The translations under genes were made by a program, and so were the position numbers. Positions 1 through 64,000 of a DNA stretch of 64,000 bases are shown in pieces. The stretch is from positions 14,667,001 through 14,731,000 of the forward strand of contig JAYKKT010000073.1 in the NCBI GenBank assembly GCA_036023115.1, written 5' to 3'. Positions within the stretch are counted from its first letter, which is position 1. Each line of letters opens with the position of its first letter. Below the pieces are notes generated by a model, which was not told the origin of the DNA, made no database searches, and worked only from the letters and a program-made list of their open reading frames with translations. Source of the stretch: Brasenia schreberi (taxonomy: Eukaryota > Streptophyta > Magnoliopsida > Nymphaeales > Cabombaceae).

Positions 1-905
1 GTGCCCTCTAAAGTACTGTCCATGACGAATGGTGAGCCTAGAAGATCTTGGTTGTTGGCATTTTCTGCCAAACAAGAAGTGTACATTATAACATGTCCTT
101 GATCTCTTTGCATGTTGGTATGTCAGAGCAAAGGTCTCATGGATACTTGCCAATGGTGTATGGCTCAAATGCTATGGCACCTCTTGCTATTTGCGACAAT
201 GATGAAGGATTACTATCAAATCAAGAGGAGATTACGGGAATATGGTTGGCAATGATTGGCTCATCCTTTATCTTACCAGTTGACATCGGCTGCAGGACTA
301 ATTTTCGGCAATAAGACGCGCTTAGATTGTCGATCCTGCGAATCTCCCTAACTCTCATGTGGGATGCAGTTGAATACATGAATCTTGCGATATAATATGA
401 GTGCGATCCCCAGATCGGGTTTTTGGTACCCGGCGTGACCTCAAGTAGAACTTATTGGTTATTCAGATTCAGATGAGTTTTTCATTGGATATCAAAATGG
501 GATCTAAAGATCGACCGCTATCATGGGAGTCATGCCACTTGCTAGAAGCTCACTAGTCAATCGGGGCACAAAAGACAAGAAACAAAATAGTGTGGCATTG
601 TCCACTGCTTCTAATATGTTAGAAATGGAGTTACTGTGGCTCAAGTCCTTTGGGATGAAACAAACAACTCTCGGACTACGGGTCTCTGAGCTTGATCACA
701 TTCCCATAAATGTGATAATACTATGGCAATTAACTTGTCAAAAAATCCCATTTTGCATTCTAGAACTAAGCATATTGAATAAGACATCATTTCATTAGAG
801 ATCATGTTCAAAGAGGTGATTGTGATACTTGAATTTGTTGAAACAACTAAGCTAATTAGCCGATATTTTCACCAAAAAACCCCTACAAGTAGTAAGCATT
901 TTTCT
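1..905 (+). mobile_element. Ty1/copia pol remnant (end of RT and RNase H)
   Basis: Decayed plus-strand copia coding sequence with frameshifts and stops. Around 240-300 a frame resembles the RT segment read in intact elements as YxxMIGSLLYLTxxRPDI. Around 420-480 comes a WYP...ELIGYSDSDE stretch, the start of RNase H. 523-798 reads SLVNRGTKDKKQNSVALSTAS, typical copia RNase H, and around 690-880 CDN-xAI-LSKNP-HSRTKHIE and FVETT-xx-ADIFTKPL can be recognised across frames. Integrase and gag would lie left of the window. It is not coding now. Confidence 0.85.
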
Positions 906-1027
906 ACATTAGAAACGAACTGGTATATTGGACCATTCATGCATAAATTAAATATTTGTCAGACCTAAACAAAAGCCTAAGCTATGTCACATAATTATGC
1001 CAACACGTTATCAATCTCTCGAATTTT

Positions 1028-1300
1028 CATTATATAAATGTAATATGGGTCCTAATGGACCCGTATCCTACCAGTCACTTACTAGGGGTAGTTTTGTCTT
1101 TCAAGTTAGATTGTTAGTATAAATTAGTGAGTCATTAGGGTTAGAGTCTTAAGTGAGAAATCGTGATTGGAAGGAGGCAGCTGGAAATATGTGGCCGACC
1201 ACTCCATGGATGGAGCTTGTGATGTAAGTTGTTTTTATTATTTATAAAGTGTTTGTTTCTCGTTAATCTCAACACTCATAACAATCAAGTTGTTGTGGGA
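1028..1300 (+). repeat. Copia LTR-like fragment
   Basis: This stretch has the same order of phrases as the LTRs of the element at 13224-18619: TGTAATATGGGTCCTAATGG, then CAGTCACTTACTAGG, then TTTTGTCTTTCAAGTTAGA, then AGTCATTAGGGTT, then a GGTGGC-like stretch. It is clearly diverged. It follows the copia RNase H remnant and may be that element's 3' LTR, but the ends are not clear. Confidence 0.5.
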
Positions 1301-1627
1301 GAAAATAACCCCCCTAACATGATAACAAACAGGTCGTCAGTCATTCTAAAGCATTGTTTCTGCGATCATTTGGTGGGCAGACAAGGAAAACAACCAGCAG
1401 AAAACTCATGCAGAATAAGAATAGCTAAATAGGAGTGTCATGATGAATGACAAAACAGTAACGAGGTCAATAACTTCCACATGGAGACATGAAAATGTAA
1501 AATAGAAAGCAAAAATTATTTCACCATAACTAAAAGCCTCATTAGTAAAATTTAAAAAATTTTAGACATACGTGTCTGGTTGTGCACGTTGTTAGCCATT
1601 TTTACTTTATTTTGTGATTTCTCCTTA

Positions 1628-1862
1628 TGACCAGACCAATCCTCGTCTTCTTTCTCATATTATTTCATAGACCATGGGCAGCTTTAAGATAACATCAGGA
1701 ACACCTCAAATTTGGAATCCTATGCTTGAGATACTTTCTGCCTCGGATACATTTATCTCAGCTACCATTGTTACTGTGGTTTCATGTCATGACTAGACCA
1801 GGCCTTGTCTTCTTTCTCATGTGATTTCGTGGACAGCTTTAAGGGAACAGCATGAACACCAA
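1628..1862. repeat. Two diverged direct copies of an ~80-bp unit
   Basis: 1628-1712 and 1791-1862 both read ACCAGACCA/ACTAGACCA, then CTTGTCTTCTTTCTCAT (C or T at the first bases), then a TTTC-TAGAC block, then AGCTTTAAG, then a GAACACC end. No coding potential is seen. Apart from this repeat I recognise nothing between 1301 and 2165, which is intron 6 or 3' flank of the PPR gene. Confidence 0.6.
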
Positions 1863-2165
1863 GCTTTAATCACCAACAGATGGAAGTTCTAACTTCATAC
1901 GGCAAACAACATTGTAGATAACCTTCCCATCAGAAAATCAAGATGCAGATGGAGGTACCAAATCACTCTGTTTTGCTTACACTTGTTTTAAGTTGATATT
2001 AAGAGGACATGCAACACACTGAAAAGGTATGAACTCAAGTTGGAAAATGAACGATCTGAAAATGGAGACAGATAACCAAGATTGTTTTCTTTCAATTTCC
2101 AAATTTAGTGTTGGCTTGGATAGCGATCACTTAGAACCTTTTAATGAAGATCATCCATTACTCAC

Positions 2166-5100
2166 CAGCTTTACCATAGTAGTTAATCATGTTTGTATAA
2201 GCCTTCTCATCAACTTTAATGCCCACACTAAGTGCTGTATTGAACATTTCAGTAGCTTTCTCAAGATTTCCAGCCTTCCCATAGACACTAGAAAAAGAGA
2301 AAAAATTATAAACTGAGAAAGAAATATTAGGAGTAGACAAAACATGAGCTACAAGGCCAAGAGATGATTGTCTCAAAAACAATCACCTTATCATGGTACT
2401 ATATGTCTGAAGAGAAGAAGGAACACCAGATGAAGTCATGCGGCTATATATTTCAGCTGCAAATAGTAATTTGCCTGCATAACTGGTAATAGTCAAGATT
2501 TCATCTGCCACAGCAGCATTTGAATTTCCTATAAAACAAAATTTCCTGTATATCTACCATAGAATTGAAATTTTGTGTACCTGCTTCCAGCATTGCCTTG
2601 ATAAAGGTATTGTAAGCAACAGTGTCAAGTTCCATGTTTTCTTGAAAGCTTCTATGGATCATATTTTCTGCATCCTGAAACCTACCTGGAAATCATGAAG
2701 CAAATAGATAAACAAACAGACAGAAAAATAGAAAGTTGATTGGGTCAAAGATATTAGACAAAATTTACCACTAATTTTGAAGAGCTTGAGGCTTCTTCAT
2801 AATAATTTAAAACAAAGGATGATGAGCATCTAAAGAATCTTAACACTACATTTCCATAAATGGTAAGACACTATAAATAAGGATTTATCCACAAGTAATT
2901 GAATATGCATCTATTACAGAGAACCATAAATTTGATGCTGGAATTAGAAAAACATGTAGCCAAAAGAGAAGTGCTAGAGTGCAGAAAAGGAGTCCAGAAA
3001 GCCTGTTGTAAGATTACCAACAATGTTGTTTTCAGATCTCACTGCTGTTGAATCCATAGAAACACTATCACCTTTTGCTATATAAGAATTTATGGAAATG
3101 ACCTAAGCTTTTGGTAGATCAGATTGGCATACTGTCGCTAAGGATAGAGTCATAGAACACCAAGGACAAGGACAGACTCGTCTGCGTACATGGAAAAGTT
3201 AGTAGCATCTCAACCATTTATCTTTTAACTAATCTAACCATTCAAAAACAAATGAGGTTGACGGTCGCAGGTATCTTTTTCTTAATTGAAATTTCAGGCA
3301 CAAATCTAAGCGGATTTGCAAAATTTCAAGGCCTAAACAAAATCCAGTTATCAACCTATATAACTAAAATTATCTTTTAAACCTTCAAGAATTTGGTGTA
3401 AGACAATGGTTGATATCAATTCAGAGAAGTACATAACAATGACAGGGATAATATACCATATAAATTTTCTAAGTGTGGATTGATTTTGTCAATCCATAGA
3501 ATAAATTTGCCTGGGTTGGTATGGGCACGAAGAGTCCAATACGGCAATTTTGAAAGTTTATGACCATATTAGATGGTCAATGAAACAAATCCACCTTTTC
3601 TCCAGTCTACACATACCATGATTGGTAAAAGCATTCACCATAATGCTCGTAGTCACAGCATCCTGACCTAGACCTTGGGCAACCATTTCTTCATAAAGAT
3701 CATTCGCTTCCTCCAGCTTACCACATCTGGCATATGCATCAATCATAGAGCTATATATGGGCCTACCAACAATGCAGGAATCCGCCACAGAAGCAAAGAC
3801 TTTCTTAGCCTGGCTGAGTTGGTGCTGTCTACCATAGAAACTGATCATGGAGGCAATACTTATGTCCTCAGGCATTTTCCCAAAACCAAGTACACGGAAA
3901 TACAGTTTTTCAGCCTTGCATACCTCACCTGCAATAAACAAAAGAGGACCTGTAGATAAGTATGAAGGCTCGGGCATCAGGTCAACTAAGTCTCCATCCA
4001 TTGAACAAGTACAAATCTGGATAGGAGTCCAAAACATTGATGTATTAAAGAAATGTTTAAGAAGGTTAAAAACTTAAGGGCAGAAAAAATGCTTGCCTGA
4101 TTTGGCAAATTTTCTTATGAGCTGACCTGCTGCTTTGACACCACCAGCAGTTTCCAAGAGCGACATCAGCACTCTATTGGTTTTAATATCATCACCATTT
4201 GCCAAATACAAATGAAGCATTATACTGAGGGCAACAGCATCAGGTTCTTCTAAAGTTTTAAACAAATTTTCTGCATCATTCAGTCTCCCAGAATTGCCAT
4301 ACATGCCAATCAAAGTAGTTCTTATGAAATCATCCATTTCTAACCCATTAATTTGCATCTTGATTACGAACTCTTCAACCTGGTTTATCAACCCTTCTTT
4401 ACAGTACACTTTGATGACAGTCCTATAGAGGCCCATATCAAACTTCATATCTTTATGTATCAACTGAATGAAAGCTTTAGCCTTTTCCAGTAAACCTAGT
4501 TTGAGGTAGAAATTTAGCATGTCATCAAGAACAGCTGCATCAGGCACATAGATCTTAGACATAGTTTGAAATGCACTTTCAGCATTCCTGACATCTTCCT
4601 TACAAACATAACAATGAAGCATGATGCCATATGCAATTGCCGAAAATGATACATTTCTAGCCTGCATCTGCTCCAAAAGACTTAGAGCTCTATCATAATT
4701 ATTAGCATCCAAATGAACTTGAACCATTGCTAAATATGTTTTTTCATCAGTTAGAAGCCCCAAACGCTCGACCTCATTAAAAGTATTTTCTGCATCCATG
4801 TATAGGCCCAGTTTTCCATATATCCTAATAACAATACCATAAATGACTTCATCAGCAGTTACTTTATTACTTTCCATCTCCATAAAAAGTGCAAGGGCTT
4901 TTGGATAGTCACGGTCCCTATAATAAATGGTCAGAATTGAAGAATATGTATAGCAACTTGGAATAACATCTTGAGATTTCATATCTTCATATAGCTTTAA
5001 TGCATCGTCCCGCCGGTTAAGTTTCACACACAAACTGATCTGAAGACTATATGTCAATTCATCAGGGACAAGTCCGGCATTCTTCATTTTCTGGAATGTA

Positions 5101-8100
5101 CATAAAGCTTCCTCCAGTAGCCCTTCCTTTGCAAATGAATTTATGACAATTGTATATGTGAATTGGTTTGGTGTGATAGCCAAATCCAATATTTCCTTCC
5201 ACATCCTTATAACTTCTGCATGCAATGATTTCTTCTGCAGAGATGAGATCATAAAATTGAACACTGCAATGGACAGTATAATGCCCCGTTCACGAACAGC
5301 AGAAAAGAATGACAACATAGCTTTATGCCGAGACCATCTAGCATATGTACAAAGCATAGTACCACAGGCAACTTCATCTGGCTCACAACCAGCCTCTATC
5401 ATCTCCAAGAAAGCTTGCTCAGCAAGATTAATCTTCCCAGCTTGCCCATATATTCGCAAAATGAGAGTATATGCAATAACGCTAGGTCTATAACACAACT
5501 GCAAAAAGAACATCCAAAGTTACGCAAGAATTTCGAAGGTAGAAAGAAATCCCAGGAAAAAAACATGGAGAAAAACATGGTTTCACCAATACGAGAAAAA
5601 AAATCAAAAGAGTAAAATGCAACGAAACATTTACAGTTTACAGTTTTCCAATTCACATTAAAAAGAATATGTTGATAAACAATCCAAGCTATCCAAAGTA
5701 AAGTTCTCAATTTCAATAAAATTTTTAATGAATGTTTCAAAGAGATCATTTACAAACCTTGGAATCAAAGACTAACACAAGAGATAAGGAAAAGAGGATG
5801 CACCAGTCACTTAAATACAAGGAAGCCTTGAAACGAAGAACATAAACAGATAGAAGTTCGGGAAATCTTGACATTTTATCTCCTATTCCTTAAGAGCCTG
5901 AAGAACAAAACTCCTCCCTTCGATGCATTTCTTTATTATGTGTATCAGAATAGATAATACTTATATTCTTACATAGTGATCGTATAAGAATAGAAAAGGC
6001 CTGGAATGGTGTTCCTGTAAATATGGATTTGAAGGATAGTATAGTAGACATGCAAGAATATGTGACTGAATTATGATGGTGAAATTAGTATTAGGTGTAG
6101 AAGCCTTGAACATAGTTTGTGATTATGCACCTCAAGCAGGACTACAAGATAGTATAAAGAAGGTATTTTGGGAGGAGTTAGATAAAGTAATTCAAAGAAT
6201 TTTACAAAAAGAGATTATTTGTCTAGGAGAAGATGTAAATAGACATGTGGGTAAAGAGACACTAAGATATCAAGGTAGTCACATAAACTACAGCTTTGGG
6301 ATTTAAATGAAAAGGTAAGAAAATATTTTGCTTATGACATGATTTCTTTATAGCCAATACAATTTTTAGAAAAATGAGATGAACATTTAATTAAATATTT
6401 TGCTCGTAAGAGAAAATACCGATCGTGCTATAAGGATTGCAAGGTAATTCTAAGAAAAAGCTTAACTACTCAATATCGATTTTTAGTTATATATTTATAC
6501 ACATTAAAGTGGGTAAAGAGACAAAAAGTACATGGAGCTACTCATACTAAATAGTGGAACCTCAAAATTGAGAAAGAAGATATATTTTAAAAAGATCTTC
6601 CAGGAGATGCTTAGAATTATGTAAGTACAACTTGTGCCATATGGAATAACATGGCCAAGTTTATTAGAAAATACCAAAAGATGTGTTAGGTGAATCTAAA
6701 GAAGGCGTACTAGTACAAAAGAAAGCTTGGTGATGGAGTGAAGTGGTGAAAAATAAAATTAGGGCAAACATGATATTTTAAAAGATTGATAAAACTTAGG
6801 AAGCCAATAAGAAGGCAAAGAAAGAAGCGAAAAAAGCCGTTAATGAAGAAAAAGCTAAACCTTTGGAGGATTTATATAAAAGCTTACTTAAAAGAAGGTG
6901 GAAGAGATATTTTTAGAATAGTTAAGGCTAGAAATAAGAAAAATAGTGATTTTACTTTTGTTAGATGCATTAAATAGAAGGATGATAAGATTTTAGTGGC
7001 AAGTGATAACATCAAGAATAGATAAAATTTATTTTCATAAGCATTTTGACAAAAACATAGGTACTTGTGAGATTTAGACCAATATGTCCTACTTGGGACC
7101 CGACATGGTGGAGCAGAGGCCACTGCTCAGCTGAAAGTAACCACCTTCCTACCATCATAAGAAAAAGAGAGAGGGAGAGAGAGAAAGAAGAGAGGAACGG
7201 TAAGGAAGAGAGAGAAAGGGAGGAATGAGAGGTGGAGAGAGAGGTGGAGAGAGAAGAACAATGAAAAAAAAGAGAAAGGCGACAAAAAGAAAATTGCTTG
7301 TGAAGAGGCAAATGTACAACCTTCGCCAGATTGATTTTTTAGGGTTTTTAGACTTGTTTAAGATCTAATTTCAATGTGGTTTGAACTGTTGGGTACTTAT
7401 TTGAATGTAAAATATTAAGATTATGCTTTTATCATGATTTAGGGATTAAATTAAGGTGATTAAGGGGAGTTAGCACTATTATATTGGGATCTGCATAGAG
7501 ACGTCAGGTAGGTGGATGTGTTCTTTTTTGTGCTAGAGGTAGTTTTAATTGCTTTAAGGTGATGCATGAGATTGCGAAATGTTTATTAATGCTTTTAAAT
7601 GGGTATATATATATATATATATATGTTGGCTTGTGAAATAGTCTTTAAAATGCTTTGATGACTATATGGGTGCATGGCACGAGTGTGTTTGTGTGCGAGT
7701 TAACTACTTAATGGGTATGGATCTATCTTTCATGACGGTATGGAATGTCAATGGATTATAGATGGATATATCTGTTAGTGTTAGCTAGTTGGTTGTCATT
7801 ATAAGCGAGTGAAATACTACCAATATGGATATTCTAGATGGATGTATCAGATAGTCCTAACTCGTACATGTGTTGAGTTGTGTTGGCTACTTCATTGGTT
7901 GAGTTGCTTTGCACTTGTAGTTGTTGTGGGCAACTCATGTTGGTTACGACATGCCTGAGTTAAGGATAAGTGAAACTAGTCAACAAGAGTAGAGAGTTTA
8001 TATACAGTAGAACGGATTCAATACTTGATTTGAATGTATGATTTTTATATGGATACGTTATTTTGACATAACCAGATATATGTGGTTGTTGTGGATGTAG

Positions 8101-8467
8101 ATGTGGTTATGTGGATCTTGGGAGACAGCCCAATGGATGTTATTGTGGATATGAGATGTGATTCTGGAGTTATTGTTGTGATTATATGGTTGAATACATG
8201 ACTCTATTAGTGAGGTATCCAAATACTTTTGCCCTGCGGACCTGAAGGACTAGAATTGGTGGGCCCTTGTGAGGCACCATAATCTTGGGCCCGACACGCT
8301 AAGTGCGTTGTCGGAGGTCACGTGGCTGGATAGGAGTATGGTGCAGGCAACTCCTACGACGTGAGTGTGGGTTGATACACTATAGAGTTTATAATATCGA
8401 AACTAAGTTGCATCTTAAAGAGTGTTTGAGTATGCATGCATGTTTGATAATGATATTGTTTTGTTGA

Positions 8468-8509
<42 letters not shown>

Positions 8510-10591
8510 CTGCCTGGTTTGAAATAGTACATGCTCTAGTATAATTATGTGTGGAGAGATCACATCCATCAATGAGCAGAATGTGGTGTTAAGGTTTTAT
8601 TTTAAATATTTTCAGGGTATAGCCAGCAGAGACACTGAGCACGTGAGACATTGAAGCAGGATTCAATCTTCTGTTGCTAGATGGTAGGAGTTGATAGGTT
8701 CCTTGTAGTTTTGAATTTCTTTCCGTTCTACCACTGCCTTGTTAGATCTTAAACTGTATATTAATAAATGTACTTTTGACATATCTTTGATTGCATGAGT
8801 TATATGCCACCTTCGTATTTGTTAACGGTTCATGAGTATCAACCACGTGGTATGGACGGGTCATGTATCATGTTGGTCGACACTTGTGGGACGTTGATAT
8901 TAACTTAGGAGAGCTCACCAATTTAGAAGAGTATATAAACCATAATCTCTAATAACGTATTTAAAAGAATAAAATCAAAGAAGCCCTTAAACTTAAGGAA
9001 GTCGATAAATATATAGAACTAGAGGTCACCAATTTAGAAGAGTATATAAACCAAAATCTCTAATGATGTATTCAAAGGAATAAAGTAAAAAAAAACTCTT
9101 AAACTTGAAGCCGGTAAATCTATAGAACTAGACAATATTCCTTCGTTAGTAAAGAAAATCCTAGGATAGACGAACATCACTTAGTTATAATATTGGAATA
9201 TGAAGATCCAAAAGAGGAATGGAAAGAGAATACAATTATATCTATATATAAAAACAAGAGAGATGTTCAAAATTGTGCGAATTATAAGAGTACCAAGTTG
9301 ATGAGTTATATGATGAAATTATAAAAAAATTAATGAATGTAGGTTGAGATAAGTATTAAGTACAACACAAAACCTTTTGGGTTCATCTTAGGGAGATCTA
9401 CTATTGAGAGACTATTCACTTATTAAGATATCTTATGGAATATTTTGAACAAAAAAACTTTCATATGGTATTTATTGATTTAGAAAAAGCTTGTTATAGG
9501 GTGGCAAGAGATATTATTTGGAGAACCTGAGAACCTTGAAAAAAGTATATTATTGACGTACATCAATCTTACCAGAAACATATTCGATGATGCATAAATA
9601 TGTATGAGGACTTAAGAAACAACAATAAATTTCTTTGAAGTTAATATTGGATTATATCAAGGATCAACTTTAAGTCCATATTTATTTACCTTGGTTATTA
9701 ACAAGTTAACAAAACATATTCAAGATGAAGTACTTGGTCTATGTTATTTGTAGATTAATTGTATTAGTGGATGAGTCTAAGCAAAAAGTTAACCAGAAAT
9801 TAGAATTATAGAGAGAACCAGTAGAAAGTAAAGGCTTAGTAGAACTAGACAGAATATATGGAATGTAGCTGATGATTTGGTTACTTTAAATGATATAGGA
9901 ATTAAGATTGACACATGGACAACTTTTTGATAGAGACGCATAAAATTAATGTAGATTGGTTAAAATAGAGAGGTATATCACGTATTTTATGTGACAAGAA
10001 GATACCATCATCACCACCCACCTGCAACTTCATCCACGAGAAGAAGTCTCTAGCCTGCCTCCAACCCCTCTGCTCCTTCAAGACCACGCACATCTCCTTG
10101 AAACTCAGCTTCGCCACGAACGACCCCATCACGTGCCTCATGTCGTACGACCCCTCTGCCCGCGTCGACAGCCCTCGAACCGTCTTGATTGCCGCAACCA
10201 CATGCTTACCATACAGATGCCCGTTGCGGTCGTCCTTGAGGAGCTGCTCCATCTGCTCCGGCGTCCGGCGGATCCATCTCGGCATTTGCGCTTGGCACCC
10301 TTGGTTTTTCCTCAGCAGGCTCAAGTTCCTCGCCCGCTCCTTAATTATTCGCCGCGCATCGTCATCGGAGAGAGGCTTCTTGTGGATAATCTCCCTCCTG
10401 CTAAAGGGTTTTCCCCTCGAATTGCCGTCGCTCAGAGTCCAATCTGCGGAGGGACTAGGGTTGATTCTAGGGTTTGTGGGGATTTGGGGATTTTGGATTT
10501 TGGGGAAGAAGGGTAAGGGGAGAGACACAGATGGGTGGTGTTGGTCGCCGGGTAAGAAAGGCGGGAGGAATGAAGACGTTAGATTTGCCAT
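2166..10591 (-). CDS. EMB976: PPR protein, EMB976 (At5g27270)-like, C-terminus not in window
   Basis: Exons on the minus strand, in order: 10591-10022, 5498-4097, 3928-3617, 2685-2581, 2474-2387, 2287-2166. Reading phase is kept at every junction and gives about 866 residues. The start is the ATG at 10591 (MANLTSSFL), giving a Ser/Pro-rich N-terminus like a plastid transit peptide. Exon 1 ends KEMCVVLKEQRGWRQARDFF..WMKLQ and exon 2 begins LCYRPSVIAYTLILRIYGQ; as I recall it, this junction matches Arabidopsis At5g27270. Exon 2 is a nearly unbroken run of ~35-residue P-class PPR motifs. Such proteins bind organellar RNA. Exon 6 ends at a good donor (CTG|GTGAGT), but the last ~170 residues of the Arabidopsis protein are not found in 1-2165. 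Either the next intron exceeds 2.1 kb or the 3' end is lost. Intron 2 has a GC donor. Family identity is strong; orthology is inferred. Confidence 0.92.
3929..4096 (-). other. GC-AG intron (intron 2 of the PPR gene)
   Basis: The donor is TCAG|GCAAGC at 4097/4096 and the acceptor TTATTGCAG|GTGAGG at 3929/3928. The splice joins TCA-G to GT-GAG, giving AKSG-EVCKAEK, which fits the family alignment. No GT donor nearby restores the frame as well. Confidence 0.82.
5960..7055 (+). mobile_element. RTE-clade LINE, 5' part (decayed endonuclease)
   Basis: Around 6073-6306 a frame reads KLVLGVEALNIVCDYAPQAGLQDSIKKVFWEELDKVI and then EDVNRHVG, the AP-endonuclease region of plant RTE LINEs (intact copies read ..YAPQ.GL...FWEDL..GDFNGHVG). 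Around 6786-7000 follows a Lys-rich KKAKKEAKKAVNEEK..DIFRIVKARN stretch, as in the linker before the RT of this family. Stops and frameshifts are frequent. Coding ends near 7050, where an unrelated insertion begins. Confidence 0.83.
7056..8904. mobile_element. ~1.85-kb insertion inside the LINE, possible solo LTR
   Basis: LINE sequence stops near 7050 and resumes near 8905, so this block was inserted or swapped in. It has no credible ORF. It carries a GA-rich stretch (7150-7260), two TA tracts (about 7605-7624 and 8470-8509), and phrases I associate with Ty3/gypsy LTRs (GGACCCGACATGGTGGAGCA near 7098; GTTGTCGGAGGTCACGTGG near 8309). I could not find matching TG...CA ends or a target-site duplication, so solo LTR is only a guess. 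Confidence 0.45.
8470..8509. repeat. (TA)n microsatellite
   Basis: About 19 TA units. Confidence 0.95.
8905..10010 (+). mobile_element. RTE-clade LINE, 3' part (decayed reverse transcriptase)
   Basis: Across frames one can read LTNLEEYIN, then EALKLK...DNIPSLVKKILG, then ETFEVNIGLYQGSTLSPYLFTLVINKLTKHIQDE, then NVDWLK.RG.SRILCDKK. These are RT blocks of the same LINE family as at 26011-28938 and 36597-37476. The segment 8908-9010 is repeated at 9027-9128 (a ~118-bp tandem duplication). The copy breaks off near 10010, before the C-terminal RT region and the 3' tail, about 10 bp from the PPR exon 1 donor. Confidence 0.83.
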
Positions 10592-11239
10592 GCCGCCGTT
10601 CACAAGAAATGTCGGGAGATATAGTGACGGAGATATTTTGAATTTGGAACGTTGGAGCACAACGCATGCCGGGCAGGCGAGTGGCTTGAGGAGGTGATAG
10701 CGGGTCGCGTTTAGCGATATCTATTCGACCCGCGGGTACCCAATCCACTCCGCCCCGATTGAGGTGGGTTGAGAACCCCCGACCGGCGAGATGGTCGTGT
10801 TTGATTGCCTTCGGTATCGAAACTACAAGTTCCAGACTCCATCAAACTGAAAATCTTGGTACGAACAAACCATAGTTCCGTATTTAATTTGGGCTTGAAA
10901 TTGGTGTCTGATTTGTTCATAGAACTAAGTTGTAGCTTTATACTATTTCCAAGTTTGATTTTCATATAATTGGAATTTTTTAGCTTTTTTTTCAATATTA
11001 TGTTCCAACACTCTCCGTATGAGTTTCAATGCATGAACAATCGGACGTACCAATTGTCATGTGAGGTACACTAGGTAGGGTTTAAGTTGTACCTGCTAAA
11101 GGGTCAATTTGAACCCAACTCAGTCGGGTACCCAGCTCACCCCTTGATCTAATAAGTATAAAAATGTGTCCGATACTTGTCCATTTGAAACCCAAAACAT
11201 TCTAATCTTTTAGTTTATATGGAGATATTGCCATCACAA
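10592..11239. other. 5' flank of the PPR gene, nothing certain
   Basis: This contains the divergent ORF shadow of exon 1 and AT-rich sequence. I see no clear TATA box, UTR limit or gene. Confidence 0.5.
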
Positions 11240-11449
11240 ACTCTACTCATATAAGGGATCACCCTTGCATGACAGATCCCAAGCTCGGATAAAGGAAGAG
11301 GATTGCGTTAGGCTTCCGACCTTCAGCGTAAAACTTTGTCGGACTTATTTACCATATATTCTACAAATTATGATAGAGCCTTGCGGAAACAAAGAATCCA
11401 TGTAGCCGACCCCATCTATAAGGAAAAGGCTTAGTTGTTAGTTGTTGTT
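11240..11449 (+). mobile_element. Non-autonomous LINE derivative (SINE-like), copy 1
   Basis: This 210-bp element is flanked by perfect direct repeats GGAGATATTGCCATCACAA at 11221-11239 and 11450-11468. Its first ~150 bp match the 5' UTR of the RTE LINE (CATATAAGGGATCACCCTT... AAACTTTGTCGGA; compare 44423 and the right end of 26011-28938). Its last ~60 bp match the LINE 3' tail (AAGAATCCATGTAGCCGACC ... AAAAGGCTTAGTTGTT). The whole coding region is absent. A second copy with the same join is at 53329. The (GTT)n end and tail resemble the plant Au SINE as I remember it. Confidence 0.88.
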
Positions 11450-11468
11450 GGAGATATTGCCATCACAA

Positions 11469-12826
<1,358 letters not shown>

Positions 12827-13223
12827 TTAATAAAATCTCAAGAAAAATGGTGCCGAACATGCTATCAGCACAGTCGTTGTTAGCGCCGGAACAACAACCA
12901 GGGTCGACGATGCAGATTTGGGCTCCAGTGGATTTGAGATCGTGGGAGATGGGGCTCCATCTTCTGCAATAGGTGGCGGAGCCGGTGATAGTTTTGGTTT
13001 GCTTTCAATCTTAGTTGGTGGAGGTGTCAAGCTAGGTGAATGTTGTGGGCTTGGTCTAGTGTTGCTCTTAGAACTCAACTCAAACACTCCATCAATCCCA
13101 TGGCATCTGATGGCAGATCCTGCAGCAGATGTTCAGCCTGACGATTTTTATATCATTGAGAAACACCCTCTTGTGATGAGTTGATATCTTGATCCTATAA
13201 TCTGGATAATGTAAGGGGATCAA
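12827..13223 (-). pseudogene. FAS1-domain gene, 3' half
   Basis: Read on the minus strand from 13223: LIPLHYPDYRIKISTHHKRVFLNDIKIVRLNICC, the second half of a FAS1 (fasciclin) domain. A shift of frame follows, then CHGIDGVFELSSKS and a Pro/Ser-rich segment (SPSLTPPPTKIESKPKLSPAPPPI) ending in a hydrophobic tail with stop at 12827. This fits small plant FAS1 proteins of the At1g30800/At5g26730 type, which are secreted wall or membrane-anchored glycoproteins. The 5' half lies across the copia insertion at 18620-18949. The frame break near 13105 suggests decay beyond the insertion. Confidence 0.8.
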
Positions 13224-13571
13224 TGTTGGAAATCAAGTTAAATCTTGATTAGTTAGAGTTATTATTTAGTTATAGGTGCATACGTAGAGTCATAAGTAAG
13301 TTTGAGTCATGTAAAGTATAGTAGTTTGTAATAAGGGTCCTAATGGATCAGGATCCATTAGGAACCGTAATCCATTAGTTACTTATTAGAGTCATTTTAG
13401 TCTTTCAAGTTAAATCAGCATATAAGTAGTCATTAAGGTTTGTTATTAGTTTTTAAAATGTGAAAAAGGTGGCGGCGGCAGGTGCTGGCCGATCCACACC
13501 ATTGTAGTGCTCCATTGTGTAATGTGTTTTCTTGTTCAATTCAATGATTGATTTAAGCCCAAAATTCAACA
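13224..13571 (+). repeat. 5' LTR of copia element
   Basis: TG...CA ends, followed immediately by the primer binding site at 13572-13583. Confidence 0.93.
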
Positions 13572-16500
13572 TGGTATCAGAGCGAAAATTCTCAAGAATC
13601 GACTGAAATCGAAGAGGGAACGTGAAATCAGTTTTTTGCATAGTGAAGACACTCTTCAAACGTTTTAAGGTGTGTTCGTTTTGTATTTTTTGAGACTGAA
13701 TATTGCGTGGTTTGCATACTGCATTGTGAAGAAATGAAGTACTTATTTGGAGCGTTATCTTACATATATTTCAGCACCAGATTAAATATTTGAAACCGTG
13801 TATGTTTGTTATTTAAAGACCTTATTCAAATAGGAATTGGCAGATTGCAGTTGGTGGCAGGCTGGGAATTGCTTGCAGGAATCGGTAGTGTGAAGTTGGA
13901 GGCAGATTGAGAATTTATTTAACAATTTTTTGTATTAACACACCAAGTGTTTGTTGTTATGCGTGTGTGACAAAAAGTTGGATACTTCAAGTCTAGTACA
14001 AGAATGAAAAAAGGGAAAATGTTAGAGAGTAATGAATCTCCGTTAGACAAAAGCGAAGTCTTTCAAATCATAAATTTAAAATTAGATGGTAAGAATTACC
14101 TTCAATGAGCTAGATCAATAGAACTGCTATCATGGCTAGGGGGCGATGGGATTATCTGACAGGTGATATACCTAGACCCCCAATTTCAGATCCTTCTTAT
14201 TCTCGATGGTGCAGAGAAAATGTACTAGTAAGTGCTTGGTTAATTAAATCTATGACTCTTTCTATTGGCAACACTTTTATGTTTGTAGAGACTGATAAAG
14301 ATATCTGGCTGACAGTTTAAGAAGCCTATGCTCAAAGAAAAAATATAGTTAAGAAATATGATCTCATAGAGAAGATTCGAAAATGTAGACAAGGAGAACG
14401 ATCAGTCAGTGAGTATTATGCAGAGCTCAGAGGTCTGTGGGAAGAACTGCAATTGTATTCTAAGACTAAGTATCAGGCTTGTACTCTCGAAAGGAATGAG
14501 GAGTTTGAAGAGTAAAAAGTGTTCGACCTTCTATGGGAGGTTTCCTCAGAGTATGAAGCAGTAAAGAATAACATCCTCAGTAGGGAAGAACTTTCATCGT
14601 TGAGTACGGTATACTCACTTCTCCTTAGAGAAAAAGATAGAAAACTTCTGAAAAAAAAAAACCAAACTCAATTTAGAGACTTCAGCATTTGTTGGGAAAA
14701 ATACCTATGTTCCTCCCTTTGCTCAAGGAAGAGGAGGTTATGGTAGAGACAAAGGTAGATCTAGATTGACATCTGAAGAAAAAGAAAAGATCATCTATTC
14801 ACACTGTGGGAAACCTCGACATTCCAAAGAAACATGTTGGGAGTTAGTTGGAAAACTTACTTATTTTCAGAATCGGAACAATAGAGTATACTTCAGTAGT
14901 GATCAAAATGAAAAACAAAAAGTTAAAGACAATACTACTTCTCTAACTGATATGAAGAAAGAAATTTAATTGTTAAAGGCATGTTTGACTACATCCTTCT
15001 TCATCCTCTCACAGTGATTCACAAGCATCTATTACCTATCTATTCTCATTCTTAACACAGGGTAATATAAATTCTTCTTATTCAAGGATATAGGATATTG
15101 ATTCTGGTGCTAAAGATTACATGGTCAGTCGAAGAGATTTCTTTAATGAATATGACATATGGAAAATCAATATTAGACTGGCAGATGGGTCTCTTACTCC
15201 AATAGTGGGAAAAGGAAGTATTGTTACATCATTTGGTACATTAAAAGATGTTTTACATGTTCTCAACATATCAGTAAACCTATTATCTATTTTTGCTATG
15301 ACTAAGAATTTAAAATATCGTATAATCTTTGATTCCACTGGATGTGTCTTTCAGGAACTGAAGACGGGAAAGATCTTTGGTCATGATAATGTAAGGAGAG
15401 GTCTCTATGTGTGTGAGGATAATAAAGGGGTTGCTCTACAATCAACGATAATTACTAAGAGACAAAAGGAGGACATACCTCGTTGGCACCAGCAGCTAGG
15501 CCATTTACCGTTTTCCAAAATAAAAATGTTATTACTAGAGTTTAGAGATTGTAATGATTTGAATTTGAATTGTGAAACTTGCTAGAAGGCTAAACACCAT
15601 CGCATTTCCTTTCCTTTAAATGAAGAAAGATCTTCCATTCCTTTTGAGATTGTGCATTCTGATATTTGGGGTCCTTGTTCTACGACTTCTATGTAGGGAT
15701 ATAAGTACTTTGTGTCATTTATTGATGATTGCACTAGATTTACTATGATTTATCTTATGAAAACTAAAGATGAAGTGAGAGAAATTATTTCTGTATACTG
15801 TCAGTTTATACAGACTCAATTTCAGAGTGCTATTAAAATCATTCGCAGTGATAATGGTGGAGAATTTATGTCTCAGTTCCTTCACTCATACTTTCTACAG
15901 TAGGGAATCTTACACCAGACGTCTTGTTCCTACTCTCCTCAACAGAACGGTGTGGCTGAAAGGAATAACTGACACATTTTAGAAGTTGCGAGAACTCTCT
16001 TAATTGGATGTAACGTACCTAAATATTATTGGGGTGAAACAGTTTTAACAGTTGTGTTTCTTATAAATCGTATGCCGAGCAGAATTCTCAGTGGAGATAC
16101 TCCATTTCACTCCCTATTTCCTTCAAGAAAATAATTCTATTTGTTACCAAGAATCTTTGGTTGTACGTGCTTTGTCCATATCCATCAAGGTGCTAGAGAT
16201 AAACTTGATGCGAGGTCGATTAAGTGCATCTTCTTGGGATATTCGACCATGCAAAAGGGGTATAAGTGTTATGATCCGTCTAAACGAAAGTTTTATATTA
16301 CAATGGATGTCAGCTTTCATGAAGACATTCCATTTTATGGAGTGTAGGAAGAACTTACATCTACAGTACAATCTACTCTAGTGATCCCACTTCCTCTAAT
16401 AGACATTACATCTACTCAGGAAAATGTAGCAGAATGGCAAGTATATAATCGAGGAAACCGAATGATTGTTTTTCCAAACCAGACTGTCACCCTAGATGAA

Positions 16501-18276
16501 AATTCCCAAAGTGAATCAAATCTACCTCCTCACCACATCACCTCCATCCACCTCTTGCGTCACAAGATCCGACTCTAGATCTTCTATTGCCCTTCGTAAG
16601 AAAAGGTAGCGTTCTTGTGTCACTCCACCCCGTCCTATTGCATCCTTTATTCATTATGACCGTCTTTCCCGCTTCCTCCCAATCTTTTGTTGCCCTCTCT
16701 TGATGTTGTCCTTGTCCTCAAAAATATTGGTGGCTGTCTCATGATGGGTGGCACCATGCCATGGAGGAGAAATGCTTGCATTGGAACATAACAGGAGCCG
16801 TGGGATCTCGTTTCCCTTCCACTCGGTAAGCATGCAATTGGGTGCAAGTGGGTGTTCCCTTTGTTAAAAGTCCCATCCGAATGTGCAGATTTGCTCGCTT
16901 AAAGGCTCGGCGGTTGCAAAAGGATACACCCAAACCTATGGGATCGATTATGAGAGACATTTGCTCCAATGGAAAAATGAATACTCTATTCGAGAATCAT
17001 CCTCTCCTCGGGCAACCTCACTTTAGTTAGCATGCACCAATTCGATGTTAAAAATACTTTCCTACATAGGTGTAGTTTGGAGGAGGAAGAATACATGAGA
17101 TTCCACTGACATAGTTACTAATGGTGGGAATAAGACGCGTTTGTCAGGACTAAAGCAAGGCATTGTATGGCCCTCAAACAATCCCCCAGGCTTGGTTTGG
17201 AGATTTACTACGTGCTATTGTATCCTTGGGTACAAACAAAGTCAAGGTGACCATGCTCTCGAGAGCAAAACATTCCTTGAGATAGCAAACTTACATTACT
17301 CGTTTGGTCTATGTAGATGATATGATTATTGCGGTGCAATGACTGAGTTTGAAAAACAAACTCAAGCGGAGTCTACCCTTAACAGAGCTAAAATTTCGAG
17401 ACAAGGATCTAGGAAACTAAAATACTTCCTCAGGGATAGAGTTTGAAGTCAATCTAAGCAAAGTATCTTTATTTTCTCAAAAGAAATATATCCTTGACTT
17501 CTTATCGATGTTGGTATGTTGGGGCAAACCTTGTGATACTCTATGGTTCCAAATGTGAAACTCCAATGCGATGATGGAGAGCTACTAATGCAGAACCATA
17601 TGAGGATATTGGAAGGTACCAAAAATTGGTTGGGAAGCTAATATACGTCACTATTACATGTCCTAATATCAATTTTGCTATTGGCTATGTGAGTAGATGA
17701 ATGCATAATCCTTCCAGACATCATATGAATACAGTCTTTCATATCATCAAATACTTGAAATCTACACTAACCTATGACTTATTGTACACTGCAAATTCAT
17801 CCCTAGATCTAAAGATATATTTAGATGCTGATTTGGCAGGTTTGAAGACTGACAGAAAATCAACTACTGGGTATGTGGTATGTTTGAGAGGAAACATTGT
17901 ATCATGGAAGAGCAAGAAACAATCAGTTGTTTCCAGATCTAGTGCAGAAGTAGAATATCGTGCAATTGCTTCATGCATGTGTGAAGGAATATGGGTTTTA
18001 TCCCTCTTAACAGAACTTGGCTTCAAAGTGAATACTCCGGTTACCTATTATACTGATAGCAAAGCAGCTCTCCAAATTGCCTTAAATCCTATTTTTCATG
18101 AACGAACGAAGCATATTGAGATAGATTGTCACTTCATCAGAGAAAAGATTACTCAATGCATCTTCAACTTGATTCATGTACGTTCAGAAGACCAATTGGC
18201 GGATATCTTCACAAAATCGGCTTCCGTAAGAGGATTTCAGAGATTACAAAACTTCAAGATTTAACTTGAGGGGGCG

Positions 18277-18619
18277 TGTTGGAAATCAAGTTAAATCTTG
18301 ATTAATTAGAGCTATTATTTAGTTATAGGTGTATACGTAGAGTCATAAGTAAGTTTGAGTCATGTAAAGTATAGTAGTTTGTAATATGGGTCCTAATCTG
18401 ATCCTTTAGGAACCGTAATCCATGAGTTACTTATTAGGGTCATTTTAGTTTTTTAAGTTAAATCACCATATAAGTAGTCATTAGGGTTTGTTATTAGTTT
18501 TTAAAATATGAAAAAGGTGGCGGCGGCAGGTGCTGGCCGATCCACACCATTGTAGTGCTCCATTGTGTAATGTGTTTTCTTGTTCAATTCAATGATTGAT
18601 TCAAGCCCAAAATTCAACA
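18277..18619 (+). repeat. 3' LTR of copia element
   Basis: Preceded by the polypurine tract. It is followed by ATATATTG and then AGGGGATCAA. The last 10 bases are also found just left of the 5' LTR, so there is no clean 5-bp target duplication. Confidence 0.92.
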
Positions 18620-18949
18620 ATATATTGAGGGGATCAAGGATCCAGGTGGGAAGCTTTTGAGATTGGCATATGTGAGAGGTAACGGAATCATGTGGCTGAA
18701 AACGAACTTGGAGACGGCATCCTCAGGGACCGGCGTTTTGGCCAGAATCCGATCGCTCGGCATCAGAATTGTTGCACTGCCGGTAATATTGTTAAAAAAC
18801 ATCTGGATGAGTGTCACAAATGTGTAGCAGTTTGCTGCTTGCATCTCATTAATTGCTATTCAAATATCTACTCGCGGTAGTGGTTCATCAACAGACAATG
18901 CAGTTAGTGAAATGCCCACAAACAGCAGCAGTCTGAGGACAGAAACCAT
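18620..18949 (-). pseudogene. FAS1-domain gene, 5' half
   Basis: The ATG at 18949 opens MVSVLRLLLFVGISLTALSV, a clear signal peptide. The line then reads DEPLPRVDI, a TGA stop (18860-18862), and in the same frame IAINEMQAANCYTFVTLIQMFFNNITG, SATILMPSDRILAKTPVPEDAVSKFVF, and LTYANLKSFPPGSLIP. That is the first half of a FAS1 domain with an N-glycosylation site (NNIT). It breaks off at the copia 3' LTR and resumes at 13223. The stop codon plus the 5.4-kb insertion make it a pseudogene, unless the stop is an allele difference. Confidence 0.85.
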
Positions 18950-20560
18950 AGATGAAAAGATTGATATGGTCCTTTGTTGAAGAAACCAATAGAAATACTT
19001 GATATTGGCAAAATTAGTATAGTAGGTGTGATGATTAATGAAGGGATTGCCCCGAACATGTGTTTGGGATGTCTCACCAACTGAGCTCACGATGCTTTCA
19101 TGGACCAACTTGAATCAATCACATTCACCCATTTATCTGTGTGCATCGCTTTGAATCATAAGACAATATATAATTTGATGGTCATAAGAACCCTTCTGGT
19201 CGAGACCTGTGGTACGTACCCGAATATTAATGTTGGAGTCTCGTATGATTCATGAAAGTTTATACAAGGAACTGGACGGAGTTCAATGAAGATCTGCATT
19301 GTAACGAAAGGTAATTTTTAAGGTTCTGGGTATGCTTCCTTTCATTGGAGATGCCAATGGGTTGGCTCCTCACAAAGCTGAATATGGCCTGGTCCGGTTC
19401 TGCACAATCCTTGTTTTATACAAATTTCAGTATTTAATCCAACACGAATGGTTGTTCATGTTATAAAAATTATATGTACATAATGCAAGTCGGTTTGGAT
19501 CACTGACTCGTTCATATTGTAAATGTTGAATGAGTCCGAGTCCAAACGTTAACTGGATCTCGCTTTGGTCACCAAGTTTCCTTGAAAGGGGTTCGGGACC
19601 TTGAATCTCCGAATTCAAACTCTTACCATTTAAAAATCCGACTCAAAATTCCAGGTCTATTTCTAGCTCACATATCGATCTAGACGTCGACCTATACTAG
19701 GATACCTATGTGTTAACACGAAAATTGTGATGAAGCCGCTAGATGAGAAACAAAGGAACCCAAAAATGGTGGGATTAAGAACATTATTATGTGCACACTC
19801 TTTTTCTATACACACCCCAACATTTATAAACACCCAAAATACTCTTACAACATTCAGTTTCTCCTCTCTACATCAAATTCCATCGATTTTTCTCCCTTGC
19901 TCCAGCGATCAATTTTCGTCCATTGAGAGCCAATATAGTCTTATTTGTAATGACCTATCACCGATGAGTTACTTACAAATCTAGTTGGATCAAGTGAACC
20001 ATGAAAGAAGAAAAATGAAAAAAATTGAACAGTTGATCGATCCGACCGATTTTTAGATATTTCTTAAATTTGAAAGGCTACACATGCTACATTGTTGACA
20101 TAGCCTAGCCAGTGAAGAGGATGGGTGTGAGGCCTTGCTATATGTATCTTCTATGTAGTTTTTTTTTTAATTTAATAAGTTATATGTTTTAATCATAGAC
20201 ATGGATTTATAGGTACTTCACACCTTTCAAAGTTAGCATGTGAGTAGAATAGTTGGACGAAGAACCACAAGTGGGCCGATAAATAGTAAGTGTGTGTCAT
20301 AAGTAATCTTTTGTTAATTGACTTACTAAATACTCTAAGGAATTATATTTGATGACGCCAGAACAAGTATTTTACAAATTTTCAATTATGTTCTTAATCT
20401 TTTAATTAAATACAACTTTGTAGGGTATATATTCTTACTTGTTATTTTGTATAATGCAGATTGACTGATAGTCATATAGTTGTGTAAAATACTTAGATTG
20501 TAATGCATATATATTGTTTAGATATTATAGATGTATTCGTTGTGTAGATGTTATGAAACT
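18950..20560. other. Intergenic, no gene recognised
   Basis: 5' flank of the FAS1 gene and AT-rich spacer. The open frame at 19727-19984 has no recognisable domain and I do not call it a gene. Confidence 0.5.
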
Positions 20561-21984
20561 TTATATATTAGATCATATAGTTCGCCAAATTTGTCATTGT
20601 TAGGGTATCACAGTTGTTACACTTATGAGGCCCTCCATTACAAAGAGATCTACAAAGCCTATGGGTATAAAGTATAGTATGAGCCATATGATGCAACTTG
20701 AGAGGTACAATACTCACATTATTTTGAACTTGAACAATTTGGAGTCCCAACACTTTACCCTTACGAGTGTGATGAGTTGTATATGGAGTGGTAAATTCAA
20801 ATAATGTATTGATTTATTTTGAGAGATTCTAGCAGTTAGTTACGTCCTACTCAACATACTCTAGGTAGACAACATAATACATCAATCTACATCCAGGCAA
20901 ATGAATCATTGTATCTATATTAGTAGCATTTCCAACTTTGTTTTTCTTTGACCCTACATATTAACTTTGCTTCATTGAATTTTTATTCCAGTATCTTGTT
21001 GTGATATATGAGATACTTGCAATAGCTTTAGTACATTCAAAGCATGTGCTACAGTCATTGTCGTGTGACCTTATGTTATTGGACTTAATAGAAACATATG
21101 AGCAATGTCACAAACTAATTCACCAATTGACACTTGATGACGGTGATGTTGACGATATGTGATAGTTTTTATTTGGATTGTATGTGAGATGTTATTTAGT
21201 AATTTTCAAATATTGTATATGTAAATGATGATTGAAATTAAAAAATAATAATTTCTTTATTGCTCACACCTACCTACATGATTGCAATGAAATCATGTTC
21301 TTAATAAACAAAATACATGATTGTCATTCAAATCTAGAAATCGTGAAATTACCTATACAAATGAACAATGACACTAGCATTTCTCTCCTTATCCTAAAAG
21401 TGCACCAATGAATCTTTCCTTGTAATTTTTATCTTTAATAATATTGAACCAAGTATTTACAAAGATACCCATAAAGCGTGATATCATCATTTCAAAGTCA
21501 AGCTATATCAAAATATTCTTCTCAACGGTTGAGAGAGAGGATCACAACTCCTTAAAGAAGAATGACTCATCCTAGGAAAGGGGTTGCATCATCGACCATA
21601 TGTATGCCTACGCCATCCTCTATGGGAGGTAGTATTCTTGTATACATGGTCCCAAGTTAACAAGTCTCGTCTCATAAATTGCCTATATGGTCTCCCTTTA
21701 GGATGACGAATGAGTAGTGCATGTAGGGTAGTGTACTAAGGACTCAACTGCTCATCTAACATCTTAACAAATTTGTCTTGTTGTATGTTATTCTTTAACT
21801 TTCTCAAAACACTTTTCATTATAGATGATTTTGCATCCTCCTATACCTTATCTAGAATACATAGAGTATCCTCCTTCATGTCTAGCTTATTCTAAAATAG
21901 ATCAATAATTCTATTAAAGCACTACATTCAAGGTGAAGGTTGAACTCGTGAATACAAGGTAGACCATGTGAATATCGCAAATTA

Positions 21985-22445
21985 TAATGACATGTTCTTA
22001 TATCTAAATCTATTATTTTCACACGATTGTACTCTTTTATAATAAGGTAAAGAGCATATTACGATACTCTTGATAGCTCTTGATCTTTTAAATGATTTTT
22101 CAATTATGTAATATATTTCTTGATAGTTATATAAAAGATCTTATTGCCACGTTATTTATATATCTTAAACAATTAGGTGGACCATGTGATCTTAAAGTAC
22201 ACTGATTATAAAAGATCTTATTGCCACGTTCTTATATCTAAATCTATTATTTCCAAACGATTGTACTCTTATATATTTCTTGATAGTTACATAAAAGATC
22301 TTAAAGTTATATATCTTAATATTTTTCAATTATCAAGAACTACCACATTATTTCCATAAGATCTTATTGCCACGTTAATGTAATGCATAGTTATAGTTCT
22401 TGATAGTTCTTGATCTTTTAAATGATTTTTCAATTATGTAATATA
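21985..22445. repeat. Mosaic of short direct repeats
   Basis: GATCTTATTGCCACGTT occurs near 22137, 22213 and 22360. CTTATATCTAAATCTATTAT occurs near 21995 and 22230. CTTGATCTTTTAAATGATTT occurs near 22080 and 22407. The copies are shuffled rather than in simple tandem. They lie just beyond the transposase remnant, on its C-terminal side. Confidence 0.7.
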
Positions 22446-23660
22446 TAACTTTATCAATAAATATAGTTGTTTCCAAATTGTATCAAATATGTTAATTGAA
22501 CTATCAATGAACCATTTCAACATTTCATGTATACTTTTCATCCTAATAAATATGAATATATAATTATTATATATTTCAAGATCACTAGATGATATATATG
22601 TATTGAAAACCGAATTCACATACCTATTAGTCGTATGAGTACCATAATGAATCACCTTATCTATCTATACCGAGACAATTATCTTCTTTTAGGGTCAAAC
22701 AACTACTCTTTAACATAATATAGTAGAACAAGAAATTTTTTCCAGTTAAATTTTATAACCTCCACTACCTCTTTGTAATTGATCTTATCTAATGAGTAAA
22801 CAACATTCTTTCAACTTATACCCAAAGCACTCCTATTTGTTTATTTCTTGTAAACTTGATAATAAATATTTTAATATTTTTTGCTATATGTCATCTACAC
22901 AAAAAATATATATCACCTCTGCAAAAATTATTTGAATGATATTTATCAAAGCTAAATCACAGTCACAATAGATAACACGTGAAATGTTGTTTAGAGTGTA
23001 TAACTCTCTCACACATATCAACACTCAAACATAATTCGCTTTCTTTTCTCTACTTATAAAAGTGAACGTTACAGAGAAGTTTTTAAAGGTTGATGTGAAC
23101 CAGACAACCTCAAGGAATGACATCTTATATCTATAAAATAGAAGAAAAATATATAAATGTTAGACACTAATATATGGTAAATATTACTAAACAAAAGTAA
23201 GACATTTACATGTTTGTCTTATATGTGCTATCAATTTTCAATACTCTACTCATAGAAATGTATAAAGTAGGTACACAAAACAAGGATGTACAAATATAAT
23301 ATCACTGACAATATCCGTATCAAAGATTCTACGATGTTATGTATGATAATGATTAGTGTCTATATCGTATTGTAATTGTTGTAAACACTTCAAGAACCCC
23401 TATTTCCTTCTTGATTTTCATTCTTTCATTATAAATATGCCTTGTCATACTCATAATTTGTTGATCTACTTGCTTTAAATGTATCAAAATATGCTTCGGT
23501 TTGTAATAACTTTGTATGAGATCCCTTGTTATTCTGTACTTAAAGCTACTCAATCTTCTTACAAAAGCATACTATTTGATATATAAGCCTAGAGGGTGGT
23601 TATGAGTCTCATTCACTACATTCAACTTCCAATAACCATCCACTGGACCCTCTCCTCTCA
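22434..23660 (-). mobile_element. MULE (Mutator-like) transposase remnant
   Basis: Reading the minus strand across frames: DGYWKLNVVNETHNHPLGLYI (about 23640-23575), FVRRLSSFKYRITRDLIQSY and KPKHILIHLKQ..QQIMSMTRHIYNER (23553-23400), PRVIYCDCDLALINIIQIIF (about 22980-22920), and IHYGTHTTNRYVNSVFNTYI (22655-22590). These match in order the MULE blocks WkLxVxxxxHNHpl, Pk.IL..LK....St.r.IYNaR, P.vivTDre.ALmnai and HxGnxTTNRVEsah. In intact copies the GTHTTNR Val-Glu is conserved; here the Glu is lost. The terminal inverted repeats were not found, so the limits of the element are unknown; 20.6-25.6 kb may all belong to it. Confidence 0.8.
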
Positions 23661-24023
23661 ATAAAAATGGTTAGTCTATTTTTTTTAGTACTCATCCACT
23701 TAATACTTTCAACATCAATATTTTTATTAGACCTATATTTGTCACTCCTTTTACGCCTAAGACATACCTTGCTTGTTATGCATTTACTCTTTGAATAACT
23801 AATAACTGTAACAATATCATGCTTCCTCCCAAAATCTTACATACTTAATAAGTTCATTATGACTCCTAAATAAATTGTTTGTCGCAAATACGAGTGAATA
23901 ATGAAGTTAAATACCCTCGCAATCAACAAATTGATCTTCTATTTCTTTGGCCAACCAATCAGCAAATATATAATCTAGTATAGTACAATAACTTTTACTC
24001 TCTTTAGTAATCGTATGATAAGT

Positions 24024-24788
24024 ACTTTTATCAGTTATTGTCGTCTTTAAATCTCTTTCATTGTAAGTGTTTTCGTTCGAGTTGTTTGTTATTCTCTAAT
24101 ATATACATGGATATCAGGCTAAAAGCATAAAATATAAAATATTTTTTATTCGGTTAAAGGAGATCAGGATATGGGCATCCCTCACTTAAGGAGAGATGCA
24201 CATGGGCCATGTCTCCCCTTAAATGGGAGACGTGGTTGAGGTATGTCTCTCAATAAAGATATGTGCTTTCGATGTGAAGTTTTTGTGACTAACGAGATTT
24301 TTTCCAAACTAGTGAATCATCTTCAAACATTGAAAAACGCTAAAGAATTCATGTAAAGCCATGAAAATACAAAGATGTTATTAAGAAATTGTTACCACTT
24401 TTCATCACTTTTATCAGTTATTGTCGTCTTTAAATCTCTTTCATTGTAAGTGTTTTCGTTCGAGTTGTTTGTTATTCTCTAATATATACATGGATATCAG
24501 GCTAAAAGCATAAAATATAAAATATTTTTTATTCGGTTAAAGGAGATCAGGATATGGGCATCCCTCACTTAAGGAGAGATGCACATGGGCCATGTCTCCC
24601 CTTAAATGGGAGACGTGGTTGAGGTATGTCTCTCAATAAAGATATGTGCTTTCGATGTGAAGTTTTTGTGACTAACGAGATTTTTTCCAAACTAGTGAAT
24701 CATCTTCAAACATTGAAAAACGCTAAAGAATTCATGTAAAGCCATGAAAATACAAAGATGTTATTAAGAAATTGTTACCACTTTTCAT
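24024..24788. repeat. Exact tandem duplication, 383-bp period
   Basis: 24024-24406 is repeated at 24407-24788. I found no difference on reading through both copies. The unit runs from ACTTTTATCAGTTATTG to ACCACTTTTCAT. Confidence 0.93.
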
Positions 24789-25184
24789 ATTGTTTACAAA
24801 TATGCATTTACATAGTCAATAAGAATAGAGAATATTGATATCAAATATAAAATTATATTAAACTTAAAAATTACCTGTTACTCCCAAATCTTATAAACAA
24901 TGTAACATTTAAAGCTCAGAATTAATCTCGACATATTAGGTGATCCCTCATCCTCACTGTCTACAATATTGATCTTAGTATCTGAGATTATTGTGTCATC
25001 TCCATAACGTGAAGGGTTGACTTCTTCTTCTATTTGTTATCATTTATTGGGAAGTCTTTCGTAAAACATGGCATTGCATCTTCTAGATAAAGTGATGATG
25101 CTACTATGTCTTTCTACTCATACCCTATCAGCCATATCTAGATAGTAAAAAATAAAATTTAAGATATCATATACAACAAATAAG

Positions 25185-25370
25185 GTTCGTTGGAGATGCG
25201 CTCCAACCATGTCTCTCACGTGAGGGAGACTCACTTGGGGTGTGTCTAATGCATGTTGAGAGATGTGCCCTAGGCACATCTACCAAATATGAGAGACGCG
25301 CCTAGGACACACCCCCAAGCATGCTTCCCTCATGTAAGAGATGTGCCTAGAGTTTATCTCTAGTTGGAAA
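25185..25370. repeat. Cluster of short GAGA(C/T)(G/A)xGCCTAGG-type motifs
   Basis: Motifs of the type ATGTCTCTCACGTGAGGGAG, GAGATGTGCCCTAGGCACATC, GAGAGACGCGCCTAGGACAC and AGAGATGTGCCTAGAG are iterated in both orientations. The 24.1-24.6 kb tandem unit has kindred motifs (GAGAGATGCACATGGGCC, GGGAGACGTGG). Their role is unknown. Confidence 0.5.
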
Positions 25371-25994
25371 ACCTTAATGGTTTTTCGATAACAATCTAAC
25401 GGAAATGCATGAAAACGACTACAAAATTAAAAAAACAATACCAAATAAAAAACATACATTGATAAATCAAATAATTCTCCTTCAAATCGGCCTAAAAAAT
25501 CCTATTTCTCTTCTTTCGCCTCTTTTCTTCTATGTTCTTTCTTTTTCTCATGTTTCTATCCTTTTTAAAATATTTAAATTCGTTCTTTTGCTGGAAATAT
25601 TTATAGGTTGAGTAAAAAGTGGTTAGAATGAGACGGTGAGTGATTAATAGATGGAAGAACAGATATAAATGAAGGTTGGCAGACGGTTACCGCACCAAGG
25701 GAGAAACTCATGATTTCTGTCATGAGGATATTTCAATAATTATTGGAAAGAGTGGGGGTATTTTGGGAAAAGCAAGAAAAAGGGGTGCACGTATCAATCA
25801 TGGGAATTAATAGTGAGTAATGCATAGATGTGATCATGGTTAGTCTATTATTGATTCATTAAAACGATTAGAAGTTGAAAAATAAAAGAAAAAAATGTTT
25901 ATAAAAAATGAACAAAACATGTAAGAGCTCTTTTTAAACCGTCTTAACCATCCTAAAAAATTGAAGGTCATAAGAGAATCAAAGGATCATCATC
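25371..25994. other. AT-rich spacer
   Basis: No gene recognised; the short ORF at 25405-25611 has no known similarity. Confidence 0.5.
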
Positions 25995-26010
25995 AATCAA
26001 TCATTTGTAT

Positions 26011-28938
26011 AACAACAACAACAACAAAGCCTTTTCCCATGCTAGACGGGGTTGACTACATGAATTCTTTGTTTCCACATAGCCCTATCATGTGCCATGT
26101 TAGCCGTTAACTCACAATAAGCTAGATCATTCTTTATTGCTTCTTTCCAACACTTTTATGACCGTCCTCTACCTCTTTTAATACTTTCAAAATCTAGTTT
26201 TTCATACTTTTTTACAAGTTCTTCTTTTGATCTTCTTTTTATATGTCCAAACTACCTTAAACGATATTCTCTCATTTTATCCTCTATTGGTGCTACACAT
26301 AATTTATTTTTAATAATCTCATTATGTATATGGTCTTTTCTTGTATGACCACTCATCCATCTCAACATCTTCATTTCTGTCACAGACATCTTTTGTACAC
26401 GTTGATGATTAACTGTCCAACACTCAGAACCATAAAACATGACAGGTCTAATTGTTGCTCTATAATATTTAACTTTTAACTTTAATGGTATCATCTGATC
26501 ACAAAGAATACCTTATGCTCCTCTCCTTTTTAACTAACCATCATTAATTCTATGTGTAACATCTTCATCAATTCTTCCATCACTCTAAAAAATTGACCCT
26601 AGGTATTTTAAACTTTCCTTTTGGGAGATGCAATATGTGTCAATTTTAATTTATATGTCCACTGAGGTAACCAAATGATCAAAGTTACATTCCATATATT
26701 TTGTCTTTGTTCTACTAAGTTGGAGGCCTTTGCTTTCTAATGTTTATCTCCATAGTTCCAATTTTCTATTAACTTTTTCCTTAGACTCCTCCACTAATAC
26801 AATGTCATCTATAAATAACATACACCAAGATACTTTATCTTAATATGTTTTGTTAACTCATCAATCACCATTATAAATAAGTATGGACTTAAAGTTGATC
26901 CATACTTGATGTAACCCAATATTAACTTCAAAGAAGTCCATCGTTCCTTCATAAGTCCTCACACATGTTTTTGCACCCTTATAAGGTTACCCTATCATAA
27001 GCTTTTTCTATATCAATAAATATCATGTGAAGGTCTTTCTTTTTTGCTCTAAAATGTTTCATAAGACGTCTCAAAAGGTGAATCGCTTCAACGGTAGATC
27101 TATCCAGCATGAATCCAAATTGGTTCTCTGTTGTACTCAATACTTGTTTTAACCTACATTCTATAATTATTTCCCATAATTTCATAGTATGACTCATTAA
27201 CTTGATACCTCGATAATTCGCACAATTCTAAATGTCTCTTTTGTTCTTATATGAGTATAAGTGTACTTGCTCTCTATTCCTTGGGCATCTTTTAATTTTT
27301 CTATATTTTATTAAATAGTCTTGTGAGGCAAGTGATTCTTGTTTCTCTTAGGATTTTCCAAACTTCTATAGGAATATTGTCTGGTCCTACCGATTTATCA
27401 CCCTTCATATGTTTAAGAGCCTATTTGACTTCATTCTTTTGAATACGTCGATAGAAATTATGATTTATATACTTTTTTATTTGGCTAACTCTTTTAATCT
27501 AATACTAACATCTTTATTTTCATTAAAAAGTTTATAAAAATGGTTTTTCCATCTATTTCTTATATCATTATTTGCCACTAAAAATTTTTCATCCTCATCA
27601 ATGCATTTAACATAATTAAGATATTTAGTTTTCTTATCTCTAACCCTAACTATCCTATATCTCTTTCTCCCTCTTTTAAGTTGAGTTTTTTTTTATATAA
27701 ATCCTCCCAAATTTTAGCTTTGTTTCAATAACGGCCTTTTTTGCTTTCTTATAAGCCTCTAAAGTTTTACTAGTTTTTTTAGCATAATGTAATTTGTAAC
27801 ATGCCCACTTTGCCTTGATTTTGTTTTGCACTACTTCACTCCACCACCAAGCTTCTTTTTGTGCCGGTACACCTCCCTTAGATTCACCTAACACATCTTT
27901 CGTCACTTTCCTAATATGTATAGACATATTGTTTCACATATCATAAGGCGTACCAGCATAATTTCAAGCATCTCCTTGAAGGACTTTCTATTTAAATATG
28001 TCTTCTTTTTCGCTTTTGAGGTTCCACCATTTAGTCTGAATAGCTTGATGCACTATTTTTTTCTTTGTCCATTTTTTATTTATAAATCCATAACTAAAAG
28101 TCAATGTTGGGTGGTTAAGTTTTTTCTTAGAATTATCTTGCAATCTTTACAACATGCTTTATCTTTTTTTCTACAAATAAAGTAACCAATTTGTATTTGT
28201 GATAAGCTACTCTTATAAGTAATTAAATGTTCATCTCATTTTTTGAAGATTGTATTGACTATAAAGAGATAAAATGCTATAGCAAAATTTAAAATCTCTC
28301 TATCTTCCTCATTTATATCCTCAAAACCAAAGTTTCCATGAATACCTTGATATCATAATGCCTCTTTACCGACATGTCCATTTAAGTCTCCTCCTCCTTA
28401 CTTGAGTACCATAATTTAAAACACGTATCCTCACTCTCATTTACTTTTTCTCCAACCCACTTTGACTCTTTTAGACATAGAATATCAATCTTTCTCCGAA
28501 TCATAGTATCTACCACCTCCATTAGCTCACCAAACAATGTTTCAATATTTTAAGAACCAATACGAATCTTATTACGTATGACTAACTTCTGTACCCCCAC
28601 ATCCGTCCATATTAAAAATGCGAAGACCCTTTCTGTAATTTATTTACTGCATTCAGGCGGCAATGTAGCGGGACTAACTTATTTACCCACACCCATTCAT
28701 AATGTGGGAACCCTCTGCAATTCATCCGAGCGAAAAACAATGCTTACTTTTCACTACATTCGAACTATGCAGCACATCGCTAGGCAGGAACGCCCCAAAT
28801 CAATACTAATAATTTGTGTAATCCATTATATAAAAATCCGACAAAGTTTTACGCTGACTGTTGGAATCCTAACACAACCCTCTTTTATCCGGGCTTGAGG
28901 CCGGCCATGCAAGGGTGATCCCTTACATGAGCGGAGTT
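26011..28938 (-). mobile_element. Near full-length RTE-clade LINE, decayed
   Basis: Flanked by 16-bp direct repeats AATCAATCATTTGTAT (25995-26010) and AATCAATCATGTGCAT (28939-28954), two mismatches. The 5' UTR lies at the right end (CATGTAAGGGATCACCCTT..). Coding pieces on the minus strand are the linker GVPAQKEAWWWSEVVQNKIKAKW (27870-27800), the RT block [38 protein letters not shown] (27130-26985), and FYGSECWTVNHQ...EMKMLRWMSGHTRKDHIHNEII (26440-26300). It ends in the tail AAAAGGCTTTGTTG(TTG)n. Numerous stops mean it is not active. It is about 2.9 kb and has some internal loss. Confidence 0.93.
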
Positions 28939-28954
28939 AATCAATCATGTGCAT

Positions 28955-29566
28955 AAAAAAAATAAAAAGATTTAACTTAAACGACCAAGACTACATTTGG
29001 CTCATCGAACTCAAAGAGTATTTACAAATTTACAGCCGGTTTTAATGAAAGTTCGTACAGCTTCTATTCAGCTCACTTGTCTAGCAAAGCCTTTTGGAAA
29101 CATTTTTAAATTGTCTTTAGAGTTTTTTTAATTACAAAGAAATTCACACCTAATAACTAAGGTTGTACCGAAAAGCCGTCGGGGTAAAGCCTCTCAATGT
29201 ATGCACCGAAAGCGTTAGCTCAACAGTAGGTATATCTAGCGCCTCGGTCTCCTCATACCTTTCAACAGATATCATTTAAAAGAACATCACATGAAATTAC
29301 CACGCTGCTCTCATATTCTTCACTAACATCAATGAAACGATCTGGTACCGTGCAGACTTATACTGTTATCTGACACAGACGTAGAAATTTAAATTGGGCT
29401 TTGATTTCGGGCAATGAATTACATCAAAACCACTTAAAATTACAAGGAAGAAGAAAATGATTAAGAATAATTAATAAATGAAAGAATGGGGTTTTATTCA
29501 TATAGTATACTCCGATTTCTGTGTTCTTGGTCTCCGGAATGCAATTAGTTAACGTACATTGAATTG
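28955..29566. other. Spacer and 3' flank of the XTH gene
   Basis: AT-rich, no gene recognised. GCGTTAGCTCAACAGTAGG at about 29211 looks like a tRNA A box, but I see no B box after it. Confidence 0.4.
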
Positions 29567-30397
29567 TTACACATAGGACTTCGGGTGGTTCGCTTTACCG
29601 GTGGCGCTTGTGCTTCTCCGCCGGTGGTGAGTTTGGTGCCTGTGGCTAATGCTGAATTTGAATTTGAGATGCCCTGTCCTCTTGAATCTCTGCTGCTCCT
29701 CGAGGTCTAGGATGCACTCCGGCATCGGTGTCGGGTACCGGTCACGGTCATAGCAATGTGAATAAGTCATGTATCTCAACCGGAACCTCCGCATTGCCGC
29801 CCGACCCTCTGGCGATATGGTGGCGAAGTCCTCGGCAGCAATATTATCTTCTTCCTCAGTACACCTCTCGGAGGAGACAAGCTGGATAGGGTCTGCTGCA
29901 CAGCCCTTGAGCACCAGGTCAGTGAATTCGGACACGAAGGGTGCATAGACATAGTTGGCCTTGTACCGGCCGCCAGAAGTGGCCCACGACGAGCCGTCCC
30001 AGATGGTGGCGTACAGCTGCATGGGCTTGGACGGGTAGTCCAATCCCATCTCCGGCATCTTCACCACCTCCCTTATGGGTATATCATCTATGTAGAATCT
30101 GCAAGAGACAGACCTCATCAGTGAATGCAACACATGAAATCAACACCAAGGACACAAGACACGTCTCTTTCATAAGAAATTTCTTTCCAAAATCAGTACA
30201 CAAGATGACACGAGGCGGATAATTTTTTTAGATGCGAGGCCGCGGAGATGGCGGGATTCCTTCTTATGGAAACCAGCTAAAATTAGTGTATCTTTGTCTT
30301 GAAGATCAAGTAAACTCAATCATGAAGACTAACGCGCAGAAGTCTTCCACAAACCATTCACTAAAAACAAACCTTCTTATAGAAAAGCACTCCAGTG

Positions 30398-30463
<66 letters not shown>

Positions 30464-31472
30464 TGGGGTGGTTAACCGCAAACCATCCTAGCAGTATCCG
30501 ACCAAAACACATAAATGAAATGCGTCTGCTTTCTGTAATTGGGTGGACCCATTCTGTATGGGAATAACCACACAAGCATAAACAAAGAAAGAGCCTTTTG
30601 GCTGCTTTCGATAAAGAAACGACCACTAACAAAAAGAGACGAAGCCCACTCTGGAATTGTCTGGCATGCATTCAACTCGATTTCTACGCTCTTCTTTTCG
30701 TCAGCCACGGAATTCCATTTTGACATTTTGTCACCGAATTCCATTTTGTCAGAATTCGCCGGCGACTTACGCCAAACTTGCAATTCGAGAACTCCCCAGA
30801 TAATCTCCGGCATGTCTTTTACCGGTGTCATTCAAGGAGATCTAAAGGAATCTCCGTTTTGGCACTTCTACAGACGAAGCTAGAAAACCCAACACGAAAA
30901 TGACCCGAAGAGAGTGAATTGGTAATGCTGGGTCGTGTTCGGGTTCAATTACCCATTCTTTAATTGATGATAAATGAGTAAGTTTGCAGACTTCATAAAC
31001 CATACCTTATCATACCTAACATGTAAGCATGATGGTCACAAAAGAAGAGGCCTTACATGATGTTCTTGGAGGTCCATAGGATGCTGTACCGATGAAACTC
31101 TTTGGACGGGTCGAACCACAATAGGTACCTCTCTTCCCTCCCATGGTTCGTGCTCCCATTGCCATACACATTGGTTTGAATCCGCCATTCCTTGCCCCGA
31201 ATGTTGCCCAAAAACTCGAAATCCAACTCATCGTGGGTCTTCTCGAAGACATCGCCGTTCGACGTCTGCACATAATAAGAAGCCCCACTTCATTGATAGT
31301 ATAACATCATATATAACCTGCCAATGGTGTTGCTCACTGTTTGACAAATTTTTTTTTAGAGGTGTGAGTGTAAATTTTTAAAGGTTATAAGATATTAAAA
31401 AATGATTAAAAATAATCATATTATATTCATACCATCGAAAAGCAACAGTAGAGTGAGTAATAGTGGGCAGGA

Positions 31473-31536
<64 letters not shown>

Positions 31537-32595
31537 AAAGATATTGTATCTCATTTATGATTGATCATTGTTTTACGAGTATATGAGTATAATAATATTA
31601 TTTTTAGTATATTTTTAGAAATCTCTTTAAAAAAATTTAAATTATACATTATGTAAACATGTCGAGATAGATACAATCATGTTTTTCTATATATACTTAC
31701 ATATATAAAAAGATTCATAAATGCTAATATATCGAAATAAATCTCGACTATCTAAATCGAAAGAATGATGGTTAATATTTTAATTTTAAAAACAAATTAT
31801 ATATATAACATAATGATTAATGAAAGGTAACAATTGATTTGCCTTCTTAAAAGGCAACTGTCTTTGAGTTAGAGTCGTCAACGGGTGATTTTACTTAATA
31901 TCTTCCATGTTGCAATCAATAGCCAACTGGCCCAGAAGAAAAGACTTGTAGAGGTTGAGGCTAACATTTTTTCAAACTCAAGCAACCATGTGATAGGTTT
32001 GCAAGAGTCTTACACGCTACTCAATTCAGAATCGAAAGATTACGCCAAGACCTTCAGGTTGAAAGAGGTCACGAGTTCCACGCCCACCGCGCGTGCATCT
32101 TGTAGGGCACTTTGACCCATTTATCGCACCAGCTTGCCAATTATTAGAATGGAGAATCAACCATAATTTCCTCCTTTTCTCATGTCGCCCTATCAAACTC
32201 GTCGACAATATTGACATTTGCAGAAAAAAATTAAAAAAGAAGGAAAAGTACACATAATTTCCTCTTTTTTCACGTTTTGCCATATGAAATCCATCGAGAA
32301 TATTGAAATTTGAAGAGAAAAGTGGAATTTAAAAAATTTAAGAAAAGAAGAAGAAGGTGCCATGAGCGCAATCTCAACTGGCGGGGTTCTTCGACTCTCA
32401 CGCTGTAGTGGTGAGTTCCATTTCTGACTGATGTTTAAATTATTAATTATTAAAGAAAGGACTCTCACAACAAAAGAAAGTGAAAAATCGTCACCATATT
32501 CGTCCATATTCGTGATCGGAAATGACCCGACGTCATGGAATCGGGAAAACCGTCACGACAAAACCGATTCTCCATCCATTCGGCTTAAATCGTCC

Positions 32596-32649
<54 letters not shown>

Positions 32650-33129
32650 GAAAAAAGTTAACTTTTGTTTCTGTTGTGGTGAAACTAAGCTGGCAAATTA
32701 TCGACTTACGTAGAAGGCGACGACGACGCCGGCGGTGTAGTTGGAGGGCAGCTTGATGGACGCGCTGAAGAGACCGTGGTGGTACAGATCCTTTGAGATG
32801 AAACCCGAGCCTGCAACAAGATCGTCGATCAGAGTTCTCCCTCTAACAAACCAAAATCGAAACGTCACCCATTCGACTTCGAAGGCGTAACGAGAATTTA
32901 AACGTTGAGAAATAATACCGGAGTATTTGTCGAGGAGAAGGCGGAGGGACTTGTCGTCGGGGGAACGGAGGATGTTGAAGTCGCCGAAGAGAGGAGCGTA
33001 GAAGTCGTTGAAGGACAGCGCCGTGACGTTGAAAGCCACGGAGAGGGTCGATGCTACTGAAAGGAGGACGACGATGGAGACGGCGATCGCCGCCGCTAGT
33101 CTCTCGTTCAAGGGGAACAGAGGCGCCAT
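29567..33129 (-). CDS. XTH: Xyloglucan endotransglucosylase/hydrolase, group III (XTH29/30-like)
   Basis: Exons (minus): 33129-32919, 32810-32710, 31265-31057, 30098-29567. They give 350 residues with phase kept and GT-AG at each intron. The enzyme cuts and rejoins xyloglucan chains in the cell wall. N-terminus MAPLFPLNERLAAAIAVSIVVLLS is a signal peptide. Exon 2 and 3 give LYHHGLFSASIKLPSNYTAGVVVAFYTSNGDVFEKT and the GH16 catalytic motif HDELDFEFLG, with both catalytic Glu residues, followed by an N-glycosylation site at NGST. Exon 4 holds the XTH C-terminal region with paired Cys (KGCAADP, SERC, YSHCYDRDRYP, PECILD) and a basic His/Arg-rich tail. RSPDDKSLRLLLDKYSGSGF and SKEFHRYSILWT are closest to Arabidopsis XTH30 as I remember it. 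Group III members are often hydrolytic, but activity is not deducible here. The gene looks intact. Confidence 0.96.
30400..30460. repeat. (TA)30 microsatellite in XTH intron 3
   Basis: 61 bp of pure TA within intron 30099-31056. Confidence 0.96.
31476..31533. repeat. (TA)29 microsatellite in XTH intron 2
   Basis: Pure TA within intron 31266-32709. The rest of that intron is AT-rich and holds no gene. Confidence 0.96.
32598..32644. repeat. (TA)23 microsatellite in XTH intron 2
   Basis: Pure TA about 65 bp from the exon 2 donor (32709). Confidence 0.96.
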
Positions 33130-33189
33130 GGCGTTGCTCGTTTCTCGTCCAGCGTGACGCTCTCCAGCGCCTTTGCTTCTCCGTTCCAC

Positions 33190-34540
33190 TGTTTATTTAT
33201 TTGGTTCGCCGCGTCGCTTCTTCGTTTTTCACTCTCCCACACTCATATCGAATGATGACCTGGACGGCCACCAGTTCTTATCTGTTTTAGACGTCGGGAA
33301 TTCACCCTTTTCGATGCACCACAAAAGCCCATAGTCAACTTCAAAAATTACTGACGAACCTTTTCGTGTTGATTGCATGCCAAGACCTGGACGCCATTAG
33401 TTCTATTGGATCCTAATATATTTGAGCCGACTTGATCGATCTCTGATTTGGATGCCGATTAAGCATGTCATGACACAACGATACTATGCCCAGTTCACGA
33501 TAAAATTATTAAAAAAATATTATATCGCACTAAAAGGTAAAATTAAAAATAAGCTTTAAATAATTTGAACATGTTAAAAGACGGATCATATAGTGGCAAA
33601 CCCATTTTAAGGCCTGAAATTTGAAAAATATAGAAAAACCAAACGCTACATCTAAATACAAATGTGTCTTACCTGAAATACAAGTGTGCCTCATCCTAAG
33701 AGAATTCTTGTATCGGTCATTGTATATGAAGCTTCGATATAAGAGGCACCTATTTTGAAAGAAGTAGGAAGAACCTGCTGAGAATTGGAATCCAACTCAA
33801 TCCAAACTTTCTTGAACCTCTAGGTTCGTTTTGGTCTTATAGTAGAATCTTCTTCTTTTATGGATCAAACTCACCGATTAAGATTTGTAATAAAGGCGGG
33901 TCGAGATAGTCATGTCAATGCGAAACTGGTGTAAAGGTATTTTAGGTATTTCGTCTCAGCTCAGGAAAGCGCGTCGGGCGGTCATTGCGTAGTCGTTAGA
34001 CGCCACGCTAGCAAACTAAAACCTTCTGTACCGAAACTTGCAGACGTGGCTCTTTGACACCCCATCTGTGTTGGCCACATGCCACGTCACCAACCCGCTG
34101 TTTTTGGTTTTAGCTCGGACTCGGACCGATGCCTGACTTGACGCTCTGGCTCCACTCTGTTAATATCCGAGATGGAGCTGTTTTGGTCGACGCCTAAAAC
34201 GGGAAATTGCCACCACCGTCACCTTCGGCCGGCCGATGATGGCTGCGTGACGGCAAGAGACGATCAAGGTAAAAGGAATACTCGGTTTATTTAAAAGGAT
34301 GATACCTTATGAACTCTTTCTTTCTTTAATATTTCAACAGAGATTTTTCTGTTGTTTCCGAGCGGGAGAAGATGAATGAATGAGTGGGCAATCAGGTGAG
34401 GGCGGTGATTAGAATAAAGGAGCCGCAAATCTCCCGGGGAACAATGTGTAACTTTCGATGCAAGTAAGAGGCAAAATGCCGCCGCCTCTTGAATACTGTT
34501 TTTTATTTGGTATCGTTTTTCTCTCCGTCTTTGGGTAAAA
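33190..34540. other. 5' flank of the XTH gene, no gene recognised
   Basis: An AAATAAATAAA stretch at about 33194-33204 (minus) is the only TATA-like element near the start, but it lies under 80 bp from the ATG and I do not call it a promoter. The remainder shows no coding signal that I can support. Confidence 0.4.
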
Positions 34541-34544
34541 CGGA

Positions 34545-34815
34545 GAATTGATTCAGAACCAATTCTGGCTGGGTTGAACTGGATCAAACTATTTGTTGAA
34601 CCGACTAGAACCGAAACCGGGGATCTCATGGTCCTTATTTGGTACTATAAATATTGAAGAATTGATTCAGAACCAAAATCAGCGACTGGAACCGCAGATT
34701 CCAAATGCTTTTTTATTTTGGTTTTAAGTTCCAAAACTAGAACCAAATTTAAAACCGAAACCATAACCAAATCCAGCTCAATTTAAGTTCCAGGTTTTGG
34801 TGAAATCGGAACCGG
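34545..34815. repeat. GGTTC/GAACC-rich repeat
   Basis: Dense GAACC, GGTTC and related motifs (GAATTGATTCAGAACCA twice, near 34545 and 34659) with no coding potential. It resembles the subterminal repeats of the blocks at 35290-35790 and 40885-41310. Confidence 0.5.
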
Positions 34816-35084
34816 TGGTACTCTTTTACCCGGTATCAGACAAGTCTATTTTTGTTATTCTTTTTTTTGTTAACGAAAAACTTTTCTGTGGCACCACTGA
34901 ACTCCCAAAACATGAAGTTGACACTCTATCAGGCGCTGAATTTGCCGCCGCCACCACCACCACCACCCTCTTTGGCCGCATCACCTTTGGGATGCATAAA
35001 AAGAAAAAAGCAGATACTCATAGTTTATTTGCATGGATGACATTATTACAAATCTTCTCTAATGCATGAAAACATTAACTGAAC

Positions 35085-35225
35085 GGCAGGACGCTTTAGT
35101 GTCATTCCTACTGGTGGGGAGTTCGATTCTCAAAGAATGCATATGTGGGTGCGTGTGCATTATGTTTCGGCCTCCTCTTACGAGTAGAGATTTTTTTTTC
35201 CTTTTCTTTTAAAACTGAAAAGGCA
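35085..35225 (+). repeat. Possible SINE fragment
   Basis: GGGGAGTTCGATTCTC near 35116 matches a pol III B box. It is followed by TGTGGGTGCGTGTGCATTATG and GCCTCCTCTTACGAGTAGAG, then a T-rich tail. No good A box and no target duplication were found. Confidence 0.35.
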
Positions 35226-35289
35226 ATTGAGTAGGAAATTAGGAGATTTTTTTTTTCCTTTTCCTTTTCCTTTCCTTTTCTTTTAAGGA

Positions 35290-35790
35290 ACCATTGGAAC
35301 TGAACCAAACCGGTTCTAAATGTCGAGTGGTTTGGTTCTAACAGGAAAAATAATTGGTGGTTCAGTTCATGGTTCTAATGTTAGGACCGAACCATGAGAA
35401 CTGAATCGAACCATTACATATACATGTATATATGTACATATAAAATTCATATGCTTATAAACATAGAAAACTTGATAAACTTATAAGTTTATACATATAT
35501 ATATATATATATGAGTTTTATAACCTTATATATAAGTTTATAAGTTCGTATATATGAGTTTTATAACCTCATATACATATTAAATTTAGATCTAAATCTA
35601 AATAATAAGATGACAAACACTCAAAATTTAGTCCAACCCCAAGTAAAGTAGAACCAATTCAGAATCGAACCAAACCAGAACCAACAGTCCCGTTCATGTC
35701 ATGGTTTGATTCGGTTCCCTAAATACTGCGAACCACGAATAGTGGTTTGCTTTGAGGTTGGGGCTAAAACTGAACCATGAACACCCCTAC
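35290..35790. mobile_element. Non-autonomous element with GGTTC-rich arms (hAT-like?)
   Basis: The two arms (35290-35410 and 35640-35790) are rich in GGTTC/GAACC in both orientations. The centre is AT-rich, with ATATGAGTTTTATAACCT repeated twice. The right end reads GAACCATGAACACCCCTA; the reverse complement TAGGGGTGTTCATGGTTC looks like the end of plant non-autonomous hAT elements. No matching left terminus was found. The block at 40885-41310 has the same layout. Confidence 0.5.
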
Positions 35791-36229
35791 ATGTGGCACA
35801 TATATTTTGTTAAATTTGTGGTTCATTTGTTAAATATTTGAAGTTGAAACTCCACGAGCATGTCGTTTGTACACGCCTTTATTTATTTTCTTGCTCGTCT
35901 TATTTCCATGATAGGTCGATTTCTATTGGCAACCGATTATTTTTAGGAAAACTTTTACTTTTATATCTTTCGTTTGCAAAATTGTCAATTTAATATCTTT
36001 TATTTTTTAAATTTAGTGATACGTAGTTTGTGTTGTAGTGTCAATAGGTAAAGTCATTCTTCTCGACATGACACATTTACATTAGCTTCACATTTTTTCA
36101 TACGTGCCCAAGTGTTATGATAGGCCTCAACCACATGTTACTAAAGTGTTAAAATATATTATAAAATTTTATAACAATAATTTAACATAATATATATTGA
36201 AAGTAAATGTTATGTTTTTAAATATTAAT
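35791..36229. other. AT-rich spacer
   Basis: Nothing recognised. Confidence 0.5.
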
Positions 36230-36234
36230 CTTTT

Positions 36235-36345
36235 CCCTTAACGTGAGGCAGAAGCAGGGTATGCACACCCGGGAGTCAAACTCATGGTCAGCATCACTTG
36301 TCAAAAGCCCCACCAGGTGGGCTAACCCCCCGAGTGCATGTTTCT
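36235..36345 (-). repeat. tRNA-derived SINE-like head
   Basis: On the minus strand: GGGGGGTTAGCCCACCTGGTG (A-box-like TTAGCCCACCTGG) and ~45 bp on GAGTTTGACTCCCGGG (B-box-like). It does not fold as a proper tRNA, so it is likely a SINE piece. Confidence 0.5.
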
Positions 36346-36493
36346 GTTTGTGTCATGTTGACAGTGCACCAAATACAAGTCACTCGAAGTGTCTTTGACA
36401 ATGCTAATTTACGGCAACGGCAAGAACCGATCATCGGTGCAAAGCGTTCTAATGCTTGAACACTTAAACTGATGAGGAGTCGCGTTGGTTGAG

Positions 36494-36596
36494 AACAACA
36501 ACAACAACTAAGACTTTTCTCATACTAAACGGATCGGTTAGATAGATTCTTTGTTTCCACAGATCCCTATCGTGTCATGTAGCGTTTGAGAACAAC
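36494..36596 (-). mobile_element. Short 5'-truncated LINE tail
   Basis: A second, shorter copy of the LINE 3' tail lies next to the larger one: (AAC)n then TAAGACTTTTCTCATACTAAACGG and CACAGATCCCTATCGTG. GCGTTGGTTGAG before it and GCGTTTGAG after it may be a decayed duplication. Confidence 0.65.
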
Positions 36597-37476
36597 AACA
36601 ACAACAATTAAGCCTTTTCCCATACTAGACGGGGTCGGCTACATTGATTCTTTGTTTCCACAGATCCCTATCGTGTGCCATGTTAGCAGTTAACTCCCAA
36701 TAAGCTATATCATTCTTTATTGTTTATTTCCAACACTTTTGTGGTCGTCCTCTACCTCTTTTAATACTTTTAAAATTTAGTTTTTGTAACATTCTTACAG
36801 GTTCTTCTTTTGATCTTCTTTCTATATGTCCAAACCATCTTAAACGATGTTCTCTCATTTTATCCTCTATTGGTGTCACTCCTAATTTGTTTCTAATAAC
36901 CTCATTATGTATACGGTCTTTTCTTGTATGACCACTCATCCATCTCAACATCTTCATTTCTGTCACAAACATCTTTTATACATGTTGATGATTAAGTGCC
37001 CAACACTCAGAACCATAAAACATGGCAGGCCTAATTGCTGCTCTATAATATTTACCTTTTAATTTTAATGGTATCTTCTTATCACAAAGAATACCTGATG
37101 CTCCTCTCCATTTTAACCAACAAGCATTAATTCTATGTGTAACATCTCCATCAATTCTTTCATCACTCTGAAAAATTGATCCTAGGTATTTAAAACTTTC
37201 CTTTTGGGGAATGTAATGTGTGCCAATTTTAATTTCTATGTCCTCTGAAGTAGCCAAATGATCAAACTTACATTCCATATATTCTGTCTTTGTTCTACTA
37301 AGTCGGAGGCCTTTGCTTTCTAATGTTTCTCTCCATAGTTCCAATTTTCTATTAACTTTTTCCTTAGACTCCTCCACTAAAACAATGTCATCTGCAAATA
37401 ACATACACCAAGGTACTTCATCTTGAATATGTTTTGTTAACTCATCCATCATCATTATAAATAAGTATGGACTAAT
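36597..37476 (-). mobile_element. 5'-truncated RTE-clade LINE (C-terminal half of RT and tail)
   Basis: Good coding similarity on the minus strand in two frames. 37491-36976 reads YLFIMMMDELTKHIQDEVPWCMLFADDIVLVEES, which contains the RT catalytic box (here FADDIV), then RKLELWRETLESKGLRLSRTKTEYMEC, FKYLGSIFQSD and AAIRPAMFYGSECWALNHQ. 36972-36724 reads EMKMLRWMSGHTRKDRIHNEVIRNKLGVTPIEDKMREHRLRWFGHIERR. It is the best preserved RT of the family in this window but is broken off at the 5' side and frameshifted near 36975. Confidence 0.93.
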
Positions 37477-38120
37477 CCACTCAAATATCATGGCTTACTT
37501 GTGTAGAACAAATCCATAAAATATCTTCTGCTTCAAGGTCCTTGTATCATGGCTTACTTGTGTAGAAATACAGACTTACAAGAGAAATTATGAAGCACTC
37601 GAAGCCCTTGCTTTTACTATCCACTCAAAACCACCAAATTGGTAGCCGGAGTGAAAATCTTGCAACTGCCATTCTTTATATGTATATATATAAAGACTCA
37701 ATTTAAATGACACAAATTATCCTAATTTATATATTTTGATGAAGTGTGAAGCTCGAAAATCCGTGTAAAATATCTCAGTGCTTTCTTCGTTCCTTTTTTT
37801 ATAGAGCTGCTGAGGCGGTTCTTGATTTGTCATTTTCTTTACTTCATCGTTTCATGCTCCAGAACACCCCTTTCTGCTTTAGTCCTTTATAAGGTTGCCA
37901 ATAGGATTTGACTAAGTGTATCGGATTGCTATATTTTTGGGAGAAAGGAATAAAACAGTGAAGTCTAACCAGACTGGAAAAGAAATTGTAATCTCCGCTA
38001 ATCAGAAGACAGATCAGAAGCCTTTCAAGATTCACCAAGAGTTGCTATGATTAGAAAGCACAATGCTAGACACACAATATACGTTTCCATGTCCAGAAAA
38101 ATTGCTAGCCATATGGAATG
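37477..38120. other. Spacer with a 23-bp direct repeat
   Basis: TATCATGGCTTACTTGTGTA lies at about 37487 and again at about 37546. No gene recognised. Confidence 0.5.
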
Positions 38121-38124
38121 ATAA

Positions 38125-38310
38125 TACGGAAACTAAGCCTTTTCCAATACCAGATGGAGTCTGCTACAATGTGCCAAGCTGCCAGTCAACTCATGAGATT
38201 CTTTATCGTTTTATCGTTTGTTTCCAATACTTTTGTGATGGTTCACTTTCTTTTTTTACCATTTTCATACCTTCTTACTGGAACCATCCTCAAATTGCCT
38301 AAAATTTCAC
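38125..38310 (-). mobile_element. Diverged LINE tail fragment
   Basis: ACTAAGCCTTTTCCAATACC, GGAGTCTGCTAC, GTGCCAAGCTGCCAGTCAACT and TTTGTTTCCAATACTTTTGTG follow the same order as the LINE tail at 36600-36745 but with many differences, so it is an older or different subfamily. Confidence 0.6.
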
Positions 38311-39181
38311 GATATTTTTTGTCAAACATATTAGCAGGCAATCTCATATTAACCATATTAATCATGACTTCTAGCATCCGACTTTACCAAAGAACTTGTG
38401 AATGAACTCATATTTAATCATGGTTTCTAGATGTGTGCAAAAAGAATCAACACTCTGTTCAGTACAGTGGTTGAAAGGCTGCCGGAAGAGTACAGAAGAG
38501 AATTTGATAATACTGGATTTTACCGACAAATCACTACAGAACAGAATTTGATACGCGGGACTTACCAACAGATCTAAACAAAAAAGATTTATAAAAGTAC
38601 TTCATAGAAAGCTTTTTCAGATTCACTGAATCCCATGACTGAATAAAGCAACCCAGTCTACGAACAAAGCATAGCCAATGCAGATACCGACATAAAGTTA
38701 CTACATACAGAATTGGCCAAGAATGGATCGTCGTCATCAGCACCTAAAATTATGCTGAACAGGAATAAGCAAAGAACTTCTCAACTTCTGCACATCAACA
38801 ACCAGCAGCACTTTGTATTTTATTATCAACTAAAATTACTTGAATTTGCACAGAGCAGAGACCTGTGGCAAAAATGTAAGAGATTTGCACAACTTATCAT
38901 CTGATCATCATGTTGAATTGATTAAAGAAGGAAAAGGAAGGAGGATCCATGATATCATTGTTACCACTTCTGAAAGCTGAAACAATGTCAAATTGTAATT
39001 TATCCCAGCAAAAAGCCTTCTGGGTGTATAGAGCATGCACACGCAGATAAATACACACAGACTTACATGGAACAGGCATTGACGACCACTAAACTGCATG
39101 CAAGTCACCAAGGTGTTAGACGTAAAACAGGAAAAAGATCAGTAGAATGCATGATGATGATGCACATTGCCAGAAAACAAG
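38311..39181. other. Spacer, 3' flank of the DnaJ pseudogene
   Basis: No gene recognised. Confidence 0.5.
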
Positions 39182-40770
39182 CTAAGGAATTGATAGGGAA
39201 GCAGGATCGAGCTCCCAACAGGCTTCCTTCGGCAGAGCTGCGTCTTCTCTTCTCGAAAGCTTCCTATCAGGAATCTGATGAGATATTCTCCGAATATCAT
39301 CTTTACCAATCCAATGAACGGCACAGGAACCCAACTCTCTTCTCTTGAAGATGGTCTTGAACCCTTTGACCTTCTCAAGATACGCCATGCTCAATCCCTG
39401 AATCTCCGTAAAGTTGGTGAGGCAAACAACAAGATCGTAGTTTCGCTTAGCTTCCGGCGACGCATTGTCGTCTCTATCAAGAGTTTGATCACCATAAAGC
39501 ACCCAAATCGAGCCCTTCGTCGGGTAGATGCGATAGATCTCCCTGACAACCCTCACAGATTCCACCAAATGAGAGAAAATGTTCACGGATTCGACGTCAG
39601 TTCTCCTGGCGGTCTTGAATTGCCCACACGCAACGTGAAAACCTGAACTCTCCCAACAAATGTGGGTCTTATCGCAATCGTTTTGTAGATCCAACCAACT
39701 CATCCGTAACATGAATGGCTCTGTCGACACGACTTCGTCGATCAATCCGTAATGCCTCGGCATTCCGTCGTCGTCATCATAAACCGCCCACACCTGACCC
39801 TTATTGAAGCTCCGCTCGCTCCTATCCCGATCGAAATCGTAGAAATCTGAATCGTCCACCCGCATTGCCACCAATTCGGAACTGGCCGGCCGATCACGCG
39901 ATGGCTTTTGTTTCCTATCATCGATTCCAGCTGGCTTCATATCGTCTAATCCGCTCTTCCGCTTACTTTCGCCACTAATCGAATAGCGAATCTTCTTCTT
40001 CCAAACAAACGCTGTACCTAAATCAAGGTCCTCTTCGGCGTTCTTCTTTGATAGGTCGATTTTGGGCGCCGCGGCAGAATCGTTCACAGATAACAAAGAG
40101 CGCTTCTTCTTTTCCTTCCTCTCTTCTTCCTCATTCTCTTCCTTCTTGTGCTTCTCCTCCACCTGAGACTCTCGGAGCCGAATTCGGTGGCCAAGAAAGC
40201 CTTTCTACACTTGGGACAAACAAGCTTCCGGCCGACGAACTTGCGCTCGAACTCATGAAGCCGATTGCAGGTGGTGCACTCGGTCAGGAAGGTGTCATCT
40301 CCCCGGGGGCGTGGCGGCAGCGAACGTCTGGAATTCAAGCTCGATCGGCACTTTAGGTCGTAAATCCGGCGGCGGGGGCGGTCGGAGAGGACAGACTAGG
40401 CTTGTCCAACGAGCTTGAATGCGTCCTCTGCGCCGGGATATTGGCGGCTCTTGTCCGGGTGGAGGACGAGGGCGAGCTTGCGGTACTGCGAGTTGATGCT
40501 GTCCACAGACGAGAAGGGCTCGGTCTAGAGCACAGAGTACCAATCGGGCTCTCCGGAGATGGTGGTGGAGGCAGCGATGTGGACGCGGAGGGAGGCCACC
40601 AACTGGGCTACGCCGGGGAGGTCGGGGCAGAGTTTCTGGGCTCGACGAGCATGCTTCAGCGCCGAGCTGAGCATGGAGGCATTGAAGTTTCGCTCGGCGA
40701 TACATTTCTCCCTCTCCGCTGCTGCTCTTCCCACAGCTGCGTCTTCTTCTTCGTCCTCGCGGGTGGAAGA
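39182..40770 (-). pseudogene. DnaJ-DUF3444 protein, broken
   Basis: Plant DnaJ proteins of this group have an N-terminal helical region, a J domain, a zinc ribbon and a C-terminal DUF3444. All are seen on the minus strand without introns: EKCIAERNFNASMLSSALKHARRAQKLCPDLPGVAQLVASLRVHIA, then DWYSVL, then YRKLALVLHPDKS with the HPD motif, then FLTECTTCNRLHEFERKFVGRKLVCPKCRKAF, then FNKGQVWAVYDDDDGMPRHYGLI (DUF3444) to a stop at 39182. Defects: TAG at 40525-40527, TAG at 40396-40398 (QA-stop-SVLSD, where the family has Trp), and a frameshift near 40165 between GSES and VEEKHKK. I found no ATG for the first part. It is probably dead; a short DUF3444-only product cannot be excluded. Confidence 0.88.
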
Positions 40771-40830
40771 AGCAGCGGCACAGCCTAGAGTTTAGGCGTG
40801 TCCGACTTCGAAAGTTTTGGGGTGCCAAAC

Positions 40831-40852
40831 GGGGGGGGGGGGGGGGGGGGGG
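40831..40852. repeat. G22 homopolymer
   Basis: 22 consecutive G on the plus strand, just 5' of the DnaJ pseudogene. Confidence 0.95.
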
Positions 40853-40884
40853 TTGTGTGGGAGGCCCGGGACTCCGGATCAAAT

Positions 40885-41310
40885 CAAGAGGACCAATTCT
40901 ATCGTTAAAACTGAACCAAACCGAACCATCGGTTCGTGTCTGGTTTGGTTTTGAACAATGGTTCTACTAATTTAAAGATTTTACTAAATACAATATATTG
41001 TGTTATAAAATTATTTAGATCTATGATTCACATTTTATATGCATATCAGGTTATAAAACTCACCTATATAAAATTATAAACGTGTCAATATTTAAATCCA
41101 TGCAAGTATATAAATTATATATTCATATTTTATAAGATTATAAACTCATATACATACAAAATTTTTATAACGGTTCAGTTCGATTCTTCTGGTTGGGTTT
41201 CAATATTGGAACCATGAATCAAATACCATCCGAATTTTCACTAACTAGAATACCGCCAAACATCTAGAACTCCAATTCGGTTCGATTGGTTCTAGCGGTT
41301 CCATCAACAC
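40885..41310. mobile_element. Second element with GGTTC-rich arms
   Basis: Arms 40885-40965 and 41165-41310 are dense in GAACC/GGTTC motifs, around an AT-rich centre with TTATAAAACTCA and ATAAACTCATATACATAC. The plan is the same as at 35290-35790. Ends are not resolved. Confidence 0.5.
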
Positions 41311-41696
41311 GATAAATTATTTCAACGAAAAATCAATGGCCATAAGATAGTCGGTGTTTGGATTTGAAACTGGTTGAAAAATATTGCATTGCCAATCTTA
41401 TTGCGTCCTTGTATGCTTGATCGTACTTGATGTCTCTTGGGAGTTCTCAAATACATGGTTCAGTGCTTGCTTTGTTGAGCAATGTATTAGCTATTTCAGG
41501 TGCAAACTAAATATCTATCTTTTAGCTATTTCATATGTAAATTAAATATCTATCTTTTAGCTATTTCAGCTGTAAATTAAATATATATCTTTGAAACTGA
41601 ATATTTTAGGTCTAAATACGGTCATTTTATTTTGGACGTTTTAGGAAAATCTCCTTTTCAACTGGGTTCAGCTTGGCTCGTTAAGAGTTGGCGAGC

Positions 41697-42121
41697 CATA
41701 CCAGAACATGCTAAAATAAGCTGTTCAGCTAGCGGTCAGCTCGAGTCATTTGCATGGGAAATAAGCCGAGCAACGATGAGAAGCGAGCAAGCCTTGTTCT
41801 TCTGGCTTAACTACCCAAGTCGCGCCGTTATCGGACCTCAATTATTGTCATTATTATTATTATTATTACTTAATTAGAATGGAATTATGGAATGTCGAAG
41901 CTTTACAGATGCATACCAGAACATGCTAAAATAAGCTGTTCAGCTAGCGGTCAGCTCGAGTCATTTGCATGGGAAATAAGCCGAGCAACGATGAGAAGCG
42001 AGCAAGCCTTGTTCTTCTGGCTTAACTACCCAAGTCAAGCCGTTATCGGACCTCAATTATTGTCATTATTATTATTACTTAATTAGAATGGAATTATGGA
42101 ATGTCGAATTACAGATGCATA
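41697..42121. repeat. Near-identical tandem duplication, ~215-bp period
   Basis: Copy 1 starts CATACCAGAACATGC at 41697 and copy 2 starts at 41912. The visible differences are one CGCG/CAAG change, a shorter ATT run in copy 2, and a few bases near the join. Confidence 0.92.
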
Positions 42122-42126
42122 CACTT

Positions 42127-42203
42127 CACAGGAATCGAACTCAACACCTGTATTGGGGGAGTCGAGCGCCCTGCCAGTTTGAGCTAACGCTCTGCGGGCC
42201 GAC
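42127..42203 (-). repeat. tRNA-like sequence, probably a SINE head
   Basis: The minus strand reads GCGTTAGCTCAAACTGGCAG (A box TTAGCTCAAACTGG) and, ~40 bp on, GAGTTCGATTCC (B box). The T stem does not pair and no convincing anticodon loop is seen, so I do not call it a functional tRNA. An (ATT/AAT)n run lies in its downstream tail. Confidence 0.55.
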
Positions 42204-42282
42204 CTCACTTATTTTAAAGAATTTGATTATTATTAAGAAAAAGATTGAAGTTAGAGTCCTCTCGAACTATCATCCGTCCTCC

Positions 42283-42315
42283 CGCGCGCGCGCGCAGAGA
42301 GAGAGAGAGAGAGAG
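42283..42315 (+). repeat. (CG)n(GA)n tract abutting the POT1 start codon
   Basis: CGCGCGCGCG followed by about ten AG units running directly into the ATG at 42316. It would form the end of the POT1 5' UTR. Confidence 0.85.
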
Positions 42316-45300
42316 ATGGGCAAAGGTCACGATTACGTTTATCTTCCCCTGCAGAACGCGATCTCCACTATCAATAAGCCCGTCGATCTTTTCGCCGTCG
42401 TTGTGGAGTTCATCCTTCCCAAGAAGACCAACGGGCCAGGTCTCTCTCTTTTTGTTTTTGCTTTTCACATAGGTTCTAACGTAGTCACGAGTGACGGAGG
42501 AGCCCATAGAACTAACGTAGGGTGCTTTCAAAACATACCATCGACTGACGTTGATGCACACGTTTGGGTGTCTATGTGGTTTTTTGTTTCCATTTTTATG
42601 CTCTTACTTTTCTAGGGTATTTCTCCTGTGACGCGTGAATTGTGGAGAGAAATCTTGGGAACAAAGAGGTTTTGACTTAGCAAAAAAAAGAAAGAGAACA
42701 TATGGAATGAAAGTGCGATATTTTGACTAAAACTAATAATATAAAGAGTCAAAATCGATTCACGTTTCATTTTCAAGAAAGATAAATTTGAATGATGTTC
42801 CGACAAGATTCGCTAAAGTGGGGCGGTTCACCAGATAGTCTCTGTGACAATATACCACTAGATCTTAATGTCCACCTCTCAGATGCTTTTTCTTTGTGTG
42901 ACCTGAATCCTGCATTTACAACCTTAGCGTAAATGACATGAAAAGAACTTAAGAAATGAAACCTGGGATCTTAACTCAAGGCAGTCCTGCACTTGATAGC
43001 ATAACCAAAAGATTCATCAAGGAAGAAGGAAAAGGTTCTTACAAAGAAATCAAAGAGACCCTTCCTTTTAGATGCTTTAAGTTCCCATAAAAATGCACTG
43101 ACTACAAGCATCCCCATAACATAAAAACGCAATCTATGACTATGACTTTTAGAACGAAATCATAATAGATATGAGCATGACAAAATCTGCCTAGAAGGCA
43201 AGAAAACATATTCTGGTAAGACTCGCGTTACATGTCAAGTTGCCCCTGTTTTTCCTCAACTTGGAAATTTTTATGCCCGACTTATTTTCTTATCTTTCAT
43301 ACTTTTTTTTGGTGAACTTATTCTTGAGTATGTTCATTCGTATCCTGATCATTGCAGATTATTTCTGCGAGCTGAAGATAATGGATGAATCCTATCAGCG
43401 GTGTGGTATATCTGTCAGGTTCTTTGCGCAGGAGATGGAAAAGCTTCCGCATGTCAACTCAGTTGGGGATATTATCCGTCTTCATAAAGTCCTTGTAATC
43501 ACTAAGTGAGCCATGATTGTTGTTCATTGAGGTGGAAGTCTTTTATTCTATTAGCTTCTATCCGGGAGCTAGAATCTTGGTTGCGAAAATTTAGTTAAAC
43601 TTCTCAGGTTCAAACTGCATGTCTTTCTAAGCTTGTTAGTTCCTAATTTCAATTACACGATGGTTCCTTTTTGTGGTTGATCTCTTTTTTCTTCTTTTAA
43701 ACTTTTAGCGAAGTTCTAGTTACCATTGCTTCAAATTTTGCAGTCATTAATATAACTGATGTTTGAAATATATAGATAAAAATGGTTACTTTGGGTTTGC
43801 CCCAAAAAAGCAAAATATCTCAATGTTTATAGCAGAAACATCACGCTATCAATCTATGAGACGGTCTAGTTGATAGTATAACTGATCCTATTCATGTGCT
43901 TGTTGGTTCTCAACTGGGAAAAGTTTGTCACTAGTCTCTTCTCTCTTTCGTGGTGCAAACGGGCATTAACAAACTAACTAATGGGTTGGCTACTTGGCGG
44001 TAATTTGATACCCTGCACGCATCTGGCGGGCATGTGCCTCATCCTAGTCTGCTTACTTAAAAAAATGGAATATTTGGCTGCTTGTATTTCCAACAGCTTT
44101 GGTGCTAGAAGCATTTGTCAGTTTAGCCAATTTACCTTTTAAAGCATTACATCATTTAATGGCTGCAGATGAAAGTCCACAATGAGGAGGTTGTTGTTTA
44201 TCACAGTAAGAGGTCCTCTTCTTTTCTCCTGTTTCATGGGAAGCTTGGCAAAGACTTTACCCCATATCAGGCATCTGCACCCTTCAAAATTAATGATCAT
44301 GACAAGGTTCACATTACAAAGATGAAAACCTGGTGGAGCAATTTCCATGTTGATTCAGGTACTTCCCGTTCAAGAAAAAGTAAATGAAATGAAAAATACT
44401 TTTATTTTTTCAAGAAACATAACTCCGCTCATATAAGGGATCACCCTTGCATGATAGGTCATAAACCCAGATAAAGGAAGAGGGTTGTGTTACGTAAAAC
44501 TGTGTCAGCATGGATTCTACAAATTATGAACATTGCATTGGGCGTGTTTCCTCTTAGCGATGCACTGCATAACACAAATAAAGTGAAAAGTAAGCAAGTG
44601 TCAATACATCTTTGCATGAATTTAGTGAATCAATTGTAGAGAGAATTCTCACGTAACGGAAAGGTGTGGGTAAAGAAGTTAGTCCCACTATATTGTCACC
44701 TAAATATAGTAAACAAGTTACAACGAGAGTCTCTGCATTTTCAGCATGGACGGATGTGGGAGTAAGGAAGGTAGTCCTAGATATAAGATTCGTATTGGTA
44801 CTTGGAATATCGGAATATTGACCGGTAAGTTAATAGGTGGTAGATACTATGATTCATAGAAAGATTCACATTCTATGTTTATAAGAGACAAAGTGGGTTG
44901 AGAAAAAGCAAAGGAGATTGATAATATATGTTTTAAATTATGATATTCAGGAAAGAAAATTGCATTAGAGATCAACTTTAAGTCCATATTTATTTATATT
45001 GGTCATTGATAAGTTAACAAAATATATTCAAGATGAAGTACCTTGGTGTATTTTATTTGCATATGACATTGTATTAGTGGATGAGTCTAAGGAAAAAGTT
45101 AATAGAAAATTGGAACTATGGGGAGAAACATTAGATAGTAAAGGCTTATGACTTAGTATAACAAAGACGAAATATATGGAATGTAAGTTTGATCATTTGG
45201 GTATTTCAAAGGATATAGAAGTTAAGATTCACACACATTACATCCCTCACAAGGAAAGTTTTAAATATTTAGGGTCAATTTTTAGAGTGATGGAAAAATT

Positions 45301-48300
45301 AATATAGATGTTACACGTATAATTAATGCCGGTTGGTCAAAATGGAGAGGGGCATCATGTATTCTATGTGATAAGAATATACCATTAAACTTAAAAGACA
45401 AATATTATATAGCATCAATTAGACCTATTATATTTTATGGTTTTGAGTGTTGTCGAGTTAATGATCAATATATACAAAAGATGTCTGTAGTAGAAATGAA
45501 GATGTTGAGATAGATGAGTGGTCACACAAGGAAGACCGTATACATAATGAGGTTATTAGAAATGAATTGAGGGTAGCATCCATAGAGGATAAAACGAGGG
45601 AGAATTGTTTAAGATGGTCCCGTAAGATAGGCTTAGTTGTTGTTGTTGATTTTTTGAAGAAACATAAAAAAGAATTGGTTTGCTCAACATTTGATGCTAT
45701 GCTATTTACAAGAATTTAGTCGCTTTTATGCTTGAGTTAAATAAAATAATTATATTTAAGGTATGCTTCGGTTGATTTAAATAAAGGAATTCTAAGGTGT
45801 TTATCTATAACTTCTGATATTGGTTGTGGCTATATTGCAAGGCATGTATATGAAGGCAGTTTGAAAAGTAAAATATCGTGACAAAAAGTAGGAAGTTCTA
45901 GAACATCTAAGAAAATGACTAGAATACAAAAAGAGGTGAAAAGTGCAAGGCAAGTAAAAGGAACCTGTCTAGCCACTGAAATCTGTGAACACGCCTTGAG
46001 TCTCTGATGCCACAGTTTCTGATCTGTTCAATCATTTGGTATGCCTATGAGCACCTTTTGTTAAAGTGTTGCTGCTATTGGCAATAAGATCCTGATGTCA
46101 ATTCATTCAAGTGGTAAAATTATGAATGATTCCATAGAAGGTAATGACTTTGTTATTGTTTTTGTCCTTTTGGATAGTTTTGAAAGGCCAGTAAGGTCAT
46201 CAATGCAAATGAGGTGAGCCATCTGCCTCTTCTCATTAAGATTCACATGATTTATTTTCTCATGAAATAGAAACGAAGGAAAGAAAAGAAGCAAACAGAA
46301 GATATGTTCTTGCTTCTCTCTCTCTCTCTCTAGACATGCCCCCTCTATGCATATGCATTTATGAGTATGAAACAAAATCTTTATTTCCCTACTAAGGTCT
46401 TTCGAGAAAGGACCATACTGCTTCCTACACCTTCTGATAAAATCATTGAACATGAAATGCCACCTTGATACTCTACTTGTATACATTTTATCATGGATAT
46501 TGAATAATAAGTGAAGGATGAGAGATACGAAAAACAAATATATGGATATGTTCTCTCGAAACGTCTTTTTAGGTGCAAATCTGTATGCTTTGGCATTACA
46601 ACTGAAGAAACTGAAGGAGTGCTGATATTTTGATTTGATGTGAAATTTTAGCATGTATATAAATACCTAAATTGTCGTTACAAACTTACAACCTATTAAC
46701 ACAACACACAATGGTGGTACTGTAAATATATACATTTTTAACATATATATGAAGAATAAGCGAAGGAGAAAAGAACAAGGAAGGAGAAGATATATTCTTG
46801 CTTTTCTCTCTCTACATTTCCCCCTTCCATGCATATGTATTTATGTGTATGAAACAAAATCATTTTCTCCTTCTTAATCTGTCAAACCCTTCTTTTCAGG
46901 TGCAAGTAAGTATTCTTTACCGTTACAACTGAAGGAACTCAATGATTGTCAACATTTTGATTTGATATGCAAGGTTTGCCTTTTTTTTTGTCTATTATTT
47001 TCAACTAGGTGACTGATTTTTCTAGCAATGCATTTCAACAGGCGTGGATATGAACTTTACCAGATATGATTAAACTTGATGGGTTGCGTTTTTCTTGGTC
47101 ATACAGGTTCTTCATATATGTGAAGTTTCTGAAACAGAATCAATTCTCTTTGTGTGGGATGGAACTGATGCTCCTCTGCCATGCTTGGAGTCGCAGTATG
47201 AGGCACAACCTCTTTATGGCTGTTTTCTTTTGCATGTGATTGAAATACACAATCAAATAACAGCCTTATATCTTACTTTTGCTAAGATTGTTTTTGATAT
47301 CTGTGAAGTTTTGTTGATAGATTAAGGATACTGATCTTGTCAGCATCTGTAAAGTACCTTTTCTATGAAGCATTTTCTCTGTCATCCACTTTTTGCTTTT
47401 CACTTTCTTCTTATTGATCAGTCGTTCTCATTGAATTGACTCACAAAATTTCTTCTCACCATCGTCTTACTGACCAACCTTGTTCGCTTTTATTTTGGGT
47501 CATATCTAGTACTCAGATTTTGCTCTGATTTGTTGTTGCTATCACGGCTTGCAATGAAACATTGTTTTACCCCTAGATCCCCTGTCGATGGCTACACTTC
47601 AACTTATTTTTGTGAGAATCAGCTAGCCCTGCGTTAGAATGACATTTGACCCCTAATCTAACCACAAGTGATCCAATGATTCTTCAACATCTCTTGATTC
47701 AGACCTTCATTTAGTTTCACCCCAAGCTTCATCCTGGCTGTGAATAGATCACCCTGGTTTGGGTCTGAAAAGTGATAATTGCCTAAGGAAGCCCTGCTTT
47801 TGCTTTTGCTTTGGTGTTTTCTCTTAATCAAGCCACTGCTGATGAGTCATAGGTTCATTCTTGAACAGGCACATGATTAGAGTTCAAATCCTCCTCCAAC
47901 TCCTTGGGGTTCACGCTTTCATGTTCTATTTCACTTGTCCATATTTTTTTGCAGCTATTCATGAATGAACATACACAAAGTCACTTTCTCTGTTTGCATT
48001 TCTGTGTAATTGAACACCTCAATGTTTTGTTCAGTTGCAATTTCTTAATGTTAATTCCAAGGGAAGATGCATTTTCCTAATGTATGTTTTCAATGAATCA
48101 CAGGCCAGATCTTCAAGCAGGTTCACTCCCTTTACAATTGGAGCAAGTGCCCTTGTCTCGGGATGTCCTCAGTACCTTTCCTTGTGTGGGGACTATCTTG
48201 AGGGTATTTGTTGGTGAACTCATGGATACGTTGGTTCAGCTAAAGGTTGTTGGGCGTTGGGTATTGTTCCATAATATGATTTGTAAAAGGAGGTTTGGAT

Positions 48301-51300
48301 TATGGGAAGGCAAGTTGCTGCCTTCAAGTAGAATAATTCTTCTCTCTGATGAGGACAACATTGCACAATGTCATGAAAAGTATTCATCTCATGATATACT
48401 TTTTTAAAAATATATCTTTGCTTGCCCTGCTTTGTATTGAAAATATGTAATGTGTTTTATGTCATGAGGAATTATGATGGCCGGCTGTTTCATGAAGAGG
48501 AGCATCTGCCTACTTGGAACTTTCCTTCTCCAGCTCCGATCACAGGTAACAATATGAAAAAGCAAAAGAGGTTGAGATCAATCAACATTTTTATGAATCT
48601 AAAGATCGAAATTCAAGAATAAGAGACACTTTGTGAGGATGGAAGACCAAATGGCATACATTTTTACCAAAGAACTTGTGAGAAGGTTGATGGATGAATA
48701 TGAGGGAGGGTGTTATGAATTTAGGTTGAGTTGGTTTGGGTCTCATTTAGCTTAGACTCGGATACATGTATTTAATAATCTTTTTTACCTTGCTCCAGTT
48801 CTGCCTATTATGATTCATTCTTGTTTAGTTATTTTGCATGGTCGATATGACCATCCTATTATGACCATTACTTCCTTTTATTGAACACATTTTTCTCATG
48901 TTGGGACTCATGGAGAGGAACAGAGGTCCCTTATCTCTATCATCTCTCTCAGTCAAAATTTATTTCCAGCAAATATGCCTAGTAGTTTTCATGGTGCATG
49001 TATATTTGGAGTAGCAACTCACTGTTAAAACTGAGAATTTTTGAGAGAACATTGAATAACATAAAATGGAAAAGGCAGATAACATTAAATAACTTAAAAT
49101 GGAAAAGACTAGTATACATTTTGTTACCAAGAAAATGTCTATTTAATATTCTACACCAAATTTTGTAAAAATCGTATCGGTGCCCATATCGCACTGGGCA
49201 CTGATACACTTGTATTATACCGTATCGTATGGTACGGTACAATACAATGTAAATTTCCATTTTTTGTGTTAAAAATATCAAAAATATTTAAATTTTTTAA
49301 AAATACAAAAATTAAAATTAATGAACAAAACATATATAACACAATGAAGAAATATCCATACCATAACAAAACATCTTATAACGGACAAGCATCTATACCA
49401 TAATGTGAATACTAAATAGTACCTTTGAGATTCAAGACCAGAATGTTACATAGTTACAATTAAAAGTTAAAACAAATTACAATCATCCACAACGTGGATC
49501 ATAATAAACAAAAACATTATAATCGACATAGTCAGGATCATCATCATCATCTCCTCCCTCTTCCTCCACAATTGAATTCGTCCATCTAACACCTTCATTT
49601 TCATCATCATCTCTAACTCAAAGTTATGCTTCGGCTTAGAGTGTCCTATAGTTTTCATCCTCTAAATTGATGGGGCTCCTCTTCTTCGACCCAATCATAA
49701 AAAATATCAATATTTTTGTAGCTCAACGGGTCATATGACACCTTCCTTGCCCTTCTTGCATTTATCAATAAAGAAAAAATATTCAAACTATAAAGAATAT
49801 CAAATGCAATATAGTCACATCAATCATTCGTTATTAATAAGATTAAGAAAGAATTAGGCATCAACAACAAACAATACATATTTTAAAATTATTACCTTTG
49901 CCTTAACTTTATGTTGTAAGCAACATATACCAAATCACGTAGTCGAGCATCCTCTAGTCTGTTTCACTTTTTCGTGTGAATGCGTTTAAAAAAGCTCAAA
50001 TTTCTCTTGCATCCGCTCGAACTGCATGTTTGACTCAATATATGTTGAGCAAACCTTATCAAGTACGGTGCATCTACACCAAAGCGAGCCCACCATTCAT
50101 ATGAAATAAAACACGATAATGATTAATAAGAAAACTTAAAGTCAATCAATTGATAATTTAAAGTTAGGAGCAGAGTTGGATTGCAATTGACCTTCCAAAA
50201 TCTCCAACACTGTGTATATACTTGCTTAACTCTAAATGAATGTTTTAACGAGTAGAAGAATCTTTATCAATGTAAATTGCATTCAATATATCCTTTTTTA
50301 CTTCTTCGTCCTCCACAAAGTTAGGAGAAAATCAAATAGGAGGGTTAAGGAAATATGCAGCAACACGTAAATCATGATAAATTTGGTGGTTTGAACATGC
50401 ATTTATAATCCTTCAAACCTTCTCTAGAAACGACCATTTATGGTCAAGGTTTGCTTATATTTCCAATTTGGCCTTATCCATGACATTATATATATAAGGC
50501 ATGGCATATCTATCTTTACTATCCACCATCTTCTTTACCTTAATTAAAGGTACAATCATCCTCGAAAAGTTGCTGCAATTTTTCAAAAATCAGCATTGAA
50601 AACATCTACCACAACAATCCCCTCTCGCTTTCTAGACCAACTAATAGAGCTCCATTCATCACATACAAATAATTTTTTCAATGTATTTTCCTATATGACA
50701 AGAGAGTAATGACATTAATAGCAAATCTTGTCAATGAAGGCCTAATCAATTCCCTTCCACCTGTATGGATTTGCATCGAATGAAATACACAAGAATGATT
50801 ATAAATAAACTTTGTAACATTTCTGCATGCATCTATAGTCCCTCTTACTTCATCCATTACACTCAAATCTTCAAGCATTAAGTCTATGCAACGTGCAACA
50901 CATAGAATCCATACCAAGGATGAATGGTTTGCCTGAAACATCTTACCAGTAAAATTTGCAGCATTAATAATAATGAATTAAATAACATTTGAAACACCTT
51001 CTTCCTCAACAACTTTCTCGAAAATAAGGAGTAAATTATCTACAATTTTATCAATCTAAGACAAGTCATATGATTTCAAAAATAGTGTCCCATTGAGACA
51101 ATATACTAGAAAGTTCACCAAAGACCTATATTGACTATCTGCCCAACTATCAACAATAATAGAACATCTTGTATCCTTCCACGACTCCTTAAATTCAGAG
51201 CTTCATACATTAATAATATAAAGCCATTTCTCTAATAATGTGCCCCTCAAAGCATGATAAGTAGGGACTCTATAACCCAATCCCACACTTGCAATAGCAT

Positions 51301-54300
51301 CCACCATACTTTTAAAACAAAATGAGTTTACAACACTGAAAGGGAGACAATTTTCATAAAAATTTTTGGCACAATTCAAATCTACTTTCTGAATTGCCTC
51401 CTTTGAAGCTATAGATGATTTAATGCTTGACTGAGTTCTAGGAGTTGTACGCGAGAGAAAAATGAAGGCATCCCACTACCTTTGACTTTAACTCCTCTCT
51501 AGTACCCCTTGTTGGGATCGGACGAGTAGGAGCTTTTATAGTGAAACAAGAGCCAAATCCATTGCTACTACCACCAACACCTACACTTTTCCCTTTTTTC
51601 GTCTTATCCTCCCCTCTTCAGCAATCTCTTCTTTTATCTTAGTTATATCATGAAATTCATCACCATACATCCCTTCAAAAGCATCTTTAAATGGTTGAGA
51701 CATATCCTAATTACCTATTTCTGCCCTCTCTCTCACCCCCAATCTCTTCTTTTCCTTTGAAGCCTCCAATACCTGCTTAATCTCGTACTTCACTGATTTC
51801 GGAAACCCGAGGACAAGCACTAGCATCCTTCTTGATTCCCTCAAGGTGGTGTTTCATATGAGAAATACCTCCATACTTTACTGCATTGCAAAACATGCAC
51901 TTGTTCACAAGCCTATTGCCTTCGTACATCGGGGTGCAATATTTTTATGTCGGATCGATTCGATCGAAAGCCATTAAGACAAGAGTGAACAATCAACAAG
52001 AAAAAAAGTTTTTTAGAGGTTAATAATCACGGAATCTGTAAAAACCCCAAATTTTTAAGTGAAGAATCATATAGAATGCAAAGGGAAAGAGATATGCCAC
52101 ATATTTGACAAAAGCCCGAGAGATGGGGAGTTGGATTGTGTGAAACACTTGAGAATTTTGTGAATAAACCACGAAATCAATAAGAATAAGGATAAAAAAG
52201 GATTTGGGAGCAAGGGAATGACGTGAAAAAGGGTTTGTGAAGAATCACAAATGATTTCTGCAACTTCGGATTTTCAAAATTTATACTTAAAAAGTCAGCG
52301 TTGACTCTCGTACGATATGGGGTGTATCGTAAGATACGGACAGTTCCATATCGTATGATATGATATGATAAATCGCATACACGATACATGCGCTTGTATC
52401 GTATCATATATGCATACGATACATGATAAATCATAAAATAGTATCATATCATACGATATGATACGATTTTTACAACATTGTTCTGGACAACCATATTTGG
52501 TTCTGTTTTGAATAAAACTTTTCCCCGGACATCACCATTGCCTTGCTCTTGTTGCTGGAGTGGTGCTTCGGAATGTTAATGTCTGATCTTTTTGTTTATT
52601 TCAGAAACAGAGTTGGAGCATGTGGGGCTCTCAACCCTAATGGAGGTTCTCACTCACTCAAAGGTGTGTCCATGTGTAAATTTTAAACTTGCACATGACT
52701 GTGTTGCATATGTCTAGTCTGTGCAGATGTGAAGTTCCTGAATCTGATTGCCTACTTCTTTCAGTGAAAAATCCACACTTTATATGAAAAATCTATTCTT
52801 CATATGATAGTCTGTCCGAGCAAATTGACCAAACTCAAATCAATGCATGAACCCTGGTTAGGTGAAAAAAATCGCTTGTTATTCTAGGTCGTTTGGAGAT
52901 ATAGCGGGTGTGCATGAAACATTTGCTATATTACCAAATATTTTATTATAAAACCTTAAAAATTCTGTGACGTTCTCAAAATTTCATAGCATTTGTGCAA
53001 GTTTAATGTTTTACTGCTTATAGATCTTTATTTTAAAAAGCTTGTAACTTCTGGAAATATTTTTGTTGGAGAAATTGTAGTTATATATATGTGTGTATTT
53101 CTGTGTGTATCTATCTATTATATATATATAATGTGTGTGTATGTATGTATATAATCTAAATGCTGTAGTATACTTAAGCCTTATACACCCTACCTACAGA
53201 ACATGATGGCTAAAGGGTGCCTTTTGAGAAACTAACTGTATATACATTATCTCTTTGTGCAAGATGGAATAGATTGATTTTTATAAGAGTTCTGAAATTT
53301 ATGGTTTTTATCTTTTTTGGCTTATATAACTCCGCCCATGTAAGGGATCACCTTGCACGATCGGTCCCAAGCCTGGATAAAGAGGAGTGTTGCGTTAGTT
53401 ATAACAGCCAACATAAAACTTTGTCGGACTTATTTACCATGGATTCTACAAATTATGATAGGGCTTCGTGGAAATAAAGAATCCATGTATCCAACCCCAT
53501 CTAGTATGGGAAAAGGCTTATTTGTTGTAGTATCTTTTTTGGCTTATATATCTAATATGTATACTTAAAAAGGAAATGTGATAGTCGATGCCCATTTGAG
53601 CATTTCATGCAATTATATTTCTTAGAAAGCAGATGGATCAAAAGATGCAAAGCTTGAGCACAATGTACTTGAGTGTACTAAATGTTATTCTATATATATG
53701 TATGTATATGCTAGGGTCCTTCCGGCTGAAATACACCCAAATTGTGACGGTTTGATGAAGGGCGATTAGAGGTTACCACTAGTTGAGGTTGATGAAGAGA
53801 AAAGCAAAAGGTGCTTTTGTACTGTGATAGTACAAAAGTACCTTTGTCTTTTCCATTAAACCCGACTCCTGGTTGCCCTTTATCGGACTTTCATGATTTG
53901 GGAGTTCCCACCCCCTCTCTCTCTACACACACACATATCCATAGATACATCCATATGTATGTATGTATTTTTATTTTATATATGTCCATATACATCATAA
54001 TTCTTTGGTCAGGTTTTGTTATGAGTTTTCTAATCTGGTATATTCTTTTGATCTTCAATGATTTAAAGCTTCATAAGTAAAACAAAAATAGGAAAGAATG
54101 ATAATAGGTGGCCCCAGTATTATCTTTCTTATGAAAATAACACAAACATCTTTTATAAAAGGATTTTTAAATGAATTAATCACCGAAACAAAACCAAAAC
54201 AAAGCATTTTTCTGCACTGGGCAAGAATTCTTAGTCACCATTGATATTGATCGGGTGTTATATTATATCAGCATTTAACTTAAAAAAAGTAAGGTCAGGT

Positions 54301-57300
54301 TTTATTTTTTCCTATTTAACACTTTAGAGGCCTTCGTCTCGTTTGAAAGTGTTCAATCCAGTTTCTCAAGTTTCTGCATAGAGTTCCATGTATCCTCGTC
54401 TCCAAATGTTTAACCACGTGTCTTTCTCATTTTACCCTCTAGTATTGTGGCGCCAACTTTTCTCTTATGACCTCATTTTGGTTCCAGTCTTTCATTGTGG
54501 TCACATATCCACCTCAACATTTTTCTTTCTTCGACTGAGGCACCCTTCAACCTCCACTCTGTTGCGCAGCGAATAATACAAAATATCAACAGAAGATAAA
54601 GAGAAAAAATGGAGATTGGAGGAGGGGCCCCTCTTTCTCTCTTTCTTAATCTCAACAACTTTTTTCTAATTACAACTTATCAGCCCTTATATAAGGAGCT
54701 GTAAAACGTAAAATGACCAAAATACCCCTAGTACAGAAAATTATCAAAATGCCCTTAAGACTTCGGACAATTACAATAATACTCTAAACATCAATTTTAC
54801 TATCCTAAGACATTATATGTACTAAAACTGACTCTAAACTCATATTCTTCAACACCCCCCTCAAGTTGGGAGTGAGATACTTCGAACTCCAAACTTGCCA
54901 AAAATCTTCATCTGTTTGCAACATTTTTCATCCGTCTTCATCACTGATTTAATCTTCAACAACTTCTTTGGCTGTAATATCTTCAACTCAGCCTTCCTGG
55001 CAGATCATATTAAGTAGCATCTCTGGCTGCAATATAAACTTTGTCTTCCTGGCTAATCATCTCAAGTAGCATCTCTGGCTGCAACATCAATTCAGCTATC
55101 CTGGCTGATCATCTCAAGCAACATCTCTGGCAGCAATATAAACTTAGCCTTCCTGGCTAATCATCTCTGACTGCAACATCAACTCAGCCATCCTGGCTGA
55201 TCATCTTAAGCAGCATCTATGGCTGTAACATCAACTCAGCCTTCCTGATTGATCATGTCATGACTTTCTTCATCACACGTGCACTAGTAATTTCTTCGAG
55301 GCTTCTGTAAAACAACTTGAACAATTAAGAACACATGGGTAACACCCGAACCTTCTATGGGTGTTGATTGCTCCTCCTCTCTTTCTTCTTCTCTATAAAG
55401 TGATTTGACAACTACACGTAAAAATCATATTTCTTCTGCTCTTGAGAAAGTTGATCTTTTGTGATAGGAGGTACTACTCCACCATACACACTTCACGGCT
55501 TTTTCTACGCCCCTTCACATGGTGGTTGCAGCCGGTGTGTTGGTTGGGTGCTCTCTCTCTACCACTCAAATAGCAGAATACATACATTTGCTTGTACTAG
55601 TCGGTCTCCGCCCCTTCACATGGTGACTGAAACCGCTTTTACAACCCTCCTGGCTGTTTACTTTAGCAACTCAAGTTCTTAACCTTCATTATTCTTGGTA
55701 ATACGACCACATTCTATATCAACAAATTCTTCTGGCCTCTTCAATGATTTAATTTTTCATGAATATGTAGTGAAAAAGACTGATTTTCTGTATTTTTTTT
55801 CCAGCCCCTTGGCTGTCCATTTTCAAGCAGCCTTCCTTGCTGCAACACTTTTTCAGCAACTTTCACGGTTGCAATATCTTCAGCAGCTTCATGGCTGTGA
55901 TAATTTTCACCAGCTTCTTGGCTATAACAACTCTTCAATTCAGCCTTTATGGCTGTCTTTTCCAGCAGCTTTTATAGCTGTAAATTTCTGCAACTTCAAT
56001 GACTACAAATAATCATTGTTAACATGCTTTTCAGACATATTTGTCACCCACTTGCGTGGTCCTCCATATTCACTCAATATGTTATATGCATATGAGGCAC
56101 CACTTAAACCAACGGTTTCTATCGCACACAAACTTGTCATGCCCGACTTGATTTGTCTCTGTGTTCTCTCAAGCACAACTAGACTTGAAAATGTTGAAAA
56201 ACATCTTTAGTGATTCTGCTTCCGACATTTCTAAGCTTGGACATTACTTTCCTGGCTTCTGATGAAATTTCATCAACTAACACCAGGCATTCAAACACTC
56301 TTGCATAATCTTTGACAGGCCAATGATCATGCCATAGGAAAGGATTTTTACCAACAATCTGTATGATCTCATTCTCATCAATTGGGTTATCCTTATGCTG
56401 TTTCAATTGAGCTAAATCTCTGTCTGCAGTCCATTTTCTTCCTTCTCCTTTTTTGAGAATAAATGGTGTACTTTGATTTGAAAGACTTGAGAACCGTCCC
56501 AATTGCACAAATCCATCACAAAGGGAATTAAATTTATCGAAAGAGAATACCTTATCAAAGTCAATTGGCTCCAAACGATCAATTTCTTTATAGAACAATG
56601 AAGCACTTAAGCTTGGCATAAGCAGCGTCCGATTCAAAAAACTTGGCAGTCAAACACGCTCTAGCAAAGGCAATCTTTTGATTGTTCAAGCCCCAAACTA
56701 TATGTGGAACTACCAAGAATTTGTTTTTCCTAACTCCTAGACCAGAATCAACTGAAGGAACAGTGACCAAGTTGAGGTAACCTTGTCCAATCCCCTGAAA
56801 CCCATGGATTGAGCCCATCATAACTACTCTGAAAGCAAGTGCGGCTGCAATAATTTTCACATGTTCATTTCTTCTGCATGATTAACATAACCAAGAGAGT
56901 TCCTGAGATCGTCTTCGTTACTTCGTTAGATAGCAGTTACCATTCTTCTTTTCTAAAAAAAATGGGGATAAGACTTGATGGTTTACTTTCTCATCCAATC
57001 AAAAAATGGAAGTTTCCATAACTATCTCACAAAATCAGGCAAGTACTTTCCATATCCTACCTTTCGGGTTTGCCTTCCATAAAATCAGGAAAAGTAATTG
57101 TAACTTCCTGCATTTGAAATTCAAAAAGAAATAGAATTATCTTTTCTAAAAGAAACTGTTCTTACTTTCCAGAATTTTGCGTAACCGCTTTCAGAAATGA
57201 TGACTCATTTACTTTAGATAACCAATAGCCTTCCTTCTTCGTTATCTTCTTCTTCCTTTTTCATCTTCTCTCTTTCCTGATGGACTCTTTTCAAAAAACA

Positions 57301-60300
57301 AATAATAAACTTTGAGATGAAATCACATCATTCTGTAATTTAATATCTGCACGAGCAAGATGAGATGTAAAATATCCTTCAGTAGATCGCCAATGTCGGG
57401 GTCACAATTTATAACAGCCCCAACATCATTGATGAGTTTTACAATTCTCTTGGCTTGCATATATATGGCAAAAGCCTTTCCTCCTATTATGCAAACCCTT
57501 GGAGTAAACTCTGATTCTCTTTGTTCGGGACTCATCTCCTTCATCTTTTTGTAATGATACATTGTGCCCAGGATGTTCAACAATTGTCGCTTATACTCAT
57601 GTATGCGCTTCACCTGAATATCGAACATCGCCTTTGGGCTGATAAGATAGCCTGTCTTCTCTTTTATAAATGAAACTAGTTTCAGTTTATTCCTTCTTTT
57701 TTGGCTGCAACCCACTTAGCTTTGAGTTCTTCGTTATCAGAAAACATAACAATTTGAAGGTAATTCTTTGTTGTATATGAACCATCACGCTGAAGAACAG
57801 AGGTTGCTGCTGCCAGTGCTTCTTATCAGACGTTCTCTTGAATGATGATAGTTGGCTGCTTCTGTGTTGCCCTCCTTTGAATCAGACACAAACAAAATGT
57901 GACAATCACAATATAAATCAATCACAACCCTGTTGTCGACGCCAATCTGTTTTCTTTATATGCCACGATTCCAAGTCAGGCAATCACTACCAGTCACAAA
58001 TGCCTCAAATCTGATCTTCTTCCACAAAAACTTTGAATCCTTCTTCACGCATAAAAAAAACTTATCTACTGATTTTCTTCTTCCAACATCATCGAGATAA
58101 ATGCCATATAGGCTCTGATACTATGTAGGAAACGTGGTTGCGCAGTGAATAATACAAAATATCAACATAAGATAAAGAGGAAAAATGGAGATCGGAGGAG
58201 GGGGTGGACCTCCAATGGAGGCCCCCCCCCCTCTTTCTCTCTCTTTCTTAATCTCAACAACTTTTTCCTAATTACAACTTATCAGCCCTTATATAAAGAG
58301 CTGTAAAACGTAAAAATGACCAAAATACCCTTAGTACAGAAAATTACCAAAATGCCCTTACGACTTTGGACAATTACAATAATACTCTAAACATCAATTT
58401 TACTATCCTAAGACATTATATGTACTAAAATTGACTCTAAACTCATATTCTTCAACACACTCAACACCATAGAACATTACTAGTGTTATAGTTGCCTTTA
58501 TAATATTTACCTTCCAATTTCAGTGGCATCTTCTTGTGACCAATATATCCCTTGCACATCTTTATGAAGTAAAGGACAAAAAATTATGTTATTACACACA
58601 CCTCTCTATGAACTAAACACGAGGACAAAAAACTACGCTATTAAATTTAAAAGCATATAACAACCACAACTACAGCTAAGCCTTTTCCCATACTAGATGG
58701 GGATTTAAAAGCATATAAATAAGCAAAAGATGTTTAGGTGAAAACAGTTCAAGATTTCATGATCTTGTCAACCGACGAGATTTGGCTTGGAGTTAGCCTG
58801 ATTAAACTGGTGGACTTCATGAGCGGTGAATTCTGCCATGGGCTGTGGAGATCCAGTCAACAGTCTCTTGCGGCTTCACATGAATAAGCTGGACTGTCCA
58901 TCTCTCTTTTAGACACTAAAATTTTACATTCAAATGGATTTTAATGCTTCTCTGTTTTTTTTCCCTCTCCGCAAGTTACTTGCGGGAACTCCACAAGAGA
59001 GCGAGATCCATCCTGCTGTGGCTACTGATTCCACAGGCAAAACAGTGAAGGAGAACGAGGGCGCAGGGCTTTGTGGTTTTCCCACCGGTAACTGTGGCCA
59101 GATGGGATCCTCATTCTTGTGGGCTTATGTGTGTGATAGCAAAAGCTATGCTGAGATAACCTTATTTCTCTGAAGTTATAATGTGTTCTATGTTACAGGT
59201 AACTCATAAATATAAGTGCGTTGTTCGGGTCATAGAATCATATCCTTCACGGGCTGAGGATTTCCAGTCCCCAATTAAGCGTCTTGTGTACAGGATCCGG
59301 TTTACCCTAGAAGACTCAACAGCTAGGCTTCATGCTTACTTGTATGGGGAGGATGCAGTAAGACTTTACTTCCTGTAGTTAGCTTCCAAAAGGTTCAGTT
59401 ATGCTTATTGTCAGGTTACAAAGTTCTCCGTGTCATTGTTTGTTGATTTTTATCATCCTTTATGTAACATCAATATCAATATTTGGCTCACAAGGTTGAA
59501 TCATCTGTCTGGGATTTTCTAAGACATGGTGCTAATAGGTATTGGACCACCATTGACAAGTAAATTTTGATGCTAACCAAAACAATGCTCCAGAAACTGA
59601 AATTTGGCAAGAATGTGTCTGGAATCAACAGAGATTTCCTGCATTAGAGAAAATGTTTACCTGCAGGATCTTTCTACTGGAACGATTTCTTAAGCAACGT
59701 CACATTTATAAGAAATATGAATGACCTGGAGAGCGTCTGTGAATGGCTGCATTACTTAATCTCATAATGTTTCTTTGCTACTTCGCATGTTCAATGAAGT
59801 TGGACTTTGTTGTGATGCTTGGTTGTACTGGGGCCCTCAATCTTGCTCGACTGCATGTTGAAATTTGCTTTTTACATAAGCCCTCAACTTGTCTCTTAGC
59901 TTGGTAGGTCATACAACTTTTCACTACCATATATTTGAAATTTCTACATCTTAACCTTGGTTGGCTTCAAGTATAATGGTCTAAGTGGGGTCATTTAATG
60001 CCCTTAACCTGCTGTCTATCAGCCACTCTCCTCTGATATGATCTTTTGCTTTTCGCTGTTGCAAATTGTTCTCATTATTTCCATGGTCACAATGCAGGTG
60101 AAGTTTTTCTATGGTTATCCAGACACAGATATGTTGACTTCGAAAATGAACAAATTGCTAGGGATCACAAACGGTAGCAGCAATGTATGTGGTGATGTGT
60201 CTAATATGAGAAATCCACCATGGGTTCTGGTTGGTATCAAGTCTTATTACTTGGACAAGAATGATCCATGGGGAAGCAGGCATTATCGCATATGCGACAC

Positions 60301-60316
60301 CAAAATGGTTGGATGA
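42316..60316 (+). CDS. POT1: Protection of telomeres protein 1
   Basis: Ten exons: 42316-42439, 43358-43494, 44169-44358, 46900-46973, 47107-47195, 48104-48379, 48469-48545, 52605-52663, 59199-59357, 60098-60316. They give 467 residues, the usual plant POT1 length. POT1 binds single-stranded telomere DNA or, in some plants, telomerase. Start MGKGHDYVYLPLQNAISTIN opens the first OB fold. Conserved blocks follow: GDIIRLHKVLMKVHNEEV, FTPYQASAPFKI, VLHICEVSETESILFVWDGTDAP, SRDVLSTFPCVGTILRV, THKYKCVVRVIESYP and the C-terminal NPPWVLVGIKSYY...DPWGSRHYRICDTKMVG. Phases agree at all nine GT-AG junctions. For exon 2 the donor CTT|GTAATC at 43494 was chosen over AA|GTGAGC at 43505, because only it keeps the frame and the family alignment. 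Introns total about 16.6 kb, mostly transposons. No stop or frameshift is seen, so it looks functional. Confidence 0.96.
44423..45649 (+). mobile_element. Internally deleted RTE LINE in POT1 intron 3
   Basis: Flanked by 18-bp direct repeats TTTTTTCAAGAAACATAA (44405-44422) and TTTTTTGAAGAAACATAA (45650-45667), one mismatch. It starts with the 5' UTR (CATATAAGGGATCACCCTT) and runs to about 44970. It then jumps straight to the late RT (SPYLFILVIDKLTKYIQDEV, then EMKML..MSGHTRKT) and ends CTTAGTTGTTGTTGTTG. The endonuclease and early RT are deleted. It is decayed by stops. Confidence 0.92.
46573..46646 (+). pseudogene. Decayed duplicate of POT1 exon 4 in intron 3
   Basis: GTGCAAATCTGTATGCTTTG ... 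TTTTGATTTGATGTG parallels exon 4 at 46900-46973 (GTGCAAGTAAGTATTC ... TTTTGATTTGATATGCAAG). It is preceded by a similar acceptor (CTTTTTAG). In the exon 4 frame it reads GANLYALALQLKKLKEC and then TGA, and the donor is lost. The upstream intron is duplicated too (46290-46390 against 46785-46870). Confidence 0.85.
49157..52480 (-). mobile_element. hAT element with decayed transposase, in POT1 intron 7
   Basis: The ends are CAAATTTTGTAAAAATCG on the left and, inverted, CAATGTTGTAAAAATCGTAT on the right. The flanks TTCTACAC (49149-49156) and TTCTGGAC (52481-52488) form an 8-bp duplication with 6 matches, the hAT size. TATCGTATC-type subterminal repeats fill both ends. Minus-strand coding pieces are a BED zinc finger (about 51940-51860: NKCMFCNAVKYGGISHMKHHL), the central block VARCIDLMLEDL..RGTIDACRNVTKFIYNHS...GRELIRPSLTRFA (50910-50700), and the C-terminal dimer region SSGCKRNLSFFKRIHTKK..LEDARLRDLVYVAYN (about 50040-49925). 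Stops and frameshifts mean it is inactive. Confidence 0.92.
53329..53530 (+). mobile_element. Non-autonomous LINE derivative (SINE-like), copy 2, in POT1 intron 8
   Basis: 202 bp, flanked by perfect 20-bp repeats (53309-53328 and 53531-53550, TATCTTTTTTGGC...). It has the same build as the copy at 11240: LINE 5' UTR (CATGTAAGGGATCACC .. AAACTTTGTCGGACTTATTT), then GATTCTACAAATTATGATAG, then the LINE tail (AAAGAATCCATGTATCC .. GGGAAAAGGCTTATTTGTTG). The join falls at the same place in both copies. Confidence 0.9.
54370..54559 (-). mobile_element. Old LINE fragment, left part
   Basis: On the minus strand it aligns, with many changes, to the RT C-terminus of the RTE LINE (CTCATTTTACCCTCTAGTAT; ATGACCTCATTTTGG; CATATCCACCTCAACATTTT). 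It is interrupted at 54560 by the LTR element and resumes at 58463. Confidence 0.75.
54560..54854 (-). repeat. 3' LTR of the gene-carrying element
   Basis: Compared with the other LTR it lacks 12 bp (TAGGAAACGTGG) after the first TG and a ~25-bp GGACCTCCAATGGAGGCC insert. Confidence 0.9.
54945..55990 (-). repeat. Degenerate tandem repeat inside the LTR element
   Basis: 54945-55260 is built of ~60-bp units with AGCATCTCTGGCTGCAA, AACTCAGCCTTCCTGGCTGA and TCATCTCAAG. 55800-55990 has shorter kin units (TTTCAGCAAC..CATGGCTGTGATA). No reading frame runs through them. 55260-55800 shows no recognised sequence. Confidence 0.75.
56179..56860 (-). pseudogene. Captured O-fucosyltransferase-family fragment
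   Basis: Minus strand in two frames: KNKFLVVPHIVWGLNNQKIAFARACLTAKF, then after one extra T in a T-run (near 56640) NRTLLMPSLSASLFYKEIDR, DKVFSFDKFNSLCDGFVQLGR, GRKWTADRDLAQLKQHKD and VGKNPFLWHDHWPVKDYARVFECLVLVDEIS. The pattern of conserved LNQ/LNN near the start, then ARLLNRTLvmP and the F..IFD-type block, is that of plant GT106 O-fucosyltransferases; I identify it by recall only. It is about 200 residues of a protein that is normally 500 or more. It is no longer a working gene. Confidence 0.75.
57334..57741 (-). pseudogene. Captured alpha-glucan (starch) phosphorylase fragment
   Basis: The minus strand reads DNEELKAKWVAAKKEG, a 1-bp slip, then KLKLVSFIKEKTGYLISPKAMFDIQVKRIHEYKRQLLNILG, KKMKEMSPEQRESEFTPRVCIIGGKAFAIYMQAKRIVKLINDVGAVINCDPDIGDLLK. 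This is the middle of the plastidial PHS1-type phosphorylase; RIHEYKRQLLN and GGKAFAxYxxAKxIVK are family signatures. About 130 of ~950 residues are present, with no intron visible. Catalytic Lys and pyridoxal-phosphate regions are absent. Confidence 0.9.
58124..58457 (-). repeat. 5' LTR of the gene-carrying element
   Basis: Begins TGTAGGAAACGTGG and ends TTCTTCAACA on the plus strand. It contains a local palindrome GGACCTCCAATGGAGGCC near 58205. Confidence 0.9.
58463..58560 (-). mobile_element. Old LINE fragment, right part
   Basis: AACACCATAGAACATTACTAG, then TTTATAATATTTACCTTCCAA, then TTTCAGTGGCATCTTCTTGTG continues the fragment that ends at 54559 and parallels the LINE at 37005-37085. 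Confidence 0.75.
58661..58702 (-). mobile_element. 42-bp severely truncated LINE/SINE insertion
   Basis: Exactly flanked by ATTTAAAAGCATATAA (58645-58660 and 58703-58718). The insert is only the 3' tail (minus: CCCCATCTAGTATGGGAAAA, GGCTTAGCTGTAGTTG). Confidence 0.9.
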
Positions 60317-61943
60317 GTGTCTGAGCTGGTTGGTAGCTCAGTCTAAGCCCGATGGTTGCAGACCAGATTGCCAATTCTGGTTTCTATTTGGGATGTATCC
60401 TGTAGGGGAGTCCAAATTATAGGCCTTGTTAGGTCCGGTCGCATTGGAACGACCTGGCTAGTTTCTTGTGCAGGCTGTACTGGAGTCAATCTTTTGCAGA
60501 AACTTTAGTTCAAGTGACCTTGTTATGGTAGCTAACTCGTTTTGATTTTCAAAGGGGATAGTGCTTGTGGGAGAACTCCCGAGTGCTTGTAGTTGACCTA
60601 CTGCGTGTTTAGGCCCTCTGTAAGTTCGCTAACCTCTTGAGGGCACTTGTTTAGATTAGTGTTCTCATCTGACTTTTTCCTTTCAAGTAGGAACTGCAGA
60701 ATCATGATATCTTGATGATCATTGGAACTTCACTTTAAGCGTCTTAAGGTTTCTTTCTTTTCTGTTAAAGTTGCCTTCAAGGTTCCAGCGGTCTCCTTGG
60801 AACTGTGGGTATCTTCTGTCGATTTCAACGGGGCCTTAGCAGATGTAACATACTTGTGAGGTTCAGATGATTGCTCTTATTCATTTCGGTGGCATAATGA
60901 TCTTTCAGAACATATTAACGGCCAGGATCTGGAGAAAGTGATCCATCAGTTATCCGGGTCAGACCCACAAGACCGGACGATTATATAGGGATCTCGGTTT
61001 GACTTTTTACAAACTTGTAGTCAATCACCAAGATCCGCAAAATTTTATTTTTGAAAGAGGGTGTTTTCTTTAGTTTGGTATGGACACGGTTTAGATTGTT
61101 CTTATATGGTCCAGGCCTTGTCTTTCACATGAAAACTAGGTTGCACAGAAATGTGCCTGGCACCACGTTTTCTGTTTCAAAATGAAACAAGAACGGTACC
61201 ATGCTTTTTTTTGGTTACGGTTCATCGAAACGTGTGGTGTGTACTTAGACATGACCTATTTAAAACAGAACCAGAATTGTGATCTGAATCAAGGATCTCG
61301 GGTTTGGTTATGGTTTCGTGATTCATAACTGGATCGAAGTCGGTCTGTTTGAACAGATGGCTTGAAATAGTCGGTTTCTTACTTATTCTTAAGGAAAGAG
61401 ATTTAAATTTGAAATAAACAACTATCAGCACTGACGTGGAAATGGAATGATAGGCCACGATGGCCAGTCATTTCCATATAAACTCTATCCGTCATATGTA
61501 TACATAATATAATAAAAACAGTATTTTGGAAAAAATCTGGAATTTTAATACCATTATACATCGTATAGCTGAATGTAACTCCTGTTAATTAATGTACCGC
61601 TGACACCTACTTTTACATTTATATCAACAATGGAAAGTGAAAGCTAACAGTTTCATCTTTTTTGAGTAAGCTGGTTGGACCTACTTTAGTAGATCGACGG
61701 AACCTCTGCCATCAAGTTTTCTGCTAGAAATACACGTTACAACCTTTTAGTCAAATAAAACTCTTCTCGGGCAACAAGTAAACCAGGTTAAGCAAACTTT
61801 TATATAAATTCAGTCCCAAACATTTCCACCAAGCATTTTCAATTTATATGATAAAATACATCCTACCTCTAATTATGGAACACCTCGCTATATCACAAGA
61901 AAGTTCCACCGGTTGTGATACCGATCTTGACGAGTATGACATA

Positions 61944-61945
<2 letters not shown>
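60317..61945. other. POT1 3' flank and spacer
   Basis: This includes the POT1 3' UTR, whose end I cannot place. No other gene recognised. Confidence 0.5.

Positions 61946-62021
<76 letters not shown>
61946..62021. repeat. (GA)38 microsatellite
   Basis: 76 bp of pure GA on the plus strand. Confidence 0.96.
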
Positions 62022-62024
<3 letters not shown>

Positions 62025-62120
62025 ACCAGCATTCTACTGTCACACATAAAACATGGTCCTCAATAAAAGCTTTTGTCCATCTCAGTAGAAGCAATCCTTC
62101 CATGAGGCAATTACACACAC

Positions 62121-62122
<2 letters not shown>

Positions 62123-62163
<41 letters not shown>
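62123..62163. repeat. (TA)20 microsatellite
   Basis: Pure TA. Confidence 0.95.
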
Positions 62164-62166
<3 letters not shown>

Positions 62167-63307
62167 CGACCACATGGTTTTAACAATTTCTATGAGCAAT
62201 GGCGACCGGAAAAGCATCCACTCCCCATGTCATTATTACACATTTCCAAATATAATGTGGCTTGGTTTTGACAACCTCACCAAACCTGGCCGAGTAAGTC
62301 TCCTAGACAGGTTTGTTAGATCAAGTAGGACTGCAACTAAGTATTACTTGTTTTAGCTATATCGGGTACCTTTTCTGAATAAGGCCCGTAAACAAGCACA
62401 ACAAACTGAATATACTCATGTTTGCGAGCCATGTCAACTTAGTCATCCATCTCAAGCAATGTTATAAAAATAATATCGATATGATACATGTATCATGCAC
62501 ATCGGTACTTGAACCAATACAATTCAGGTATGTGTATTGCAAAATGCCAAACACTGAACTTGGATCAAACGAGCGTGGGATGAGCTGAGCCAAACCGAAA
62601 CTACAATCTTCTTGTTCATCCATCTTGCCTTCTCTAGGGCCAACTTCATCATGGTTCATTATCACTCACAAGAACAGTATCAGGCAAGTATTTCTGATAT
62701 TAAATGCAAAATCTTGCAAGTCACTAATCCTTGACCCACATTCTATGAGTGACCAGCTCTATTCATCACTTCCACTAGAAGCACCCATTGTTATAAAATC
62801 TGAGTTCACCCACAGTGGATCATCTGGCATGTGGACCCATTTGTTCACACACTATCTCGGCCATAGATCTTCCCTTGCCTCATTTGAGATTGATTTATGC
62901 GGGTCAAGTTTGTGTCTTGTTAGAAAATGTGAAAACAAAGCCAACCATACTTTTCGTGTTATTTTATGTAGACACAAGCACCAACACTTGTGTATATATG
63001 TCTGTGTTAGGATTTCTGTACAGTATTGTAAATTGTCAACAGTTCTGCATTTTGGGTTGTATATATATATATATTGTACTTATCATTTCATGTTTTTCTC
63101 CTCAACATGTTAATCCAAATACAACCTGATATATGCATATATCATGTTGCTTTTGGTGGCAACAAAACATGACCCTTTCTCCACAATGCTACACACATAT
63201 ATATTAGCAAGCCGTCTTGGTCAACCGGGTGGGTTAGAAGAAGTAGTGTGCATTGTAAGCCGAACCCGTGCCTCCTTTGCCGCTGTGCTCTCTCCCTGTA
63301 GAGAGTA
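62164..63307. other. 5' flank of the ABCB gene
   Basis: Spacer with no recognised gene. At about 62457 CAATGTTATAAAAATAATAT followed by ATCGATATGATACATG resembles the terminus of the hAT element at 49157-52480. The ORF at 62625-63113 has no similarity I can name. Confidence 0.45.
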
Positions 63308-63806
63308 ATGACTACCAGGAGCGAGATGGGCGGCGGCCGGAGTCTCGACGTCGAAGGGACGACCATGAGTGAGTCTGCAGGAGAGAAGAAGAAAATGAAA
63401 GAAGTTGGCGACGAAGGGAAGAAGAAGGAGAAGGTGCCGTTCCTCAAGCTCTTCGCCTTCGCCGATTTCTGGGATTACGTCCTAATGGCCGTCGGCTCCG
63501 TCGGTGCATGTGTGCACGGCGCATCGGTTCTGGTCTTCTTCATCTTCTTCGGGAAACTTATTAACATCATGGGCGTTGCTTTCCTCTTCTCCTCTTCTGT
63601 TTCTGATGAAGTTGCTAAGGTTGGTATATGTATCTATGGCTCTTTCATGGCATTTGAGCTCTTTCTTTTTTTTTCAATTTTTTTTATTGGTGTATACGAT
63701 TAAGTGGGGGTTGCTGAGATTTGAAGTTCACTGTGGATTTTGTGGGTGCAGTATTCTTTAGATTTCGTTTATTTGAGCATCGCCGTGCTCTTCTCATCCT
63801 GGATCG
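63308..63806 (+). CDS. ABC transporter B family (ABCB2/ABCB10-like), 5' exons only
   Basis: Exon 1 is 63308-63619 and exon 2 is 63752-63806; the gene continues beyond the window. The ATG at 63308 gives an acidic/basic soluble head, then [48 protein letters not shown], the first membrane segment of plant P-glycoproteins. Exon 1 ends DEVAK|GTTGGT and exon 2 begins [23 protein letters not shown], as in ABCB2/ABCB10. A donor G|GTATGC follows. A second in-frame ATG is at 63326. Full-length members are about 1250 residues with two membrane and two ATP-binding domains, none of which but the start is visible. Substrate unknown. Confidence 0.92.
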
Positions 63807-64000
63807 GTATGCATATATGGTCCTCTCTCTCTCTCTCTATCTGTGTGTGTATCTCCGAAGTTGTGAATGGCTAAAAGAATGGCAGTGAAAATTTGGGAGA
63901 AATTCACATTTTCTTATATTTCTGGTATTTTAAGCAGAAAGAAAATGAGATGCAATTATATAACAGAAAAGTATTTTCAGTAATAAACAAGAACTTATGA

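Follow-up and report, generated by a model that had tools for sequence, protein, structure and literature searches.

How does an LTR element come to hold pieces of unrelated host genes, and what do the joins between these pieces say about their uptake? The question is raised by a locus at 54560..58457 of the window, the stretch of 64,000 nucleotides of Brasenia schreberi DNA that we analysed. An initial annotation placed here an LTR element with a primer binding site (PBS), a polypurine tract (PPT), no gag or pol, and captured fragments of two host genes.

Structure and class of the element

The claimed structure holds: the TSD CACTC, the paired LTRs, the PBS and the PPT are all found. The element measures 3,898 bp between its TSDs and lies on the minus strand, with the captured starch phosphorylase (PHS1) and O-fucosyltransferase (O-FucT) pieces in sense with it, as had also been stated. 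Its features are:

54555..54559, no strand: left TSD CACTC, from reading the sequence
54560..54854, minus: 3′ LTR, 295 bp, TGTTG...CAACA, about 12 nt shorter near its end than the sister LTRs
54855..54867, minus: polypurine tract AACTTGAGGGGGG, from the sequence
54868..56014, minus: non-coding 3′ interior, common in whole or part to all six sister copies compared (L009-L013, L034)
~54985-55260, minus: degenerate 52-bp tandem repeats inside the 3′ interior
56015..56201, minus: O-FucT sub-piece C, covering N. colorata aa 366-427; 84% identity with the nearest host locus, across 45 nt only
56202..56842, minus: O-FucT sub-piece N, covering N. colorata aa 31-243 and containing a frameshift; identity with host locus C88:26.22 Mb is 98.9% across 641 bp
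56843..57376, minus: spacer, opening with the tail of the TTM-like piece (~100 nt, 57376-57274), its last part common to L011 and L012
57376..57377, minus: point of a 378-nt loss, putatively from splicing of the captured PHS1 donor to a cryptic TTM-like acceptor
57377..57613, minus: PHS1 exon k+1 (VKRIHEYK...GDLLK), complete, from host-gene alignment
57614..57744, minus: complete PHS1 exon k (FSDNEEL...FDIQ) bearing a 2-nt frameshift, from host-gene alignment
57745..57824, minus: TTM-like gene piece, in which parts of two exons, ~3.6 kb apart in the host gene on C57, are joined
57825..58110, minus: 5′ leader, partly matching many other places in the genome
58111..58123 (58123-58111), minus: primer binding site TAGTATCAGAGCC, adjoining the 5′ LTR
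58124..58457, minus: 5′ LTR, 334 bp, its end placed by sister-copy comparison
58458..58462, no strand: right TSD CACTC, from reading the sequence

The LTR pair differs by 14 substitutions in 295 aligned sites (4.7% divergence). Sister copies show the full LTR end (...CACGTTT(C/T)C(A)ACA-like), and the 5′ LTR therefore runs from 58124 to 58457, abutting the PBS. The PBS agrees at 12 of 13 positions with TGGTATCAGAGCC, which we take to be the tRNA-side sequence.

There are 46 interior ORFs of at least 38 aa, of which 15 were run against Pfam. Only Phosphorylase scored above its cut-off; O-FucT fell below its own (E 0.022), and three further names appeared at chance level (E 0.05-0.17). No gag or pol was recognised among these 15 ORFs, in agreement with the earlier claim. 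Rfam and tRNA scans and a promoter scan of the 5′ LTR gave nothing useful, while a search with one LTR pattern among viral contigs and a plasmid search returned no matches.

Based on the TG..CA LTR pair, the 5-bp TSD, the PBS, the PPT and insertions at other sites, the element is an LTR retrotransposon. It lacks the gag-pol of an autonomous Copia element and is perhaps a non-autonomous element of Copia type, judged by the PBS alone; its movement would depend on the gag/pol of another element. The captured pieces carry frameshifts, stops or deletions and probably do not encode functional proteins.

Large retrotransposon derivatives (LARDs) have LTRs of several kb, a PBS and a PPT, and a non-coding interior. 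The element resembles them in having LTRs, PBS and PPT around a non-coding interior, but its LTRs are only ~0.3 kb long (295 and 334 bp).

A family of copies with and without PHS1

In the host genome sequence searched (1.055 Gb), we compared seven copies: the window copy, L009, L010, L011, L012, L013 and L034. Five of the six sister copies have TSDs of their own (four perfect, one with one mismatch); for L013 no TSD was called. These observations bear out the guess of a repeated family. Sister copies differ in content. PHS1 is present in the window copy and in L009-L012 and absent from L013 and L034, and O-FucT is absent from L011 and L012. One further locus, L036, shares part of the family interior, with no clear LTR pair found.

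The initial annotation suggested looking for other copies with the same junctions. Four sister copies, inserted elsewhere in the genome, do share the PHS1 join, which thus does not reflect chance. This recurrence, in copies with their own TSDs, speaks against nested insertions of retrogenes or a DNA transposon into an ordinary element, as does the arrangement of the pieces, which lie in sense and replace element sequence (~44 nt at PHS1, ~1.3 kb at O-FucT). No inner TSDs were noticed around the captured pieces when the joins were read by eye. We regard nesting as very improbable, even though the variable content of sister copies would suit it.

The PHS1 piece and its missing intron

The PHS1 piece (57744-57377, 368 bp) corresponds to two whole exons of the gene for plastidial starch phosphorylase. 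Its identity, as first proposed, is confirmed by a match to PDB 5lr8 (E 9e-50) and by host PHS1 exons that are 87-95% identical to it; exon k of L011 and L012 differs from host gene C62 by 0.8%. The three closest host genes, C62, C85 and C49, match the element only as two blocks, with intron k (GT-AG; 89, 89 and 92 bp) between them. Four more distant host matches (77-78%) cover exon k+1 only.

All five PHS1-bearing copies show the same intronless exon join. The parental genes thus carry an intron inside the captured segment which every PHS1-bearing copy lacks, and this comparison points firmly to an RNA source from which intron k had been spliced out. The original argument, that two pieces intronless over 400-680 bp indicate spliced RNA, holds for PHS1, where a host intron of 89-92 bp is missing, and fails for O-FucT, whose relatives are intronless there. 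The sizes given also needed correction, to 368 bp and, for O-FucT, to about 830 bp in two sub-pieces.

ORFs of other plants offered a less direct view. Among the best 120 of 633 matches, homology ends 1-3 residues before VKR in 25 of the 54 ORFs that extend at least 4 residues upstream; it is lost one residue after DLLK in 27 of 92, while 11 of 92 continue to residue +25. One ORF (P0126) reads through an intron exactly at FDVQ-VKR. Contiguous ORFs such as P0121, P0122, P0125 and P0127, which may represent partly spliced RNA, spoke against ORF-based intron inference; the host genes settle the question.

Not all intron sequence is gone. L010-L012 keep the first ~42 nt of host intron k+1 (42 against C62, 44 against C85; one mismatch in L011), followed by TTM-like sequence, and the PHS1 source was therefore not fully spliced. 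This stub would also be expected if genomic PHS1 had been captured as DNA, by ectopic recombination or gap repair, and had lost intron k later. We consider that route improbable given the absence of intron k from all five PHS1 copies and its presence in the three closest host genes, the equal absence of the TTM-like introns (see below), and the bases preceding exon k, which match a TTM host exon and not intron k-1.

A third host gene and the joins around PHS1

The count of two host genes was too low, since remnants of a third, TTM-like gene stand on both sides of the PHS1 piece. The label is a weak one, based on a PDB match at E 1e-4, with no Pfam match. Its exons occur in permuted order in the element, and host introns of ~0.6, 1.9 and 3.6 kb are absent. 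Upstream TTM-like exons were not found in an extra 5 kb on C57.

At PHS1, the insertion stands in place of the ~44 nt mentioned above. The five PHS1-bearing copies have ...TTATG|TTTTCTGA, the join falling precisely where exon k begins, after CAG in the host genes. L013, the sole PHS1-less copy with the TTM-like stretch, reads ...TTTCTG|GTAAGAATAGC. Compared with this one PHS1-less copy, the 5′ join fits splicing. At C49, the alignment (element 700-846, 87%) takes in another 13 nt, from the end of intron k-1. The TTM host exon accounts for the bases preceding exon k better than this intron does, yet such a likeness might have steered a template switch. No element match was found upstream of exon k within ~5 kb at C62 or C49, or within ~12.5 kb at C85, and thus a cis insertion yielding a chimeric transcript was not seen.

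On the other side, a stretch GTATGC...GGCAG, 378 nt long in L010-L011 and 381 nt in L012, is missing from the window copy and L009. It starts at GTATGC, the host PHS1 5′ splice site, and ends on AG in the TTM-like piece. Probably the captured PHS1 donor was spliced to this cryptic AG and the product retrotransposed, giving the window copy and L009. A microhomology deletion is a possible source of the loss, because 3 nt (AGG) are shared at its ends.

Alternatively, partly spliced host RNA may have been captured by template switching at arbitrary points, as the Bs1 model has it, without any splicing between element and host; that the 5′ join falls precisely on an exon start and the 378-nt loss on a donor would then be coincidence. 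The 3′ end of the PHS1 piece, within intron k+1 and off any splice site, is what this account expects, as are the permuted TTM-like exons, which repeated switches would give, the 13-nt resemblance at C49, and the join inside O-FucT, which is not GT-AG. It accounts poorly for a 5′ join that coincides with the first exon k base and, in L013, with a GT, and for a loss that begins on a host donor and ends on AG. By a rough hand estimate, about 3% of random breakpoints would lie no more than 3 nt from an exon border, taking the 14 introns and CDS of ~2.9 kb given in the available part of PMC9104829. We hold this account to be doubtful.

The O-FucT piece

The second piece (56842-56015) matches Nymphaea colorata O-fucosyltransferase 23 (E 6.5e-104, 74%, among the best 120 of 536 matches), which together with the 98.9% identical host locus confirms its suspected identity. 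One Artemisia O-FucT entry among the matches listed has a slightly lower E value, at 60% identity.

None of three host relatives has an intron in this stretch, and all three look broken. The O-FucT piece is therefore silent about RNA, and its lack of introns was rejected as support for RNA capture. Seven full-length O-FucT23-like ORFs (among the best 120 of 536 matches) come from contigs that, at 4.9 to 122 kb, exceed the length of transcripts, and we take them to be plain ORF calls. The join inside the piece is not GT-AG against the nearest host locus; removal of a cryptic intron as the origin of the internal gap was rejected on this ground in comparison with L031.

The LTR divergence (4.7%) exceeds the 0.9% that separates sub-piece N from the nearest host locus, so at equal rates the capture order conflicts with LTR dating. 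We also dropped the idea of capture well before insertion, suggested by an excess of element-specific residues (34 of 293, where the LTRs would predict 5.4%): host divergence contributes to this excess, since the host lineage probably branches outside Nymphaea plus Victoria.

Proposed order of acquisition

Capture of host gene pieces by an LTR element, the core of the initial annotation, is supported. Very probably, a non-autonomous LTR family took up host gene pieces one after another, in four steps. The copies with their TSDs, the joins and the host introns are observed directly; the splicing events, template switches and their order are what we infer from them. In the first step, an ancestor element would have carried spliced yet rearranged TTM-like exons. 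In the second, an element transcript would have gained exons k and k+1 of PHS1, intron k having been removed beforehand, plus ~42 nt of intron k+1. For the 5′ join, a donor in the TTM-like piece may have been spliced to the authentic PHS1 acceptor; for the 3′ join, within intron k+1, reverse transcriptase may have switched template back to the element RNA. Third, in the lineage of the window copy and L009, splicing would have joined the captured PHS1 donor to the cryptic TTM-like acceptor (...GAAG joined to GATATTTT, skipping 378 nt), and the spliced RNA then reverse transcribed and inserted. Fourth, the two O-FucT pieces would have replaced the ~1.3 kb of other sequence.

More generally, the family may acquire and rearrange host exons by splicing: donors in earlier captured pieces would trap host acceptors, captured donors would later be joined to cryptic acceptors, and reverse transcription would fix the products. 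We advance this reading tentatively and give it less weight in view of the resemblance, at the 5′ join, between the element and the end of intron k-1 at C49.

Comparison with known systems

The remark that multi-gene capture is uncommon was fair, although precedents exist. Bs1 of maize is an LTR element with exon-only pieces of three unrelated host genes, according to the available parts of PMC13317346 and PMC4717578. The present element likewise holds at least two unrelated host gene pieces between its LTRs, three in all (PHS1, O-FucT, TTM-like), with captured exons free of PHS1 intron k and the TTM-like introns, yet with ~42 nt of PHS1 intron k+1 in L010-L012. It differs from Bs1 in host lineage and genes, and in that copies with and without pieces exist, some with part of a host intron.

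The soybean TRIM GmaRetroS15 also captured three genes; it and related soybean and Medicago TRIMs measure 1,172-1,449 bp, lack introns, have 5-bp TSDs and mostly occur in several post-capture copies (available part of PMC4717578). Our element shares their non-autonomous LTR form, pieces of up to three genes and 5-bp TSDs, but at 3.9 kb exceeds the ~1.5 kb total of the gene-carrying TRIMs described there, and the same part of that source reports no intron remnant and no use of captured splice sites. Pack-MULEs and other Pack-TYPE DNA transposons carry host gene pieces too, but these have terminal inverted repeats and take exons with their introns (available parts of PMC4717578 and PMC13317346), whereas the present element has LTRs, a PBS and a PPT, and pieces that do not keep their introns in this way. 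Within the open library and the terms searched, nothing was found that describes this element or an LTR element with captured PHS1 or O-FucT.

Significance

Gene capture by LTR elements is known from Bs1 and the soybean TRIMs; what is new is an unusually legible acquisition series. Such capture is usually deduced from its end products. In this case, a single genome contains the host PHS1 genes, a copy lacking PHS1, copies in which PHS1 is followed by an intron stub, and copies that have lost the stub along with neighbouring element sequence, so that order and chemistry (splicing versus template switching) become directly testable. A captured segment that lacks one intron may stem from RNA that was not fully spliced, which blurs the rule that no introns means mature mRNA. 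If the splicing-driven reading is true, captured genes would be a source of splice sites that drive the next rearrangement, and the elements would form an RNA-level exon-shuffling line. The family offers a rare stepwise record of exon shuffling by such elements in the genome of a water-lily type plant (Nymphaeales).

Structure and family of the element

As the initial annotation had proposed, a TSD-bounded LTR element without gag or pol occupies this part of contig C73 (genome size, 1.055 Gb), and no gag or pol was found in the 15 interior ORFs tested (46 of at least 38 aa were listed). Of its two LTRs, the one on the right in the window is the 5′ LTR. Because the LTRs of sister copies run on beyond CGCAAC, with an extra CACGTTT...ACA before the TSD, this LTR ends at 58124, where the PBS TAGTATCAGAGCC directly abuts it; the 3′ LTR is about 12 nt shorter than sister LTRs. 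A 26-bp GC-rich stretch (about 58204-58229) is present in the 5′ LTR and missing from the 3′ LTR.

Features of the element in the window
54560-58457, minus strand: whole element, TSD CACTC on both sides
57824-57745, minus strand: TTM-like remnant
57744-57377, minus strand: PHS1 piece, 122 aa of the plastidial phosphorylase (PDB 5lr8, E 9e-50)
About 57376-57274, minus strand: TTM-like remnant
56842-56202, minus strand: O-FucT piece N, 98.9% identical to host locus C88:26.22 Mb
56201-56015, minus strand: second O-FucT piece, only 84% identical to that locus over 45 nt

Elsewhere, the window holds a second LTR-like pair (13224-18619, 94.5%), along with an ORF that hits Pol_BBD and, slightly under the cut-off, gag_pre-integrs; three related retroelement fragments (26011-26889, 36594-37473 and 44970-45613), one overlapping an RVT_1 reverse transcriptase domain; a perfect 382-bp tandem duplication (24024-24788); and host genes for a PPR protein (4074-5519), a xyloglucan endotransglycosylase (GH16, 29567-33192) and a DUF3444 protein (39182-40204).

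The suspected repeated family was borne out by comparing the window copy with six sisters. PHS1 is found in five of the seven copies, O-FucT in three and both in two. Five of the six sisters (L009-L012 and L034) are each flanked by a TSD of their own, with a mismatch in one case, and many more genomic places carry part of the element leader or interior.

Gene pieces in sister copies
L009: PHS1 and O-FucT
L034: O-FucT; element positions (el) 371-1337 missing
L010, L011, L012: PHS1, without O-FucT
L013: neither; TTM-like, mannanase-like (E 4e-19) and BSD-domain pieces

LTR-LTR differences range from 2.5 to 6.6% across the six copies with two LTRs. The two LTRs of the window copy show 14 differences over 295 sites (4.7%; 12 of the 14 are transitions), a higher divergence than the 0.9% separating O-FucT piece N from the C88 locus (1.7% in L009 and L034). 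At equal rates these values do not fit, contradicting simple LTR dating. Possible reasons are a higher rate of change in the LTRs, LTRs that stem from different copies, or a conversion event at the C88 locus.

A PHS1 piece without intron k inside exons of a putative TTM-like gene

The PHS1 identity of the first fragment is firm. It matches three host PHS1 genes besides PDB 5lr8 and carries a 2-nt frameshift. Each of these closest genes (on C62, C85 and C49) aligns in two blocks, el 713-846 (700-846 for C49) and el 843-1082, corresponding to exons k and k+1. Between them a GT-AG intron k of 89 bp (C62, C85) or 92 bp (C49) separates FDIQ from VKR, and it is missing in all five PHS1-bearing copies compared. 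Four more host matches (77-78% identity) span exon k+1 only. The intron argument for capture of spliced RNA thus holds for PHS1; it is silent on O-FucT, whose relatives from host and public contigs show no introns in the stretch. The nearest host gene is C62, from which L011 and L012 differ by 0.8% in exon k and by 3.0 and 3.4%, respectively, in exon k+1.

The PHS1 piece is embedded within exons of another gene. L013:4461-4763 matches the inorganic pyrophosphatase TTM1 (PDB 7z66, E 1e-4); the TTM-like label is tentative because a Pfam search of the piece gave no match. Nine blocks in L013 correspond to eight in a C57 host locus, the host sequence between blocks is missing, and blocks more 3′ in the host stand first. 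In L013 (G000:C81:7195500-7205400), where the TTM-like piece is also partly duplicated and lies with the mannanase-like and BSD-domain pieces at 4100-7700, two template switches or a circular RNA might explain the capture of permuted exons.

At the 5′ join site the PHS1-less L013 reads ...ACCTTCAAATTTTTCTG followed by GTAAGAATAGC, the five PHS1 copies read ...ACCTTCAAATTGTTATG followed by TTTTCTGA, and the host TTM-like exon reads ...AAATTGTTCTGGAAAG. In C62 and C85, exon k starts with TTTTCTGA, preceded by GCAG. This blunt join coincides with the exon start and with a GT, and it fits splicing from an element donor to the host PHS1 acceptor. A reverse transcriptase switch at the TTCTG common to both sequences would leave one copy, but two related copies are present. 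A guided switch may instead have made the join, because 13 nt at the end of C49 intron k-1 are similar to the element and L013 is the sole comparison copy. At the 3′ join a template switch is likelier, because the join falls inside intron k+1 without a splice site and about 44 nt of element sequence were dropped.

Loss of the intron stub from the captured donor

In L010, L011 and L012, exon k+1 is directly followed by GTATGCATATCG..., a stub matching host intron k+1 over 42 nt (C62) or 44 nt (C85), with one mismatch in L011. Because the stub is present and intron k is gone, the captured RNA had lost intron k while still holding intron k+1. Beyond the stub these copies carry sequence that is the TTM-like piece in L013. 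The window copy and L009 lack everything from the stub GT to ...AAATGGCAG, with GAAG joined straight to GATATTTT; the missing stretch measures 378 nt in both L010 and L011, and 381 nt in L012. The donor at this loss is that of the host PHS1 gene, and the acceptor sits in the block matching the TTM-like host exon. Splicing of element RNA from the captured PHS1 donor, followed by reverse transcription, accounts for the loss in one step and is the probable cause; a microhomology deletion is also possible, given the 3-nt repeat (AGG) at both ends.

Origin of the O-FucT pieces

The second O-FucT piece probably derives from another paralogue than the C88 locus, because it matches that locus poorly and its VGLSGAS stretch, which resembles Nymphaea and Victoria, is missing there. 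No GT-AG was seen at the join of the two pieces when compared with this locus. All three host relatives (L031, L032 on C88, L033 on C87) appear broken or chimeric, and no intact host parent is among the matches listed. In L010-L012 the O-FucT site holds about 1.33 kb of other sequence (L011:5868-7203), of which part aligns, in separated blocks (q586-809, q559-588), to host loci on C51 and C66; its last ~365 bp recur, whole or in part, at a minimum of about 26 places, with 40 of 576 candidates scored.

When listed matches with comparable coverage are ranked by identity, both pieces are closest to Nymphaea and Victoria (74 and 72% for O-FucT; 84, 83 and 82% for PHS1); ranked by E-value instead, one Artemisia entry and two others come ahead. 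The O-FucT tree, which mixes both sub-pieces, places the piece beside Nymphaea and Victoria (100/99), themselves grouped apart from it (98/96). The PHS1 piece takes the same position at lower support values (94/88 and 83/74). From this placement the host probably belongs to the Nymphaeales, on a branch outside Nymphaea plus Victoria.

Relation to known gene-capturing elements

Neither a captured intron stub, nor its removal from a captured donor, nor a series of before-and-after copies within one genome was found in the passages on Bs1 and TRIMs (PMC13317346, PMC4717578). The kind of element is itself already known, because Bs1, with pieces of three genes (PMC13317346), and the soybean and Medicago gene-carrying TRIMs, which hold exons only and include two with pieces of more than two genes (PMC4717578), precede it.
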